DNA of 64,000 nucleotides, from the NCBI RefSeq assembly GCF_001029105.3, contig NZ_CP011807.3, forward strand, positions 1,426,001-1,490,000. Direction: 5' to 3'. Both the position numbers and the translations under genes were made by a program. Under the pieces are notes generated by a model. That model ran no database searches. It had not been told where the DNA came from and was given only the letters and a program-made list of their open reading frames with translations. Position 1 is the stretch's first letter. Each line of letters opens with the position of its first letter. Source of the stretch: Pandoraea faecigallinarum (lineage in GTDB: Bacteria > Pseudomonadota > Gammaproteobacteria > Burkholderiales > Burkholderiaceae). Shown in pieces: positions 1 through 64,000 of this stretch.

Positions 1-920
1 AGGCGGCGGAAGAGACGCCCGCCGGTGCTGTACTGATGGCTCAGGCGTTCCAGGACGCGGGACTGCCGGACGGCGTGTTCAATCTCGTGTTCGGCGATCC
101 GGCAACGATTTCGTCGCATCTGATCGCCAGCCCGGTCGTGCGGGGTATCACATTCACCGGCTCGACCCCGGTCGGCAAGCATCTCGCCGGACTTGCGGCA
201 CAGCATATGAAGCCCGCCATTCTTGAGTTGGGCGGGCATGCCCCGGTCATCGTGTGCGACGATGCCGACCCGGAGGCAGCGGCGCTTGCCTGCGTCAAAG
301 GCAAGCTCAACAACGCCGGACAGGTCTGTGTGGCGCCCACGCGCTTCTTCGTGCACCGAGATGTCTACGACGCCTTCGTGGCCTCGTTCGCGCGTCATGG
401 CGGGGCCGTTCGCGCCGGGCATGCGCTAGCGCCCTCCAGCGACATCGGACCGGTCGTGAATCGACGTCGTTTGGACGCACTGCACGCGTTGGTCGACGAC
501 GCCGTGGCGCGTGGCGCACGGGTCGTGTGCGGCGGCGAGCGTTCGGCGGGACCCGGCTACGTTTTTCCGTTCACCGCACTGGCCGACGTGCCGGCCGACG
601 CGCGCGCCATGCAAGAAGAGCCGTTCGGACCGCTGTCGCTCATCGTGCCGGTGGACAGCCTCGACGACGCCATCGCGCGCGCCAACGGCGTGCCCTATGG
701 TCTGGCAGGCTACGCCTTCACGCGCTCGGCCGCGAACGCCTATCGCCTTGGCGACGAACTCGAAATCGGCAATCTCGGCATCAACCATCTGGTCTCGGCG
801 GTCTCGGAGACACCGTTCGGCGGCGTGAAGGAAAGCGGCTACGGCCGGGAAGGGGGCACCGAGGGGCTGGAGTGCTACACGCACGTCAAGAGCATCTCTC
901 ACCTGATGGATCCGGCGTAA
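1..920 (+). CDS. NAD(P)-dependent aldehyde dehydrogenase, succinate-semialdehyde dehydrogenase type (5' end missing)
   Basis: This is the C-terminal 305 or so residues of an aldehyde dehydrogenase. The frame is open to the left window edge, so the ATG at 36 is internal and the start lies outside the window. The general-base Glu is seen in LELGGHAP and the nucleophilic Cys in GQVCVAPTR. The end of the family fold, with PFGGVKESGYGREGG, is present. The sequence around these motifs resembles succinate-semialdehyde dehydrogenases (GabD-like), which oxidise a semialdehyde to the acid in the cytoplasm. The true substrate cannot be told from the fragment. It lies 130 bp upstream of a DUF3311/symporter pair on the same strand and may serve the same catabolic route. 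Confidence 0.85.
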   Translation, partial: AAEETPAGAVLMAQAFQDAGLPDGVFNLVFGDPATISSHLIASPVVRGITFTGSTPVGKHLAGLAAQHMKPAILELGGHAPVIVCDDADPEAAALACVKGKLNNAGQVCVAPTRFFVHRDVYDAFVASFARHGGAVRAGHALAPSSDIGPVVNRRRLDALHALVDDAVARGARVVCGGERSAGPGYVFPFTALADVPADARAMQEEPFGPLSLIVPVDSLDDAIARANGVPYGLAGYAFTRSAANAYRLGDELEIGNLGINHLVSAVSETPFGGVKESGYGREGGTEGLECYTHVKSISHLMDPA

Positions 921-1050
921 CCCGACGACGGATCTGGCGCGGGGAATTGTGCGTGACACGCTTCGCCGCAGTCGTGACGAGCCGCATGGCGACGGTTTAT
1001 CGATAAGCCATACGGCCCGACAAGCAAACGGGAACAACCTGGAGACGTAC

Positions 1051-1266
1051 ATGCGGTCCATTTATGTTTTAGCACTCCTACCTGTATTGGCGGTTCTGGT
1101 AGGACCGTTTTTCGTCAATCGAGTCACGCCCTATGTGCTGGGCATGCCGTTCTTGCTGGCATGGCTGGCCGGTGCGCTGGTGCTGACGTCGGTCGTGATG
1201 GCGATCATTTTTTACGCCGATCAGGCGCGCCTTGCGACGGCCAAACACAGCGCCGAAGGAGTCTGA
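1051..1266 (+). CDS. DUF3311-type small membrane protein, symporter partner
   Basis: A 71-residue protein with two hydrophobic segments, near residues 3-20 and 30-52, so a small inner-membrane protein. The ATG at 1051 is chosen over the in-frame upstream codon at 949 because GGAG sits just before it (1039-1043) and the extra N-terminus is charged and unlike the family. It ends 2 bp before the start of a sodium:solute symporter. DUF3311 proteins are usually encoded directly upstream of such symporters and are thought to be accessory subunits. Their exact role is not known. The same arrangement recurs at 4728-6401. Confidence 0.75.
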   Translation: MRSIYVLALLPVLAVLVGPFFVNRVTPYVLGMPFLLAWLAGALVLTSVVMAIIFYADQARLATAKHSAEGV

Positions 1267-1268
1267 GC

Positions 1269-2744
1269 ATGAATAGTGCATTGATCTTCATCTTTCTGGC
1301 CGTGGCGCTCGCGCTGTTTCTCGGCATTCGGGCAAGGCGCGGCAAGGACATGAGTCTTGAGCAGTGGGCCGTCGGCGGCCGGGGGTTCGGCGCAGCCATC
1401 GTTTTCCTGCTCATGGCAGGCGAGATCTACACGACGTTCGTGTTTCTCGGTGGCAGCGGCTACGCATACGGCCATGGCGCAGGGGCGTATTACCTGCTCG
1501 GCTACGGCAGTCTGCCGTTCATCCTGTCGTACTTCCTGCTGCCGCCGATCTGGCGCTACGCAAAGGAACACGGCCTGATATCGCAGCCGGACTTTTTCGC
1601 GTCGAAGTTCAACAGCCGATGGCTCGGTGTGCTGGTCGCCGTTGTGGGCTTCGCCGCCCTCGTGCCTTATCTCGTGCTGCAACTCAAGGGTCTGGGCATC
1701 ATTGTCAGCGTGTCGTCTTACTCGGCGATTTCCTCGAATCAGGGCGTGCTGATCGGCGCGATCGTGGTCGCGGTGTACGTGGCGCTGTCCGGCGTGCATG
1801 GCTCGGCGTGGACCTCGGTCGTGAAGGACGCGCTAGTCATGTTCGTCGCGGTGTTCCTCGGGCTGTATCTGCCGTATCACTACTACGGCGGCGTGGGCGA
1901 CATGTTCGCGGCCATCGAGAAGGCGAAGCCCGGTTTCCTGGCATTGCGCGATGTCGGGGAAAGCCCCGTATGGATGGTCTCGACCGTGATTCTGTCGACG
2001 CTGGGTTTTTATATGTGGCCGCACATGTTCATGGCGACCTACACCGCCAAGCGTGAGGAAGTACTGCGTCGCAATGCCTTCGTGCTGCCGATCTATCAGC
2101 TCATGCTGTTGTTCATCCTGTTCGTCGGCTTCTCGGCGGTGCTCGCGGTGCCGGGTCTCACCGGCGGCGACATCGACCTGGCGCTGTTCAAGGTGTCGCT
2201 CAAGACGTTCGATCCGTGGTTCGTCGGCGTGATCGGTGCGGCGGGTATTCTCACGGCGCTCGTGCCGGGCTCGATGATTCTGATGACGGCGGCCACGCTG
2301 CTCGCGAACAATGTGTATCGCCCGCTGCGTCCGCACTCGAGCGACGCGCACGTGGCCCGCGTCGCCAAGTGGCTGGCCCCGGCAATCATGGCGCTCGCCG
2401 TGCTGTTCACGCTGGGCGGCGGGCAGACCATCGTTGCGTTGCTGCTCATGGCCTACGCATTGGTCACGCAGCTCTTCCCGGTGCTGTTGGCCAGTCTCAT
2501 CGGCAAGCACCTCGTCACGCGTACGGCGGCGTTCGCCAGCATCATCGTCGGCGAAGCGACGGTCGCGTGGGTGTCGCTCACCAGGAAGTCGGTGGCCGCG
2601 CTGTTCCCGTTCCTGCCGGACGCCCTCAAGGACCTGAACGTCGGCATCGTGGCGCTGGTGTTCAACGTGGTGACGCTGGTGGCCGTGACCTTGCTCACGC
2701 GCCGCACGGCGGGCGCTGCGCAATTGTCGACCGACGCTTCCTGA
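1269..2744 (+). CDS. Sodium:solute symporter (SSS family)
   Basis: A 491-residue polytopic inner-membrane protein with about 13 hydrophobic segments, the usual size for the SSS family (TC 2.A.21), which couples uptake of small organic solutes to sodium entry. The N-terminal segment EQWAVGGRGFGAAIVFLLMA is the typical SSS opening. The ATG at 1269 follows the stop of the small membrane protein by 2 bp, so the two are translationally coupled; a longer frame to 1161 overlaps that gene and is not used. The substrate is unknown. The neighbouring aldehyde dehydrogenase and M20 amidohydrolase suggest an organic acid or amide. A terminator-like hairpin follows directly. Confidence 0.85.
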   Translation: MNSALIFIFLAVALALFLGIRARRGKDMSLEQWAVGGRGFGAAIVFLLMAGEIYTTFVFLGGSGYAYGHGAGAYYLLGYGSLPFILSYFLLPPIWRYAKEHGLISQPDFFASKFNSRWLGVLVAVVGFAALVPYLVLQLKGLGIIVSVSSYSAISSNQGVLIGAIVVAVYVALSGVHGSAWTSVVKDALVMFVAVFLGLYLPYHYYGGVGDMFAAIEKAKPGFLALRDVGESPVWMVSTVILSTLGFYMWPHMFMATYTAKREEVLRRNAFVLPIYQLMLLFILFVGFSAVLAVPGLTGGDIDLALFKVSLKTFDPWFVGVIGAAGILTALVPGSMILMTAATLLANNVYRPLRPHSSDAHVARVAKWLAPAIMALAVLFTLGGGQTIVALLLMAYALVTQLFPVLLASLIGKHLVTRTAAFASIIVGEATVAWVSLTRKSVAALFPFLPDALKDLNVGIVALVFNVVTLVAVTLLTRRTAGAAQLSTDAS

Positions 2745-2746
2745 GG

Positions 2747-2772
2747 CGTCCAGTCGCCTGGACGGCTTTTGT
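2747..2772 (+). terminator. Rho-independent-type terminator after the first symporter
   Basis: Arms CGTCCAG (2747-2753) and CTGGACG (2758-2764) enclose a TCGC loop and are followed by GCTTTTGT. It begins 3 bp after the symporter stop codon, so it may end or attenuate transcription before ribH2. Confidence 0.6.
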
Positions 2773-2780
2773 AACGAAGT

Positions 2781-2809
2781 GCGCGAGCGCCGGAGACCGG
2801 GGCTCGCGC
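2781..2809 (+). promoter_or_regulatory. Strong stem-loop just upstream of the RibH2 start
   Basis: Outer arms GCGCGAGC (2781-2788) and GCTCGCGC (2802-2809) match perfectly. Inside them CCGG pairs with CCGG around an AGA loop, with a single G-G mismatch between the two stems. It ends 12 bp before the ATG at 2822, which has only a weak purine-rich ribosome site. It could affect translation or mRNA stability. It does not look like an FMN riboswitch. Confidence 0.45.
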
Positions 2810-2821
2810 GAAAGACAAGTC

Positions 2822-3310
2822 ATGACGAATTCCCTAGATATTCACCGCATTGCCTTTGTGCAGGCGGGTTGGCACGCCGACTTGCTCGACGGCGCGCGCG
2901 ATGCCTTCCAGACACGGATGACGGAACTCGGCGTCCCCGCCGCGTGCATCCGTCATTTCGACGTGCCCGGCGCATTCGAAATTCCATTGTTTGCCAGACG
3001 TCTCGCGCAAAGCGGGGAATACGACGCCATCGTCGGTGCCGCGTTCGTCGTCGATGGCGGCATCTATCGTCACGAGTTCGTGGCGCAGGCCGTCGTCGAT
3101 GGTCTGATGCGCGTGCAGCTCGACACCGATGTGCCGGTCTTCTCGATGTCGCTCACGCCGCATCGCTTTCACGGGCACGACGAGCATTACGCCTTTTTCG
3201 ACGAACACCTGCGCCACAAGGGGCGTGAGGTCGCCGACGCCTGCGTCGGCATGCTGCTTGCACTGGCGAATCTCGCTTCGCCGTGCGCCACCGGAGGATC
3301 TCCGACATGA
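2822..3310 (+). CDS. ribH2: 6,7-dimethyl-8-ribityllumazine synthase, type 2 (RibH2)
   Basis: A 162-residue lumazine synthase homologue. The family joins 5-amino-6-ribitylamino-uracil and 3,4-dihydroxy-2-butanone 4-phosphate, the penultimate step to riboflavin. The motif GAFEIP and the segments GGIYRHEFVAQAV and VPVFSMSLTPHRFH follow the RibH2 form known from Brucella and Mesorhizobium rather than the classical RibH of riboflavin operons. No other rib gene is nearby. Instead it overlaps an M20 amidohydrolase by 4 bp and follows a symporter, a catabolic-looking setting. It may be a second copy with a specialised role. The start at 2822 gives the usual family length. Confidence 0.85.
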   Translation: MTNSLDIHRIAFVQAGWHADLLDGARDAFQTRMTELGVPAACIRHFDVPGAFEIPLFARRLAQSGEYDAIVGAAFVVDGGIYRHEFVAQAVVDGLMRVQLDTDVPVFSMSLTPHRFHGHDEHYAFFDEHLRHKGREVADACVGMLLALANLASPCATGGSPT

Positions 3311-4491
3311 CGCATCCGATCGACCTCGACACCTGGCTTGCCGATAACGAAACGGCCCTGCGCACCTTGCGCCGGGACTTGCACGCGCACCCCGAACTGC
3401 GCTTCGAAGAACGTCGCACGGCCGACATCGTAGCGGGCTATCTGACGTCGCTCGGCTACACCGTCGAGCGCGGCATGGCGGGCACCGGTGTCGTCGCAAG
3501 TCTGCCGGGCAAGGATCCGTCGCGAGGCATCGTGCTGCGCGCCGATATGGACGCGTTGCCGATTCAGGAAGCGAACACGTTCGCGCATGCGTCGTGTCAC
3601 CATGGCGTGATGCACGCGTGCGGGCATGACGGCCACACGACGATGTTGCTTGGCGCGGCGCACGCGTTGCGCCAGTTGCCGCAACTGCCGGGCTCGGTGC
3701 ACTTCGTCTTTCAGCCCGGCGAAGAGGGCGGGGCCGGAGCGCAGAAGATGATCGACGACGGCCTGTTCGAGCGCTTTCCCACGCAGGCGGTGTTCGGCAT
3801 GCATAACTGGCCGACGCTGCCCGCGGGAGAATTCGGCTTGCGCAGCGGTCCGATCATGGCGGCGGGGGTGCGTTTTCGCATTACGATTCGCGGTAAGGGC
3901 GCACATGCGGCCCAGCCGCACCTCGGACTCGATCCGATCCCGCTTGCGTGCTCGATGGTGCTTCAGTTTCAGACGCTTGCCGCCCGGCACAAGGATCCGG
4001 TGTCTGCCGCGGTGGTCTCCGTGTGCATGGTGCATGCGGGCGACACCGACAACGTCATTCCGGATACCGCCGAACTGCGCGGCACGATCCGCACGCTGTG
4101 CTCGACGGTGCTGGGGCAGTTGCAGAACGACATGTGCCGCATCGGCGACGGCCTGGCTGCCGCGTACGGCGCGAGCATCGAGTCCGAGTTCTTCCAGTAC
4201 TACCCGGCAACGGTCAATACGCGCGAGGAGACGGCGCTGTGCGAGCGGGTCATGCGCGAGACGTTCGGCGACGCCGCCACCCATGCCGACGTGCCGCCGA
4301 ACATGACATCGGAAGATTTCGGATTCATGCTCGAAGCGAAACCGGGCGCGTACGTACTCATCGGCAACGCGCCGCGCGGCGAGACGGGCGCCGGTTTGCA
4401 TCATCCCGCTTACGACTTCAACGACGGGATCATCGGCGACGGCATTCGCTATTGGGTTGCGCTGGCACAGGCGTATTACCAGTCGAAATAA
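3307..4491 (+). CDS. M20 family amidohydrolase (hippurate hydrolase/N-acyl amino acid hydrolase type)
   Basis: A 394-residue cytoplasmic metallo-amidohydrolase of peptidase family M20D. Metal-binding segments are clear: HACGHDGHTTMLLGAAHAL near residues 100-118 and the catalytic glutamates in QPGEEGGAGAQKMI. The dimerisation domain lies between about residues 180 and 300. The family removes acyl groups from amino acids (hippurate, N-acetyl or indole-acetyl conjugates). The ATG at 3307 is preferred to 3283 because GGAGG lies 10 bp before it. It overlaps the RibH2 stop in an ATGA junction, so both are translated from one message. Its substrate is not evident. Confidence 0.85.
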   Translation: MTHPIDLDTWLADNETALRTLRRDLHAHPELRFEERRTADIVAGYLTSLGYTVERGMAGTGVVASLPGKDPSRGIVLRADMDALPIQEANTFAHASCHHGVMHACGHDGHTTMLLGAAHALRQLPQLPGSVHFVFQPGEEGGAGAQKMIDDGLFERFPTQAVFGMHNWPTLPAGEFGLRSGPIMAAGVRFRITIRGKGAHAAQPHLGLDPIPLACSMVLQFQTLAARHKDPVSAAVVSVCMVHAGDTDNVIPDTAELRGTIRTLCSTVLGQLQNDMCRIGDGLAAAYGASIESEFFQYYPATVNTREETALCERVMRETFGDAATHADVPPNMTSEDFGFMLEAKPGAYVLIGNAPRGETGAGLHHPAYDFNDGIIGDGIRYWVALAQAYYQSK

Positions 4492-4727
4492 ATCACCTGT
4501 ATTTTTTGCTAGATTAACTTCGTTCATTTCGCCGATTGAAACGAAAATAAAGCGAATGAAATTCGGTATTTAGTTTTAATACGCGCAACATCGCTTCGAA
4601 TCCCCGGAGCCCTTGATACTGCGGGCTTTCGGGGTGCTCCGGCAAATCCCGCATCGTTCGGCTAGAGTGTATTTACGCGTGATTTACATGCGCTTTCGTC
4701 GAATCAAAAATGAGGAGATCTGCTGAG
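4492..4727. other. AT-rich intergenic region upstream of the second symporter pair
   Basis: This stretch is much richer in A and T than its surroundings and probably carries the promoter for 4728-6401. It holds an imperfect inverted repeat, TTCATTTCGC against GCGAATGAA (about 4523-4560), and a bulged stem between CCCCGGAGCCC and GGGCTTTCGGGG (about 4602-4633). No RNA gene was recognised. Confidence 0.4.
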
Positions 4728-4907
4728 ATGCGGTTATTGCTATCGCTGCCGTTCATCGGCTTGTTGTGGGTGCCGTTTTACAATCGCGAATTGCCGTCGC
4801 TCTGGGGATTCCCGTTCTTTTACTGGTACCAGTTTGCCTGGGTGCCGCTGACCTCGCTGCTGATCTGGATCGTGTTTCGCGATGGTCTGAAGAAAGGGGA
4901 AGAGTAA
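4728..4907 (+). CDS. DUF3311-type small membrane protein, symporter partner (second copy)
   Basis: A 59-residue protein with two hydrophobic segments separated by the aromatic stretch WGFPFFYWYQF. It resembles the small protein at 1051-1266 in size, topology and position. The ATG at 4728 is preferred over 4710 because GAGGAG (4711-4716) sits 11 bp before it and would fall inside the gene otherwise. Its stop codon abuts the symporter start at 4908 with no gap, so the two are translationally coupled. It is probably an accessory subunit of that symporter. Confidence 0.75.
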   Translation: MRLLLSLPFIGLLWVPFYNRELPSLWGFPFFYWYQFAWVPLTSLLIWIVFRDGLKKGEE

Positions 4908-6401
4908 ATGGGCGCCGGCATCAACTGGACCGCGCTGGCGGTTTTCGTGTTTTTCTTCGTCCTGGTAACCGTCATGGGGTTCTGGGCGTCGCGCTGGATG
5001 GCGGGGCCTTCCCACAAGGGGGCGCATCTGGACGAGTGGGGGCTGGGCGGCCGTAACTTCGGCGCGTGGATCACGTGGTTCCTCGTCGGTGGCGATTTCT
5101 ACACTGCCTACACCGTGATCGCCGTGCCGGCGCTCGTCTATGCCGTCGGGGCTTATGGCTTCTTCGCGCTGCCGTACACGATTCTCGTGTATCCCATCGT
5201 TTTCCTCATCATGCCGAAGCTGTGGCACGCGGCGCACAAGGCCGGTCACGTGACGGCCGCCGACGTTGTCTACGGCCGGTATCAATCGCGTCCGCTGGAA
5301 TTTGCGATTGCGCTCACCGGCGTGGTGGCGACGATGCCGTACATCGCACTGCAGCTTATCGGCATGGAAGTCGTGATCAGGGCGCTGGGTCTGAGCGGCG
5401 AGTTGCCGCTGCTCGCGGCGTTCGTGATTCTTGCGCTGTACACGTATTCGGCGGGGCTGCGTGCACCGGCACTGATCGCCTTCGTCAAGGATCTGATGAT
5501 CTACATCGTTGTCCTCGTGGCCGTGGTCGTCGTACCCGCGAAGCTGGGCGGCTACGGTGCCGTGTTCGATTCGGCGCGCGACGTGTTTGCGAACAAGGGC
5601 GGTGCGACCGGGCTGACGCTCAAGCCCGCACAGTTCCTGCCGTTCGCCACGCTGGCGCTGGGCTCGGCCATGGCGGCGTTCATGTATCCGCACACGCTCA
5701 CGGGCATCTTCGCCGCGAAGGACGCCAACACGATCCGCAAGAACGCGGTGTTTCTGCCGGCCTACACCGTATTGCTCGGGTTGATCGCGCTGCTGGGTTT
5801 CATGGCCTACGCCGCGGGTGTGAAGGTACAGACCAATAACGATGTCGTGCCGGCGCTGTTCAACGGCCTGTTTCCGAGCTGGTTCGCGGGCTTCGCGTTT
5901 GCGGCTATCGCGATCGGCGCCCTGGTGCCGGCGGCGGTGATGTCCATCGGGGCGTCGAACCTGTTCACGCGCAACTTCTGGAAGCCTTACGTCAACCCGA
6001 ATATTTCCAACGAAGGGGAAGCGAAGGTTGCCAAGGTCGTGTCGCTCGTGGTCAAGCTCGGCGCGCTGGTGTTCATCCTGTTCTTGCCGACGCAGTTCGC
6101 GCTGGACCTGCAATTGCTCGGCGGCGTCTGGATTCTGCAAACGTTCCCTGCGCTGGTGTTCGGCCTGTTCGTGGGCTGGTTCGGCGCTCGCGCGCTGCTC
6201 ACCGGCTGGGCGTTCGGCATCGTATACGGCAGTTGGCTGGCGTTCGCCGACGGCATCAAGCCGGTGCACACGTTCACGCTCGGCGGCGACAGGTACTCGA
6301 TGTACACCGGGCTGATCGCGCTGGCAGTGAACATCGTCGTTGCCGTGCTGGCCAATCTCGTACTCGGCAAGGGTTCGCGCCCGGCGCTGCGCAGCGCATG
6401 A
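4908..6401 (+). CDS. Sodium:solute symporter, monocarboxylate permease type
   Basis: A 497-residue inner-membrane SSS transporter with about 13 membrane segments. The N-terminal part DEWGLGGRNFGAWITWFLVG and the following GDFYTAYTVIAVPA resemble the monocarboxylate permease MctP of rhizobia, which takes up lactate, pyruvate and similar acids. That substrate is a family-level guess. It follows its DUF3311 partner without a gap and ends 30 bp before the convergent LysR gene. It differs clearly from the symporter at 1269-2744, so the two pairs are not a recent duplication. Confidence 0.85.
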   Translation: MGAGINWTALAVFVFFFVLVTVMGFWASRWMAGPSHKGAHLDEWGLGGRNFGAWITWFLVGGDFYTAYTVIAVPALVYAVGAYGFFALPYTILVYPIVFLIMPKLWHAAHKAGHVTAADVVYGRYQSRPLEFAIALTGVVATMPYIALQLIGMEVVIRALGLSGELPLLAAFVILALYTYSAGLRAPALIAFVKDLMIYIVVLVAVVVVPAKLGGYGAVFDSARDVFANKGGATGLTLKPAQFLPFATLALGSAMAAFMYPHTLTGIFAAKDANTIRKNAVFLPAYTVLLGLIALLGFMAYAAGVKVQTNNDVVPALFNGLFPSWFAGFAFAAIAIGALVPAAVMSIGASNLFTRNFWKPYVNPNISNEGEAKVAKVVSLVVKLGALVFILFLPTQFALDLQLLGGVWILQTFPALVFGLFVGWFGARALLTGWAFGIVYGSWLAFADGIKPVHTFTLGGDRYSMYTGLIALAVNIVVAVLANLVLGKGSRPALRSA

Positions 6402-6431
6402 TCGCGCCTGTTCGGGTTCGAGCGTGATGCG

Positions 6432-7316
6432 TTACCGGACCCGCAGTCCCCACAGCGCGTCGAGTACGTGCCGGGTCGAGCGTTCGAGCGGCCCGGCGGC
6501 GTGCGCAATGCCCAGCTCACGCCACAACGCGGGGCGCAACGCGCGCATGGCGATGCGTTCGTCGTTGTGGGGCGTCGTGGCCTCGTGCGGCAGCAGCGCC
6601 GCGCCGTAGCCCGCCGCGACGAGGCTCTTGATCGCGTCGTTGTAGTTCAGTTCGATTCGCGGTGCCGGATGATGGCCGGCCGCGGCGAACCATTCGGTGG
6701 TCTGCCGTGACAGGCGCGTCGTACTGTCGTTGAGGATGAGCGGCTGTGCCGCCAGCCAGTCGGGCGTGACGCTTTTCGGGATGGACCAATGCGCCGGCAG
6801 GAACGCTCTGACCGGATCGCGACGCCACTGACGGATCGTCAGCCCTTTGACCGGAGGCTGCGGCAGCGCCACCAGACCGAGGTCCAGCGCGCCGCGATGC
6901 AACCGGCTCAGTGTCTCCTGAGAGGTGAGAATCGCGACCTGCACATCGATATCCGGGTGGTCGAGACGCAGCGCTTCGAGCGCCTGCGGCAGGATGTGAG
7001 CGATGGCGCCTGTCGATGCCCCGAGCCGCACCCGTCCGGCCAGTCCCTGAGCGTGACGTTCGATGTCCTCCAGCGTACGCTCCGCGTCCGCGAGCAGGCG
7101 CCGTGCGCGCTCCACGAGCGCTTCGCCCACGGAGGTCGGTCGCACATGTCCGCGCTTGCGCGAGAGCAATTGCGCGCCCACGCGTGTTTCCAGATCCGAG
7201 ACATGCAGACTGACCGTCGGCGGCGAGAGGTGCAACGCCTGCGCCGCGTCGGCAAACGAACCGCTGTCTGCCACCGCGACAAGGGTCTTCAAACGGTCAA
7301 GGCTGATCTCTCTCAT
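6432..7316 (-). CDS. LysR family transcriptional regulator
   Basis: A 294-residue LysR protein. The winged HTH covers about residues 4-62 (LDRLKTLVAVADSGSF through SPPTVSLHVSDLE), and the periplasmic-binding-protein-like effector domain about 90-290. It is divergent from argC across 121 bp that hold a perfect 8-bp inverted repeat (7342-7363), a likely autoregulatory operator. The downstream neighbour on the other side is a convergent symporter. The regulated genes cannot be told from sequence alone; argC and the symporter are the candidates. Confidence 0.9.
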   Translation of the reverse strand: MREISLDRLKTLVAVADSGSFADAAQALHLSPPTVSLHVSDLETRVGAQLLSRKRGHVRPTSVGEALVERARRLLADAERTLEDIERHAQGLAGRVRLGASTGAIAHILPQALEALRLDHPDIDVQVAILTSQETLSRLHRGALDLGLVALPQPPVKGLTIRQWRRDPVRAFLPAHWSIPKSVTPDWLAAQPLILNDSTTRLSRQTTEWFAAAGHHPAPRIELNYNDAIKSLVAAGYGAALLPHEATTPHNDERIAMRALRPALWRELGIAHAAGPLERSTRHVLDALWGLRVR

Positions 7317-7341
7317 AGCGTCGTGTCGATTCAGAAAAATG

Positions 7342-7363
7342 GAATTTCAGCTTCATGAAATTC
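7342..7363. promoter_or_regulatory. Inverted repeat in the LysR/argC divergent region
   Basis: The arms GAATTTCA (7342-7349) and TGAAATTC (7356-7363) are perfect complements with a 6-bp spacer. The site starts 26 bp upstream of the LysR start and is followed by a T-rich tract (7366-7380). A dyad of this size between divergent genes is typical of LysR binding sites. No footprint is available. Confidence 0.5.
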
Positions 7364-7437
7364 AACTTTTTTTATTTTAATCGTGGCGCGAAGATACCAC
7401 CTCGACAGGTTCTCGACCGATTGATGAGGGTTTCGAC

Positions 7438-8364
7438 ATGGCTTCTCCGCTGATTTTTATCGATGGCGATCAGGGCACCACGGGCTTGCAGATTCATGAA
7501 AGGCTGTGCGCTCGCACCGACATTGGGCTGATCACGCTGCCGCACGCGCACCGGAAGGATCCGCAGCGCCGCGCCGAAGCCATCAACGATTGCGACATCG
7601 CGATTCTGTGCCTGCCGGATGCCGCCGCGCGCGAGGCAGCGGCGTCCGTCGTCAATCCGCGTGTGCGAGTCATCGACGCGAGTTCCGCGCATCGCACGCA
7701 TGCGGATTGGGTGTACGGTTTTCCCGAAATGGTGAAAGGGCAGGCCGCGCGCGTGGCGAGCGCGAGGCGCGTCTCCAATCCCGGCTGTTATCCGACGGGC
7801 GCCGTGGGACTGCTGCGGCCGCTGATCGACGCCGGGCTGATCCCGCGCGACTACCCGATCAGTATCAACGCCGTGTCGGGGTATTCCGGTCGCGGACGCG
7901 CCGGTGTCGAGGAGCACGAAGGGCCGAATGCGTCGGGCCGGTCGCAGCATCGCGTGTACGGGCTGGAACTGACGCACAAGCACACGACGGAAATCGAGGC
8001 GCATTCGGGCCTGACGTTCCGGCCGATGTTCGTGCCCTCGTATGGCTCGTATCGGCAAGGGATCGTGCTGACGGTTCCCATCGAGACACGTCTGCTCGCG
8101 CTGGGCGTCGACGGTGCGACGCTGCACCGCTGTCTATCGGCCCACTATGCCGGTCAAGAGCATGTACAGGTCATGCCGATGGAAGCGCCCGGCGTTGTGA
8201 ATCAGCTCGATCCGCAAGCTTTGAACGGGACCAGCCTGATGCAACTGAGCGTCTTCTCGCATAAGGGAAACGGCCAGGTTCTGCTCGCAGCGGTGCTCGA
8301 CAATCTCGGTAAGGGTGCGTCGGGCGCGGCGATTCAGAATCTGGAACTGATGCTCACGCGCTGA
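7438..8364 (+). CDS. argC: N-acetyl-gamma-glutamyl-phosphate reductase (type 2 ArgC)
   Basis: A 308-residue reductase that converts N-acetyl-glutamyl-phosphate to the semialdehyde in arginine synthesis. The N-terminal nucleotide-binding segment reads [17 protein letters not shown] and the catalytic Cys lies in SNPGCYPTG (near residue 118). The length and sequence match the shorter type 2 ArgC of proteobacteria rather than the roughly 340-residue type 1. No other arg gene is adjacent. The ATG at 7438 is preceded by a GAGGG-like site. It is divergent from a LysR gene, which may control it. Confidence 0.88.
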
Positions 8365-8456
8365 GCATCCGGACAGGGTGCGGTGGGCGGGCGACGTTGT
8401 TCGGCTACGGCCGGAGCGGGAACGTATCGGCGAAGCTCGACACTACGCGAGAGTGG

Positions 8457-9227
8457 TCAGTCGCCCCGCAACGCGGCGGTCTGACGTTTCCACAGCGTCC
8501 ACGGGCGCTCCATCACACCGAGATTGGTTTGCGTGGAGCGCCGGCCTTCCTCCTCATCCAGATAGGTGACTTCGCCGCCGAGTGCGATGGCCTTCGACTG
8601 CATGTCCGCATTCAGTTCGGTATAGATCGCGCGGTAGACGGCCGCGGGCAACGACGGCGCCGTGGCCACGAACCCATGCCCGCGCATGAGCGCGACGTCC
8701 GAGTCGCCCAGCGACTGCGCGAGCGCCTTGCCTTGTTCGCCGTTGCGCACGAGCATGTCCGTGCAACCGAAGCAGTGCCGGATGTCAAACACCGGCGCGC
8801 CGCTGCCGAGAAAGCCCGCCATGTGATACACCGGGCGCAGCCGCACTGACGACGCGGCAAACGGAATGACCGACGGCGAATGGCTATGCACGATGGCATT
8901 GACGTCCGGCCGCGCCCGATAGATCTCGCTGTGAATCCACGTCTCCAGATAGCGCTTGCGCGTATCGCCGTCGACCGGCTGGCAGTCGAGGTCGAGCGTG
9001 AGGATATCGTCCGGAGAGACGAGTTCGGGAGCCATTGACTGGGCGATGAGGAAATGCGCCGGGTTGCGCGGGTCGCGCACGCTGACGTGGCCGAAGCCGT
9101 CGAGGACTTCGTGATGCGCGAGCACGTGGTTCGCCGCGGCGAGGTCTTCGCGCAGTTGCGAGATCGTCATCGCGTCGTGTTCGGTAGCGGCGGGAACATA
9201 GGGGGTGTGGGGAGCGTTGGCTTGCAT
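8457..9227 (-). CDS. Class II aldolase/adducin family protein, possible aromatic-acid decarboxylase
   Basis: A 256-residue class II aldolase-fold enzyme. Metal ligands are visible as HSHSPSVIPFA (two His) and in MRGHGFVATAP. The family splits sugar phosphates such as fuculose-1-phosphate, but it also includes hydroxyphthalate and related decarboxylases. The ATG at 9227 is chosen because the upstream in-frame extension to 9371 lies within the preceding gene and looks noncoding. It is the last gene of a leftward run: MFS transporter, then dihydroxyphthalate-decarboxylase-like protein, then this. That context favours decarboxylation of an aromatic acid, which is inference. Confidence 0.75.
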   Translation of the reverse strand: MQANAPHTPYVPAATEHDAMTISQLREDLAAANHVLAHHEVLDGFGHVSVRDPRNPAHFLIAQSMAPELVSPDDILTLDLDCQPVDGDTRKRYLETWIHSEIYRARPDVNAIVHSHSPSVIPFAASSVRLRPVYHMAGFLGSGAPVFDIRHCFGCTDMLVRNGEQGKALAQSLGDSDVALMRGHGFVATAPSLPAAVYRAIYTELNADMQSKAIALGGEVTYLDEEEGRRSTQTNLGVMERPWTLWKRQTAALRGD

Positions 9228-9285
9228 GATGTCGTTGGCTAAGGGGAATCGATGGGAACGTCGAAAAAAAGTGGCGCAGCGCTCG

Positions 9286-10275
9286 TCACACCCGCACGGC
9301 CGCGGCGACTTCCGGCGGGAACAGATCGTCGGCCTGCATTGCGCGATGGCACACGCCCTGCTCGAATGCAAAGCGCAGAAAGGCGTCGAGCGTGACGCGG
9401 TTGGGCGCCACGCCGTACGGCCACGGATCGCCGCCGAACATGTCTCGTGCCTGCGCGGCGCGCTGGCTCATCCACGGCAAGGGAAAGTGTGAGCAGGTGA
9501 TGTCTTCGAGCCGCGCAAGACTCGCGTCTTTCGCCTGCGTGAAAGCCTTCACGAGGTTGTTTGCGATCCATCGGTTTGCGGTGAAGACCTCGCGGCGCAT
9601 CACGATCAGATGCATGATCGGGAAGATGCCGGTGCGCGCGAAATAGTCACGCTCGGCCGTCTCGAAGTCCGGCAGCAGACGCACGATCGCCGATTCGCGA
9701 CCGGCCGGCGGTGCGGGCGGACGTGCGCTCAGGATCGCGTCGATCTCGCCGTCGAGCAGCATGGCCGTGAGCGACCTCTCGGGCGATGGGCGGTAGCGCA
9801 CGCCTTGCGGCACTCGCACGGCGACCTTCTCGCGGCGTCCCGCCTGATTCACACCGCCTTGCACCCACTCGACGTCGGTCAGCGCCACACCGTGATCCTG
9901 CGCGAGCCAGCCGCGCGAGTAGACGGACGCTGTCTGCGCCCATTCAGGCACGCCCATGCGCTTGCCGCGCAGGTCCGCGGGCGACGACATGGACGTGTCC
10001 GAGCGCACGTAGAGCGACGACAACCGGAAGACACGCGAAGGAAACACCGGCAAACCGATCAGCCGGTCGTCGCCTTGCGAGCGCAGCGACGCGTACTTGG
10101 CGAGCGACATCTCCGAGAGATCCCACTCCTGAAAATGCGTCGTGCGGTAAAAGATCTCTTCGACCGGTAGCACGGACGGCACGAGGTCGATGCCTTGCGC
10201 CGCGACGCGACCGTCGAGCAGATCGCGCACGTGGTCGTAATCGTTCACCGCGAGTGAAAGGGTCAGTCTGTTCAT
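9286..10275 (-). CDS. 4,5-dihydroxyphthalate decarboxylase-like protein
   Basis: A 329-residue protein of the family that contains 4,5-dihydroxyphthalate decarboxylase (Pht5), which has a periplasmic-binding-protein fold. No signal peptide is seen: the N-terminus LTLSLAVNDYDHVRDLLDG is the start of the fold. It is therefore likely a cytoplasmic enzyme or sensor and not a transport binding protein. Family-typical pieces include EEIFYRTTHFQEWDLSEMS, the GVPEWAQTASVYSRGWL segment and GIFPIMHLIVMRREV. It sits between an MFS transporter gene (27 bp upstream) and a class II aldolase gene (58 bp downstream) on one strand. A role in decarboxylating an imported aromatic acid is inferred. Confidence 0.75.
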   Translation of the reverse strand: MNRLTLSLAVNDYDHVRDLLDGRVAAQGIDLVPSVLPVEEIFYRTTHFQEWDLSEMSLAKYASLRSQGDDRLIGLPVFPSRVFRLSSLYVRSDTSMSSPADLRGKRMGVPEWAQTASVYSRGWLAQDHGVALTDVEWVQGGVNQAGRREKVAVRVPQGVRYRPSPERSLTAMLLDGEIDAILSARPPAPPAGRESAIVRLLPDFETAERDYFARTGIFPIMHLIVMRREVFTANRWIANNLVKAFTQAKDASLARLEDITCSHFPLPWMSQRAAQARDMFGGDPWPYGVAPNRVTLDAFLRFAFEQGVCHRAMQADDLFPPEVAAAVRV

Positions 10276-10302
10276 GAAGCGTTCCGATGCGAACGAGGAA
10301 GA

Positions 10303-11667
10303 TCAATGGCCGAACGCGGGCGCTTTCGGCAGGTTTTCGGGGCGTGCGACGAGGAACACGAGCGCGGCGGCCGTCACGAGCGCGGCGCCGAGCACGAAGA
10401 ACATGGTGCCGGCGCCGCCCGTCGCCTGTTGCAGCACGCCCGCAATGGCCGGGCCGCACATCGCGCCGACACGCGCGATGCCGAGATACAGACCGACGCC
10501 CGTGCTGCGGATCTCGGTGGGATAACTCACTGCGACGAGATTGTTGAGCACTGTCTGTGTGCCGATGACGAACATGCCTGCCACCACGATGCCCACGAAC
10601 GTCACCGAGCCGCCTGTGATGGTGGCGAGCACGCCGATGGCGGCCGCACCGCACAACCACGCGAGCGACATGGCCAGACGCCGGTTGCCGATGCGGTCGG
10701 CGAGCACGCCCGTGAGCAGGCTGCCGAACGCCGACGCGAAGACGAGCAACGACCCGTACGCGAAGCTCGTCGAGAGGTTTTCACCGCGCTTGAGCATGAT
10801 GGTCGGCAGCCAGCCGGACAGGCCGTACGACGAGAAGAGCGAGAGCGCGCCCATCGACCAGAGGCAGATCGTCTGGCGACGGAACTCGGGCGAGAAGAGA
10901 GCGGCGACGGACCCGGCTTTCACGCCCGCGTCCGGCGATGTGAAGGCCGCATTCGCAAACTCGGCGGCACGCGCGGGCCATAGGCGGCTCAGTTGGGCTC
11001 GCACCGCTTCCTGGCGTCCCCGGCTGGCGAGAAACGACACCGACTCCGGTAGCGCGAATTGCAATGCGAGCGCCAGCACGACCGACAGGGCGCCCACGTA
11101 GTACATGCTCTGCCAGCCGTATTGCGGGATCAGCCACGCGGCGATGAAGCCGGAAGCCGTCGCGCCGCCGATCCAGCCGCACGAGAAGAACACGATGGTG
11201 AAGACATTGGCGCTGCGCCTGGGTGCGATCTCGTTGATGTACGTGACGGCCACCGGCATGAGCAATCCCAGCGAGATACCCATCACGAAACGCAATCCGA
11301 TGAAGGTGCGCAGGTCGTGTGCGAACAGGGCGATGGCGAGGCTCATCCCCCCCGAGAGCCAGATACCCGCGAGCAGAACGCGACGGCGTCCGATGCGATC
11401 GCTGAACGGACCCGAGACGGCCGAACCGGCGGCGAATCCCGCGAGTCCGCATGACAGCAGCACGCCGATCCGGCTCGGCGAGAGACGCCACAGCGCGCTC
11501 ACGTCATGCACGATGTACGCGGCATTGTAGAGATCGAAGCCGTCGAACAGCAGGATCAGCGCAAGCAATGTTGCGAGACGGTAATGGAACGCCCCGAGCG
11601 GGGCGGATTGCAGCGCGTCGCGAACGTCGATGTGTCCGGACGCCCGCGAAGAGGGGGCCTGAGTCAT
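10303..11667 (-). CDS. MFS transporter, aromatic acid:H+ symporter type
   Basis: A 454-residue transporter with 12 predicted membrane segments. The segment DGFDLYNAAYIV in the first helix follows the aromatic acid:H+ symporter signature (D-G-x-D in helix 1). The loop 2-3 motif is GPFSDRIGRRRVLLAGIW, typical of the major facilitator superfamily. Such proteins import benzoates, phthalates and similar acids through the inner membrane. It is the first gene of a leftward three-gene run and faces the HTH-citrate-synthase-like regulator gene across 201 bp. That arrangement suggests the regulator controls this operon. Confidence 0.85.
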   Translation of the reverse strand: MTQAPSSRASGHIDVRDALQSAPLGAFHYRLATLLALILLFDGFDLYNAAYIVHDVSALWRLSPSRIGVLLSCGLAGFAAGSAVSGPFSDRIGRRRVLLAGIWLSGGMSLAIALFAHDLRTFIGLRFVMGISLGLLMPVAVTYINEIAPRRSANVFTIVFFSCGWIGGATASGFIAAWLIPQYGWQSMYYVGALSVVLALALQFALPESVSFLASRGRQEAVRAQLSRLWPARAAEFANAAFTSPDAGVKAGSVAALFSPEFRRQTICLWSMGALSLFSSYGLSGWLPTIMLKRGENLSTSFAYGSLLVFASAFGSLLTGVLADRIGNRRLAMSLAWLCGAAAIGVLATITGGSVTFVGIVVAGMFVIGTQTVLNNLVAVSYPTEIRSTGVGLYLGIARVGAMCGPAIAGVLQQATGGAGTMFFVLGAALVTAAALVFLVARPENLPKAPAFGH

Positions 11668-11769
11668 GCGTTGTCTCCGAAGGGGCGACCTGTCGAGCGC
11701 GGGCCGGACCCGGTTCGCAGTGTCTTTGTGATGTACGCGGAGACGACTTTACTGAGCGATTTTTCATTT

Positions 11770-11796
11770 ATCAATATTGATTTTTAAAGTCAATAT
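11770..11796. promoter_or_regulatory. AT-rich palindrome, candidate operator between the transporter and the HTH-citrate synthase gene
   Basis: The 12-bp perfect palindrome ATCAATATTGAT spans 11770-11781. A second half-site, TCAATAT, recurs at 11790-11796, 19 bp after the first copy, about two helical turns on one DNA face. It lies in the AT-rich middle of the divergent promoter region, as expected for an operator bound by the adjacent HTH protein. No binding data. Confidence 0.5.
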
Positions 11797-11868
11797 GAAT
11801 GTGGCATGATGTGCCGCAAAGCCGTCGCACGGCGACCCAATCGACCTGGGAGATCCACGAGAGAGACG

Positions 11869-13146
11869 ATGACGCAGCAAACCGATCTGATGACACGCGA
11901 GGAGGTGCTCGCGCTACTCGACATCAAACCGGCCACCCTCTACGCCTATGTGAGCCGGGGATTGATACGCGCGCGACCTCACGAGGATGGGCGCAAGCGT
12001 CTTTATCTGCGTCGCGACGTGGAGCGCCTTGCGACGCGCAAGCGCGGGCGCGCACCGACCGGTGCGGTGGCGGAGTCGACGATGCGCTTCGGCGATCCGG
12101 TACTGCACTCGGCCATCACGCAAATCACGCCGCATGGCCCGCGCTATCGCAACCGGTTGGCCATCGAGCTGGCAAGCGGCGGGGCATCGTTCGAATCGGT
12201 CGTGCATTTGCTGATGACGGGCATCTGGCAGGACAGCATTGCCGACTGGCCGATGCAGGAGACACCGGCAGACGTGTTGCGTTTCCTCTCGACGTACGAG
12301 GGCGAAGTCGCGAGCGCGGACATCGGCAATCTGCTCGGCATGGTGCCCTTTGCGCTGGCCATGCACGGGCGCGGCGCCCGTGAGCTGGCGGACGGCACCG
12401 CTGTGCAGGCCGCACGGGCGATGCTGCATTGCATGGTCGGATGTGTGGGGTTTCTCGGACCGCAGCAACGGTTCGTCGCGCGCGGGCGCAACGAGAACGT
12501 CGCTGCGCATTTGCTGCGCGCGGCCGGCAGTGCCGTCACGCCCGCGAGGCTGCGCGCGATGAATGCGGCGCTCGTCGTGCTGGCGGATAACGAGTTGGCC
12601 CCGGCGACATTCTCGGCGCGCGTGGCGGCGTCCACCAATGCGGATCTGTTCGGCTGCGTGGCGGCGGCCATCGGCTCGCACATCGGCTTCACGACCGGCA
12701 CCAGCACGGAGAAAATCGAGACGCTGCTGTTCTGCGAGCCGTTCGACGCGCTCGACACGCGCATCGGCCGCGTGCGCGAGTACGGTGCGAGCCTGCTCGG
12801 CTTCAATCATCCCCTGTATCCGGGCGGCGACGCGCGGGCCGACCTGATGATGCAGATCGCGGGCGAACTCATGAACGATACCGGCGACGACACGATTGAC
12901 GACGCATTGCGGGAACGCACACGTCTGACGCTCGACTTTCTCGAGCGCATGCGCACCGAACTCAATGCCCATGCGGGTCTGGCCACGGGGCTGGTGGCGC
13001 TCGCCCGCGCGCTGCGCCTGCCGGACGGCACCTCGACGGCCATGTGGATCATCGGGCGCTCGGCCGGCTGGGTCGCCCATGTCATGGAGCAGCGCACGCA
13101 AGCCTTCATGCTGCGCCCGCGCGCCAAGTACGGGCTCGGCGCGTAA
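11869..13146 (+). CDS. HTH domain fused to catalytically degenerate citrate synthase, predicted metabolite-sensing regulator
   Basis: A 425-residue two-domain protein. Residues 8-60 form a MerR/excisionase-like HTH (EEVLALLDIKPATLYAYVSR, then the basic RRDVERLATRKRGR). Residues 68-425 are a citrate synthase fold. The second active-site His is kept (H314, in GFNHPLYPGGDARA). The first catalytic His, normally in ADHELNAS, is Asn here (N241, in LADNELAPATF), and the catalytic Asp of the NVDF-type motif aligns with A372. The usual GPLHGGA loop reads GFTTGTS. Loss of two of three catalytic residues argues against citrate synthesis and for ligand sensing. It is divergent from a transporter/decarboxylase operon. 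The ATG at 11869 follows GAGAGA. Confidence 0.8.
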   Translation: MTQQTDLMTREEVLALLDIKPATLYAYVSRGLIRARPHEDGRKRLYLRRDVERLATRKRGRAPTGAVAESTMRFGDPVLHSAITQITPHGPRYRNRLAIELASGGASFESVVHLLMTGIWQDSIADWPMQETPADVLRFLSTYEGEVASADIGNLLGMVPFALAMHGRGARELADGTAVQAARAMLHCMVGCVGFLGPQQRFVARGRNENVAAHLLRAAGSAVTPARLRAMNAALVVLADNELAPATFSARVAASTNADLFGCVAAAIGSHIGFTTGTSTEKIETLLFCEPFDALDTRIGRVREYGASLLGFNHPLYPGGDARADLMMQIAGELMNDTGDDTIDDALRERTRLTLDFLERMRTELNAHAGLATGLVALARALRLPDGTSTAMWIIGRSAGWVAHVMEQRTQAFMLRPRAKYGLGA

Positions 13147-13240
13147 CAAAAAACTCACGTAAGACTGCTGGCCTGCCAGGAGCGACGTCTTTGCTCACAC
13201 CGGCCGAACGGGCGCAATTGCGAGCGGACCGCTAAGCGGC

Positions 13241-13262
13241 GACGGGCCGCCTGCGGCCCGTC
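13241..13262. terminator. GC-rich hairpin between convergent genes
   Basis: Arms GACGGGCCGC and GCGGCCCGTC pair perfectly around a CT loop. It lies between the stop codons of two convergent genes (13146 and 13264), as expected for a bidirectional terminator. There is no clear U tract. Confidence 0.55.
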
Positions 13263-13263
13263 G

Positions 13264-13899
13264 TCAATGCATCGGCTCGGACGGCGTTTCGTTCTCGAAC
13301 GTGCGAAAACGCCAGCCGAACCACACCGCCAGCATCCGGATGACGAAGCCTGCCACGAACCCGACGCCCGTCGCCACACCGTTCGGCACCCCGAAATGCA
13401 GCATGGCGACATACATCGCCCCGCCAATGACGGCCACGCTCGCATACATCTCCCGGCGCAGCACCAGCGGCACCTGCCCGCACAGCAGGTCGCGCAGCAT
13501 GCCGCCGCCGACGCCCGTGAGCACCCCGGCGAGCACCACGATGACCGGACTCGTGCTCACGGTCATGCCGATGTCGCACCCCAGAATCGTGAAGGCGGCC
13601 AGCCCGATGGCGTCCACGGTGATGAACGTCATGCGCAGCTTGTGAACGTGGCGCGCCACGATGGAGGCCAGCGTCGCCGCACCCAGCGTGAGCAGCAGGT
13701 ATTCCGGATGCGCAATCCATACGAGCGGATGGCGCCCGAACAGCACGTCGCGGATGGTGCCACCGCCGAGCGCCGTCACCATGCCGACGAACGCCAGCCC
13801 GAAGCGGTCCATGCCACGCTGCATCCCCATGATGGCCCCCGACATCGCTTCCGTGACGATCGCGATCAGGTATAGCGCGTAGAAGATTTCCGTTTTCAT
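13264..13899 (-). CDS. TRIC-type cation channel family protein (UPF0126/YicG-like)
   Basis: A 211-residue inner-membrane protein with about seven hydrophobic segments arranged as two related halves. Each half has a glycine-rich motif: ALGGGTIRDVLFGRHP near residue 47 and GVGGGMLRDLLCGQVP near residue 132. These repeats are the hallmark of the bacterial TRIC/UPF0126 family, whose studied members are trimeric cation channels. The ATG at 13899 is preferred to 13932 because AAGGAA lies 4-9 bp before it. It stands alone, convergent with the HTH-citrate-synthase gene and divergent from the efflux operon. Confidence 0.85.
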   Translation of the reverse strand: MKTEIFYALYLIAIVTEAMSGAIMGMQRGMDRFGLAFVGMVTALGGGTIRDVLFGRHPLVWIAHPEYLLLTLGAATLASIVARHVHKLRMTFITVDAIGLAAFTILGCDIGMTVSTSPVIVVLAGVLTGVGGGMLRDLLCGQVPLVLRREMYASVAVIGGAMYVAMLHFGVPNGVATGVGFVAGFVIRMLAVWFGWRFRTFENETPSEPMH

Positions 13900-14126
13900 G
13901 ATGTTCCTTGCAGTGCCGGGCGAATATATCACTTCAGGCGTTTTGGACGCCGTTTTGCCGCGTCTTCCCGCCTCGGCCTGTCATTTGTACAAGTTCTCGC
14001 GGCCTGCGCGCGATGCGACACTGCTGTCGACGAAACGACAAATGGGGAGAAGCGGCCCCGAATGCCGCTCAAACCCCTTAAACTCTCAACCTCTCAAGAT
14101 CTTGCGGGTATCGCCAAATTCGTTCC

Positions 14127-15329
14127 ATGGTCCAGTTCATTCGCCGCCGGCCGTATCTGGTCACGAGCCTCGCCGTGCTCGTCGTTCTCGTGGCGCTCGG
14201 CATCCGCAGTCTCACAGCCCCGAAGCCGCCCCAGTACCTGAGCGCCAAGGTCGAGCGCAGCGATCTCGAGAACACCGTTCTTGCCACGGGCACGCTTCAG
14301 GCGTTCCAGCAAGTCGACGTCGGCGCGCAGGTCAGCGGGCAGTTGAAGACGCTCAAGGTCAAGCTCGGCGATAAGGTGACGAAGGGCCAGTGGCTCGCGC
14401 AGATCGATCCGGTGCTCGCACAAAATGCCTTGCGCCAGGCCGAAGCCGACGAGCAGAACCTTCAGGCGCAAAAGCGTTCGACGGCAGCGCAGTTGAAGCA
14501 GGCGGAACTGGCGTTCGCGCGGCAGCGTCAGATGCTGCCCGACGACGCGACGTCCCGGCAGGACTACGAATCGGCGCAAGCCACGCTCGACATGCAGCGC
14601 GCCACGCTCGCCGGTCTCGACGCGCAGATCCGCCGCGCCGGGGTGGCCATCGAGTCGGCGCGTGCCAACGTCGGGTACACGCGCATCGTCGCGCCCATCG
14701 ACGGGCAGGTCGTCGCCATCGTCACGCAGGAAGGCCAGACCGTGATCGCGCAGCAACAGGCCCCGGTGATTCTGAAGCTCGCCGACATGGACACCATCAC
14801 GGTGAAAGCGCAGGTTTCCGAAGCGGATGTGATTCGCATCTCGCCGGGCCAGACCGCTTACTTCACGATCCTCGGCGATCCGGACAAGCGCTACTACGGC
14901 AAGCTGCGCGCCATCGAGCCCGCGCCACAGAACTTCCTGGACACGCAGAGCGCGCTTGGCGGCGGCGCAACGCGCAACAACACTGCCGTGTTCTACAACG
15001 CGCTGTTCGAGGTGCCGAACACGGACCATCGCCTGCGCATCTCCATGACCGCGCAGGTCAATGTGCTGCTGGGCACGGCGAAGCAGGCGCTGAGCGTGCC
15101 GGTGGCGGCGCTGGGCAAGAAGATCGGCCCGGATCGTTACGAAGTTCGCGTGCTGAGCAAGGACGCCAGGGACGGCCGTGCCGTGACGCGTCAGATCGTC
15201 ACCGGCCTGAACAACAACGTGCGCGTCGAAGTGCGTGAAGGACTCACGGCGGACGAGCGCGTCGTCATCGGCGAGGCGGGCGATGCTGCGCCGGCGCAGG
15301 CGGAAGCCTCATCCGGCTCCGCCCGATAA
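14127..15329 (+). CDS. macA: MacA-like periplasmic adaptor of a tripartite efflux pump
   Basis: A 400-residue membrane fusion protein. One N-terminal membrane anchor (residues about 8-27) is followed by the lipoyl/barrel-sandwich parts (VDVGAQVSGQLKTLKV near residue 64 and GYTRIVAPIDGQVVAI near residue 190), a long Gln/Ala-rich helical hairpin between them (about 95-180) and a beta-barrel domain. It links the MacB ATPase in the inner membrane to an outer-membrane channel. The macB frame starts immediately after its stop, and an OprM-type lipoprotein gene follows, completing the pump. MacAB pumps carry macrolides, siderophores or lipopeptides; the cargo here is unknown. Confidence 0.88.
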   Translation: MVQFIRRRPYLVTSLAVLVVLVALGIRSLTAPKPPQYLSAKVERSDLENTVLATGTLQAFQQVDVGAQVSGQLKTLKVKLGDKVTKGQWLAQIDPVLAQNALRQAEADEQNLQAQKRSTAAQLKQAELAFARQRQMLPDDATSRQDYESAQATLDMQRATLAGLDAQIRRAGVAIESARANVGYTRIVAPIDGQVVAIVTQEGQTVIAQQQAPVILKLADMDTITVKAQVSEADVIRISPGQTAYFTILGDPDKRYYGKLRAIEPAPQNFLDTQSALGGGATRNNTAVFYNALFEVPNTDHRLRISMTAQVNVLLGTAKQALSVPVAALGKKIGPDRYEVRVLSKDARDGRAVTRQIVTGLNNNVRVEVREGLTADERVVIGEAGDAAPAQAEASSGSAR

Positions 15330-15353
15330 TTGCCGTCGAGGATGTCGAGCGTC

Positions 15354-17465
15354 ATGACCCACGCCTCTCACACCACGCCCCCGCAGGGGTATTCGCACGA
15401 TGCGCCGCCATCCGGGGGCACCGTCGGCGACGGCCCGCACCCGATGCTCGAACTCGCGGGCGTTACCCGGCGCTTCCCGGCGGGCGAGCACGACGTCACG
15501 GTCTTGCGCGACGTGCATCTGAGCATCGAGGCGGGGGAGATTGTCGCGATCATGGGGGCGTCGGGCTCGGGCAAGTCGACGCTGATGAACATTCTCGGAT
15601 GCCTCGATCATCCGAGCGAGGGCAGCTACCGGGTGGCCGGGCGCGAGACTCGCGATCTGGATGCCGACGCGCTGGCGCAATTGCGTCGAGAGCACTTCGG
15701 CTTCATCTTCCAGCGCTATCACCTGCTGCCGCACCTCGACGCCGCATCGAACGTCGAAATGCCTGCCGTGTACACGGGCACGCCGCATGCGGCACGTCGC
15801 GAGCGTTCGGCCATGCTGCTCGAGCGGCTTGGGCTCGCGCAGCGCACGGCGCATCGTCCCAACCAGTTATCGGGCGGCCAGCAGCAGCGCGTGAGTATTG
15901 CGCGAGCGCTCATGAATGGCGGTGACGTCATTTTGGCGGACGAGCCGACTGGCGCACTCGACACGCGCAGCGGCCGCGAAGTGATCCGCATTCTCAAGGA
16001 ACTCAACGCGCTGGGGCACACCGTCATCATCGTGACGCACGACGAACAGGTGGCGGCGCACGCGCGCCGCATCATCGAGATTCGCGACGGCGAGATCGTG
16101 GCCGACCGGACCAACACGCCGGCGGAAGTCGAGCCGGACACGGCGCCTCCTGACGAGAGCGCCGAGGAAGTGGCCGGGGCAGCGGCATCGGCCGCATCGG
16201 CGAACGATTCGGCGTCGGTGGACGCGAGCCATGGCGGGGCGATTGCGCCGCGCCGCTGGACAGGCGGCATCGACCGGTTCGCCGAGGCATTTCGCATGGC
16301 GTGGATCGCGTTGATCTCGCACCGCCTGCGCACGTTCCTCACGATGCTCGGGATCATCATCGGCATTACTTCGGTGGTCTCCATCGTGGCTATCGGTGAA
16401 GGCGCGAAGCGATACATGCTAGCCGAAATCGGCAGCATCGGCACGAACACGATCAACATCTACCCCGGCAAGGACTGGGGCGACAATCGGGCGACGGCCA
16501 TTCAGACGCTTGTGCCGGAAGATGTCCACGCGCTCTCGGAGCAGATCTATGTGGACAGCGCAACGCCGGAAACCGCGCGCAGTCTGCTGCTGCGCTACCG
16601 CAACATCGATGCAAGTGCCATGGTCACGGGCGTGGGCGAGCATTTCTTTCAGGTGCGCGGCCTGAAGATCGGGCAGGGCATCGCGTTCGGGCCGGACGAG
16701 GTGCGTCGTCAGGCGCAGGTGGCCGTCATCGACCAGAACACGCGGCGCAAGCTGTTCGGCGCCAACCCGAATCCGCTGGGCGAAGTGATATTCGTGGGCA
16801 ATCTGCCGTGCGTGGTGATCGGGGTGACGGTCGAGAAGAAGAGCGCATTCGGCGACACGAAGAGCCTGAACATCTGGGTGCCTTACACGACGGCGGCGGG
16901 GCGTCTGTTCGGTCAGCGCAACGTCGACAGCATTACGGTCCGGGTGCGCGACGGTCAGCCGAGCAAGGCAGCCGAGAAGAGTCTCGAGACGTTGATGACG
17001 CAGCGTCACGGACGCAAGGACTTCTTCACGTACAACATGGATAGCGTGGTGAAGACGGTGGAGACGACCAGTCAGTCGCTCACGCTGCTGCTCTCGCTGA
17101 TCGCCGTGATCTCGCTCGTGGTGGGCGGCATCGGCGTGATGAACATCATGATCGTGTCAGTTACCGAGCGTACGCGGGAAATTGGGATTCGGATGGCGGT
17201 CGGCGCGCGACAGAGCGACATCATGCAGCAATTTCTCGTGGAAGCCGTGATGGTGTGTCTGATGGGCGGCGCGATCGGGATTGCACTGTCCTTCGGGGCA
17301 AGCTTCCTGTTCTCGCTGTTCGTCGAGAAATGGAAGATGGTGTTTTCGATGGGATCCGTCGTCACGGCGTTTCTGTGTTCGACGCTCATTGGCGTGGTGT
17401 TCGGATTCATGCCCGCACGAAATGCGGCGCGGCTGGATCCGGTCGAAGCGCTTGCTCGCGATTGA
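15354..17465 (+). CDS. macB: MacB-like ABC efflux permease/ATPase
   Basis: A 703-residue fusion of an N-terminal ABC ATPase and a C-terminal permease, the MacB layout. Walker A is GASGSGKST (residues 68-76), the signature LSGGQQQR is near 172, and Walker B reads VILADEPTGALD. After an acidic/alanine-rich linker (about 255-295) come four membrane segments with a large periplasmic domain between the first and second and the FtsX-like end. In-frame start codons also exist at 15330 (TTG) and 15342; 15354 is preferred for its spacing from GAGG at 15338. The protein is slightly longer than typical MacB because of its N-terminal extension. Confidence 0.88.
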   Translation: MTHASHTTPPQGYSHDAPPSGGTVGDGPHPMLELAGVTRRFPAGEHDVTVLRDVHLSIEAGEIVAIMGASGSGKSTLMNILGCLDHPSEGSYRVAGRETRDLDADALAQLRREHFGFIFQRYHLLPHLDAASNVEMPAVYTGTPHAARRERSAMLLERLGLAQRTAHRPNQLSGGQQQRVSIARALMNGGDVILADEPTGALDTRSGREVIRILKELNALGHTVIIVTHDEQVAAHARRIIEIRDGEIVADRTNTPAEVEPDTAPPDESAEEVAGAAASAASANDSASVDASHGGAIAPRRWTGGIDRFAEAFRMAWIALISHRLRTFLTMLGIIIGITSVVSIVAIGEGAKRYMLAEIGSIGTNTINIYPGKDWGDNRATAIQTLVPEDVHALSEQIYVDSATPETARSLLLRYRNIDASAMVTGVGEHFFQVRGLKIGQGIAFGPDEVRRQAQVAVIDQNTRRKLFGANPNPLGEVIFVGNLPCVVIGVTVEKKSAFGDTKSLNIWVPYTTAAGRLFGQRNVDSITVRVRDGQPSKAAEKSLETLMTQRHGRKDFFTYNMDSVVKTVETTSQSLTLLLSLIAVISLVVGGIGVMNIMIVSVTERTREIGIRMAVGARQSDIMQQFLVEAVMVCLMGGAIGIALSFGASFLFSLFVEKWKMVFSMGSVVTAFLCSTLIGVVFGFMPARNAARLDPVEALARD

Positions 17466-17476
17466 GGGATGGCTAG

Positions 17477-19018
17477 ATGACCCGAAAGATTTTCACTGCT
17501 CGCAGATTGTCCGACTCGATGGCTTCGTCTGCTTGCTCCGCTTCGTTCGCGGCTTGTGCGCCCTCGGCCTCGCCCGTGTTGTCGCGCGTCTTGTCGCCCG
17601 GCCGCTGCGTGCTCGCGCTGGCGAGCGCGGCGGCGCTGCTTGCCGGGTGTGCCGGCGTGCGTCACGACCCGCTGCCGGCGATGTTTGTGCCGGCGCAATG
17701 GGCAGGCGCGCCGGCGGCCGGTGGCGCGTCCGGTACGACGGCCGATGCCGGCGCTGGCGCCGCGATTGCGCCCGAGTTCTGGCGGGCCTTCGGCGATCCG
17801 GTGCTCGACAAGCTCATTGCCGATGCGCTGGCGCTCAACAACAATCTCGCCGCGGCGGGGATTCGCGTCTATCGCGCGCAATTGCAGGCCGGGCTGGCGG
17901 ATACGAATCTGACACCGTCAGTGACGGTGGGCGGCACCGGCACCGTGTCCCGCACGCTCGATAAGCACGTAATGGGACGCAATGCCACCTTGCAGGCAAC
18001 GGCCTCTTACGAGCTGGACCTGTGGGGCAAGCTCGCCGCGCAACGCGACGCGGCGCGCTGGGAGTACGAGGCGACCGGCGCCGACCGCGAGGCCGCGCGT
18101 CTGTCGTTGATCGGCACGACGGCGCAGCTTTACTGGACGATCGGTTTCCTCAACGAGCAGATCGCCAACACGCAGAGCAACATCGTCTACACGGAACGCA
18201 TTCTGGCGCTGGTGCGCTCGCGCTACGCGGCGGGGGCCGTCTCGGGACTGGACGTCGCGCAGACCGAGGGAAATCTGGCGGACCAGCGCGCCACCCTGAC
18301 ACAACTGGTGCAGCAGCGCACCGAGAACCGTAACGCGTTGGCGATTCTGTTCGACCGTGCGCCGGAGCAGGCGGCCGCCGAACCGTCCGAATTGCCGAGG
18401 CAGGCCCTGCCGGTCGTGCCGCCCGGGTTGCCGGCCGCTTTGCTGGGCCGCCGCCCGGACTTGCGTGCGTCGGAATGGCGTCTGCGCGGCACGCTCGCCA
18501 ACGTCGACGTCACTCGCACGAGCTTCTATCCGACGTTCACGCTCACGGGCCAGTTGGGGACGACGAGTACGTCGCTGGAGCGTGTCTTGCAGAACCCCGT
18601 AGGATCGCTCGGTCTGGGTCTGGCGCTGCCCTTCATCCAATGGAATACGATGCAGTTGCAGATCAAGGTGTCGCAGACGCAGTACGAGGAGGCGGTCGTG
18701 AACTTCCGCCAGAGTCTCTACACGGCGCTGAGTGAAGTCGAAAATGCGCTGTCCGCACGGGAGCAACTTACGCGCGAAAGCGAACAGCGCGCCTTGTCGT
18801 TAGCGCAGGCGCAGCGTGCCGAGACGCTGTTGCGCTCGCGCTACCGGGCGGGGGCCATTGGGGTGCAGCCGTGGTTGGAGCAGCTTCGCCTGTTGCGTGC
18901 GGCGCAGACCGCCGAGGCGCAGACGCGTTTGAATCGCCTGAACAATCGCATGGCGCTGTACAAGGCGCTCGGCGGAGCGGGGAGTATGTCGGACCTGACC
19001 CCGGCCCGCGCGGGCTGA
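17477..19018 (+). CDS. Outer-membrane efflux lipoprotein, OprM/NodT family
   Basis: A 513-residue TolC-type outer-membrane factor. A hydrophobic stretch ends in the lipobox LLAGC (C58), so it is a lipoprotein. The N-terminus ahead of the signal is unusually long (about 40 residues), and a later in-frame start such as M15 may be used. The body contains the two repeated outer-membrane efflux domains, with the recognisable segments TASYELDLWGKLAAQRDAAR and LLGRRPDLRASEWRL. It follows macB by 11 bp, so macA-macB-channel form one operon and probably one pump. Confidence 0.88.
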   Translation: MTRKIFTARRLSDSMASSACSASFAACAPSASPVLSRVLSPGRCVLALASAAALLAGCAGVRHDPLPAMFVPAQWAGAPAAGGASGTTADAGAGAAIAPEFWRAFGDPVLDKLIADALALNNNLAAAGIRVYRAQLQAGLADTNLTPSVTVGGTGTVSRTLDKHVMGRNATLQATASYELDLWGKLAAQRDAARWEYEATGADREAARLSLIGTTAQLYWTIGFLNEQIANTQSNIVYTERILALVRSRYAAGAVSGLDVAQTEGNLADQRATLTQLVQQRTENRNALAILFDRAPEQAAAEPSELPRQALPVVPPGLPAALLGRRPDLRASEWRLRGTLANVDVTRTSFYPTFTLTGQLGTTSTSLERVLQNPVGSLGLGLALPFIQWNTMQLQIKVSQTQYEEAVVNFRQSLYTALSEVENALSAREQLTRESEQRALSLAQAQRAETLLRSRYRAGAIGVQPWLEQLRLLRAAQTAEAQTRLNRLNNRMALYKALGGAGSMSDLTPARAG

Positions 19019-19181
19019 AGCTGCCGGGGCAGCGCTTCGGATTGCGCGATGACAAAACCTCGTCTGACGTTCTTCGACCGGAGTGCGTGCGAAGACTGGG
19101 TTAAAATCGCGGTTCCTTCGAAAGAACCGTCATGGCCGCAGCCATGGAAGGCTTTCATTCTTGCAACCCAGTGTGGCGAAG

Positions 19182-20093
19182 ATGAGCGAGCCTTTCATTT
19201 CTCTGTGCCCGGAGATCACGCGGGCAAATGCATTCCATTTGATCGACTGGCTGGAAGACGAGAGCGTGGTTCGCTATCTGAGCGATTCGCGTCATGTTTC
19301 CCGATCCATCGAGCAAGTCGTGAGCCGGGTGCAGCTGCCGATCCTTACCCATCTGTTCAATCAGGGCGGCCGCTTCTTCATGGCGTACGACCGCAACGAC
19401 GAGCCTGTCGGGTTTGTCCGCCTCGTGAAGACAGGGCAGGACTGCGAGATCGTCCTCGTCATCGGTAACCGCGACAACTGGGGCCGAAAGCTCGGCGCGA
19501 GCGCGCTTCGCGAAGGCATGAAGTTCGCCTTCTTCGATATGCGGGCCGAAAAGCTCATCGCCAAAATCCACGTCGACAACGCACGTTCGCTCAAGGCCTT
19601 CCTTCGCTGCGGTTTCGTGCTCGATAGCGAAACGTCCGCGATGAAGTCCTTTGCCATGACCTCGGACCGGTATCTCCAACGTCTGCGGGACGGCAGGCTG
19701 GGCAATCTCTCCGAAATCCACATCACCGAAATCGATCAGACCCGGCTCAGGAATCTCGTGGCGCTCGAACAAGGTGCCGACGTCGTGGATCTCGAGCATG
19801 AGATCGAGCGCGCCATCGCCGTCGATTCGCGACATGTGGGCGAGGACGTGGTCACGATGAACTCCAGAACCTTGCTGCGACTGGACGACGACGCCATGGA
19901 GGTGGATCTCGTCTATCCGGGCGACGCCGACGGCAGCGCCGAAAAGCTGTCGGTCTTTTCGGATGTCGGCTCGGCGATCATCGGTTATCGGGAAGGGGAC
20001 GCGATCGACTGGCGAATCCGCAACCGCACCCGCCGCATCCGCATCGAGAAGGTGCTGTATCAGCCGGAAGCCGCCGGCGATTTCCATCTGTAG
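19182..20093 (+). CDS. GNAT acetyltransferase fused to Rnk-type GreA/GreB C-terminal domain
   Basis: A 303-residue fusion. Residues 3-165 are a GNAT N-acetyltransferase fold with the acetyl-CoA loop near NRDNWGRKLGASAL (97-110) and the HVDNARSLKAFLRCGF segment (130-145). Residues 177-303 match Rnk, the nucleoside diphosphate kinase regulator that has a GreA/GreB-like domain: DVVTMNSR (222-229), LVYPGDADG and the ending LYQPEAAGDFHL are nearly the same as in Rnk proteins. Rnk binds RNA polymerase in the secondary-channel manner of Gre factors. A fusion could bring an acetyltransferase to RNA polymerase; this is inference. The ATG at 19182 has a weak ribosome site. Upstream (19109-19130) is a GGTTC/GAACC hairpin. 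Confidence 0.75.
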   Translation: MSEPFISLCPEITRANAFHLIDWLEDESVVRYLSDSRHVSRSIEQVVSRVQLPILTHLFNQGGRFFMAYDRNDEPVGFVRLVKTGQDCEIVLVIGNRDNWGRKLGASALREGMKFAFFDMRAEKLIAKIHVDNARSLKAFLRCGFVLDSETSAMKSFAMTSDRYLQRLRDGRLGNLSEIHITEIDQTRLRNLVALEQGADVVDLEHEIERAIAVDSRHVGEDVVTMNSRTLLRLDDDAMEVDLVYPGDADGSAEKLSVFSDVGSAIIGYREGDAIDWRIRNRTRRIRIEKVLYQPEAAGDFHL

Positions 20094-20127
20094 CCGTCGC
20101 GACATGCGTCGCTGCCCACAACCCTCG

Positions 20128-21726
20128 TCAGGCGGTCGCTGCCTCGAGCGCCGGCGCCTTCGGCAACGTAATCGTGAAGGTCGTCCCCACACCGACGTGG
20201 CTGGCGACGTCGATGGTGCCCTTGTGGAACTCGATAGCGGCGTATACCACAGCCAGGCCTACCCCCGAACCGTCTTCAAGCACGGCATTGCTTCGCGAGC
20301 GGAACGACATCTGGAAGATTTCCTTGAGTTCGGCTTCGGGAATGCCCGTGCCGTTGTCGCGCAGCGTCACCTCGAACGCTTCGCCCTTGTCCGAGAGGCT
20401 CATGTCGATGGTGGGCGGCGCTATCGTGTACTTCGTGGCGTTGCTCACCAGATTGATGAACGCGTGAAACAGCACGTTGCTGTCGCCGATCATGCGGCTG
20501 TCAATGCCTTCGGGCGCCTGAACAGTGATCGTCGCGTTGGGAAACATGTCCGACCCGACCCCGCGGACCTCCTCCAGCAGCGCGACGAGCGACAGTTCCG
20601 CCCGTTTGCCGAACTTCGGATCGTCCAGCGACGCGCTTTGGGCCGCCTCCAGCCAATTCTGAATCAGGTTGTTCAATTTGGCGACCGCTTCGCGAATCTT
20701 GATGTAGCGGGGGCTGGCGTCCGTCTCCTCGTTGCGCGGGCTCAATAGCCGCTGCGCGTGCCCGTCGATCACATTGAGCAGCGTGCGGAACTCGTGTGTT
20801 GCCATCGAGCGGAACGTCTTCTGGAAGTTGTTCAGACGTTCCTCGTTCGCCAACGCGCGTTGCAGGATCGTATTCTTTGCCGTGGCGAGCTTCTGATTGC
20901 GCACCAGAGAGGCCGTGCTTTCCTGAATTTTCTCCAGCGTGCGAGAAAGCGTTCCGATCTCGTCGCCACGCGAGAGCCACGGCAGACGAAGGTTGTCCTT
21001 GCCCGCCACCGCGTTACCCGCCATGCGGATCAGGTGCGTCAGCGGCCGGAGAATCACGGTGTCCACATAAATCAGGCAAAGCAATGTCACGACGATCATC
21101 GCGACGATCAGCGCATCGATTTTCAGCAGATGTTTGCGAGCGTCGGTGTTCTTCGCCTCCACATCCCGGATCAGCGACTCGGTGCTGCGAAATACCAGCG
21201 TCCCGAAGGTGCTGTTGGCCTGCGCGTATTTGGCACCCGACTCGCCGCGATAGAGCTTCGCGGCATCGTGCAGCTTGCCGCTTTGCGCCAGTTGGAAAAC
21301 CTGATTCGCGGCCCGGCGGTACTGCGCCCACTGTGACTCGAATTTCGAGAAGGCCAGACGGTATTCGTCGTGCACCAGGACCTTCTGATAGCGCTCGGAC
21401 GCAGCCTTGATCTTGTCGTCGAACTCGGCGGCGGCCGTCCGGATGTCGGCCAGCGCGTCAGGCGACATCGGCGTGAGCGCTTCGGACTCCACCGTGCGGA
21501 AATCCGAAATGTAATCGTTGAGCGCTTCGAGCACGCTCAGGTTCTCGATCTGCGCGCGTTCGGCGGCGATGGCGCGTTGCTGCGCGGAATCGACCTGATA
21601 GTGCACCGCAATGCCTACGGCGATCATCGCCGCGAGGCACAGCGCGAGCAGGAGATACATCCGTCCCCGAATCGGGAGCGGCTTGCCGACGGACGGCACC
21701 GAGGAGGTTGAAGACGTTTTCGGCAT
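20128..21726 (-). CDS. Membrane sensor histidine kinase
   Basis: A 532-residue sensor kinase. Two membrane segments (about residues 22-42 and 205-225) flank a helical periplasmic domain of the four-helix-bundle chemoreceptor type. A HAMP-like segment follows, then a HisKA box with the phospho-acceptor His in SMATHEFRTLLNVIDGH, and a C-terminal ATPase domain with NLVSNATKYT (N box), RDNGTGIPEAE (G1) and DGSGVGLAVV (G2). It starts 26 bp after the stop of the response regulator gene upstream, so the two form a two-component operon. The signal is unknown. The divergent autotransporter gene is a possible target. Confidence 0.88.
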   Translation of the reverse strand: MPKTSSTSSVPSVGKPLPIRGRMYLLLALCLAAMIAVGIAVHYQVDSAQQRAIAAERAQIENLSVLEALNDYISDFRTVESEALTPMSPDALADIRTAAAEFDDKIKAASERYQKVLVHDEYRLAFSKFESQWAQYRRAANQVFQLAQSGKLHDAAKLYRGESGAKYAQANSTFGTLVFRSTESLIRDVEAKNTDARKHLLKIDALIVAMIVVTLLCLIYVDTVILRPLTHLIRMAGNAVAGKDNLRLPWLSRGDEIGTLSRTLEKIQESTASLVRNQKLATAKNTILQRALANEERLNNFQKTFRSMATHEFRTLLNVIDGHAQRLLSPRNEETDASPRYIKIREAVAKLNNLIQNWLEAAQSASLDDPKFGKRAELSLVALLEEVRGVGSDMFPNATITVQAPEGIDSRMIGDSNVLFHAFINLVSNATKYTIAPPTIDMSLSDKGEAFEVTLRDNGTGIPEAELKEIFQMSFRSRSNAVLEDGSGVGLAVVYAAIEFHKGTIDVASHVGVGTTFTITLPKAPALEAATA

Positions 21727-21752
21727 GCGAGAGGAGTCCGGCGCGAGAGCGC

Positions 21753-22355
21753 TCAGAGCTGAATGATGTTGAGCAGAGCGGCGCGAACCACGGCTTCCGT
21801 GCGCGTGGCGACGTTCAGTTTTTCGCGCGCGTTATCGATATGGAAGTCCACCGTGCGTTTGCCGAGTTCGAGAATGATCGAAATTTCGGCGGACGTCTTG
21901 CCGCGCGCCGACCATTGCAGGACTTCCACCTCGCGCCTCGTGAGGCCGAAGGGCAGCGGCGTGCCATCGAGTGCCTCCTCGTGCTCGGTGTATTTACGGA
22001 TAACGGTATCCAGCACGTCGAAATCCACCGGCTTGAGCATGTACTCGTCGGCACCGGTGCTGTGCCCGCGCATGATCGATGCCTTGTCGGCGTTGCCCGT
22101 CAGGAAGATAAAGGGAATCTTGCGCTCGCCCTGAATGATGCCGCGCGCGCTTTCCAGGAATTCGAAGCCCGTCATGCCGGGCACGTTGACGTCGCAAACG
22201 ATGATGTCCGGCATGAACGCGGCAAGCGTGGCCAACGCGGCGGAAAAATCGTATGCCACTTTCACCACATAACCCCGATCCGTCAGATCTTCACGAATCA
22301 GGTCTGCCGAATCACGGTCGTCCTCGATGCAGAAAACTTTGGTGGGAGATGACAT
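21753..22355 (-). CDS. Response regulator with LuxR-type HTH
   Basis: A 200-residue regulator. Residues 4-120 form a receiver domain with the phospho-acceptor Asp in IIVCDVNVPGMTG, the Thr in FIFLTGNADK and the conserved Lys in YMLKPVD. Residues about 138-200 form a LuxR-type HTH (LTRREVEVLQWSARG, then KRTVDFHIDNAREKL). The HTH resembles those of quorum-sensing LuxR proteins, but the sensor half is a receiver. The ATG at 22355 is preferred to 22448 because it begins the receiver fold. It is first in an operon with the kinase and divergent from the autotransporter gene, across 266 bp that likely hold both promoters. Confidence 0.88.
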   Translation of the reverse strand: MSSPTKVFCIEDDRDSADLIREDLTDRGYVVKVAYDFSAALATLAAFMPDIIVCDVNVPGMTGFEFLESARGIIQGERKIPFIFLTGNADKASIMRGHSTGADEYMLKPVDFDVLDTVIRKYTEHEEALDGTPLPFGLTRREVEVLQWSARGKTSAEISIILELGKRTVDFHIDNAREKLNVATRTEAVVRAALLNIIQL

Positions 22356-22621
22356 CCCGTTGACCCCGGTTTTTTTAATGGAATAGTGAAATCGTACTAA
22401 AAATATCGCGGGACGACGAAATTTCGCAGAAATCCACACGGGTGACACGTCCCGTGCGCGCGTTAAGCCCGGAATTGCCGTAGGCGAGGGCTCGGGTCAT
22501 GTTGCGTTCCCGGCACCCGGCGCAAAACCCCGTATAAATCGCGGCGACGTCGCGCGCGATGCTACTATTCGCTCCAAATTACAAATTCTTACAAAAGCGA
22601 AAAAGAGATACGGAATACTGA

Positions 22622-25600
22622 ATGGGGACAGTTCGCATGACCTGCGTCGCGTTTGCGGCGCTTTGCACGATCACATCGGCCGCGCAGGCTTACACGCCAA
22701 TCGACATCGCGGACCGCAACGGCACGCCGTTCATACAGGCGCGGCTCTTTTCTCTGGGGGACGGCGTCTACGCGACCGACGAGCACCGCCAGGACCAGAT
22801 TTCATCGGGCACGCTGTCGCCGCTGCAAACCGATCAGGTGCGCGCGGCGTTGAGCTATTGGGCGGAAGTCATCAAGGTCACGCCCGGCCGCTCGCCGGCG
22901 ATCATCAACGTCGGCATGAGTACAAGTGATGGCGCCCACGCGTACAGCCCCCACGCGCTCGACGCGGGCCTCTTGCCCGCGGGCGAGGACTATAATCCGA
23001 CGCTCGTTCAGGCGGCGTTGCAGAACAGCCCGCTTGAGCGCCCTGTCTATCACGATGCGCACGGCGAGATTACCCTCGGCCGGATGGCGTTTTCCACGGC
23101 GCCCCACGTGGCGTCGCAGATTCCGCTCAACAGTCAGGCCGACCTGCCTGCGGTGATGCTGCACGAGGTCGCGCATGCGCTGGGCGTCGTGGCGAACGTT
23201 GCCGTAACCAAGATTTCGCCCACCCTGCATACGAACCGGTTCGCAACGGTACTCGACACCTGGTCGGCGCACCTCTACGACGACAACGACCGTCGTGCCC
23301 AGCCGGGGCAGAACATTCTCACGCCGGAGAACGTGGGGACCGTTGATCCGACGGCCTTCGACGCTCGGAAAGACACGGCGTACTTCGCCGGCGATCACGT
23401 CAGGGAAGTGCTCGGCAATGCCATGAAAGGCATACCTGTCAAGGCCATGTTCGATGGGCGCACCTTCGATTCGCCGATCTTCTCGCACATCGAGTTGAAG
23501 AACAGCCTAATGAGCCACCAGACGTATCGCAATTACACGGCGTTCATGGAGGCGGAACTCGCGGCGCTGCAAGACATCGGCTATGACATCGACCGGCGCA
23601 ACTTCTTCGGTCGCCCGGTCTACGACGACGGCCTGACGCTGACCAACGACCGGCCCTTTTTCGGCCGAAACGCCGACGGTACGGACTATGTCCCGAACAC
23701 CTACAACACGGCAACGCTCGGGCTCGGCCTGCACGTGTATGGCAGTCACAACACGATTGCACAGCGTGCCGACCTGCTGAGCATCGGCGACGGCGGCGCC
23801 GGCATCCGTGTGGATGGTGTAGGCAACAACGTGAGCGTGCTGCCCGGCACGCGCGTCTACGCGGACGGCAGTAACGGGCGCGGCGTAATGTTCGCGTACG
23901 GCAAGGGCCATACCTTCGTCCAGCAAGGCGACGTGCAGGCGCTTGGCGCGAACGGTATCGCGGCAAGCTTCGACTTCGGGCACAACGCGCTGGGCGACGG
24001 TGGCGACTATCGCGGGTCGTACATCTTCACGAAACGCGACGGGACCACGGGGCAGCCCCTGCCGCTGCCCGACGAACTGGACGGGCCTCTCGTTGCCCGT
24101 GCGGACATCACCGGCCGGCTCGCGGGCAGATATGCATCGCTGTACATGTCGGAGAACGGCTACGTCGGCCAGATCAACATCATGCGCGGAGCCGCCCTTT
24201 ACGGCGACATTCTGTCGAAGTACGCCGAGCGCGACAGCCAGGGCGCGCTACGTCTGACGCAACTGACCTTCGGATTGACGCCCGATGCCGGTGGCGTCGC
24301 CATGAATCAGGCGGATCCGACGTTCATTCTGCGTTATGACGGCAACATTGTCGGTAGCAATCTGGCGCTAACGATGGCGGGCGGCACGACGCAGATCAAC
24401 GGCGATCATACGGTGCACGACGTGACCGTGAATGCCGGCGCCACCCTCACGGGCAACAGCCGCTATGCACTCGATCCCGCGGGCGGCGGCTTCGTGAACG
24501 CGGGCACCGTCGCACCGTTGCTGGCGGGCGGTTTCATCAGTGTTGCCGGCGACTACGCGCAGACGGGTACCGGGCGTCTTCTGCTCTCGATGGCGGACAG
24601 CGGGGCGTTCAGCAAGCTGCTGGTGAGCGGTCATGCGGCGCTCGACGGCACACTTGCCATTGCGCCGCAACGCGGCTGGTACGCAAACGGCATGACGGTA
24701 ACGTCGGATCAGTGGCTGAACGCGTCGAGTATCGGCGGCGCGTTCGCCAACGTGACGACGCTGCTGTCCTCACCGACGCTGGCGGCGAGCGTGAGCTCGC
24801 TCGGCGCGAACACCTATCGCGTTCAGATCGCGCGGGTGGCGAACGCCTATTCGCAATACGCCACCGACGGCAACAGCCGCCGGGTGGGGGCGGCGCTCGA
24901 TCGCATTGCCGACAGCGCCGGCGCCGATCTGCAACCGCTTGTCGCCGCCCTCGACTTTTCGGCAGCGGACGGCAGCGGCATTGCAAAAGCCTTGCCGCAG
25001 CTCACGCCGGCGGCCTACGGCGCGATGTTCACGGGTGCCTTGCTGCGCGAGCGCCAACTGACCGACATGGTCGCGACGGCGGTGGGCGCGGCGAGTTCCG
25101 GGGCAGGCGGCGACGGTGCACACGCGGGCAACTGGCGCGGGTTTGCGATGCCGTTCGGCAGCGGGTACTGGCGTGCGCGCAGTGGCGACATGGCGGGCGC
25201 GAGCGGTAACACGTACGGCGTCGTGTTCGGTGTGGAACGGCTAACGGGCGACGGGCGCGACTGGGCGCTCGGCGCTCATGGCGCGATCAGCGGCCAGTCG
25301 ACGCGGCTCGATGCGCAGACGCCAGGGTCGGGCAAGACCACGGCACTCGACATCGGCGTGCATGCGCGCTACGCCCCGAGCGCGAACGCCGGTCCGCACG
25401 CGTTTGCGCTGGCGCGTATCGGCGTCGAAGACGGTCGTGTCGACCGGAGCATCGCCGTGAACGGCTACACCGCGACGCCGCGTGGCACATGGACCGGCGC
25501 GACGGCAACGGTGAGCGTCGGTGGCGGCTGGCGCTGGCAGTTGAGCAGCACGACGAGCGCAGGCCCCGTGGCGGCGCTCGATTACACCGGGCTGTACCGT

Positions 25601-25987
25601 CCGAACCTGACGGAAGACGGCGCCGACGGCGCGCGTCTGCAACTCGAGAGCAAGACGTTCAACTCGTTGCGCACACGCGTGGGCGGCGAACTGCGCTTCG
25701 ACCTGCCGATGATCGCGGGCAACGCGCTCACCGCCAATTTGCAGGCGACGTGGAACCACGAGCTGACGGGCGGGGCGGTGACCCAGAGCGCCAGCTTCGC
25801 CGGGTATCCGGGGATTCCGTTCACGACGCGCAGCGAAGTCGTCGGTCGCGACAGCCTCGGACTGCAAGCCGGGGTGTCATATCGGATGGCGCGGAAGATC
25901 GTCTTCGGCGCCGCAGTGTCGAGCAACGTCTACAAGGCTGGAAACGCGGACATCGCAGGATCGGTGTCGGCAACGTGGAGGTTCTGA
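22622..25987 (+). CDS. Autotransporter (type Va secreted) with HExxH metalloprotease-like passenger
   Basis: A 1121-residue protein. A signal peptide ends near AQA (residues 21-23). The passenger has a zinc-protease-like motif HEVAHALG at 181-188. The third His expected of metzincins (HExxHxxGxxH) is replaced, because the next residues read VVANV. Residues about 350-790 look like a repetitive beta-helix stalk. Residues about 850-1121 form an autotransporter beta-barrel (start [15 protein letters not shown], end SATWRF with terminal Phe). The barrel should insert in the outer membrane and expose the passenger. The ATG at 22622 is chosen because it gives a basic N-region; 22637 is also possible. 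It is divergent from a two-component operon. The protease activity is unproven. Confidence 0.8.
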
Positions 25988-26136
25988 TGTATGCATAACG
26001 CCAACGAAAACTTGATGCCGACGCACCAGGCGCCGGAGGGGCAACTTCGGCTAAGATGCTGCCATCGACGTCGTGGCCGATGCGATACCTCCAAGAGCGT
26101 GCCGCCCGAGCACGCCATCCCTTCGATCCGGCAATC

Positions 26137-26700
26137 ATGCAATCTGGCAACGCATTGCGACGCCTCTTCGTGTTCACGTGCACGGGCGCGGCGCTGGCTG
26201 GGGCGGCGTTGACCTTCGCGCAGCCGCCGCAATACAAAAACGACGCCGAACTGATGGGCGCGGCGATGGCGTCGCCCGAAGGCGTCGGACAGGTGCTGGA
26301 GCGGCTCGTGCAGAAGTGCGGGCTGTTCGGCGACGCGACGCGGGCGCACGGCAATACCGCGTTGCGCGCGTGGCAAGTGCGGCATCGGGAATATTTGGCC
26401 GAAGGACAGCGCGTTCGCGCCGAACTGAAGGCCGTCTACACCGATCCCGAGGCCAGGCAGCGCTACGACGATCTCCTCTCGAACCAGTTTCCGAAGCTCG
26501 TCGAGCGTCAGTTCGTGGTGTATGCGAACACCATCGACGACCAGCCGACGCAAGCCGCCAAAGCGGATCTGTGCGACGGATATTTCAAGGCCGTCGACGA
26601 CCGTCAGTTCGATCTCACGGTGAACGATCCGGCACTGGCGGCGTTCTTCGACAATCGCATTGCGGCGCGCAGATCCGCGGGCAACGCTCACGGCCGGTGA
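26137..26700 (+). CDS. Exported protein of unknown function
   Basis: A 187-residue protein with a hydrophobic N-terminal segment (residues about 11-28, ending near TFAQ), so probably exported or anchored. The rest is largely helical and polar, with two Cys (in QKCGLFGD and KADLCDGYF) that could form a disulfide. No domain was recognised. The upstream in-frame ATG at 26056 would add 27 residues ahead of the signal; neither start has a strong ribosome site. Its 3' end overlaps the end of the convergent transporter gene by 86 bp. It follows the autotransporter gene by about 150 bp on the same strand. Confidence 0.5.
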   Translation: MQSGNALRRLFVFTCTGAALAGAALTFAQPPQYKNDAELMGAAMASPEGVGQVLERLVQKCGLFGDATRAHGNTALRAWQVRHREYLAEGQRVRAELKAVYTDPEARQRYDDLLSNQFPKLVERQFVVYANTIDDQPTQAAKADLCDGYFKAVDDRQFDLTVNDPALAAFFDNRIAARRSAGNAHGR

Positions 26701-27667
26701 GGCATGGCGTCGCAGGCCGCTGTACGGTGCCCAATGCAATCCCGCCGACGATCAGGACGAGCGCGCCCCAGACATCCGCCCCGAGCGATTCGCGCAGCAT
26801 CAGCGCCGACGCCAGCGTGCCGACCACCGGCACGCCGAGCAGGCCGAGCGACGTCACGCCCGCCGGCAACCGGCGTGTGACCACGCCGGCCAGCCAGTAC
26901 GCGATACCGCCCCCGAGCACGCCGCCATACGCGAGCAGGCCCGAGAATACGACCCATCCGCGCACGTGCGGCACGCCGTCTACCGCGAACGCGATCGTGC
27001 ACAGCATGGCGCTGGCGAGAAGCAATTGCCATGGGCTGAGTTCGAATGGACCGTTGACCCAGCGGTGCGCCCGCATATGGACGATGGCCACGGCCCATAC
27101 GAACGCCGAGAGCAGCACGAGCGCGTTGCCGGCGAGGGCGTCGTGGTCATGCCAGTCAAATGCGAGCGGGTTGAACATGACCGCCAGACCGAGCAGGCCG
27201 CAGGCGAGTCCGAGCAAACGTCGCAGCGTGAGCGCCTCGCCGAGCCACAGCCGCGCGGCGGGCATCACCCACAGCGGGGTGGTATAGGCGAGCACGGCGG
27301 AGCGTCCCGCACTCACGTATTGCAGGCTGAGCGCCACGAGCAGCGAGAACACCGTCATGTGCAACAGACCGACGCTCAGAATCACCGGCAGATCGCCCCG
27401 TTTGGGCACGACGAGCCGCCGGGTGAGCGCGCAGATGACGAACAACGTCGTCATGCCGATGGCCGAGCGAAGCGCCGCGCTCCACCATGGCGAGACATGG
27501 GCGAGCAGCGCCTTGCTGACCGGCCAGTTCACGCCCCACGTCACGATGACGATGGCGAAGAGCAGCCCGGCGTGCGAGCGCCCGCGCGCGCCCTTCGGGG
27601 TGAGACGTTGCAGGCCGGCCGGCAGGTTCACGTGTCCGGACTCCGTGACGGGGGTGAGAAAGCGCAA
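26615..27667 (-). CDS. DMT superfamily (EamA) transporter
   Basis: A 350-residue inner-membrane protein with ten hydrophobic segments in two EamA repeats (about residues 33-160 and 178-315). The first segment contains FAIVIVTWGVNWPVSK, and PLWVMPAARLWLGEAL closes the first repeat, as in drug/metabolite exporters of the RhaT/EamA group. Such proteins usually export amino acids or other metabolites. The final 35 residues are hydrophilic, Cys- and Arg-rich and poorly family-like; they overlap the convergent exported-protein gene, so the stop may have drifted. The ATG at 27667 is followed by another possible start near 27631 (GTG). Confidence 0.75.
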   Translation of the reverse strand: MRFLTPVTESGHVNLPAGLQRLTPKGARGRSHAGLLFAIVIVTWGVNWPVSKALLAHVSPWWSAALRSAIGMTTLFVICALTRRLVVPKRGDLPVILSVGLLHMTVFSLLVALSLQYVSAGRSAVLAYTTPLWVMPAARLWLGEALTLRRLLGLACGLLGLAVMFNPLAFDWHDHDALAGNALVLLSAFVWAVAIVHMRAHRWVNGPFELSPWQLLLASAMLCTIAFAVDGVPHVRGWVVFSGLLAYGGVLGGGIAYWLAGVVTRRLPAGVTSLGLLGVPVVGTLASALMLRESLGADVWGALVLIVGGIALGTVQRPATPCLTGRERCPRICAPQCDCRRTPPVPDRSP

Positions 27668-27861
27668 AGCGCTCCCCGGCGGGATGCCGCCTGGCGGAAC
27701 GCGCTATCCCATTACGGTAAGGCAGTCGTGTGAGGTGGAGAAGCGCCAGGAGCCGGGCAAACGATGGTGCCATGGGGCCGGGCACGCATGTCCCGCGGTG
27801 TTGGCATCACGGGACATGGCGGGGGCAGGGGAGGACAGCGGTGCGGGGCGCCGGCTAGACG

Positions 27862-28716
27862 TCACGCCTTGGGCGGTGTGCCGCCGAGTTTCATACCAAG
27901 ACCACGCAGGAAGACGCGGATGCCGTCCATCTTGCCCAGTTGAGGGCGGCGACGGAAGACATCGTAGTCCGCGGCCTCGATCATGTCGAGAATGCGCAGG
28001 CCACCGTGCACCACGCAGCATAGCTCAAGCCCGAAGCGGCCCGGCACGCGGTTGGCGAGCGGTGCGCCGCGCAGCATCATCCTGCGTGCGAAGTCGACCT
28101 CGTGGCGCATGAGGGCGCGCCAGTTGTCGTCGTACTTCTGCGCGCCGATGTCGGCGTCGGTCACGCCGAAGCGGGCCATGTCGTCCTGCGGCAGGTAGAC
28201 GCGCGCCTTGCGCCAGTCGACTTCCACGTCCTGCCAGAAGTTGATCAGTTGCAGGGCCGAGCAGATGTCGTCCGAGCACGCGATGTTCTCGGGCGTGTCG
28301 AGCTTGAACAGGCCGAGCATGATGCGCCCGACCGGATCGGCGGAGCGTCGCGTGTAGTCGCGCAACTCGGCAAAGGTGGCGTAGCGCTTTTTCTCGATGT
28401 CCTGATCGAAGGCCGAGAGCAGGTCGGAGAACGGTTGCACCGGCAACCGATGCCCGGCGATCACCCGCGCAAGGGCGGCGAAGAGCGGCTTGTCGGGTGA
28501 CGTTGGCCGGCCGGCGGCAATCTTGTCGAGTTCGGCCTGATAGGCGGCCAGCCCGGCGTGGCGTTCGGCGTTGGTGGCGTCGCCCTCGTCGGCAATGTCG
28601 TCGGCCGTGCGCGCGAAGTTGTAGATCACGCCTACCGGCGCGCGCATTTCGCGCGGCAGCAGGACACTGGCGACCGGGAAGTTCTCGTAGTGCTCGATCT
28701 TGGCGTCGGAAGTCAT
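27862..28716 (-). CDS. hpnC: Squalene synthase component HpnC
   Basis: A 284-residue member of the trans-isoprenyl diphosphate synthase (squalene/phytoene synthase) family. With HpnD and HpnE it makes squalene from farnesyl diphosphate in hopanoid-producing bacteria; HpnC is the step that turns presqualene diphosphate into hydroxysqualene. The substrate-binding Asp motifs are ARTADDIADEGD and NFWQDVEVDWRKARVYLP. The ATG at 28716 is preferred to 28764 because it opens the conserved HYENFPVAS segment. Unlike many loci where hpnC directly precedes hpnD, here it is divergent from hpnD across 226 bp. That gap holds a GTATACT promoter-like box and a CAGAA/TTCTG dyad at 28885-28896. Confidence 0.88.
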   Translation of the reverse strand: MTSDAKIEHYENFPVASVLLPREMRAPVGVIYNFARTADDIADEGDATNAERHAGLAAYQAELDKIAAGRPTSPDKPLFAALARVIAGHRLPVQPFSDLLSAFDQDIEKKRYATFAELRDYTRRSADPVGRIMLGLFKLDTPENIACSDDICSALQLINFWQDVEVDWRKARVYLPQDDMARFGVTDADIGAQKYDDNWRALMRHEVDFARRMMLRGAPLANRVPGRFGLELCCVVHGGLRILDMIEAADYDVFRRRPQLGKMDGIRVFLRGLGMKLGGTPPKA

Positions 28717-28942
28717 CAGGCGGATGAGGCAAAGGAAGGCAATGCCGCCCGGATGACGGGTCACGGATACCGGGACACCGCGAAGCGAACCCCGGGGCGG
28801 CGCTGAGTGCCCCGAGATTCTATGTCATCGTCCCGCATCCTGTCGGGAAAGTCGTGCCAATCCCCGGTATACTTCTGCCTTTGTCAGAATTTTCTGGCTT
28901 TTTTGCATTGTCACCCTGTTCCCCTGTACGACGAGGAGCCTC

Positions 28943-29791
28943 GTGAGCGTCGCCGAACCGATCGAAATTTCGCCTGAGCAAAGCAGCGCACGCGTGGCGT
29001 CGGGCAGCAGTTTCTATGCTGCCATGCGCATTCTGCCGCCCGCGCAGCGCGAAGGCATGTTCGAGATCTACGCCTTTTGCCGCGCGGTGGACGATATCGC
29101 CGACGACGGCGACGACACGTCGGCGAACCGCATGGCGCGTCTGGCCGTATGGCGGCGCGATCTGGCCGATCTGTACGACGGCCGCGCGGCGCCGTCGCTC
29201 GCGAACCTGGCCCGCGTCGTCAAGCAGTTCGGCCTGAAGCACGAGGACTTCCTCGCCGTCATCGAAGGCATGGAGATGGATGCCTGCGGCCCCATCGTCG
29301 CCCCGGACCTTTCCACGCTCGATCTGTATTGCGATCGCGTCGCGAGCGCCGTCGGGCGTTTGTCCGTCAAGGTGTTCGGCATGCCGGAGCAGGAGGGCAT
29401 CGATCTGTCGTATCACCTCGGCCGTGCGCTCCAGTTGACCAATATTTTGCGCGACATCGACGAAGATGCCGGGATTGCGCGTGTCTATCTGCCGCGTGAG
29501 ACGCTGGCGGACGCCGGGATTGTGAACGTCACGCCCGAGGCGGTCGCCGCCGCCGATCTCGACCGCGCGTGTGCGCCGCTCGTGGCGCAGGCGCGCGAGC
29601 ATTACGCCCGTGCGCGCGCGATCATGGCGCGCCACCCGCGCCGTGTGGTCGTTGCCCCGGCGGTGATGGCAAAGGCCTACGGTGCGATTCTCGACAAACT
29701 GATTGCGCGCGGCTTTGCCGTGCCACGCGAGCGCGTGCGGGTTCCGCGCTGGCGTCTCATTCTGATGCTGCTGCGGCAGATGATTCTCTGA
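28943..29791 (+). CDS. hpnD: Presqualene diphosphate synthase HpnD
   Basis: A 282-residue squalene/phytoene-synthase-family enzyme that condenses two farnesyl diphosphates to presqualene diphosphate. The two Asp-rich motifs are CRAVDDIADDGDD and LTNILRDIDEDAGIARVYLP. Translation starts at a GTG (28943) preceded by GAGGAG at 28933-28938, which fixes the start. The stop overlaps the hpnE ATG by one base (TGATG), so the two are coupled. It leads the rightward hopanoid operon hpnD-hpnE-shc-hpnG. Confidence 0.9.
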   Translation: MSVAEPIEISPEQSSARVASGSSFYAAMRILPPAQREGMFEIYAFCRAVDDIADDGDDTSANRMARLAVWRRDLADLYDGRAAPSLANLARVVKQFGLKHEDFLAVIEGMEMDACGPIVAPDLSTLDLYCDRVASAVGRLSVKVFGMPEQEGIDLSYHLGRALQLTNILRDIDEDAGIARVYLPRETLADAGIVNVTPEAVAAADLDRACAPLVAQAREHYARARAIMARHPRRVVVAPAVMAKAYGAILDKLIARGFAVPRERVRVPRWRLILMLLRQMIL

Positions 29792-31035
29792 TGGCGGGCA
29801 CGGTTCACGTCATCGGCGCGGGCCTCGCGGGGCTGGCTGCCGCGGTCCGGCTCGCCACGCGCGGTGTGGCCGTCGTGCTGCATGAAGCGGCGCCGCAAGC
29901 GGGCGGACGTTGCCGTTCGTACTTCGACCGGCAACTGAACGCCGTCATCGATAACGGCAATCATCTGGTGCTCTCGGGCAATTCGACGATGCGCGAGTTC
30001 ACGCGCCTCATCGGCTCGGAACACACGCTCACCGGCCCGGGGCGCGCGGAGTTCGCCTTCGTGGATCTCGAGAGCGACGAGCGCTGGACGGTGCGCCTGT
30101 CGGAAGGGCGTCTGCCCTGGTGGATCTTCGACAAGCGCGCGCGCGTGCCGGGTACGAAGTGGTCGGACTATCTGTCGCTCGCGCCGCTGCTGCGTGCCGG
30201 TCCGCACGCCACGATGACCGACGCCATGCATTGCCCGCCCGCGCTGTACAAGCGGCTGATCCATCCGCTGTTTCTCGCGGTGCTCAATGCCGATCCGGCC
30301 GAAGGCTCGGCGCAGATGGCCGGTGCCGTGATTCGCGAGACGCTGGTGCCTGGCGGCAAGGCCTGCCATCCGCTGATCGCAAGCGAAGGTCTCGACGTGA
30401 CGTTCGTGACGCCTGCGCTGGCCTATCTGGAAGCGAAGGGCGCGCGCGTAATGATGCAGCACCGCGTGCGGGCGCTGCATTACGCCGCCGATGACAGCCG
30501 CGTCGAAGCGATCGATTTCGGCGATGGGCCCCAGGCGCTGGCCGCGGACGATGCCGTCGTGCTTGCGGTGCCGCCGAACGTGGCGGCGTCGCTGGTGCCG
30601 GGTCTGACGACGCCGGACGAATACCGCGCCATCGTCAACGCGCATTATCAAGTGGCGCCGCCGCCGGGCTGCCCGCCGATGATCGGCGTGGTGAACGGCG
30701 TGAGCGACTGGATCTTCGCGTTCGACACACGTCTGTCGGTCACGATCAGCGGCGCGGACCATCTGCTCGACGAATCGCGGGAATCGCTCGCGATGCGCAT
30801 CTGGGAAGAGGTCGCGAAGGCCTGCAAGATTGCGTCCACACCGATGCCGGTGTGGCAATTGGTGCGCGAGAAGCGCGCCACGTTTGCGGCGACGCCCGCG
30901 CAGGACCGGCGCCGCCCGGGGGCGAAGACACGCTGGCGTAACCTCGTGCTCGCCGGGGATTGGACGGCCACGGGGCTGCCCGCCACCATTGAAGGCGCGC
31001 TGCGCAGCGGGAACCGGGCTGCCGACCTGCTGTGA
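29791..31035 (+). CDS. hpnE: Hydroxysqualene dehydroxylase HpnE (FAD-dependent)
   Basis: A 414-residue flavoprotein of the amine-oxidase/desaturase fold that reduces hydroxysqualene to squalene. The Rossmann motif VIGAGLAGLAAAVRLA is at residues 7-22, and the C-terminal FAD segment reads LVLAGDWTATGLPATIEGAL. The ATG at 29791 shares one base with the hpnD stop; a longer frame back to 29569 runs inside hpnD and is rejected. The length is normal for HpnE. With hpnC and hpnD present, the three-enzyme squalene route is complete. Confidence 0.9.
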   Translation: MAGTVHVIGAGLAGLAAAVRLATRGVAVVLHEAAPQAGGRCRSYFDRQLNAVIDNGNHLVLSGNSTMREFTRLIGSEHTLTGPGRAEFAFVDLESDERWTVRLSEGRLPWWIFDKRARVPGTKWSDYLSLAPLLRAGPHATMTDAMHCPPALYKRLIHPLFLAVLNADPAEGSAQMAGAVIRETLVPGGKACHPLIASEGLDVTFVTPALAYLEAKGARVMMQHRVRALHYAADDSRVEAIDFGDGPQALAADDAVVLAVPPNVAASLVPGLTTPDEYRAIVNAHYQVAPPPGCPPMIGVVNGVSDWIFAFDTRLSVTISGADHLLDESRESLAMRIWEEVAKACKIASTPMPVWQLVREKRATFAATPAQDRRRPGAKTRWRNLVLAGDWTATGLPATIEGALRSGNRAADLL

Positions 31036-31127
31036 ACGCTGCGGCGAATGCCGCCGTCATTGCCGCTACACATGTTTAACCGGCGCGTACCGCGCCGCTC
31101 TATCGCCTTTGGATAGGCAAGAACGCC

Positions 31128-33209
31128 ATGGATACGATACGCGAGGCTTCCGACAAGGAAGCGCGACGCACGGCCACTGCCACGGCCGTGGACCTCAAAC
31201 TGCACACCGAACTCGCGCAAAAGGTGAGTACCGCGATGGCCACGCAGACGCTGGAGACCGGCATCGAACGCTCGATCGCCGCACTGCTCGACCTACAACA
31301 TGACGACGGCCACTGGCTTTTCGAACTGGAAGCCGACGCGACGATCCCGGCCGAGTATGTGTTGCTGCGCCACCACCTGGGCGAGAAGGTCGATGCCGAA
31401 CTCGAAGCGAAAGTTGCCGCGTATTTGCGCCGCATTCAGGGCGAGCATGGCGGCTGGCCGCTGTTCTACAACGGCAAGTTCGACATGAGTGCGAGCGTGA
31501 AGGCGTACTTCGCGCTCAAGATGATCGGCGATCCGGTCGACGCCCCGCACATGGTGCGCGCCCGCGAGGCGATCCTCTCGCGCGGCGGTGCGCAGAACGC
31601 GAACGTCTTCACGCGTATCCTGCTCGCGCTGTACGGCGTGCTGGAGTGGAAGGCCGTGCCGATGATGCCCGTCGAGATCATGCTGCTGCCGCAGTGGTTC
31701 CCGTTCCACCTCTCGAAGGTGTCGTACTGGGCACGCACGGTGATCGTGCCGTTGCTCGTGTTGCAGGCCAGACGCCCGCGTGCGCGCAACCCGAAGGGCA
31801 TCGGCATCGACGAATTGTTCATCGGCAGCCCCAAGGATGTCGGTCCGCCCAGACGCGCGCCACATCAGAGCCGCTTCTGGTTCACGTTCTTCTCGGGCGT
31901 CGATCATGTGCTGCGCGCCCTCGATCCGTTTTTCCCGAAGAAGCTGCGCGAAAAGTCGATCAGGCGCGCTGTCGAGTTCGTGGAGGAGCGTCTGAACGGC
32001 GAAGACGGCCTGGGCGCCATCTATCCGGCCATGGCCAACGCCGTCATGATGTACGACGTGCTCGGCTATCCCGAAGATCATCCGAGCCGTGCCATTGCGC
32101 GCCGGTCGGTCGAGAAGCTGGTGACGCCGGCCGATCATGAAACGTACGTGCAGCCATGCCTGTCGCCGGTGTGGGACACCGCACTGTCGGCGCATGCGCT
32201 GCTGGAGACGGGCGACAAGCGCGCCATCGAACTGGCGGGCAAGGGCCTCGAATGGCTGATTCCGTTGCAGATTCTGGACGTGAGGGGCGACTGGATTTCC
32301 CGGCGCCCGAACGTGCGTCCCGGGGGCTGGGCGTTCCAGTTCGCCAACCCGCACTATCCGGACGTGGACGACACGGCGGTCGTCGCCATGGCGATGGATC
32401 GCTACGAAAAGCTCGCCGGCAAGTTCGAGAATCTCAAGATCGACGGGGCCGACCCGAAGACCCATGCGATGCGCTACGCCATCGACCGGGGAACGGAATG
32501 GGTGATCGGCATGCAGAGCAGTAATGGCGGCTGGGGCGCATTCGAGCCCGAGAACACCCATCTGTATCTGAACAGCATCCCGTTCTCGGACCATGGGGCG
32601 CTGCTCGATCCGCCGACGGTCGACGTCTCCGCACGCTGCCTGTCGATGCTGGCGCAATTGCCGCAGTCGCCCGAGCGCAAGGCGTCGGCCGATCTGGCGT
32701 TGAAGTACATTCTCGACGATCAGGAGGCCGACGGCAGCTGGTATGGCCGCTGGGGCATGAATTTCGTGTACGGCACGTGGTCGGCGATGTGCGGTCTCGC
32801 CGCGGCGGGTATTTTGCCCGAGCACCCGGCGATGGCGCGTGCCGCGCAGTGGCTCATCTCGATCCAGAATGCCGATGGCGGCTGGGGCGAAGACGGCGAG
32901 AGCTACAAGCTCGAATACAAGGGCTACGAAGCGGCGCCGAGCACGTCGTCGCAAACGGCGTGGGCGCTGCTGGGGCTGATGGCCGCAGGCAAGGCCGAAC
33001 ACCCGGCGGTCAGGCGAGGCGTCGACTACCTGCTCAATACACAGAACGATGAAGGTCTGTGGGACGAGGAACGCTACACGGCGACGGGCTTCCCGCGTGT
33101 GTTCTATCTTCGCTACCACGGCTATCGCAAGTTTTTCCCGCTGTGGGCGCTCGCGCGCTACCGCAACCTGACCGTGCGCAACGATTGCCCGGTGCCGTGC
33201 GGGATGTAA
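31128..33209 (+). CDS. shc: Squalene-hopene cyclase
   Basis: A 693-residue cyclase that folds squalene into hopene or hopanol at the inner membrane. The catalytic acid motif DVDD lies at residues 412-415 (in PDVDDTAVVAMAMDRY). Several QW repeats are visible, such as QNADGGWGED and QEADGSWYGRW. The length is within the family range. A GGATAGG-like site precedes the ATG at 31128. It follows hpnE by 92 bp and precedes hpnG by 11 bp on one strand. Confidence 0.93.
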   Translation: MDTIREASDKEARRTATATAVDLKLHTELAQKVSTAMATQTLETGIERSIAALLDLQHDDGHWLFELEADATIPAEYVLLRHHLGEKVDAELEAKVAAYLRRIQGEHGGWPLFYNGKFDMSASVKAYFALKMIGDPVDAPHMVRAREAILSRGGAQNANVFTRILLALYGVLEWKAVPMMPVEIMLLPQWFPFHLSKVSYWARTVIVPLLVLQARRPRARNPKGIGIDELFIGSPKDVGPPRRAPHQSRFWFTFFSGVDHVLRALDPFFPKKLREKSIRRAVEFVEERLNGEDGLGAIYPAMANAVMMYDVLGYPEDHPSRAIARRSVEKLVTPADHETYVQPCLSPVWDTALSAHALLETGDKRAIELAGKGLEWLIPLQILDVRGDWISRRPNVRPGGWAFQFANPHYPDVDDTAVVAMAMDRYEKLAGKFENLKIDGADPKTHAMRYAIDRGTEWVIGMQSSNGGWGAFEPENTHLYLNSIPFSDHGALLDPPTVDVSARCLSMLAQLPQSPERKASADLALKYILDDQEADGSWYGRWGMNFVYGTWSAMCGLAAAGILPEHPAMARAAQWLISIQNADGGWGEDGESYKLEYKGYEAAPSTSSQTAWALLGLMAAGKAEHPAVRRGVDYLLNTQNDEGLWDEERYTATGFPRVFYLRYHGYRKFFPLWALARYRNLTVRNDCPVPCGM

Positions 33210-33220
33210 CAAGGAAGTGC

Positions 33221-33916
33221 ATGAGCCCGCCCATCATCGTCGTGACCGGTATGCCGTTCGAGGCGCGTATTGCCAAGGGCGACGGCGTGCACGTCGTCTG
33301 TGCGCAGAATCACACACTTGCCGATGCACTGGAGGCGGCGATTGCCCGTGAAGGCGCACGCGGTCTCGTGAGTTTCGGCACGGCAGGCGGCCTGATTCCC
33401 GGCGTGAAACCGGGCCAGTGGGTCGTTGCGCACACGGTGCTCGACATGCCGCAGCAGGCGCGTGAGTGCGCAACGTCGCTCGCGTGGGCGGATGCACTGC
33501 GCCGCGCGATGCCGGGGGCGCTGCTTGCCGATGTGGCGGGAGTGAGCGCCCCCGTGGTGAGCGCCGGTGACAAGGCGGCGTTGTTCCGCGAGAGCGGGGC
33601 GGCGGCGGCGGATATGGAGTCGCATATCGTCGCTCGCGTGGCGCAGGCACATGGTTTGCCGTTCGTGGTCGCGCGCGTGGTGATCGACCCGGCGGAGCGC
33701 TCGCTCCCGCCGGCGGCGCTCGCCGGCATGCGCAGCGATGGCTCGACCGACATTCTCGGTGTACTGCGCTCGCTCGCGGGCAATCCGCTTCAGTTGCCTG
33801 CGTTGCTGCGCGTGGGACAAGACGCCGGCCGCGCACGGCAAGCGATGAAGCATGGCCGTCGAATCGTTTCGCTCGAACTCGGCGATGGGTTCGGGGCGAG
33901 GGCCGTGGGAATCTGA
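33221..33916 (+). CDS. hpnG: Hopanoid-associated phosphorylase HpnG
   Basis: A 231-residue protein of the nucleoside phosphorylase fold. HpnG removes adenine from adenosylhopane on the way to ribosylhopane and the bacteriohopanetetrol series. Family features include SFGTAGGLIPGVKPGQWVVA near residue 47 and AAAADMESHIVARVAQ near residue 127. The ATG at 33221 has AAGGAAG 4-10 bp before it; the longer frame from 33059 lies inside shc and is rejected. It ends the rightward operon and converges on hpnB with a 45-bp gap that shows no clear terminator. Confidence 0.88.
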   Translation: MSPPIIVVTGMPFEARIAKGDGVHVVCAQNHTLADALEAAIAREGARGLVSFGTAGGLIPGVKPGQWVVAHTVLDMPQQARECATSLAWADALRRAMPGALLADVAGVSAPVVSAGDKAALFRESGAAAADMESHIVARVAQAHGLPFVVARVVIDPAERSLPPAALAGMRSDGSTDILGVLRSLAGNPLQLPALLRVGQDAGRARQAMKHGRRIVSLELGDGFGARAVGI

Positions 33917-33961
33917 GCGTCGCGTCGATCGTTTCGGTGTTTCGTGAAGGGCAGTGACGGC

Positions 33962-35164
33962 TCAAACGTCCGGCGACTGTTGCCCGCGCGCCTGCGCACG
34001 ACCTTTCCACATGCCGCCGCGACCGCGCCAGTGTTGCAGCGCCGAGTCGAACGTGAAGACGGTGTAGAGCGCGGCGACGAGCGGCAGCATCGGGCCGAAA
34101 CTCGACGGCTGATGATAGAAGCGCAGCATCGGCAGATACGAAATCGTCATGGCGATCCACGCGAACAGGCCCAGCCACTGGCCGATGCCTGACCCGAAGA
34201 TCGTCATGACCGGCGGCACGATGAACGTGAGCAGCAACGAGACGATCGTGCTCGTGAGCAACACCGGTGAGTACTGCAACTGCGCGTACGCCGTGCGCGA
34301 CACCATCTTGCGGATCTCGCCGAGGTTGTCGTACGGACGCATGCTGACCGCACGCTCCGTCAGTCCCAGCCAGATCGGCCCTTGCTTCTTGAGCATGCGT
34401 CCCATCGCGCAATCGTCGATGATTTCATCGCGAATCGCTTCGATGCCGCCACCCGCTTCGAGCGACGCCCGATGAATCAGCATGCACCCGCCGGCGGCGG
34501 CGGCCATCTTCTTCTTCGGATCGTTGACCCATGAGAAGGGGTAGAGCATCTGGAAGAACAGCACGAAGGCCGGGATCAGCGTGCGCTCGAACCACGCCGT
34601 GCAGCGCAGTTTCGCCATGAGCGAGACGAGCACGCGGTTTTCGCCCGTTGCCCGCGTGACCAGGCGGCGCACGTTCTCGGGCGAATGCGCGATGTCCGCA
34701 TCGGTGTGCAGAAGGTATTCGGGCGCGACACCGTCGTCGTTCGTCGACGGATCGCTGGCGAACGCCACCCCCTGGCGCACCGCCCACATCTTGCCGGTCC
34801 AGCCACGAGGCAGTGGTTGGCCGCTCAGCACGTCGACGCGGCGCGTCAGGCCATCAGCGGCGGCGCGCGCCGCAGCGTCGCGCGCGAGGTCGGCCGTGCC
34901 GTCGCTGCTCTGATCGTCCACGACGACGATACGCAGGCGTCCCGGGTAGTCCTGACGGCAGAGCGACTCCACGACCTGACCGATCGATTCGGCTTCGTTA
35001 CGTGCAGGGATGACAACGGCCACAGGCGGCCAGAGCGCCGGTGCGGGCAGACGGTCTTCGTCCAGATCGTCGCGCTCGCGTGCGCGCCAGAAGCCGCCTT
35101 GCGAGCTGAGCAGATAGATCCAGATGGCCAGCGACAGGCCGGCGATCCAGGCCAAAACAGTCAT
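33962..35164 (-). CDS. hpnB: Hopanoid-associated glycosyltransferase HpnB
   Basis: A 400-residue family 2 glycosyltransferase with an N-terminal membrane segment and about three C-terminal ones. The nucleotide-sugar fold shows VVIPARNEAESIGQVVESL, the DDQSSDG segment and the acidic metal site HTDADIAHSP. HpnB is conserved in hopanoid clusters, but its acceptor is not firmly known. The ATG at 35164 overlaps the end of hpnA by 4 bp (ATGA), showing coupling. A longer open frame to 36373 is a chance extension antisense-free but out of frame within hpnA, and is not used. Confidence 0.88.
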   Translation of the reverse strand: MTVLAWIAGLSLAIWIYLLSSQGGFWRARERDDLDEDRLPAPALWPPVAVVIPARNEAESIGQVVESLCRQDYPGRLRIVVVDDQSSDGTADLARDAAARAAADGLTRRVDVLSGQPLPRGWTGKMWAVRQGVAFASDPSTNDDGVAPEYLLHTDADIAHSPENVRRLVTRATGENRVLVSLMAKLRCTAWFERTLIPAFVLFFQMLYPFSWVNDPKKKMAAAAGGCMLIHRASLEAGGGIEAIRDEIIDDCAMGRMLKKQGPIWLGLTERAVSMRPYDNLGEIRKMVSRTAYAQLQYSPVLLTSTIVSLLLTFIVPPVMTIFGSGIGQWLGLFAWIAMTISYLPMLRFYHQPSSFGPMLPLVAALYTVFTFDSALQHWRGRGGMWKGRAQARGQQSPDV

Positions 35165-36156
35165 GAGAGGTATCCGGCAGAACCAAACCAGGTGAGCGCG
35201 TCGCGCAGACCCTCGGGATAGGCGCGGGCGGCGTAACCCAGCTCGCGCTTTGCCTTCTCCGAGGAGAAGAACATGTGATAACGCGACATCTTCAGGCCAT
35301 CGACCGTCACGAACGGCTCTTTGCCTGTGAAGCGCGCCACGCCTTGCGCCGCCATCGCGAGCGGATAGAGGGGCCAGCGCGGCAACGCCACTTTCGGTGC
35401 CTTGCGCCCGACCATGCCGGCGATGCTCGCGAGCATGTCGCGCAGCAGGACATCGTCGCCGCCGAGAATGTAGCGCTCGCCTACACGGCCGCGCTCCAGC
35501 GCCAGCAAGTGGCCTTCGGCGCAATCGTCGACGTGCACGAGATTCAGGCCCGTATCGACGAACGCGGGAATCTTGCCTTGCGCCGCCTCGACGATGATGC
35601 GCCCGGTCGGCGTCGGCTTGATGTCGCGCGGCCCGATGGGCGTGGACGGGTTGACGATGACCGCGGGCAGACCGTCGTTGGCGATCATGCGCTCGACCAG
35701 ACGCTCGGCCGCGACCTTGCTGCGCTTGTACACGCCGATGGTCGTGGCTTCTTCGTTCGGGGAGGTTTCGTCCACGGGGCCGGTGGCGTCGTGCACCCGC
35801 AGCGTGGCAACGCTGCTCGTGTACACCACACGCTCCACGCCTGCCCGCAGCGCGGCTTCCATTACCGTGCGCGTGCCGTCGATATTGGCCCGCATGATGT
35901 CGTTGGGATCTTTTGCCCAGAGGCGATAGTCGGCGGCGACATGGAGCAGGGCGTCCATGCCGGTGAGCGCGCGCCGCATCGAGTCGGCGTCGCGCATGTC
36001 GCCTTCCACGACCTCGACAGGCAGGTCGGCGAGGTTCGCGCGGGGGCTGGTGCCACGCACCAGCAGGCGAACCTCGTGACCGCGCGCGAGCGCCGTACGT
36101 GCTACCGCAGAACCGACGAACCCGGAGGCGCCGGTGACCAGCACTCGCGACGGCAT
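35161..36156 (-). CDS. hpnA: Hopanoid-associated sugar epimerase HpnA
   Basis: A 331-residue extended short-chain dehydrogenase/epimerase. The NAD motif VLVTGASGFVGSAVARTAL is at residues 5-23, and the catalytic YKRSK (Y and K three apart) is near residue 142. The match to HpnA is along the whole length, including the C-terminal FFSSEKAKRELGYAARAYPEGL. HpnA is thought to act on the sugar part of hopanoid side chains. Its start follows the hpnH stop directly, and its stop overlaps hpnB, so hpnH-hpnA-hpnB form one message with ispH upstream. Confidence 0.88.
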   Translation of the reverse strand: MPSRVLVTGASGFVGSAVARTALARGHEVRLLVRGTSPRANLADLPVEVVEGDMRDADSMRRALTGMDALLHVAADYRLWAKDPNDIMRANIDGTRTVMEAALRAGVERVVYTSSVATLRVHDATGPVDETSPNEEATTIGVYKRSKVAAERLVERMIANDGLPAVIVNPSTPIGPRDIKPTPTGRIIVEAAQGKIPAFVDTGLNLVHVDDCAEGHLLALERGRVGERYILGGDDVLLRDMLASIAGMVGRKAPKVALPRWPLYPLAMAAQGVARFTGKEPFVTVDGLKMSRYHMFFSSEKAKRELGYAARAYPEGLRDALTWFGSAGYLS

Positions 36157-37278
36157 TTACGCCTTGGCCCGGCGCAGTTCGTCGAGCTTGATCTCGACGT
36201 GCTTGGAGAATACGAACTCGGCAGGACGCTGCTTGGCGAACGAGATGTCGTCGGCCATTTTGCCTTCGGTCCGAACGCCCTTGATCGCCACACCCAGTGC
36301 ACGCAGCGGATGCGAGATCGTCTCGTTCACGGCCGTGGCTTCGAAGCCACTGTGCACCATGCAGTCGGCGCACTTCTCATAGTTGCCCACACCGTACTTG
36401 TCCCAGTCGGTGGTGTTCATCAGCTCCGTATACGTCTTGGCATAGCCTTCGCCGAGCAGGTAGCACGGACGCTGCCAGCCGAACACGGTACGCGTCGGGT
36501 TGCCCCATGGCGTGCAGTGGTAAGAACGGTTGCCGGCGAGGAAGTCAAGGAACAGGCTCGACTGGCTGAACGTCCATTTCTTGCCGCCATTGCCGCGCTT
36601 GAGAATGTCGCGGAACAGTTGCTTGGTCTTCGAACGGTTCAGGAAGTGCTGCTGGTCCGGCGCGCGCTCGTAGGCATAGCCCGGCGAGACGGTAATGCCG
36701 TCGAGGCCCAGATCCTTCGTCGAATCGAAGAACCTGGCGACCTTTTCCGGATCGGCGTTGTTGAACAGCGTGCAGTTGATGTTCACACGGAAGCCGCGCG
36801 ACTTCGCCAGCTTGATGGCGGCCACGGCGCGGTCGTACACACCTTCCTGCGACACGGCGGCGTCGTGCATTTCACGGTCGCCGTCGAGGTGGATCGACCA
36901 GACGAAGAACGGGCTCGGCTCGTAGTCGTCGATCTTCTTCTCGAGCAGCAGCGCGTTCGTGCACAGATAGACGAACTTCTTGCGCGCGATAATGCCCTTG
37001 ACGATCTGCGGCATTTCCTTGTGCAGCAGCGGCTCGCCCCCGGCGATCGAGACCACCGGCGCGCCGCATTCGTCCACGGCGTCGAGCGACTCCTGGAGCG
37101 AGACGCGCTGGTTCAGGATCGGATCCGGATAGTCGATCTTGCCGCAGCCCGAGCAGGCGAGGTTGCAGCGAAAGAGCGGTTCGAGCATCAGCACCAGCGG
37201 GTAGCGCTTGACGCCCTTGAAGCGTTGCTTCATCAGATAGGCGCCAACATACGCCTGTTGCAGGAAGGGGATGGCCAA
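36157..37278 (-). CDS. hpnH: Adenosyl-hopene transferase HpnH (radical SAM)
   Basis: A 373-residue radical SAM enzyme that joins the 5'-deoxyadenosyl radical to hopene, giving adenosylhopane, the first side-chain step. The cluster Cys are C38, C42 and C45 (CNLACSGC). A C-terminal Cys pair is in KCADCMVHSGFEA. The start is a TTG at 37278: the protein then begins AIPFLQQAYVGAYLMKQ after the initiator Met, as in other HpnH proteins, and AGGAG sits 7-11 bp upstream. The longer frame to 37509 runs back into ispH and is rejected. It lies 23 bp after ispH. Confidence 0.92.
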   Translation of the reverse strand: MAIPFLQQAYVGAYLMKQRFKGVKRYPLVLMLEPLFRCNLACSGCGKIDYPDPILNQRVSLQESLDAVDECGAPVVSIAGGEPLLHKEMPQIVKGIIARKKFVYLCTNALLLEKKIDDYEPSPFFVWSIHLDGDREMHDAAVSQEGVYDRAVAAIKLAKSRGFRVNINCTLFNNADPEKVARFFDSTKDLGLDGITVSPGYAYERAPDQQHFLNRSKTKQLFRDILKRGNGGKKWTFSQSSLFLDFLAGNRSYHCTPWGNPTRTVFGWQRPCYLLGEGYAKTYTELMNTTDWDKYGVGNYEKCADCMVHSGFEATAVNETISHPLRALGVAIKGVRTEGKMADDISFAKQRPAEFVFSKHVEIKLDELRRAKA

Positions 37279-37301
37279 GTTCGGCTCCTGTTCGTATAGC
37301 G

Positions 37302-38261
37302 TTAGCCGGCGACCGCGTGGCGTGCGGCGACCGGCTCGTCTTTGGTCAATTCCGACGGCAAGCGGAACTGGATGGTTTCCTCGATGCCGTCCATGAGAGT
37401 CACTTCGACCGTGTCGATGCGACGCAGCGCTTCGATCACGTCTTCGACCATGCGCTCGGGCGCGGACGCCCCTGCGGTGATGCCGATGCGGGCCATGCCG
37501 CGCACCCACTCCGGATTCACTTCGGAGCCGTCGGCCACGAGATAGCTCGGCAGGCCCATTTCGGAGCCGATTTCACGCAGGCGGTTCGAGTTCGAGCTGT
37601 TCGTCGCCCCGACGACGAGCAGAACGTCCACACGCTCGCACAGTTCGCGCACGGCGGTCTGGCGATTTTGCGTGGCGTAGCAGATGTCTTTGGTATTCGG
37701 GCCGACGATATTGGTAAAGCGACGTTGCAGCGCAGCAATGATACCCCGAGTCTCGTCGACCGACAGCGTGGTCTGCGTCACGTACGAGACCGGCGTATCG
37801 ATGGCGAGCGGCAAAGCCTCGACATCCGCTTCGGTTTGCACGAGATGCACGGGGCCGTCGATCTGCCCCATCGTCCCTTCGACTTCCGGATGGCCGGCGT
37901 GCCCGATCAGAATGACTTCGCGCCCGGCGGAGACATAATTCTTGCCTTGAATATGTACCTTGGTGACGAGCGGGCAGGTGGCATTGAGTACCTTGAGGCC
38001 GCGAATTTCCGCTTCCTGCTCGACGACGCGCGCGACACCGTGGGCGCTGAAAATGGTCACCGCGCCCGCCGGGGCCTCGGACAACTCGGCAATGAAGCGC
38101 GCGCCCTTGGCCTTGAGCGAATCGACCACATGCTTGTTATGGACGATTTCATGGCGAACGTAGACGGGAGCGCCGTATTTTTCCAGCGCACGCTCTACGA
38201 TCTCGATGGCACGTATGACACCCGCACAAAACCCGCGGGGTTGGGCAAGTAGGACTTGCAT
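37302..38261 (-). CDS. ispH: 4-hydroxy-3-methylbut-2-enyl diphosphate reductase (IspH/LytB)
   Basis: A 319-residue iron-sulfur enzyme for the last step of the MEP pathway, making isopentenyl and dimethylallyl diphosphate. Three cluster Cys are seen in [28 protein letters not shown] and [13 protein letters not shown], and [11 protein letters not shown] is the substrate loop. It is the first gene of a leftward run with hpnH, hpnA and hpnB. This ties isoprenoid supply to hopanoid synthesis. Many genomes hold a second ispH elsewhere, so this one may be the hopanoid-linked copy; that cannot be decided here. Confidence 0.92.
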
Positions 38262-38616
38262 TCAGCTCTCCGGCTCAGGTCGGCCGGGATGGCGGTGTCT
38301 ATCGGGTGCCCATGGATGCCACCTCGGGTGGAAGTGGCTTCATGGAGCACGCGAGGCCAGTTTCGATGGCAAATCGCGTGCACCCTCGGGGGAACCGCCG
38401 TCCGGTCGTTTGACAAGCAGCGATTGTAACCGCCGCGGCCAAATATTGCAGACGACCCCTTGTCCCGAGGCATCGGCAACTGTTGCGAAAATGTTGACGA
38501 ATCGGCGCCTAACTGGCGGCGATCTTCGCCGATTCCGTGGCGTTTCCGGTAAAACGCCGCCGAATGCCCGCCGCAGACGCCCGCGGGTCGCGACCTGGGT
38601 CGCCAAGTCGTTGATT
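38262..38616. other. Intergenic region between hpnM and ispH
   Basis: 355 bp with no convincing gene; an 88-residue Arg-rich frame at 38340-38606 lacks codon bias and is rejected. A hairpin GGCGTTT/AAACGCC at 38539-38558 lies about 60 bp past the hpnM stop and may end that transcript, though it has no U tract. The part next to 38262 should hold the ispH promoter. Confidence 0.4.
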
Positions 38617-39258
38617 TTATTTGCCGAAACGCTCGTTCTTCTCTTGCAGGTAGGCGATGAGGCTGTCGATGCCGCCCTGCGCGATGCGTGCCTTGAACTG
38701 GGGCTGATACAACTGGATGAGCCAGGCGTTGGCCACGTTCTCGCCCATCATGTTGATGTCGTAGATCTTCCAGCCCTTGTCCGTCTTGGCCAGGCGGTAG
38801 GCGACCGACAGGTTGTCGCCCGGGCCGCTGACCGTGGCGCCGACCACGACGTCGCTGCTGTTCGCCGTCAGCTTGGCCGGCTCGAACTTGAACTTGATGT
38901 CGTTGCCGCGCACCTGCGAGAGTTGCAGCGCGAATGTGTTGACGAGCAGTTGCTGGAATGCTTCGAAGACCTTCTTTTGCTGCTCGGGCGTTGCGGCGTC
39001 GAACACCTTCGGGCCGACGGCATAGCGCGTGGTGCGCAGGAAATCGGCATACGGCAGGAAATCGCGCGCGACGACGCGCGCCGTGGCGTTCACGTCGCCG
39101 GTTTTGGCAGCCGCATCGGCCTTCACGCCCTTGACGACCGTCTCGACGGCTGTCTTCACCATGTCGTTCGGATTGGCGCTGGCCTGAGCCCAGGCGGCCG
39201 ATGCGCCACCGATGCCGCTCAGGGCGACGGCGGCAACCGTCATCAGAAATTTGTTCAT
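38617..39258 (-). CDS. hpnM: Hopanoid-associated MlaC-family periplasmic protein HpnM
   Basis: A 213-residue periplasmic protein of the MlaC/Ttg2D (toluene tolerance) family. A signal peptide ends near AWAQA (residues 22-26). The fold shows RDFLPYADFLRTTRYAVG and WKIYDINMMGENVANAWL, as in MlaC, which shuttles lipids between membranes. Genes of this kind next to hpnN are called hpnM and are thought to help move hopanoids. The ATG at 39258 is used; the frame back to 39366 adds a nonhydrophobic leader. It is divergent from hpnN. Confidence 0.85.
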   Translation of the reverse strand: MNKFLMTVAAVALSGIGGASAAWAQASANPNDMVKTAVETVVKGVKADAAAKTGDVNATARVVARDFLPYADFLRTTRYAVGPKVFDAATPEQQKKVFEAFQQLLVNTFALQLSQVRGNDIKFKFEPAKLTANSSDVVVGATVSGPGDNLSVAYRLAKTDKGWKIYDINMMGENVANAWLIQLYQPQFKARIAQGGIDSLIAYLQEKNERFGK

Positions 39259-39580
39259 GCCAGATTGTCTTGATCGATTGAATTCGGAGCAGGCCGTAGT
39301 GTAGTCCACGTGATGCCCATGCGGCCCCTGTATACTGCTGCGATTTTGTAAATTCACTATTGCCATCGCTCTTGTCGCATTCCCTGGGCTGATCGACGGG
39401 CATCGGTCCCGATTGGTTCCTGATTGCAGCGAACGTTTAACCTTTCGTTACGTCTTTCGTTTTCGTCGCGCCTGGTATCGTTTGGTGTCGTCCGGTATCG
39501 TTTCGGCCCCGCCCGGCCGGGCGGCAGGAAAATGCGCCGGGCCCGACGGTGAGACTTCCACTTTCTTCCGGAACCGCTAC
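39259..39580. promoter_or_regulatory. Divergent promoter region hpnM/hpnN
   Basis: 322 bp between two divergent starts. A TGTATACT box (39327-39334) and nearby AT-rich sequence TTTTGTAAATTCACTA are promoter-like. The segment at 39470-39500 has repeated GGTRTCGT motifs. No gene was seen. Confidence 0.35.
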
Positions 39581-42229
39581 ATGCTGACTTCGCTCGTGGT
39601 GCGCATCGTCCGATTTTCGGCGAAGCACGCGTACCCGGTCATCTTCGCCTCGCTGCTGCTCGTGGTGGCCAGTTGCGTGTACGTTGCGAAGCACTTCGCG
39701 ATCAACACCGACATTTCCAGCCTGATCGACCTGAACACGCCGGCCGCCGAGCGCGGCCGCGAGATCGATCGCGCTTTCCCGCAGAAGACCGATCTGACGC
39801 TCGCTGTCGTGCAGGCGCCGGCCGCCGAATTCGCCGACAGGGCGGCCGCCGAACTGGCGAAGCGGCTGGAGACGGAGACGGACGTATTTCGTAGCGTGAG
39901 CCGTCCCGGCGCGGGCGATTTTTTCGCCCACAACGCCTTGCTCTTCGCCTCGACCGACGACGTCAGGTCGCTCACCGGCAAGCTTGAAGACGCCAGGCCG
40001 CTGCTCAACCGTCTGGCTCAGGATCCGAGCCTCGCCGGTCTGTCGAACCTGCTGTCGGTGACGCTGCAAACACCGCTTCTTACCGGTCAGGTAAAGCTCG
40101 CGGACATGACGCGTCTGCTGGAGAACGCGGCGCAGACTTCGGAAGCGGTTCTGGCGAACCGCCCGGCAGGCATGTCGTGGCGCGCGCTGGCCGCCCCGGA
40201 TACCGTGGCGCGCAGCTACGTGCAGGTGCAGCCGGTGCTCGATTATGCGGCGCTCGAAGCGGGCGCGAACGCGGCCACACGCATTCGCGATGCCGTCGCC
40301 GATCTGAAGCTTGCCGAGCGCTACGGTGCGACGGTGCGCCTCACGGGCCCGCGCCCCCTGTCGGACGAGGAATTCGCGTCGGTGCGTGAGGATGCCGGCC
40401 CGAATGCCGCCATCACGCTGCTTGCCGTGCTGGTGGTGCTGTGGCTGGCCGTGCGCTCCGGCAAGATGATTCTCGCGGTGTTCATCACGCTGCTTGCCGG
40501 GCTGGCAGTGACGTTTGCGCTGGGTCTGATGATGGTGGGGGCGCTCAACATGATTTCCGTGGCTTTTGCGGTGCTGTTCGTTGGCATCGGCGTGGACTTC
40601 GGCATTCAGTTCGGCGTGCGCTACCGCGAGGAGCGGCACCGTCTGGAGCACGGCGAGGCGACACCCGCGGACGACGTGCTGCGCGGCGCGCTGGCCGGCG
40701 CGGGCAAGGCGATTGCGATGCCGCTGTCGCTGGCCGCTGCGGCGACCGCCGCGAGCTTCTTCTCGTTCCTGCCGACCGACTATCGCGGCGTGTCGGAGCT
40801 GGGGCTGATCGCCGGTGTGGGCATTCTGTGCGTGGCGTTCCCGTCGGCGATCACGTTGCTGCCGGCGCTCATCAGTGTATTCAAGCCCAAGGGCGAAGCG
40901 AGTCCGCCGGGGTTTCGCAGCCTCGGGCCGGTCGACGAATTCACCGAGAAGCATCGCAAGCCGTTGCTTTACGGCACGCTGGCGTTGGTCGTTGCCGGGC
41001 TGCCGCTGCTCGCGCATCTGCATTTCGACTTCAATCCACTGCATTTGAAGGACCCGCACACGGAGTCGATGGCAACGCTCATCGATCTGTCGAATTCGCC
41101 TGAAGCGGGCGTGAACGACGTGCAGTGGCTTGCACCGGACCTCGCCGCGGCCGACGCCGAAGCCGCCAGGCTTCGCGCCGTCCCGGAGGTGGGCCGTGTC
41201 GTGACGCTCACGACCTTCCTTCCCTCCGACCAGCCGGCCAAGCTGGCGATGATCGCCACCTCGGCGAAATCGTTGCTGCCGGTGCTCACGCAAACGCCGC
41301 TCGCCCCGGTGCCCGATGCGACGCGCGTCTCCGCGCTCAAGACGGCGGCGGGCCAACTGGAAGACGCGGCCCTCGACTATCCGGGCGAAGGCGCGAAGCA
41401 GGCGCAACGTCTTGCCGCGGCGCTGCGTAAGCTTGCGGCGGCGGATTCCGCCACGCGCGATCGCGCCGAGCGCGCGTTTGCCGGCCCGCTGAAGCTGGTG
41501 CTCGGCCAATTGCGCGACGCACTGCAACCGCAGCGGGTGACGCGCGAGTCGCTGCCGAAGGACATTGCCTCCCAATGGGTGGCCGCCGACGGACGCGCGC
41601 TCGTGAACATTTCCCCGCGTGTGGCGAAGGGCGCGGATCCAAGCGACGACGTGATGCTGCGCAAGTTCACCGAGGCCGTATTGCGCACGACGCCGGACGC
41701 GGTCGGCGGTCCGATCTCCATCCTGCGCTCGGCCAACACCATCATCCGGGCATTCATCGAAGCCGGCGTGTGGGCGTTGCTGTCGATCACCGTGCTGCTG
41801 TGGCTCGCGTTGCGCAATTTCGGCGACGTGCTGCGAACGCTCGTGCCGCTGCTGGTCTCGGCGGCCGTGACGCTCGAAGTGACGGTGCTGATCGGCTTGC
41901 CGCTGAACTTCGCGAACATCATCGCGCTGCCGTTGCTGCTGGGCGTGGGCGTGGCGTTCAAGATCTACTACGTGATCGCCTGGCGTCACGGTCAATATCG
42001 TTTGCTGGCTTCCGGGCTGACGCAGGCGATCGTGCTGTCCGCGGCGACGACCGGGATTGCGTTCGGCAGTCTGTGGCTGTCGCATCATCCGGGCACATCG
42101 AGCATGGGCAAGCTGTTGGCCCTGTCGCTCGTCTGCACGCTGATCGGCGCGGTGTTCTTCCAGCAGGTACTCATGGGCAAGCCGAAGACGCACGAGGACG
42201 AGGGGGCGATGCCGCCAAAACAGCCCTGA
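39581..42229 (+). CDS. hpnN: Hopanoid transporter HpnN (RND/MMPL family)
   Basis: An 882-residue RND-superfamily inner-membrane transporter. One N-terminal helix (residues about 15-35) is followed by a periplasmic domain, five further helices (about 275-430), a second periplasmic domain and five to six C-terminal helices (about 735-870). The segment [19 protein letters not shown] is typical of the family. HpnN moves hopanoids from the inner to the outer membrane, as shown in Rhodopseudomonas, and resembles Burkholderia homologues. The ATG at 39581 is preferred over an open frame from 39413. It is divergent from hpnM and convergent with dxs. Confidence 0.9.
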
Positions 42230-42253
42230 CGTCCGGCATGGCGCGCGGGCAAC

Positions 42254-42280
42254 AAAAAAACGGCACCGGGAGGTGCCGTC
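42254..42280. terminator. Bidirectional terminator between hpnN and dxs
   Basis: Arms ACGGCACC (42260-42267) and GGTGCCGT (42272-42279) pair around a GGGA loop. The run of seven A on the left gives a U tract for leftward transcripts, and CTTGCTTT follows on the right. It sits between the convergent stop codons of hpnN and dxs. Confidence 0.8.
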
Positions 42281-42313
42281 TTGCTTTCCTGCCCCGCTGG
42301 AGGACCGGATGAC

Positions 42314-44218
42314 TTACACGGACTCGACCTTGCCTCCCAGCCGCTCGGCCATTGCGCGGCGAATCGAGGCGGTGATACCCGATGCGTCGAGACCGACGGA
42401 CGCCAGTTGTTGCGCGGGTGTGCCCTGATCGATGTACGTGTCGGGCAATCCCAGTTGCAGCACCGGAATCGCAACCCCGTTCGCGTTGAGCGCTTCGATG
42501 CATGCCGTGCCCGCACCGCCCATCACGGCACCTTCTTCCAGCGTGACGATCAGGTCATGCGTACGCGCCATGTCGAGCACCGTCGCTTCGTCGAGCGGCT
42601 TCACGAACCGCATGTTGACCACACTGGCGTCGAATTCGTCGGCGATCTGCTCGGCCAGCGCCACCATCGAGCCGAACGCGAGCATCGCCACGCGGCGCCC
42701 GGCGGGGGCGGTGCTCTGGCGGCGCGTCTGCGCATGCCCCACGGGCAGCGTCGACAGACCGGCTTCGGTCGCCACGCCCGGACCCGTGCCGCGCGGATAG
42801 CGCACCGCACTGGGACCGTCGATGCCAAGCGCCGTTTGCAACATCAGACGGCATTCGTTCTCGTCGGCCGGCGCCATCACCACCATGTTCGGAATGCAGC
42901 GCAGGTAGGCCATGTCGTAGGCGCCCGCATGCGTCGCCCCGTCGGCGCCCACCAGACCGCCGCGGTCGATGGCCAAAAGCACCGGCAGATTCTGCAAGGC
43001 GACATCGTGAATCAGCTGATCGTAGCCGCGTTGCAGGAACGTCGAATAGATCGCGACGACAGGCCGCAGGCCTTCGGTTGCCAGGCCGCCCGCGAAAGTC
43101 ACCGCGTGTTGCTCGGCGATGCCGACGTCGTAATAGCGCTCCGGAAAACGCTTCTCGAACTCCACCAACCCGGAGCCCTCGCGCATCGCCGGCGTGATGC
43201 CGACGACACGCTTGTCCGCCGCTGCCGCATCGCACAGCCATTGCCCGAACACCTGCGTATAAGTCTTGGCCGAGACGGTGCCCGGTGCGGCCGGACGAAT
43301 GCCTTCGCTGGGATTGAATTTGCCCGGGCCGTGATACAGCACCGGATCGGCTTCGGCAAGCTTGTAGCCGCGGCCCTTGCGCGTGACGACGTGCAGGAAC
43401 TGCGGCCCCCTGAGCGCCTTGATGTTCTCCAGTGCGGGAATCAGGGCGTCGAGATCGTGCCCGTCGATGGGGCCGAGATAATTGAAGCCGAACTCCTCGA
43501 ACATCGTGCCCGTCGGCGAGACGATGGCCTTGGCGTGTTCTTCGAGCTTGTGGGCGAGTTCGCGCATCGGCGCCGGGGCGTTGCGCAGCAGATTGCGCAC
43601 GCTTTCCTTGCCCGCCGAGTAGAACTGGCCGGACATCAGCCGCGTGAGGTACTGGTTGAGCGCGCCCACCGGCGGTGAGATCGACATGTCGTTGTCGTTG
43701 AGCACGACGAGAAACGGCAGATCGTCATACACCCCGGCATTGTTCAGGGCTTCGAACGCTTCGCCCGCGGTCATCGCGCCATCGCCGATCACGGCAATCG
43801 CGTGACGCTTCTCACCCTTGACCTTGCTCGCCAGCGCCATGCCTAGTGCCGCCGAGATCGACGTGCTCGAATGCGCTGTGCCGAACGTGTCGTACGGCGA
43901 CTCGTCGCGCTTCGGAAACCCCGACAGGCCTTGCCACTGACGCAGCGTCGGCATGGCCTCACGCCGCCCCGTCAGGATCTTGTGCGGGTAGGTCTGGTGA
44001 CCCACGTCCCACACGATCCGGTCGTTGGGCGTATCGAAGACGTAGTGCAGGGCAATCGTCAGTTCGACGGTGCCCAGATTCGACGACAGATGCCCGCCCG
44101 TGCGCGAGACGTTCTCGAGCACGCAGGCGCGCAGCTCGTCGGCCACGCGTCGCAGTTCGGCGCGCGAGAGGGCGCGCAATTCGGCCGGGGATGGGATGCT
44201 GGCTAACAAATCGGTCAT
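42314..44218 (-). CDS. dxs: 1-deoxy-D-xylulose-5-phosphate synthase
   Basis: A 634-residue thiamine-diphosphate enzyme that joins pyruvate and glyceraldehyde 3-phosphate, the entry step of the MEP isoprenoid pathway. The early His is in GGHLSSNLG (42-50), and the thiamine motif [17 protein letters not shown] begins at residue 145. The transketolase pyrimidine domain has [17 protein letters not shown]. It starts 23 bp after the aminotransferase stop on the same strand, with no terminator between. It is thus the last gene of the phosphonate operon, linking isoprenoid supply to that message. In many Burkholderiales dxs instead follows ispA. Confidence 0.93.
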
Positions 44219-44241
44219 GGCTGAACGTCCGTCCCCGGGGC

Positions 44242-45315
44242 TTAGTTCACCAGTCTGGCGAAGGAAGCCAGCAGGCGATCGATGTCGGCCGCGCTGAGAT
44301 TGCCCATCGTCGAGATGCGGAACAGTTCCTTCGACAGGCCGCCCTGACCGGCATAAATCACAAAGCCGTCGGCCTTGAGCCAGTCGTGCAGACGCGGGTA
44401 GTCGACGCCCGCCGGCAGCTTGTACGCGCGCAACACGACCGAGGATTCCCCCGGCGGCAACACGCTGTCGATACCGAGCGCGGCCAGGCCGGCACGCGCC
44501 TGCTCGGCGAGCGCGCCGTAGTGGGCGTGGCGCTTTTGCCAACCGCCCGCATCCTCGAGCTCGCGCAGCGCTTCGACCAGTGCGTAGTACGCTTGCACGG
44601 ACGGCGTGAACGGTGTGTTGCGCTCGGCTTGCAGCTTTGCCAGGCGCGCAATGTCGAGGTAGTACGTACGGCTGTGGGCCTTGGCGAGCGCGTCCCTGCG
44701 CACCAGCACGAAAGACACGCCCGGCACGCCATGTACGCATTTGTTGGCCGTCGCGGCGACCGCGACGATGCCCGAGTCGTCGAAGTCGATGGCTTCGGCG
44801 GCAAAACTGCTCACACCGTCGACCAGCAGATCGATGCCGCGCTCGCGGCAAACGCGGGAAATGCCGCTCAGATCGTTCAAACGGCCCGTCGTCGTTTCGT
44901 GATGAATGATCGCCACGTTCGTGTACGGGCGATCCCCGGCGGCGTCGAGCTTCGCGACGATCTGCGCCAGATCCGGGGCCTGCATCCATTCGAAGTGAAT
45001 GACGTCGTGATCGACGCGATATTGCTTGGCGATCTGCGAAATACGCTCACCGTACACACCGTTCTCGACGATCAGCAGGCGGCCGTTTTCCGGCACGAGA
45101 CCCGCGGTCATGCTCTCGACGGCAGCCGTGCCCGAGCCGGTCATCAGCACCGGTGTCCACACAGCCGGATCGAGGCCGTAGACGGCCGTCAGGCGTGCGC
45201 GAGCTTCGTCCTGCAAGTCGAAAAACTCGGGTTCTCGGTGGCACAGATCGGGTTGCAGCAGACTTTTGCGAACACGCTCGGTCAGGGTAACGGGGCCCGG
45301 GTTCAGTAACAGCAT
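44242..45315 (-). CDS. 2-aminoethylphosphonate aminotransferase (PhnW-like, biosynthetic)
   Basis: A 357-residue class V aminotransferase. The PLP Lys is K192 (in [12 protein letters not shown]), and D166 in LLVDGVSSF should hold the pyridine nitrogen. The N-terminus [19 protein letters not shown] and the [10 protein letters not shown] segment match 2-aminoethylphosphonate:pyruvate transaminases. In a cluster with PEP mutase and phosphonopyruvate decarboxylase, the reaction runs toward synthesis: phosphonoacetaldehyde to 2-aminoethylphosphonate. It follows the decarboxylase gene by 45 bp. Confidence 0.9.
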
Positions 45316-45360
45316 GGCGAAGCTTCCTCGGCAGATGTCGTGCGAATAAGGGGGGGACGC

Positions 45361-46551
45361 TCAGGCCGATACCTGTGCGCGTCGTGCAATATGGTTTATC
45401 AGGCGCGACTTGACCGCTTCCGGTGTGACCTTCGGCCGCGGCAATCCGTCCGGCGTGCCCGGGCGCGTGCTCAGGCAGGCGAAGCGCGGGCCGTCGTTCA
45501 GGCTGGCGCTGCTGCCATCGAACAGTTGCTCGATGACCTCCAGCGTATCGCCTTCGAGCGCCAGCGCGTAACCGCTCGCGGCGGCGATGCCCGCGAAGGA
45601 CACCGTCGGCGATACCGTCGCCTGTGCGCCGGTCGAGTCGTGCGAGGCGTTGTCGAGCAAAAGATGCACGAGGTTCGACGGGCCGTAAGCGCCCAGCGTG
45701 GCAAAGGCGCCCATACGCATGAGCGCCGCACCGTCGCCATCGAGTGCCACCACACGAAGATCGGGACGTGCCAGGGCAAGACCCAGCGCGAGGGTTGTGA
45801 CGCAACCCATCGAGCCGACCATGTAGAGCTGGTTGGCGCGATCGTCGAGGGCGTACAGTTCACGGCCGCAGAAGCCGGTCGACGCCAGCACCACGGTGCT
45901 GTCCAGCGGTGTGTGGGCGATCACGCGGGAGAGGGCGTCGCGACGTGTCGGCATCTCCGACGGTGCCACGCCCTTCGTGACGGAGACGGGCGCGGGCTGC
46001 GCCGGTCGCGCCGGACGCTCGCCGGGCTGCAACGGGAACGGCGCCACGCTGCCCTTTTGCATCACGAGCGCGTAAGGGCGGCCGGTTTCGTCCATATGCC
46101 GTACGGCACGCGCGAGCGCCGGGCCGATGGCTTCGGGCGAGGTCGGGAACAACTCCCACGGCACTTCCATCAGGTCGAGCATGGCCGGCGTGATCGGACC
46201 CATGAGCGCGTGCTGCGGCTCATCGGTGATGCCCGGCTGGCCGCGCCATGTCACGATCAGCAATTGCGGCAGACGGAACGTCCAGGTCAGCGACGTGAGC
46301 GGGCTCACCGCGTTGCCAAGGCCCGAGTTCTGCATCATCGTGACGGCACGTGCGCCACGGCCTTCTCCGAGGGTCGCACCGGCCGCAATGGCAACCGCAT
46401 CGCCCTCGTTGGCCGCCGACAGGTAATGCAGCGTGGGGTCTTGCAGCACGTAGTTGATGAACGGCGTGAGAAACGAGCATGGCACGCCGGTGTACCACGT
46501 AAAGCCGTGCCGGCGCGCGGCCTCGACAAACTGTCCTGCCTCAATCACCAT
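45361..46551 (-). CDS. Phosphonopyruvate decarboxylase
   Basis: A 396-residue thiamine-diphosphate enzyme that removes CO2 from phosphonopyruvate to give phosphonoacetaldehyde, the irreversible step that pulls phosphonate synthesis forward. The conserved Glu is in [14 protein letters not shown] (about residue 49), and the cofactor motif is [20 protein letters not shown]. The N-terminal [18 protein letters not shown] is typical of the family. The ATG at 46551 overlaps the PEP mutase stop by 11 bp, showing coupling; a longer frame to 46590 is less likely. Confidence 0.9.
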
Positions 46552-48253
46552 GCGTCTCCGAAGCGGCGGCGGACAGCGGCGTCTGGCCATGAGCGAAGTC
46601 GGCCGCGCGGCGGAATTCGTCCATGTCGTTCACACCGCGCCAGTGACCGTGTACGTACTGCACTTCGATCCGGGCGCCGTCGGCGGCCAGTGCGTTGATG
46701 AGTTCCGGCATGCCGAGCCGGTCGAAGTCGGGGCGCGTTTGCAGCGCGGCGAAAACACGTTGCAATTGCGCACGGCCGGCGTCGCCGCGCACGCCCAGCA
46801 GACCGATCCAGCGGCCGTTCGGGGTACGCCCGGCATCCGGGGCTTCGCCGCTGATTTTCTCGAGCAGCACCTGCTGCCCGAACAGACCGCGGTCGTCGCC
46901 CGCCGAGCAATACGCGAAGTCGCGCACGCTGGCGTTGGCCGCATTGGCCGCATTGGCCGCGGCGGTGGAGTCGACCACGACGGTAAAGTCGGCGTCGCTC
47001 TCGACAAGATCGCGCACGATGTAGCTGCGGAACAGCAGGTCGCCATATGAGATGACGGTGTCTTGCGTGAAGGCGTTCGTCACGCAGGCGAGCGAGGCCA
47101 GTTCACCCGTTTCGGCGTGGCGTTCGTTGATCGCGAGCGTGATGCCGGCGGTGTCGATGGCGTCGGCGCGATAGCCGCCCACGACCGTGATGTCGTTCAC
47201 CCCCTGCTTTTTGAAGCCGTCGACCAGCCAGCGCAGCAGCGGCTTGCCGGCGACCGGCAGCATGACCTTCGGCCGGTCCGTCGTCACGCTCTCGAGGTTC
47301 TTGCCACGGCTCGCGGCCAGCACGATGGCCGAGCGCGGCGCGTTGGCGGCGGACAGATAGCGGTCTTCGGCCCGCGAGTATTCGTCGGCGTCCTGCAGGC
47401 GGAAGATCTCGTCGACCGTGGCCACGCGGTCTTCCACATTGATCAGCGTTTCGTTGCGATGGATCTCGGCCGCGACGGACTGCATGGCCGAAGTCGCCGC
47501 ACGCAGCAGATGGTTCGCCCAGATCACGAGGCTGATATTGGCTTCGCGAAACACGTCGGTCGGCGTGCTGTAGTACTTCGTCGGCACGATTCCCAGCGGG
47601 CAGCGGTTGCCCCACTCGCGCGCGAATTGCACGATTTCGTCGGCGCGCTTGAGCTTGCTGTGAATCAGGATGGCGTCCGCGCCTGCCTGGCGATAGGCCT
47701 CGGCACGGCGCAGGGCTTCTTCCATGCCCCAGCCGGCGATCAGCGCTTCGACACGGGCAACGATGGAGAAGTCGTCGTCGGCCTGCGAATCCTTGCCAGC
47801 CTTGATCTTGCCGCAGAACTCGTCGATATCGGCCAGCGGCTGGCGTTCGCCGCCAATGAAGCTGTTCGTCTTGGGGAAGACCTTGTCTTCGATGCACACG
47901 CCCGCAATGCCGCGTTGCTCCAACTTGCGCACCAGACGCCGCATGTTGTTGAAGTTGCCGTAGCCGGTGTCGCCGTCGAGCAGGATCGGCAGATCGCTGG
48001 CGTCGGCCATGAATTCGAGGTTGTCGACGACCTGTGTCCAACTGGCTTCGTTGTTGTCGCGAACACCGAACTGCGCCGAGATGGTCAGACCGGACGCCCA
48101 GATTCCCTTGAAGCCGGCTTCGCGCACGATGCGCGCGGAAATGCCGTTATGCGCTTCCATCAGGAATTCGAGCTGGTTGCTGCGCAGCATGGCGCGCAGC
48201 TGCGCCGCGCGCGTGGCGCCCGGCGGTAGGGAGATTGCGTCGGGAGCGTTCAT
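46541..48253 (-). CDS. pepM: Phosphoenolpyruvate mutase fused to a nucleotidyltransferase-like domain
   Basis: A 570-residue fusion. Residues 18-300 are PEP mutase of the isocitrate lyase superfamily, which rearranges PEP to phosphonopyruvate and forms the C-P bond. The hallmark [10 protein letters not shown] is at 122-131, and [10 protein letters not shown] is at 91-100. Residues 307-550 resemble a sugar-nucleotide transferase: [10 protein letters not shown] stands where LAAGxGxRL is expected, followed by [17 protein letters not shown]. The Gly and Arg of the nucleotide loop are replaced, so activity of this half is doubtful. A 9-bp repeat encodes the Asn/Ala-rich stretch near residue 440. 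It overlaps the next cytidylyltransferase-type gene by 4 bp. Confidence 0.88.
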
Positions 48254-49014
48254 TCGGACACCATCGTGAGCGGTTCAAGTTGCGGCAGCACCTCGTCGGC
48301 GGCGCGCTTCACATCTTCAGGGTAGTCGATTTCGATCCACGGGAAGCCCGTGACATCCGCCGTTTCGAATTGTGCACCACGCTCGAGCAGCAAGTCGCGC
48401 ACCGCCTCTTCGTGCGGCATCCTGGCGCGGCCGGATTCGACGTAATCACGCGTGATGTCGGCCAGACGCGCCGCCGTCGCTTCATTGAAACGGAAGAAGC
48501 CGACCGATTCGCCCACGGTGTCGTATTCCAGACCGACCATGACCTGCTTGCGCAGTTCGACAGGAACGCCGTCGCGCAGGCACAGCTTGACCGGCTCGTC
48601 GCCCACTTCGAAGTCGCGGTCGATGAGCAGACGGTTGGCCGTCTCGCCGGCAACCAGCGCGTTGAAAATGCGCTGGTCGTACAGCACGTCGGCATCCATG
48701 ACGAGGACATCGCCACCGGCGGTCATGGCCTCTGCCGTCACGTGCAGCGTCAGCACACTGCCCAGATTGAATTCCGGGTTGAGATAAATCCTGGGACGCG
48801 GCGTCCAGTTCAGGCGGTCGAGCTCCTGGCTCACCTGTTCGTGATGAAAACCGAGCGCGAGCACGACATCGGTGATACCGGCAGCGGCCAGCATGCGAAG
48901 GTGGCGCTCGAGCAGCGACATGCCGTCGAACTTCAGCAAGCACTTGGGCGACTGCTTGTCTTCGGGCTGGAGCAAACGCAGGCCCATGCCTGCTGCGAGA
49001 ATGATGGCCCGCAT
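48250..49014 (-). CDS. Nucleotidyltransferase, phosphonate cytidylyltransferase (PntC) type
   Basis: A 254-residue MobA/NTP-transferase-fold protein. The nucleotide loop is intact ([20 protein letters not shown] followed by KCLLKF), and metal-binding Asp are in [11 protein letters not shown] and [12 protein letters not shown]. It overlaps the PEP mutase gene by 4 bp. In phosphonate clusters, proteins of this kind (PntC) activate 2-aminoethylphosphonate with CTP to CMP-aminoethylphosphonate, ready for transfer to a lipid or glycan. A CDP-alcohol phosphatidyltransferase two genes upstream makes that reading likely here. The exact substrate is inferred. Confidence 0.8.
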
Positions 49015-49029
49015 GGTGGATTTCCTTCT

Positions 49030-50052
49030 TTAGAGCGGTGCAGTATCCGTGGCGGTCGGCAGCGACACGCTTTGTTGCGCGGCGCGTTGGCGGCGCCAGC
49101 CACGTTCGGAGAAATGCAGATACACGAGGCCGGGCACGCCGAGCAGCAGCTCGCGCGTACGCTTGGCTAGCGACAGGGCCAGCGCGGCGTCGGCCGGCAG
49201 ACCCACGAGCGGGGCGAGCAGCAGATAGCCGCCTTCCTGCACGCCGAGCGAGCCCGGTACGAAGAACGCCGCGCCGCGAATCGCCTGTCCGAGGCTCTCG
49301 AGCAGCAGGGCGTCGACCCAACTGACCGGATGCCCGATGAATTGCAGGATCAGCCAGACTTCGGCGGTACCGACGATCCAGCCCACCAGACTGAACAGGA
49401 AGCTCGCGAGCACCTGACGGCGGTGGCCGTACATGCGCTGCACGATTTCATCGACGGCATCCGCGCGATCGAGCAGCGAGGACCAGTCACGCTTGGACGA
49501 CATCTTCGAGAGCATGCGGAATGCCCAACCGAAAATGCCGCGGCGTTGCGCCACATAGAACGCATAGAGCAGGGCGGAGACGAGCGCTGTCGCGAGCAGC
49601 ATCGGCAGCCACAGGCTGTCGCCCGCGCTGTGCGACGCGCCGATGCCGAACACCGCCAGACCCAGCAGCGCAAAGACGATCTGCGCCACGGCTTGCAGCG
49701 TGGTGCTTACGGTGATGGCGGCGGCGGCCTCGCGACCGGCCATGCCGCGCTGCTTCATCTGGCGCACCATCGCGATCGGACCGCCGATCTGACCGGCCGG
49801 CAGCAGGCTGTTGACCGACTCGCCGACCCAGCGGGTCAGGGTGGCGCGCCCGAGCGTGCACGACTTCGATACCAGCACCTGAATGGCGGCCGCGTCGAGC
49901 ACCAGCGGTAAGAGGTGGAAGGCGGCGATGGGCAGCAGGCCCCAGCCGGCGACGGCCAGCGTGGACATCACCGATCCCGCGCCCTGCCAGATCAACAGGG
50001 CGACGAAAAGGGCGAAACCGAGAGTGAGTGAGACGATAGCGGTCCGGTTCAT
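49030..50052 (-). CDS. HpnL-like flippase-domain membrane protein
   Basis: A 340-residue inner-membrane protein with about eight hydrophobic segments, of the lysylphosphatidylglycerol-synthase transmembrane (UPF0104) family. Segments GESVNSLLPAGQIGGPIAMV and FFVPGSLGVQEGGYLLLAPL are the family signatures. Members include HpnL of hopanoid loci and lipid flippases such as the MprF membrane part. Here it lies between the cytidylyltransferase gene (15-bp gap) and the phosphatidyltransferase gene (abutting). It may flip the phosphonolipid or otherwise serve it, or serve hopanoids; sequence alone does not decide. Confidence 0.75.
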   Translation of the reverse strand: MNRTAIVSLTLGFALFVALLIWQGAGSVMSTLAVAGWGLLPIAAFHLLPLVLDAAAIQVLVSKSCTLGRATLTRWVGESVNSLLPAGQIGGPIAMVRQMKQRGMAGREAAAAITVSTTLQAVAQIVFALLGLAVFGIGASHSAGDSLWLPMLLATALVSALLYAFYVAQRRGIFGWAFRMLSKMSSKRDWSSLLDRADAVDEIVQRMYGHRRQVLASFLFSLVGWIVGTAEVWLILQFIGHPVSWVDALLLESLGQAIRGAAFFVPGSLGVQEGGYLLLAPLVGLPADAALALSLAKRTRELLLGVPGLVYLHFSERGWRRQRAAQQSVSLPTATDTAPL

Positions 50053-51615
50053 TTAGCGTTTCGTCCGTCCCAGAAACTGACGAAACACTTGCCGGAAACC
50101 GAAATAGGCGATGGCGTCCTTCATATTCGAGATGAAGCGCTGCCAGGTGCCCATGCGCGGGTCGGTCACGTACTCGAACGTGAGCGAGATTCGCTCCTCG
50201 TTGTCGCCGAGCGGCGTGATCCGGTGGTGCAGTTTGTCCCCGTCGAAGAACACCAGCGCACCCGGCGGATAGGCCACGGCGCCATCGATTTGCGGCACGC
50301 CCGGATTGCGCGTGTGCAGCCGGTATTCGAGCTTGCAGCTCGACTGGTCCACTACGCCGAGCAGCAGCGTGTAGCGGCGACCCTTGTAGTAGGAAGTGTC
50401 ATAGTGCCAGCCAATGTGATCGCCCGGACGCGTGTAGTAATACAGCGCATACGCATGCGGGTCGTCCTGTGGCGACGGCAGCAGCTTTTCCCCCGCCAGA
50501 CGCTCCAGAAAACGCATCAGGGCCGGCGAGCGGTACAACTCGGCCACGAACGGCGCAAGCTCGTCGAGCGTATGACGGCTGACGCTGCCACCCTGCTTGT
50601 GACCGGGCAGGTAATTGCGGTTCACGTTCGGGGTGACCGCCCGCGCCGCGGCGATCAGCTGCTCGGTGACCGATGCCGACAGGAACGTCTCCATATAGAT
50701 GAAGGCGTCCTGCGACTTGAATTCACGTGTGGCGCCGTCGATGTCCACTGTGCCGAGCGCGCGCTCGATCTCGGCGTCGGCGGCAAAGGCGGCCGGCGCC
50801 ACCGGTGCCACCGGTGCCACCGGCTCAGCGGCTTCGCCAGGCTGCGCTGGCGCAGCGGCGGCGGTGGCCGCCGCGTGTCCGGTCTCGAAGGCCGGGGCGG
50901 AGGGCGACGCAGTGGCTGGCAGCGGTCGACGCATCACGCGAACATAATCGGCGATCACGAGCAGCGCGAACAGCGGGGCGCCGATGGCCGCGGCAATCAG
51001 GAACCCGCGCGTGCCGTCGAACAGCGTGACGAGCGGCATCAGGTACAGCACGTCTTCCGTCTCGAAACCGCCGACCGAGGCCTGTTTCGTGCCCGACTTG
51101 CCCACGCGGTCCTCGATGCGCATGCGCAGGAAGAAGATCAGCGCCACGGCAAAGCCGGCGATCCAGCCCAGCGTGGACGCCGACAACGGCACCGGAAGCG
51201 GGTATTGGCCGGGCGCGGCGGCGGCCACACCCATGCCGATGCCGCCGAAGAGCAGCACGGTGACGAGGGCGTCGGAGGCCAGGTCGTACAAATGGCCGAT
51301 ACGGCTGGTCTTGCCGCTGATGCGGGCAAGCTCGCCGTCCGTATGATCGATGAAGTTCGAGAGCACGAGCAGGATGGCACCGAGGTTGGCCATCGCGTAG
51401 TTGCCCTGCGCGAATGCCCAGGTGCATGCGAGTCCAATAATCAGGCGGACCGTCGTGAGATGGTTTGGCGTGACCGGCGTATTGACGAGCGGCGTCACCA
51501 GCCAGCGCGCCAGACGAGCGTCGTATTGACGCGGGCGCGGTGGCACGGGGCGTGCGGTTTTGCTTGTGGCCGACGCAGCACCTGGCGCCGAAATAATTTT
51601 CGGTATCGTTTCCAT
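50053..51615 (-). CDS. CDP-alcohol phosphatidyltransferase fused to 2OG-Fe(II) oxygenase
   Basis: A 520-residue fusion. Residues 30-230 are a membrane-embedded CDP-alcohol phosphatidyltransferase: D90, D93-G94, A97-R98, G107, D111 and D115 give the full family motif. Residues 240-280 are an Ala/Pro-rich linker with a 9-bp DNA repeat. Residues 300-490 are a prolyl-hydroxylase-like 2-oxoglutarate/iron oxygenase with H404 and D406 (GWHYDTSYY), H463 or H464 (DKLHHRITPL) and the 2OG-binding R475. With the PntC-type gene nearby, the first half probably attaches CMP-activated aminoethylphosphonate to a lipid, and the second may hydroxylate it. It leads the phosphonate operon. An in-frame ATG at 51636 is equally possible; neither has a clear ribosome site. 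Confidence 0.85.
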   Translation of the reverse strand: METIPKIISAPGAASATSKTARPVPPRPRQYDARLARWLVTPLVNTPVTPNHLTTVRLIIGLACTWAFAQGNYAMANLGAILLVLSNFIDHTDGELARISGKTSRIGHLYDLASDALVTVLLFGGIGMGVAAAAPGQYPLPVPLSASTLGWIAGFAVALIFFLRMRIEDRVGKSGTKQASVGGFETEDVLYLMPLVTLFDGTRGFLIAAAIGAPLFALLVIADYVRVMRRPLPATASPSAPAFETGHAAATAAAAPAQPGEAAEPVAPVAPVAPAAFAADAEIERALGTVDIDGATREFKSQDAFIYMETFLSASVTEQLIAAARAVTPNVNRNYLPGHKQGGSVSRHTLDELAPFVAELYRSPALMRFLERLAGEKLLPSPQDDPHAYALYYYTRPGDHIGWHYDTSYYKGRRYTLLLGVVDQSSCKLEYRLHTRNPGVPQIDGAVAYPPGALVFFDGDKLHHRITPLGDNEERISLTFEYVTDPRMGTWQRFISNMKDAIAYFGFRQVFRQFLGRTKR

Positions 51616-51639
51616 GAGGGGGGAATATATACCCATAAG

Positions 51640-51680
51640 GCGGTAATGTGCAGTGCACCTAAAACACCTGTCTTTACCGC
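51640..51680. promoter_or_regulatory. Inverted repeat upstream of the phosphonate operon
   Basis: Arms GCGGTAA (51640-51646) and TTACCGC (51674-51680) are perfect complements 27 bp apart, directly upstream of the first gene of the leftward operon. They could be an operator. Nothing more specific can be said. Confidence 0.3.
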
Positions 51681-52005
51681 GACAACCTTGGTAATTCAGG
51701 GCATTGACGCGCGAGAAACTTGCGCTGCGCTGCGAACTGACCGTACCGAAGTCCCCGCCATCTGCCTCTGTTAACAGGCTAGGTGATAGGCGTTCCGAGT
51801 TCGCGATTATATTCCGCAATAGTCTATTTCGCCCTGAAGGCGCCCGGCGTCGTTTCGACGCACGGCGCGCACCCGATGTGGCGGGATTTCGCGGGTTTTG
51901 CCCTAAAAAACGACTTTTGTTCGATATAGCGGCGTTTGGGGGATACGCGGATAATGGCGGTCCCGTTTGCCAATTTTGCGGTGTTGTCCGACCGCTCTTC
52001 TCCTC
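51681..52005. other. Divergent intergenic region between the phosphonate operon and the SDR gene
   Basis: The 325 bp has no gene. It is AT-richer around 51806-51830 and should carry promoters for both directions. No RNA motif was recognised. Confidence 0.35.
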
Positions 52006-52761
52006 ATGTCCCAAACGATTGCCATTCTTACCGGCGCCTCCCGTGGTCTTGGCGCCGCGCTCGCCCGCGCTTTGCTTGCTCCCGGCACCCGTCTCGTCAC
52101 GCTGGCACGTCGCACGGACGATGAACTTGCCGCGCTTGCGAGCGCGCAGGGCGTCACGCTCGATCAGATCGCCGTCGATCTGGCCGACACCGAAGCCGCC
52201 GCGCAAACAGCCGAGCGCATTTTTGCCTCGCTGCCGCGCGATGCCGGCCGCTATCTGCTCATCAATAACGCCGGGACCGTCAGCCCGGTTGCCAATTCGG
52301 CGGCGCTCACGGAGCCGGCGGCCATCGATGCGGCCTTCGCCCTGAACGTCACGTCCGTGATGTTGCTCACGGCGCGCTTTCTCGCGGCGACGCAGGGCCT
52401 CGCCGCCAAACGTCAGATCGTGAACATTTCGTCGGGCGCCGGACGCAATCCGAACGCGGGCTGGGCCGTCTATTGCTCCACCAAGGCAGCACTGGATATG
52501 TATACGCGCGTGATCAACGCGGAGCATCGCGACCATGGCGTGCAGGCGGTCTCGCTCGCGCCGGGTGTGGTCGACACCGGCATGCAGGAAGCGATTCGCA
52601 GCAGCAGCGCCGAGAGCTTTCCCGCGCTGGCGCGCTTTCAGGAACTCAAGTCGAGCGGCAAATTGTCGTCTCCCGAAGACGTCGCGCGCCGTATTCTGGC
52701 GCTTACCGAGCGTGACGATTTCGGTCGGACCGAGATCGACGACATTCGCAATTACGCGTAA
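52006..52761 (+). CDS. Short-chain dehydrogenase/reductase (sepiapterin/benzil reductase type)
   Basis: A 251-residue SDR oxidoreductase. The NADP motif TGASRGLGAALARALL is at residues 8-23, INNAGT near residue 87, and the catalytic Tyr-Lys in YCSTKAALDM near residue 157. The sequence is close to the sepiapterin reductase/benzil reductase subgroup, which reduces carbonyls; the natural substrate is unknown. The ATG at 52006 begins the fold; the longer frame from 51967 is not needed. It is divergent from the phosphonate operon and ends in a strong hairpin. Confidence 0.85.
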   Translation: MSQTIAILTGASRGLGAALARALLAPGTRLVTLARRTDDELAALASAQGVTLDQIAVDLADTEAAAQTAERIFASLPRDAGRYLLINNAGTVSPVANSAALTEPAAIDAAFALNVTSVMLLTARFLAATQGLAAKRQIVNISSGAGRNPNAGWAVYCSTKAALDMYTRVINAEHRDHGVQAVSLAPGVVDTGMQEAIRSSSAESFPALARFQELKSSGKLSSPEDVARRILALTERDDFGRTEIDDIRNYA

Positions 52762-52765
52762 AAAT

Positions 52766-52795
52766 GCACCGGCCGGCGAGTTCGCCGGCCGGTGC
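52766..52795. terminator. Strong bidirectional terminator hairpin
   Basis: Fourteen-bp arms, GCACCGGCCGGCGA and TCGCCGGCCGGTGC, pair perfectly around a GT loop. The run of A at 52760-52764 gives a U tract for leftward transcripts. It lies between the convergent ends at 52761 and 52819. Confidence 0.8.
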
Positions 52796-52818
52796 CTATC
52801 CCCCTGAACCTGCGCCGC

Positions 52819-53166
52819 CTATTGCTCCGTACTGGTGATGAAGACGCTGCCATTGCGCTCAGGTGCATACAGGATCAGCGTGGGCGCATGAATATCGAAG
52901 GCGCGCTCGCAGGCTTCACCGAACGAGTCGAACTGCACCGCCCACGCGCCGTTGCGCACGTAGCAGTGCGTGATGGTGTCGGTGCGCCGGTCGAATTCCT
53001 GGCCCAGAAATACACCCTGCGTGTAACACCAGACGACGAACCCGTGAAAGTCTGCTTGCTCCGGCGCGCGAAATACGCGCCAGCGGGCATCGTCCCGCCC
53101 CGCCAGACGCGCCGTCGCGCCCGCGGCCCAACGTTCGAATCCGTCGTGTCGTTTGCGTTGCTCCAT
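52819..53166 (-). CDS. Small protein of unknown function
   Basis: A 115-residue soluble protein with no signal peptide or membrane segment. It is rich in aromatic residues, with the stretches DFHGFVVWCYTQGVFLGQEF and THCYVRNGAWAVQFDSFGEA. No family was recognised. The start is supported by AGGGGG about 9 bp upstream of the ATG at 53166. It ends at a strong bidirectional terminator and stands about 190 bp from the next gene, so it is probably transcribed alone. Confidence 0.6.
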   Translation of the reverse strand: MEQRKRHDGFERWAAGATARLAGRDDARWRVFRAPEQADFHGFVVWCYTQGVFLGQEFDRRTDTITHCYVRNGAWAVQFDSFGEACERAFDIHAPTLILYAPERNGSVFITSTEQ

Positions 53167-53354
53167 GTCGTCGTACCCCCTATGGGTGAACCGCCCTCCG
53201 GGTGCCGAAATTCGACATCCCCGGGCGCGTTTTCATAGTCGGAATTTGTTCCCGGCATTTCTATCAGGCAATTCCGAAAGACGGCAGGGAATTTCTCCAA
53301 AGGAACAACGCATGGCACGAAAAGCGGGACGCGTCGCGAGTCGACCGGGCGGTC

Positions 53355-53705
53355 TCAGTCGTAGTGGATCGCCAGCCAGACGGTGGTTTCGCCTTGGGCG
53401 GTCCATTCCACGCGATGACGCCGGCCTGCATCGATCGTGACCGTATCGCCCGGCCTCATGACGAGTGTCCGGCCGGGCGTGTCGTCGAACGCCAGCCCGG
53501 CACTTCCCGCAAGCAGCAGTACCCATTCGTGCTGCGGCTGGTCGTACCAGAACCCGGCGGGCGACGCTTGTCCGGTCGAGACGATGCGCTCGACGCGCAT
53601 GCCCGTGCGGGCAATCAACGTGTCGAACTGTTCGGCGGCGGCCGGATCGGGGCGCGAAGGCAGACCTGCAAACAGGTTCGCGTCGGGCAGCAGTGGCTTG
53701 TTCAT
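53355..53705 (-). CDS. Cupin domain protein
   Basis: A 116-residue single-domain cupin. The two metal-site segments are QPQHEWVLLLAGSAGLAF and PGDTVTIDAGRRHRVEW; the first holds His and Glu ligands and the second a final His. Proteins of this small type bind a metal and act in sugar, aromatic or phosphonate chemistry, or as sensors; the role here is not evident. The ATG at 53705 is preferred to 53750 because it gives the usual N-terminus. It lies about 75 bp downstream of the siderophore-reductase gene and may share its transcript. Confidence 0.75.
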   Translation of the reverse strand: MNKPLLPDANLFAGLPSRPDPAAAEQFDTLIARTGMRVERIVSTGQASPAGFWYDQPQHEWVLLLAGSAGLAFDDTPGRTLVMRPGDTVTIDAGRRHRVEWTAQGETTVWLAIHYD

Positions 53706-53780
53706 TCGTGGCAAGCGTTCTTTCTTCAATGGCGGATAGAAAGCATACACGTGCAGCCTCGCGTGGTTTGCTCGTCCGGA

Positions 53781-54620
53781 TCAGTCGTCGAGATTTTCGT
53801 GGACGGCCGCGTCACCGCGTCGCCAGTAGGCTGCGGCCTTGACCCATTTCGGATTCAGGCCCCGTGTTTCGACCAGATGACGTCGAACGGCCTTCGCGAC
53901 GCCGGCTTCGGCGGCGACCCACGCGTGCAGATCGCCCGCGGGCAGCGTCGCGACCTGAAGGGCGTCGATCAGCGCGGCGCTCTGGCCCGCGGGCGTGCCT
54001 TCGCGATAGATCCATTCGACCACGACATCGGCCTTGCTCGTGAAGCGCAGGCGGTCCGCCGGGCTGTCGATTTCCACGAACACGAAAACGAGCGCCCCGG
54101 CCGGCAGTTCGGCCAGACGTCGCGAGATCGCGGGCAGCGCCGTGTCGTCGCCGATCAGCACGTAACCGTCGAAGTTCATCGGCACGAGGAACGAGCCACG
54201 CGGGCCGCCCACGCCGATCCTGTCGCCCGGCCTGGCCGAGCGCGCCCACTGCGTGGCAGGGCCTGACTCGTGCATGGCGAAGTCGATGACGAGGGTCTTC
54301 GACACGGCGTCGAATTGACGCGGCGTGTAGTCGCGCATCAGACGCGGGGCTTCGCCCGGTGCAGGTTTGGACATCCCGTCGGGCCCGACCTGCGGCACGG
54401 CCAGTTCGCCGGTCTCCGGATTCGGGAAGAAGAGTTTGACGTGATCGTCGAAGCCGGGGCTGTGAAAGCCATCCAGGTCGTCGCCGCCGAGCGTCACGCG
54501 CAGCATGTGCTGGGTGAGGGCCTCGACACTGCGCACTTCCAGCGTGCGCAGGCGCAGTTCGTGGCGCACGCGCACAGGCGTGCGATCGGGGATGGCGTTC
54601 GGTGCAGCGTTGTCTTGCAT
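53781..54620 (-). CDS. Siderophore-interacting protein, YqjH-like ferric reductase
   Basis: A 279-residue FAD-dependent reductase of the SIP/ViuB family, which releases iron from imported ferric siderophores in the cytoplasm. The flavin-binding RDYTPRQF motif lies near residue 95, a nucleotide-binding GGPRGSFLVP near 138, and the C-terminal AAYWRRGD segment ends the fold. Its ATG shares one base with the stop of the PadR-family gene upstream. That pairing mirrors E. coli yqjI-yqjH, where the regulator controls the reductase. Confidence 0.9.
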   Translation of the reverse strand: MQDNAAPNAIPDRTPVRVRHELRLRTLEVRSVEALTQHMLRVTLGGDDLDGFHSPGFDDHVKLFFPNPETGELAVPQVGPDGMSKPAPGEAPRLMRDYTPRQFDAVSKTLVIDFAMHESGPATQWARSARPGDRIGVGGPRGSFLVPMNFDGYVLIGDDTALPAISRRLAELPAGALVFVFVEIDSPADRLRFTSKADVVVEWIYREGTPAGQSAALIDALQVATLPAGDLHAWVAAEAGVAKAVRRHLVETRGLNPKWVKAAAYWRRGDAAVHENLDD

Positions 54621-55261
54621 CAGATTCGCTCCAGTTGTTGCGCCGCCGCGTCGAGAATCGCGGCGAACGTATTGGCTTGTTCGGTCGTGAGCGGTTCGCC
54701 GCCCAGACGCAGATGCACGGCGTATTTGAAGTTGTGCAGCGCGCGCATGACTTGCGGCGGCATGTCTTCCGAGCGCTCGCGACGCGACGCGAGACGCGCC
54801 AGCAATTCGGTGACGGAATCGTCGTTTTCGGCCAGATATTCGCGGCCGGGCTCGGTGATTTCGTACGACTTGCGCTGACTGTCCCCCGTGTTTTCCTGCA
54901 CGCGGATGTAGCCCATTTCTTCGAGCAGCGTGAGCGTCGGATAGACCACGCCCGCGCTCGGACTGTATGTGCCGTTCACGCTGTCTTCGATGGCCTTGAT
55001 GAGTTCGTACCCGTGACGCGGTTGCTGCGCGATCAGGTGCAACAGTACGAGACGCAGGCCGCCGTGACTGAATAGACGGCCGCCACCGCGTCCGCCTCTT
55101 CCACCACGCTCGCCACGCTCGCCACGCCCGTCGCGACTCTCACCGTGGCCGTCGCCACCGCCGCGCCGTCCATGACGCGCACCGCGCCGTTCGTCGCCAA
55201 AATCCATTTTGTCCAGGTCCAGCGGGCCCCGGCCCATGAAATCGCCACTTGATCCACGCAT
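54620..55261 (-). CDS. PadR family regulator, YqjI-like
   Basis: A 213-residue regulator. Residues 1-62 form a Gly/Arg-rich, polar extension. Residues 63-150 are a PadR winged helix very close to E. coli YqjI (HGYELIKAIEDSVNGTYSPS, then GVVYPTLTLLEEMGYI), and the C-terminal part is helical. YqjI senses nickel and iron through a His/Cys-rich N-terminal tail. Here the tail has only a few His and no Cys, with Arg/Gly/Asp/Glu repeats instead, so its metal response may differ. It is followed, with a one-base overlap, by the YqjH-like gene it probably controls. Dyads at 55298 and 55431 upstream are operator candidates. Confidence 0.88.
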   Translation of the reverse strand: MRGSSGDFMGRGPLDLDKMDFGDERRGARHGRRGGGDGHGESRDGRGERGERGGRGGRGGGRLFSHGGLRLVLLHLIAQQPRHGYELIKAIEDSVNGTYSPSAGVVYPTLTLLEEMGYIRVQENTGDSQRKSYEITEPGREYLAENDDSVTELLARLASRRERSEDMPPQVMRALHNFKYAVHLRLGGEPLTTEQANTFAAILDAAAQQLERI

Positions 55262-55297
55262 GATGCGACCCCTTATCGTTGGTTAAGACATGTTTAC

Positions 55298-55305
55298 GAT
55301 ATATC
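55298..55305. promoter_or_regulatory. AT-rich dyad upstream of the PadR gene
   Basis: The 8-bp palindrome GATATATC lies about 37 bp upstream of the PadR start, where a PadR operator overlapping the promoter would be expected. The core TATATC recurs at 55429-55434 in the larger palindrome. Confidence 0.35.
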
Positions 55306-55430
55306 TAAATTGAATCGAAAGCAAAACTATTTTGCCGTAACCCCGCGGGCGGAAGGGAAAATGACCGGGATATGAGCATTTCAGCGCGACTCGCAACAAC
55401 GGGCGGTGTATCGAATTCGACGGAAAGCTA

Positions 55431-55452
55431 TATCGAAATGAGCATTTCGATA
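55431..55452. promoter_or_regulatory. Perfect 10-bp inverted repeat upstream of a decanucleotide repeat
   Basis: Arms TATCGAAATG (55431-55440) and CATTTCGATA (55443-55452) match perfectly around AG. It is 170 bp upstream of the leftward PadR gene, and 10 bp before a ribosome-like AAGGAG (55462-55467). It may be a PadR operator or the remnant of another control region. Confidence 0.5.
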
Positions 55453-55480
55453 GGATGACACAAGGAGATGTTGAAGATGC

Positions 55481-55600
55481 GGGAACGCGCGGGAGCGAGC
55501 GGGAGGAGGCGGGAGGAAGCGGGAGGAAGCGGGAGGAAGCGGGAGCGGGCGGGAGCGGGCGGGAGCGGGCGGGAGCGGGCGGGAGGCGCTGGGACGTGCG
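55481..55600 (+). repeat. 10-bp tandem repeat array (GGGAG-type)
   Basis: Twelve successive 10-bp units begin with GGGA. Three adjacent units read GGGAGGAAGC and four read GGGAGCGGGC; the flanking units are variants. The strand is almost wholly purine plus C and is prone to slippage and G-rich structure. An open frame through it (55468-55707, Arg/Gly-rich) is probably only a by-product of the repeat, although AAGGAG precedes an ATG at 55477. The rest of 55262-55679 has no gene. Confidence 0.85.
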
Positions 55601-55679
55601 GTAAGGGAAGCGAACCGCTAGTGCGCCGCGACCGAAAGGCCTGCGGCGCGGGCGGCGCTGACGGCTTGGGCGTCGAAGC

Positions 55680-56612
55680 TTATTGCAGTGGCGGCAAATC
55701 GGTCTGAAGCCACTTGCGATAGCGCTTGTTCAACTCGCCATTGGCCGTGTTGCGTGTGACGAAGTCGTTCACGCTGGCGAGCAGTTCGGGTTGGTTCGGC
55801 CGAATGGCGATACCCATCGCCTGTTGCAGCAAATTGAACTTCGGCTCGAACTGGCCCGGCGCGCGGGCGTTGATGACGTTCGCGACCGTCACGGAACAGC
55901 CGATGGCATCCACCTGTGCGGAGAGCAGCGCCTGCATGGCGGCAGCGTCGTCGTCGAAGCGGCGAATTTCCGTGCCGTTGGGCGCCATTTTCGTCACGGC
56001 GGTGTCCTGCGTACTCGCGCGCGCCACACTCACCCGCAATCCTTTCAGATCGGCCGCCGATTTGATCGACGTGCCTTTCTTACCGAGCAGAAGAATCGTC
56101 GCGGCCGCATACGGTTTGGAAAACTGCACCTGTTTGGCGCGCTCGGGCGTGATCGCGAGCGAGGCGACGAGCACGTCGACCTTGCCAGAGAGGAGGTACG
56201 GAATGCGGTTCGGTCCTGTCACCGGCACGAGGTTCAACTTCACGCCGAGATCCTGCGCCAACAATCTTGCGACGTCGGCGTCGTAACCATCGGGCTGCGC
56301 TTGCGCGTTGGTCATGCCGTAAGGCGGAAAATCGATGAGCATGCCGACGTTGATCGCGCCCTTCTTCTTGATGTCCGCGACCGTCTGCGCGTGTGCTGGC
56401 GTGACGAACAGCGAAGCCGTGCCCGTGAGCAGACTGCCAAGCGTGCCGCCCAGCGAACCGATGAATCCGGCGGGCATGGCGGCGACGCCGAGCGTGGCGA
56501 GGAAGTGGCGACGCTCGTGTACGTTCGTGCCATGGGTTTGCGTTTGCTGCCGCGCGGGATGCACAGGCGACGACTCGACGTGAGCCGGATGACGCGAAAA
56601 CTTACGGGTCAT
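55680..56612 (-). CDS. ABC transporter periplasmic binding protein, amino-acid type (family 3)
   Basis: A 310-residue exported binding protein. A Tat-like N-terminus carries ERRHFLATLGVAAMPAGF, and the signal region ends near THAHAQT-like FVTPAHAQ (about residue 75), so the leader is long. The mature part is a family 3 solute-binding fold: INVGMLIDFPPYGMTNAQ, DGYDADVARLLAQDLGVKLN and LLSGKVDVLVASLAITPERA. It delivers polar amino acids or related compounds to an ABC permease, but no permease gene is adjacent. The ATG at 56612 has AGGAG 8-12 bp before it. The leader may be shortened by an inner start. Confidence 0.82.
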   Translation of the reverse strand: MTRKFSRHPAHVESSPVHPARQQTQTHGTNVHERRHFLATLGVAAMPAGFIGSLGGTLGSLLTGTASLFVTPAHAQTVADIKKKGAINVGMLIDFPPYGMTNAQAQPDGYDADVARLLAQDLGVKLNLVPVTGPNRIPYLLSGKVDVLVASLAITPERAKQVQFSKPYAAATILLLGKKGTSIKSAADLKGLRVSVARASTQDTAVTKMAPNGTEIRRFDDDAAAMQALLSAQVDAIGCSVTVANVINARAPGQFEPKFNLLQQAMGIAIRPNQPELLASVNDFVTRNTANGELNKRYRKWLQTDLPPLQ

Positions 56613-57011
56613 GCGCAATCTCCTGAGTTCGCGAAAACGTCGCCAGCGGCGTGCATGCCATGCGTGTTCTCGAAGGCGCATGACATGCCTGAGACCGAGG
56701 GAAGCTGGGGGGGGCGCCGGGCGACGCGAGGGTGTCCCGAGCGATGGTAGCGGGCAGTGGGGGAGGCGTGCACTCCGCACAAACCCCAGAGAAAACCCTG
56801 AGTCGGGGAGGGGGCGAAGGCGGCGAACGGAGGTGGCGATTCGATGCGCGCGCGTTGCTGAGGACCACGAAATCAATCCGCGGTGCGCGCGAATTCGAGG
56901 CCTACGGGCGAAAAAAAACGGTGCCGAAACATCGGCACCGTCTTCCGGTACGGCCTTCAGATTTCAGCCCATCGCGCGGCCATGACGCTTGCGGCGGCGC
57001 GTTGGCGAAAC
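56613..57011. other. Intergenic region between HU and the binding-protein gene
   Basis: 399 bp with no convincing gene. It holds the HU terminator (56911-56941) and, nearer 56613, the region where the promoter of the leftward binding-protein gene must lie. A G-rich tract at 56709-56830 resembles no known element. Confidence 0.4.
56911..56941 (-). terminator. Rho-independent terminator of the HU gene
   Basis: Arms ACGGTGCCGA and TCGGCACCGT pair perfectly around an AACA loop (56918-56941). A run of eight A to the left gives a U tract for leftward transcription. It is 70 bp past the stop of the HU gene. Confidence 0.85.
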
Positions 57012-57467
57012 TTACTGAGCGGCGTCCTTCACCTTCTTCAGCGGGCGAACCTTCACGCGCACCGAAGCCGGCTTTGCCGGGAACCAACGCTCCTCACCCG
57101 TGAACGGGTCCTTGCCGAAACGCTTCGCCTTGGCAGCGATTTGTTGCGACGTGACCTTGAACAGGCCGTGCAGCGTGAATTCGCCGGCGCCCTTCTTGTG
57201 CAGGGAGTTGATGATCGTGGTTTCGAGAGCGGCGAGCACAGCCTTGACGTCCTTGACGGCGACTGCCGAGGTTTCGGCGATGTGTGCTGCGAGCTGGGTC
57301 TTGTTGAGTGCTTCCTTGATCGGCGAAACCTTGGCGGCTGCCTTCGGGGCCGCCTTCGCGGCTGCCTTCGGTGCTGCTGCCTTTTTCGCTGCCGGAGCCT
57401 TCTTGGCTGCCGGAGCTTTCTTCGCCACAGGGGCCTTCTTTGCTGCTGCTTTCTTTGCCGTTGCCAT
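57012..57467 (-). CDS. HU-family DNA-binding protein with histone-H1-like Lys/Ala tail
   Basis: A 151-residue nucleoid protein. Residues 2-46 are a low-complexity tail of repeated AKKAP/AAK units, as in histone H1. Residues 48-140 are an HU/IHF fold, with KTQLAAHIAETSAVAVKDVK at its start and GEFTLHGLFKVT and FGKDPFTGEE in the beta arm. Such tailed HU proteins are common in Burkholderiales and compact DNA. The ATG at 57467 begins the tail; the frame back to 57605 is not family-like. It has its own terminator. Confidence 0.9.
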   Translation of the reverse strand: MATAKKAAAKKAPVAKKAPAAKKAPAAKKAAAPKAAAKAAPKAAAKVSPIKEALNKTQLAAHIAETSAVAVKDVKAVLAALETTIINSLHKKGAGEFTLHGLFKVTSQQIAAKAKRFGKDPFTGEERWFPAKPASVRVKVRPLKKVKDAAQ

Positions 57468-57813
57468 ATCGATCCAATCGATGAGAATAAGAAAGTGCCG
57501 TCGGAGAACGGCCACCCGAATGATACGTCTTGCTGCGCCGACGATTCTACCTAAGAAATCGCTTTGTGCGAGTGGTGCGCGCATTATGTTGCGCGCTTGC
57601 CGCACAAGGCTTCGCGGCGTTCATGCGGTATTTTCAGGCGTTTCGGTCGCAACGTGACGGGTTCGTCGCTTCGCGAAGATTCCGTCTCTCGATGTCGCAC
57701 CGCCTTTCCACGCATTTTTCGACGTGCGGTTCGTCATCGTTCTTGACACGTTTTATTGCGGATTCTGACGCTCTCGCGCATCGTGCCGCGAGATTGCCGT
57801 CGCCCGAAAACCC
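57468..57813. other. Intergenic region upstream of HU
   Basis: 346 bp with no gene. It should hold the HU promoter; a repeated ATCGAT at 57467-57482 lies right before the HU start. The far end reaches the stop codon of the exported unknown protein without a clear terminator. Confidence 0.35.
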
Positions 57814-58935
57814 TCAGAAACGCTGCATTTCGCAAGTTTCGCAACGGCCGTCGCTATTGCACCATGCGTCGGTGAGCGTCGTGCCGTCGGCGCCGAAAGT
57901 GATGTCGTGCTTCGCGCCATAGCTGCCCGCGAGTTGCAAACGCTCGCCCGCGAGCGTGCCCTGCACGGTGGTGTGGACGTTCGGTTCCACGTCGTCGACG
58001 CTGCCGGTCACCTGCGAGCCGTTGAGCGCGAGCGCCATGAGGCGCGTCATCGGCTTACCGAAAAGTCCCCACCACGGTGGTGCGTTCGTGCACATGCCAC
58101 GCCAGCGTCCCGACGGATTCACCAGGCGCGAGGGCGTCGACGCACTCGCCTGAATACCGTTGCCCGGCGCAGCGGGAGGGATCGGGGGCGTGACGATGGT
58201 GGTCCCGGCCGGTGCGGGGGCATTGATGGCGGCGACGTCGCGCGCCACCTCGGGCGACCCGGCATGGGCCGCGCTCGTGGCGTTGACGGCATTGAGTCCG
58301 GCCGTGTCGCCGATGGTGCTCGGCAGCGGCGTATCCGATGTATTCGAGGTATTCGGCGCGACGGTCGCGGCGAGGTTCGCGTTTTGGGTGGCCGCCACGG
58401 ACGGGGCATAGGTGCTGAGCGCAGGCGCCCCTGCGGGCGTCGGCATCGCCGCGGCAGGCGCTACGCTGAACGTGCCGGGTGCGCCGTCGACGCGCGCCAT
58501 GTCGGCAGGCAGCCCTTCGTTGGGCACCGGGGCGGACGCCGCGGCACACACGTGGCAGGACATGCGCGAGAGACTGTTGCTCGTGAGCGGGCGCGTGCCG
58601 TACAGACGCTGACTGCCCTGCGTGCCGTCGCGAAGAATCGTGACGTAAGGCGTGTCGTCCAGCAGGTAATCGACCTTGGCGCACGAAGGCGCGTTGGTCC
58701 GCAAGGTGACGTCGGCGGAAAACACGCCGCCCAGCGCGCGTGTCGGAAGTACCGATACGGACGCCGAGCAGTCCGCGACGATCTGCGCACAGTTACATGC
58801 GGCGATGGGCGCGCGTGCCGGCCCCGACGCGGACCCCGGCGCGCCCGCCGGCTGTGCCTGTGCGTGTCCGGCGATGCCGAGCATGCCGGCGGCGAGCCAG
58901 CTCGTCGCCATTCCCAAAATCTTGAAACCCCGCAT
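57814..58935 (-). CDS. Exported Cys-rich protein with Ala/Pro/Thr-rich linker, unknown function
   Basis: A 373-residue protein. A signal peptide spans residues 1-27 (MRGFKILGMATSWLAAGMLG, ending near HAQA). The N-terminal part (about 28-135) holds several Cys, in CNCAQIVADC and MSCHVCAAA. A low-complexity Ala/Pro/Thr/Asn linker covers about 140-275. The C-terminal part (about 280-373) has beta-rich SGRWRGMCTNAPPWW and VQGTLAGERLQLAGSYG, and ends with a Cys cluster, WCNSDGRCETCEMQRF. No family was recognised. The many Cys suggest disulfides and a periplasmic or outer-membrane site. The ATG at 58935 gives a clean signal peptide; the frame back to 59052 does not. Confidence 0.6.
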   Translation of the reverse strand: MRGFKILGMATSWLAAGMLGIAGHAQAQPAGAPGSASGPARAPIAACNCAQIVADCSASVSVLPTRALGGVFSADVTLRTNAPSCAKVDYLLDDTPYVTILRDGTQGSQRLYGTRPLTSNSLSRMSCHVCAAASAPVPNEGLPADMARVDGAPGTFSVAPAAAMPTPAGAPALSTYAPSVAATQNANLAATVAPNTSNTSDTPLPSTIGDTAGLNAVNATSAAHAGSPEVARDVAAINAPAPAGTTIVTPPIPPAAPGNGIQASASTPSRLVNPSGRWRGMCTNAPPWWGLFGKPMTRLMALALNGSQVTGSVDDVEPNVHTTVQGTLAGERLQLAGSYGAKHDITFGADGTTLTDAWCNSDGRCETCEMQRF

Positions 58936-59168
58936 GATGTTTTCCCGAATGTTGCGGCATGTCCTATGCTGCGGATAGTCGATCAAAAGACGTCGGCTGA
59001 CAAGAGCCGAAAGCGGCGAAAAGCAAGGAAGAACCGGCTCTTTTCGAGGCATGCCGATGTGCCCGCGAGCATCGTGGCGTCACCGGAAATTCGGAATCCT
59101 CTCGTATCCCGGCATCGATAGTGAGGTCTACACTGTGCTTCTTGCGACGCACCCACGTCGTTGTTCAC

Positions 59169-60575
59169 ATGGAGCCGCACATGCCTGTCGACCGCACACG
59201 TGACCTTGGTTCTCCTGCTTCCTCCACTTCCCCGGCTTCCGCTCGCGTCGCGGCTTCCTCCAATTCCTCCAGTTCCTCCAGTTCCTCCAGCCCCTCCATG
59301 GCTTCCCCGCACGATGCCCCGTCGCCCCCCGAGCCTTCCGCTAATCGCGTACTCGCGATGCTGGCGACGCTTTTTTTCGCGATGGGGCTCATCACGTCGC
59401 TGAACGACATTCTGGTGCCTCACTTCAAGGCCGCCTTCGATCTGACGTACCGCGACGCGGCGCTCATCCAGTCGAGCTTCTTCGCCGCCTATTTCGTCGT
59501 GTCGTTCCCCGCGGGCCAGTACACCGCCCGGGTCGGTTACCGGCGTGCCCTGGCGAGTTCGCTCTGGCTCGCGGGCCTGGGCTGTGCGCTGTTTTTCCCG
59601 GCGGCGGCGCTTGTGTCCTACCCGTGCTTTCTCGCGGCGCTATTCGTGCTGGCGAGCGGCATTACGTTGCTTCAGGTCTCGGTCAACGCCTATGTCGAGA
59701 CGCTCGGCACGCGCGGCGCGGCGGCCAGCCGTCTCACACTGGTGCAGGCTTTCAACTCGCTCGGCACCACCGTCGGGCCGCCGCTCGCGGCGCTCTGGAT
59801 TCTGGCGCCGCACGTAACGTCGGCGACGCCGGGCGGTGCGCATGCCGTCGACTCGGTGCGGGGGCCTTACGGGTTGATCGCCGCGGTACTGGTGCTCGGC
59901 GGTGCTGTCCTGTGGCGCCTCACGCTGCCCGAGCAACGCGCAGGCGATGCGTCGCCGCACGGAATGCTCGGCAACGTCCGCAGCCTGTTGGCGCACCGTC
60001 CATTGCGTTACGGCATCGTGGCGCTATTTCTTTATGTTGGCGCGGAAGTGAGTATCGGAAGTTTTCTGATCGTCTATCTGACGCAGACGGCTACGGGCAT
60101 CGCCGGGCATGCGCACGCGAGCCGCTATCTGGCCTTCTACTGGGGTGGGGCGATGGTGGGGCGATTCATCGGGGCGTGGCTGCTGCGCAAGGTGTCGCCG
60201 GGCCGGATGCTGAGCCTGTGTGCGTTGTACAACGTGTTGTTGCTTCTCGCGTCTCTGGCGCTACCGGCATCTCTCGCCATGTGGTTATTGCTGGCTTGCG
60301 GTCTGGGCAACGCGATCATGTTTCCAACGATTTTCTCGCTCTCGGTGGGAGGCCTCGGCGCACGGGTGAGCGAAGGCGGCGGGCTCATCTGTATGGCGAT
60401 CGTGGGCGGTGCGGTGCTGCCTTATCTGCAAGGCGCGTTGGCGGACGGACTGGGCATCGTGCTGTCGTTTCTCGTGCCGGCAGGGGCGTACTGCTATATC
60501 GCCGGGTTCGGCGCATGGTGTGCGCGCACTATGCCCGAGTCCGAGGCAACGCATGCGACCCCGGGCAAGACCTAG
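59169..60575 (+). CDS. MFS sugar transporter, FucP/glucose-galactose permease type
   Basis: A 468-residue major-facilitator transporter with 12 membrane segments. The first helix has the family pattern FFAMGLITSLNDILVPHFKA, and QSSFFAAYFVVSFPAGQ follows, as in fucose:H+ symporter FucP and related sugar permeases. The segment GNAIMFPTIFSLSVGGLG is also typical. The N-terminal 60 residues are Ser/Pro/Ala-rich and vary with a 9-bp DNA repeat (59250-59292). The start could be 59169 or 59181; the frame from 59121 is less likely. It converges on pagP with an 8-bp gap. Confidence 0.82.
   Translation: MEPHMPVDRTRDLGSPASSTSPASARVAASSNSSSSSSSSSPSMASPHDAPSPPEPSANRVLAMLATLFFAMGLITSLNDILVPHFKAAFDLTYRDAALIQSSFFAAYFVVSFPAGQYTARVGYRRALASSLWLAGLGCALFFPAAALVSYPCFLAALFVLASGITLLQVSVNAYVETLGTRGAAASRLTLVQAFNSLGTTVGPPLAALWILAPHVTSATPGGAHAVDSVRGPYGLIAAVLVLGGAVLWRLTLPEQRAGDASPHGMLGNVRSLLAHRPLRYGIVALFLYVGAEVSIGSFLIVYLTQTATGIAGHAHASRYLAFYWGGAMVGRFIGAWLLRKVSPGRMLSLCALYNVLLLLASLALPASLAMWLLLACGLGNAIMFPTIFSLSVGGLGARVSEGGGLICMAIVGGAVLPYLQGALADGLGIVLSFLVPAGAYCYIAGFGAWCARTMPESEATHATPGKT
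59250..59292 (+). repeat. 9-bp tandem repeat in the transporter N-terminus
   Basis: Successive units near TTCCTCCAG encode a run of Ser. Because the unit is a multiple of three, copy-number change would alter the length of the Ser stretch without shifting the frame. Confidence 0.7.
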
Positions 60576-60583
60576 GCCGCGCA

Positions 60584-61165
60584 TCAGCCCGGATTGCCGA
60601 ACGTGTAGCGCCCGAAGATGAAAAGCACGTTGCCGTTGCCCTTGCCGCCGGGCACGTAGGCGGTGGCGACGGCCGCCCGTCCCAGCCCGATTTCGGCCAA
60701 CGGTAGCGCGGCGGGGAAGGGCACACCGCCGAGCGTGTCGGAGCGGGACATCAGGAAGACCGTATAGCCGAGGCCGAAGCGCACGGGGCCGGCGTTCGCC
60801 ATATTCCAGATGCGTCCGTAGCCCGCCATTGGCGACCAGTCGTTGTGCGAATCCTTGAACGCCATCGCGTACAGCATGCGCGAGCCATTCCTGCCATCGG
60901 ACAGTACGCGTCCGTATCCGAGGCCCCACGGGTTTTCGTTGAATTGCGAGATCTTTTTGCTCGTGTACACGAATCGCAGGTGATGCGTGTGCAGCGGCAC
61001 GTAAAGATCGCTCGCGCCTTGCGTGGCGATATCGCGAAACTCGTCCGCAACCGCGCCCGCCCACGCGGAGACGACACCGGGGGCGTCGTTCGCCTGTGCG
61101 CCGACAGGCGACAGCATTGTCAGCGCGCCCACGGCGGACATCAGCGCGAAGCGAGCGCTGTGCAT
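60584..61165 (-). CDS. pagP: Lipid A palmitoyltransferase PagP
   Basis: A 193-residue outer-membrane acyltransferase that moves palmitate from phospholipid to lipid A. A signal peptide ends near GAQA (residues 22-25). The catalytic residues of PagP align as H62 (in LHTHHLRFVY), D105 and S106 (in MAFKDSHNDW). NENPWGLGYGR and LPLAEIGLGRAAV also match. The ATG at 61165 gives the signal peptide; the frame is open to 61426, but the extra part is Ile/Pro-rich low-complexity sequence. Neither start has a clear ribosome site. PagP is usually induced by stress at the membrane. Confidence 0.85.
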   Translation of the reverse strand: MHSARFALMSAVGALTMLSPVGAQANDAPGVVSAWAGAVADEFRDIATQGASDLYVPLHTHHLRFVYTSKKISQFNENPWGLGYGRVLSDGRNGSRMLYAMAFKDSHNDWSPMAGYGRIWNMANAGPVRFGLGYTVFLMSRSDTLGGVPFPAALPLAEIGLGRAAVATAYVPGGKGNGNVLFIFGRYTFGNPG

Positions 61166-61645
61166 GATGCGCGCGATGCGGCCGTTCGGCGTAATGCGGT
61201 CGATGGGACCGAAGGGAGCGATGGGACCGATGGGGGCGAATTGTGCGTCAGGTATTCCGGCAGGGCGGCGACGAGAGGGTATGGCCGGCGATGCGAGTGA
61301 AATCGATGGCGCGAGCCGCCCGGTGAACTGGGGGGTCGTAGTCATGGTGGCGTCAGTGGCGTTGCAAGAAACGTGTCGAGCGCGAGTGCCGACAGCGTGC
61401 GTGCTCATGAGATATCCATGCCCCAAATGCGCCGGCGACAGGCTACGCCGGCGGCGCCGTCTGCATGGTAATCAAAGAGCGTCTACTAGACCGAGGGGCG
61501 TGCGAAAAAGTTCGTGCGGCGGGGCGTTTTGCGTGTTACCTCGAAGCATGCCCCCACGCATGCTTCCGGAAGCGCGCATTGACCGTAGCGGCTGCGCGAC
61601 AATGAAGTCCTTTCGCGTCAACGACATACCGAGGATATCGACGCG

Positions 61646-61685
61646 TTATTCACCGGGTTGTGAACATTTTCTGTGGATAAATATG
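61646..61685 (+). repeat. DnaA-box unit, copy 1
   Basis: A 40-bp unit starting with the box-like TTATTCACC, then GGGTTGTGAAC, then a perfect reverse DnaA box TGTGGATAA at 61672-61680. It shares this order and spacing with copies 2 and 3. Confidence 0.75.
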
Positions 61686-61759
61686 CGCCACGACAAACGC
61701 GCGGGCCGCCCGGTGGCATCCACACGCGCGCGGCCATGAGTCCGCCTTACCAATCCCTC

Positions 61760-61790
61760 AGTACGCCCCAAGTACGCCCCCAGTACGCCC
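61760..61790 (+). repeat. Three 11-bp iterons
   Basis: AGTACGCCC is repeated at 61760, 61771 and 61782, an exact 11-bp period, which puts each on the same face of the helix. Each is followed by one or two variable bases. Confidence 0.75.
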
Positions 61791-61830
61791 TCGTGGCGCA
61801 GCAAATGCGCGCGACATCTTTTCCCCTTCC

Positions 61831-61900
61831 GATCAAGCACTTGAGATAGCTATCCGCGAGTTGTCCACTGGCTTGCAAACAGATTCTGTGGATAACGAAG
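61831..61900 (+). repeat. DnaA-box unit, copy 2 (extended 70-bp form)
   Basis: The unit has TTGTCCACT (61861), GGCTTGCAAAC and a perfect reverse DnaA box TGTGGATAA at 61887-61895. It aligns without gaps to copy 3 over 70 bp, with 49 identical positions by hand count. Confidence 0.8.
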
Positions 61901-61976
61901 GGACTTGCAAACCCGCGCCCCGCCTTGTTTTGCAGCACTCGGCACAACTTTCGCGCGCGGGAAATCTTGCCTGCCG

Positions 61977-62046
61977 GATCAGTGACTTGCGATGCTTTTC
62001 CGCAAGTTATCAACGGGCTTGTGAACAAAAAATGTGGATAAAGCGG
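61977..62046 (+). repeat. DnaA-box unit, copy 3 (extended 70-bp form)
   Basis: The unit has TTATCAACG (62007), GGGCTTGTGAAC and a perfect reverse DnaA box TGTGGATAA at 62033-62041. It directly precedes the AT-rich stretch at 62050-62096. Confidence 0.8.
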
Positions 62047-62057
62047 CGATTTTTAAA

Positions 62058-62074
62058 ATCTCAATATATGAGAT
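62058..62074. promoter_or_regulatory. AT-rich palindrome upstream of the acetaldehyde dehydrogenase operon
   Basis: Arms ATCTCA (62058-62063) and TGAGAT (62069-62074) flank ATATA. The surrounding 62050-62096 is very AT-rich, and TTTACATATTGAC follows. It may be an operator for the downstream operon or an easily melted element next to the DnaA boxes. Confidence 0.5.
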
Positions 62075-62157
62075 CAATGTTTACATATTGACATTTAAGC
62101 TGTCGCGGAATTACGATGCGCCTCATACCGGTGGACGGACACGTTCAGGAGACGACA

Positions 62158-63102
62158 GTGACGGAACGACGCAAACAGAAAGTGGCGATCATTGGCTCGG
62201 GCAACATCGGCACCGACCTGATGATCAAGGTGATGCGCAACAGCGAGCATCTGGAAATGGGCGCGATGGTCGGTATCGACCCCGCCTCGGACGGTCTGGC
62301 GCGCGCCGAGCGCTTGGGCGTGCCAGTGACGGCAGGTGGCATCGACGGCCTGCTGGCCATGCCCGGCTTCGAAGACATTCGCATCGCTTTCGACGCGACG
62401 TCGGCAAAAGCGCACGCGCATCACAACGAAATGCTGCAAGCGCGCGGCGTGCAGGTGATCGACCTGACGCCGGCGGCCATCGGCCCGTACGTGATCCCGT
62501 CGATCAACCTCGACGCGCATCTCGACGCGCGCAATATCAACATGGTGACGTGCGGCGGTCAGGCCACGATTCCGATGGTTGCGGCCATCTCGCAGGTGGC
62601 CAAGGTGCACTACGCCGAGATCGTCGCGTCGATTTCGAGCAAGTCGGCCGGCCCGGGCACGCGCGCCAACATCGACGAATTCACGGAAACGACGTCCAAG
62701 GCCATCGAGGTGCTGGGCGGCGCATCGCGCGGCAAGGCGATCATCGTGCTCAATCCGGCGGAGCCGCCGCTGATCATGCGCGATACGGTTTTCGTGCTGT
62801 CGGAGCCGGGCGATCAGGCTGCGATCGAAGCGAGCATTCAGGCCATGGTCGAGAAGGTGCACGCTTACGTGCCGGGCTATCGTCTCAAGCAAAAGGTGCA
62901 GTTCGAGTTGTTCGACGCGTCGCGTCCGCTCAACGTGCCGGGGCTGGGCAAGCTCACGGGGCTGAAGACCTCGGTGTTCCTCGAAGTGGAGGGCGCCGCG
63001 CACTACCTGCCGGCCTACGCGGGCAACCTCGACATCATGACCAGCGCCGCGCTGGCCTGTGCCGACCGTATCGCCGCCACCCGTCTGGCGCTTGCGGCCT
63101 GA
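62158..63102 (+). CDS. mhpF: Acetaldehyde dehydrogenase (acylating)
   Basis: A 314-residue enzyme that turns acetaldehyde, CoA and NAD into acetyl-CoA, the last step of meta-cleavage pathways (MhpF/BphJ/DmpF type). The Rossmann motif [18 protein letters not shown] is near residue 9, and the catalytic Cys lies in [13 protein letters not shown]. The start is a GTG at 62158 with AGGAG at 62147-62151; the ATG at 62116 is poorly placed. It precedes the aldolase gene by 34 bp, and the two proteins normally form a complex that channels acetaldehyde. Confidence 0.93.
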
Positions 63103-63136
63103 ACGTCGCACGCGCTAACAGGAGACACACCTCATC

Positions 63137-64000
63137 ATGACGCAGAAAAAGCTCTATATCTCCGACGTGACGCTGCGCGACGGCAGCCACGCGATTCGTC
63201 ACCAGTACAGCATCGCCAACGTGAAGGCGATTGCCGCGGCGCTCGACAAGGCGAAAGTCGATTCCATCGAAGTGGCGCATGGCGACGGTCTCGCCGGGTC
63301 CAGCTTCAACTACGGTTTTGGCGCGCATACCGATCTCGAATGGATCGCTGCGGTCGCCGAGACGGTCACGCATGCGAAGGTCGCGACGCTGCTGCTGCCG
63401 GGCGTGGGCACGGTGCACGACCTGCGCGAAGCCTATGACGCCGGCGCGCGCGTAGTGCGTATCGCCACGCACTGCACGGAAGCCGACGTCTCACGCCAGC
63501 ACATTGCGTATGCCCGTGAGCTGGGCATGGACACCGTGGGCTTCTTGATGATGAGCCACATGACCACGCCGCAGCATCTGGCCGAGCAGGCCAAGCTGAT
63601 GGAGTCGTACGGTGCCGAGTGCATCTACGTGGTCGACTCGGGCGGTGCGCTGGGCATGAACGACGTGCGTGAGCGGTTCCGCGCGTTCAAGGACGTGCTC
63701 AAACCCGAGACGCTGACCGGCATGCATGCTCACCACAACCTGAGCCTCGGTGTGGCGAACTCCATCGTTGCGGTGGAAGAAGGGTGCGACCGTATCGACG
63801 CCAGCCTCGCGGGCATGGGCGCCGGCGCCGGCAATGCGCCGCTGGAAGTGTTCATCGCGGCGGCGTCGCGACTGGGCTGGAACCACGGCTGCGATCTGTA
63901 CACGCTGATGGACGCGGCCGACGACATCGTGCGTCCGTTGCAGGATCGCGCCGTGCGCGTGGACCGCGAGACGCTGGCGCTCGGTTACGCCGGGGTGTAT
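63137..64000 (+). CDS. mhpE: 4-hydroxy-2-oxovalerate aldolase (3' end beyond window)
   Basis: The first 288 codons of an HMG-CoA-lyase-like aldolase that splits 4-hydroxy-2-oxovalerate to pyruvate and acetaldehyde. The N-terminal [17 protein letters not shown] holds the catalytic Arg and metal Asp, and [18 protein letters not shown] holds the two metal His. [16 protein letters not shown] is also typical. GGAGA lies at 63121-63125, and the ATG is at 63137. The frame runs open to the window edge, so about 50 residues are missing. It is cotranscribed with acetaldehyde dehydrogenase; the rest of an aromatic-degradation operon probably follows. Confidence 0.93.

Follow-up and report, generated by a model that had tools for sequence, protein, structure and literature searches.

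Hopanoids are bacterial sterol-like lipids, known both as membrane modifiers and as geological biomarkers. Clusters of hopanoid genes containing HpnL were surveyed in 2025 (PMC12583986) and, in the available portion of that survey, comprise HpnL, HpnN, HpnH and squalene-hopene cyclase (SHC), as does the region described here, with the function of hpnL given as not established; unlike here, phosphonate genes go unmentioned, the string 'phosphon' occurring 0 times in the main text. Phosphonate synthesis is represented by the Pnt pathway of Treponema denticola and Atopobium rimae, in which, according to the accessible text (PMC6697681), PEP mutase (Ppm; PepM below), phosphonopyruvate decarboxylase (Ppd) and an aminotransferase (AEPT) make 2-aminoethylphosphonate (AEP), CTP activates it, and many Ppm proteins are fused to an NTP transferase. 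In Acetobacteraceae (PMC8776678), a Roseomonas hopene cyclase gene is linked to PEP mutase and an undiscovered terpene-phosphonate has been proposed. This was the only report joining hopanoid genes with PEP mutase that we found in the literature on hopanoids and phosphonates, where some matches (e.g. PMC9222137, on Hedgehog signalling) were judged by title; it concerns another bacterial class than the present locus, and its available text mentions no transferase, oxygenase or HpnL.

The gene set studied here is not itself new, having been displayed in a 2018 Nostoc paper together with a Burkholderia homologue (PMC5987646). As far as the available parts of that paper go, its Fig. 7 presents the cluster of a lichen Nostoc and the Burkholderia homologue as phosphonolipid synthesis, its abbreviations include hydroxy-AEP, and its genes resemble those of our operon (CDP-alcohol phosphatidyltransferase, 2OG-Fe(II) oxidase, NTP transferase, pepM, ppd, AEPT and hpnL). 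The legend names transferase and oxidase separately and includes no dxs, whereas here the two are fused and dxs lies in the operon. The word 'hopanoid' has no occurrence in the main text of that paper.

The operon of Pandoraea faecigallinarum lies in a 64,000-nucleotide stretch of DNA, referred to as the window. Profile matches recovered, on the minus strand, all seven leftward genes that a preliminary description had listed (Table 1); PT denotes the CDP-alcohol phosphotransferase, OX the Fe/2OG oxygenase and NTP the stand-alone nucleotidyltransferase. When the first possible starts are used, the intergenic gaps from PT-OX to dxs are 0, 15, -4, -50, 45 and -4 bp. The 11 bp overlap reported earlier is obtained with a later Met of the decarboxylase reading frame, a better start by eye (the true start is probably 46551), and gives way to the -50 value at the first possible start. 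The gene order is conserved in 18 Pandoraea loci (L001-L017 and L027) as far as the stretches extend, with the exception of L012, in which no dxs match was found between the aminotransferase and HpnN. The seven-gene arrangement is not due to chance. The terminator scan that located the hairpin downstream of dxs is weak by itself, since it returned 10 such sites in the region against 6.9 +/- 2.9 in shuffles; a sigma-70 pattern search gave no match, and a promoter scan found 1 candidate against 1.2 expected.

Table 1. Positions of the operon and of the adjacent hopanoid genes in the window, with supporting matches
Feature	Position	Strand	Support
SHC	31128..33209	+	TIGR01507 742 bits, cut-off 431
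HpnE hydroxysqualene dehydroxylase	29569..31035	+	TIGR03467 408 bits, cut-off 283
HpnG phosphorylase	33059..33916	+	TIGR03468 203 bits, cut-off 187
ORF with HpnB glycosyltransferase, res. 409-795	33962..36373	-	TIGR03469 526 bits, cut-off 379
ORF with HpnH adenosyl-hopene transferase, res. 78-396	36157..37509	-	TIGR03470 557 bits, cut-off 225
IspH (LytB)	37302..38261	-	Pfam LYTB
HpnM/MlaC-like protein	38617..39366	-	TIGR03481 60 bits, under cut-off 160; Pfam MlaC
HpnN hopanoid transporter, convergent neighbour	39413..42229	+	NF052374 1234.5 bits, cut-off 1100
Terminator-like hairpin 3' of dxs	42257..42282	-	stem of 11 pairs
dxs, extra copy	42314..44245	-	TIGR00204 835 bits, cut-off 466
2-Aminoethylphosphonate aminotransferase (AEPT)	44242..45315	-	TIGR03301 373.8 bits, cut-off 360.8
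Phosphonopyruvate decarboxylase (Ppd)	45361..46590	-	TIGR03297 434 bits, cut-off 313
PEP mutase fused to a second NTP-transferase domain (PepM)	46541..48253	-	TIGR02320 404.6 bits, cut-off 319.6; 1m1b E 6e-128
PntC-like stand-alone cytidylyltransferase (NTP)	48250..49014	-	6pd1 (PntC) E 5e-10, res. 2-246
HpnL, putative flippase-like membrane protein	49030..50052	-	TIGR03476 351.4 bits, cut-off 195.7; Pfam LPG_synthase_TM
PT-OX fusion (520 aa): PT res. ~29-230, BesD/HalD-type Fe(II)/2OG oxygenase res. ~276-511	50053..51615	-	

The AEP synthesis, CTP activation and CDP-alcohol phosphotransferase of the preliminary description are supported by these matches, which establish the gene identities to family level, and the mutase carries the EDKxxxxxNS motif, read from the sequence. 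The operon shares with the Pnt pathway the predicted route to AEP through Ppm, Ppd and AEPT, the predicted CTP activation and the Ppm-NTP transferase fusion, and differs in that NTP stands alone, whereas in T. denticola PntC and the aminotransferase form one protein (available text of PMC6697681). In the alignment with this PntC, its amine-side acids E196 and E104 correspond to E202 and to D107 (Asp, as in LicC) of NTP, and both NTP residues were found in 95/95 aligned sequences. From the gene families we infer the substrates, acceptor, hydroxylation site and flipping step of the following scheme. PEP mutase, decarboxylase and aminotransferase would yield AEP, which the PntC-like enzyme would convert with CTP into CMP-AEP; the membrane-bound PT half would transfer AEP onto a lipid hydroxyl, so that the product would be a lipid; and the OX half would act on the head group, hydroxylating AEP, probably at the carbon beside phosphorus, once it is bound to the nucleotide or to the lipid. 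HpnL may flip the product in loci that have it, HpnN may export the hopanoids, and the extra dxs may furnish isoprenoid units.

The PT half (Pfam CDP-OH_P_transf, res. 49-150, 43.2 bits against a cut-off of 22) is, at family level, a CDP-alcohol phosphatidyltransferase by motif and Pfam score, with predicted transfer of a head group to a lipid alcohol. The signature of this family is D(x)2DG(x)2AR(x)nG(x)3D(x)3D, and its residues D90, D93, G94, A97, R98, G107, D111 and D115 were invariant in 61 sequences. Diacylglycerol and other alcohols are common acceptors of CDP-alcohol phosphotransferases. The OX half (Pfam HalD, res. 305-407, 45.5 bits against a cut-off of 26) has the BesD/HalD fold, and its closest folds are those of enzymes acting on small zwitterions (free lysine or ornithine). 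Neither the absence of the oxygenase from close relatives nor the loss of its iron ligands, which the preliminary description had set against its own reading, was encountered: the hydroxylase-type HxD...H ligands D406 and H464 occur in 227/227 sequences and H404 in 226/227, with 95 of these, the sequences from the loci, having been selected by a motif demanding H-x-D and the remaining 132 selected otherwise. The halogenases BesD, HalB and HalD have HxG in place of HxD, which opens the site for chloride. Since OX has HxD (H404-Y-D406), as in the lysine hydroxylase 7jsd, and lacks HxG, a halogenase assignment was rejected. Unlike BesD, HalB, HalD and 7jsd, this oxygenase is joined to a membrane transferase.

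An oxygenase of this kind might instead hydroxylate the hopanoid side chain, adding a hydroxyl as in bacteriohopanepentol, with the phosphonate destined elsewhere. The linkage of OX to hopanoid genes and its retention in genomes that gave no PEP mutase match agree with this proposal, which we consider unlikely: the nearest folds are those of free lysine and ornithine enzymes, many of the conserved OX residues are Arg, Lys or His, and OX lies immediately 3' of PT in 79 loci. In two further loci (L156 and L157) 1 to 1.5 kb separate the two genes, and in L158 and L159 no PT was found.

The preliminary reading is supported in part, at family level; it had overlooked the adjacent hopanoid cluster (Table 1) and the status of dxs as an extra copy, both of which change the likely acceptor lipid. 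The other dxs of the genome lies at G000:C1:3304212-3306128, and the operon dxs has a 73% identical second copy in L224. HpnJ gave no match above cut-off in the genome of the window, which therefore lacks that known head-group route. Judged by eye, the ORF at 28943 is squalene-synthase-like.

Linkage of the module to SHC or hpn genes is not confined to a single lineage. Outside Burkholderiaceae, 8/21 loci (two gammaproteobacterial groups and Nostocaceae) lie among hopanoid genes, against 0/15 PEP-mutase loci without oxygenase and 0/20 arbitrary stretches (Fisher, 1.4e-4 with both controls pooled and 0.007 with the 15 alone). This count left out L023 and L024 (the genomes of L197 and L198), L164 (that of L029) and short single-gene loci, and tallied the 4-kb contig of G901 among the separate PEP-mutase loci. 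L032 and L163, in two genomes from a different order of Gammaproteobacteria, read SHC-HpnG-HpnN-...-PT-OX-NTP-PepM-Ppd-AEPT-dxs-HpnH-HpnB; Nostoc L031 has HpnJ-HpnK-HpnI-PT-OX-NTP-PepM-Ppd, and L160 has PT-OX-NTP-PepM-Ppd-AEPT-HpnJ-HpnK-HpnI. HpnI, HpnJ and HpnK scored above cut-off for L028, and PT-OX adjoins SHC in L190 and L196. The three Nostocaceae genomes with both OX and HpnJ have them <=6 kb apart; that HpnJ tracks OX in this family was rejected, with HpnJ in 3/7 genomes with OX against 47/92. The radical SAM and DUF4070 protein adjoining PT-OX in Nostocaceae, a putative HpnP, was counted apart: 11/21 loci lie among hopanoid genes if it is included, and 8/21 if it is not.

Among 299 Burkholderiaceae genomes SHC was present in 178/178 with OX, a nesting partly confounded because SHC-negative members are often small (of 85 such genomes 20 were listed, 17 of them at <=2.6 Mb). 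Likewise, SHC was found in 30/30 chosen genomes with OX, representing 30 of the 79 loci and overlapping the Burkholderiaceae set. A core hpn gene lies near the module in 18/75 Burkholderiaceae loci, 15 of those 18 being Pandoraea; none was found within the stretch, in some cases a short one, in the remaining 57/75 or in 13/21 loci of other groups.

The wiring of the operon into hopanoid genes suggests, rather than proves, a phosphonate-bearing hopanoid lipid class. A hopanoid appears a more likely acceptor than diacylglycerol, and in our preferred reading (probability about 0.45) the operon builds a zwitterionic phosphonate head group for a membrane lipid of the hopanoid pathway, most likely a bacteriohopanepolyol. 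We hold it possible, if doubtful, that AEP, and then hydroxy-AEP, is placed on diacylglycerol, such a glycerophosphonolipid being merely co-used with hopanoids in ordered membranes, like sphingolipids with sterols. The Kennedy-type logic of CTP activation and a CDP-alcohol phosphotransferase accords with this, as do the choline/ethanolamine phosphotransferases among the weak PDB matches of PT, the position of most Paraburkholderia loci away from hpn genes, and the published assignment of the Nostoc and Burkholderia clusters to phosphonolipid synthesis (PMC5987646, available parts). However, a glycerophosphonolipid alone leaves the extra dxs and the interleaving with the HpnI/J/K head-group genes unaccounted for.

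The hopanoid reading can tentatively be widened to a new class in which bacteriohopanepolyols are esterified with AEP or hydroxy-AEP; a single module would produce it in Burkholderiaceae, Nostocaceae and two further gammaproteobacterial groups, with HpnL as flippase in Proteobacteria and a phosphate head group in some lineages. If true, C-P head groups would occur on hopanoids in soil, plant-associated and symbiotic bacteria, and HpnL would gain a testable role as a phosphonate-lipid flippase. Such hopanoids may have gone unnoticed because they would be zwitterionic and hydroxy-AEP lipids share their formula with phosphoethanolamine lipids, isomers that mass-only lipidomics could confuse; the reading also yields exact masses for lipid searches, the calculated [M+H]+ being 654.4857 for AEP-bacteriohopanetetrol and 670.4806 for its hydroxylated form, against 702.5432 and 718.5381 for the diacylglycerol (34:1) counterparts.

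The head group may vary, since five draft genomes (5/11 in the family of G006) retain PT-OX-HpnL-NTP with no PEP mutase match, each carrying a Rieske gene instead; one Paraburkholderia likewise has the transfer module and no such match. In some lineages the module could thus use phosphoethanolamine or another amine-bearing phosphate, the phosphonate genes being an optional head-group upgrade. In the five draft genomes D107 and E202 of NTP, the counterparts of the amine-side acids of PntC, are unchanged. We nevertheless judge this very unlikely: a true PEP mutase fusion was found in 43/46 genomes tested (46 of the 79 loci entered), and the five drafts may be incomplete. The same count led us to reject the idea that C-P synthesis is missing from module genomes whose locus has no PEP mutase. 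HpnL is not a fixed partner either, since nine Nostocaceae loci gave no match to it and that of L032, only 29% identical, scored 149 bits, under the cut-off of 196.

The phosphatidyltransferase-oxygenase fusion of the preliminary description was borne out, both Pfam domains scoring above cut-off within the 520 aa. It is local rather than general: PT and OX are fused in 19/79 loci, which rejects fusion as the rule, and form separate adjacent genes in the others. Both domains were present in one chain in 120/120 of the protein-database matches listed, of 231, the query being the fused protein and the candidates limited to proteins of similar length. In a phylum-wide sample OX was detected in 5/398, all Burkholderiaceae.

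The seven leftward genes described preliminarily as a phosphonate operon were borne out: they run in one direction, with spacing and overlaps as in a single transcript, and a terminator-like hairpin lies 3' of dxs. PEP mutase, phosphonopyruvate decarboxylase (Ppd), 2-aminoethylphosphonate (AEP) aminotransferase (AEPT), dxs and HpnL passed their curated cut-offs, the alignment of the stand-alone nucleotidyltransferase (NTP) to PntC spans the full length (a comparison drawn from part of PMC6697681), and the PEP mutase (PepM) contains the EDKxxxxxNS motif together with a second NTP-transferase domain, similar to LicC and to sugar enzymes. Sequence comparison supports the predicted gene functions to family level only. 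The closest named relatives of the window genome (5.73 Mb, three contigs) are Pandoraea (L001-L017, L027), in which the best segment of the protein fusing CDP-alcohol phosphotransferase (PT) and Fe/2OG oxygenase (OX) is 81-90% identical.

Coordinates of the operon, its neighbours and related features in other loci
Feature	Location	Strand	Remark
Seven-gene operon	window 42314-51615	-	PT-OX, HpnL, NTP, PepM fusion, Ppd, AEPT, dxs
NTP-transferase domain fused to PepM	window 46541-47350		SYGD against DADN in LicC; Ser replaces the first acidic residue of PntC/LicC
Hopanoid genes	window 29.5-42.2 kb		squalene-hopene cyclase (SHC), HpnE, HpnG, HpnB, HpnH, HpnM/MlaC-like protein, IspH, transporter HpnN
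SDR-family oxidoreductase	window 51967-52761	+	divergent from the operon
Other dxs copy	G000:C1:3304212-3306128		73% identical to the operon copy
Second CDP-alcohol phosphotransferase homologue	L032 ~6310; L163 ~5107		between HpnN and HpnL
286-aa protein	L028:6751-7611 (Nostoc)		between HpnJ and HpnK; also in L159

Hopanoid (hpn) genes adjoin the operon directly, and its final gene, dxs, is a second copy. No HpnJ exceeded the cut-off in the window genome (best 26 bits against 578). Loci L032 and L163, from two genomes of a different gammaproteobacterial order, share the arrangement SHC-HpnG-HpnN-(second phosphotransferase)-HpnL(reversed)-PT-OX-NTP-PepM-Ppd-AEPT-dxs(reversed)-HpnH-HpnB. The second phosphotransferase of L032 matches the window protein at 52%, against 42% for the oxygenase-adjacent copy. 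SHC lies within ~5 kb of PT-OX in two loci (L190, L196) from the family of genome G006, which the names of similar proteins suggest is Steroidobacteraceae. The family of the Nostoc genome G009, read as Nostocaceae from the names of its loci, carried the oxygenase in 7 of 99 genomes, and nine loci, earlier-found ones included, were examined. L028 and L031 show HpnJ-HpnK-HpnI followed by PT-OX, the three Hpn proteins of L028 passing their respective cut-offs, and in L159 and L160 the oxygenase and phosphonate genes are interspersed with HpnI, HpnJ and HpnK in a single run. The 286-aa protein of L028 matched no Pfam or NCBIfam family under the thresholds applied.

Under a single rule for a core hpn gene (tblastn, at least 28% identity, at least half of the query, E <= 1e-15), such a gene occurred in 8 of 21 oxygenase loci outside Burkholderiaceae (Nostocaceae four, the other order two, the family of G006 two), or in 11 of 21 with HpnP-like genes counted too, against 0/15 PEP-mutase loci from oxygenase-free genomes and 0/20 arbitrary stretches; the Fisher values for the 8 of 21 (1.4e-4 against both controls pooled, 0.007 against the 15 PEP-mutase loci alone) serve as a guide only, related genomes being non-independent. 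The separate PEP-mutase loci (16, of which 11 were shorter than 5 kb) all lacked a core hpn gene, and Burkholderiaceae loci had one in 18 of 75, 15 of the 18 being from Pandoraea. Among 299 Burkholderiaceae genomes, all 178 with the oxygenase fell within the 214 with the cyclase, a test weakened because 17 of the 20 listed genomes, among 85 with neither gene, are of at most 2.6 Mb; the cyclase was present in 30/30 chosen oxygenase genomes, a sample partly overlapping the 299. Several observations count against the hopanoid link: most Paraburkholderia loci lie away from hpn genes, HpnJ in Nostocaceae is not commoner with the oxygenase (3/7) than without it (47/92), no hpn gene was seen in L156 and L158, and the nine Nostocaceae loci gave no HpnL match.

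We propose that AEP would be synthesized first and converted to CMP-AEP, that the phosphotransferase would transfer AEP onto a lipid hydroxyl, that the attached oxygenase would act as a hydroxylase, and that HpnL, where present, would flip the product. Because dxs lies in the operon and the genes interleave with those for hopanoid head groups, we favour a bacteriohopanepolyol as the putative acceptor; diacylglycerol is a possible one. Accurate mass by itself does not separate hydroxy-AEP lipids from phosphoethanolamine lipids, since the two share a formula.

Given prior papers on the gene set, the cyclase-PEP mutase link and PntC, the pathway is already known in outline. PMC5987646 describes, in the part consulted, a lichen Nostoc cluster and a Burkholderia homologue with the same gene set, including hpnL and an oxidase, interpreted there as phosphonolipid synthesis, although the word 'hopanoid' occurs nowhere in its main text. 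A passage of PMC8776678 links a Roseomonas hopene cyclase to PEP mutase and suggests an undiscovered terpene-phosphonate, and the portion of PMC12583986 consulted states that hpnL function is not established and contains no word starting 'phosphon'. As far as literature searches show, what is added here is the multi-lineage hopanoid wiring, the additional dxs copy, the PT-OX fusion and a variant free of PEP mutase.

PEP mutase adjoins the PT-OX module in 36 of 79 loci and is not beside it in most Paraburkholderia loci. In a sample of 398 Pseudomonadota genomes, the oxygenase was found in five, all Burkholderiaceae and all with PEP mutase, which was matched in 18 (E 1e-45). The PEP-mutase fusion was present in 43 of 46 genomes tested (E < 1e-214) and was not found in G006, G007 and G016. 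The best match in G016 (Paraburkholderia monticola), whose locus L039 has PT-OX-HpnL-NTP, was 30% identical (E 4e-30) and is presumably methylisocitrate lyase. Eleven of 150 genomes in the family of G006 carried the oxygenase; six of these had PEP mutase (72-79% identity), and G006, G007, G847, G903 and G939 gave no match at E 1e-45. A Rieske gene resembling the sterol demethylase SdmA adjoins the module in all five PEP-mutase-negative genomes (PT-OX-HpnL-NTP in L190, L194, L195, L197 and L198); the copy in locus L023 falls below the SdmA cut-off (150 against 600 bits), and no Rieske gene was found in five other loci examined, two of only ~10 kb. The NTP residues aligned to the amine side of PntC are identical with and without PEP mutase. 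The missing PEP mutase could reflect incomplete drafts or, alternatively, a module that accepts an ordinary amine phosphate.

The divergent SDR-family gene adjoins the operon in 18/18 Pandoraea loci, its sole match elsewhere among the loci compared being a weak one (29%) in L030. The Pandoraea locus L012 has no dxs between the aminotransferase and HpnN; the other Pandoraea loci have it, as far as they reach. In L018-L024 and L032, the PT and OX open frames are in-frame and separated by a single stop codon, which suggests a route by which the fusion could arise.
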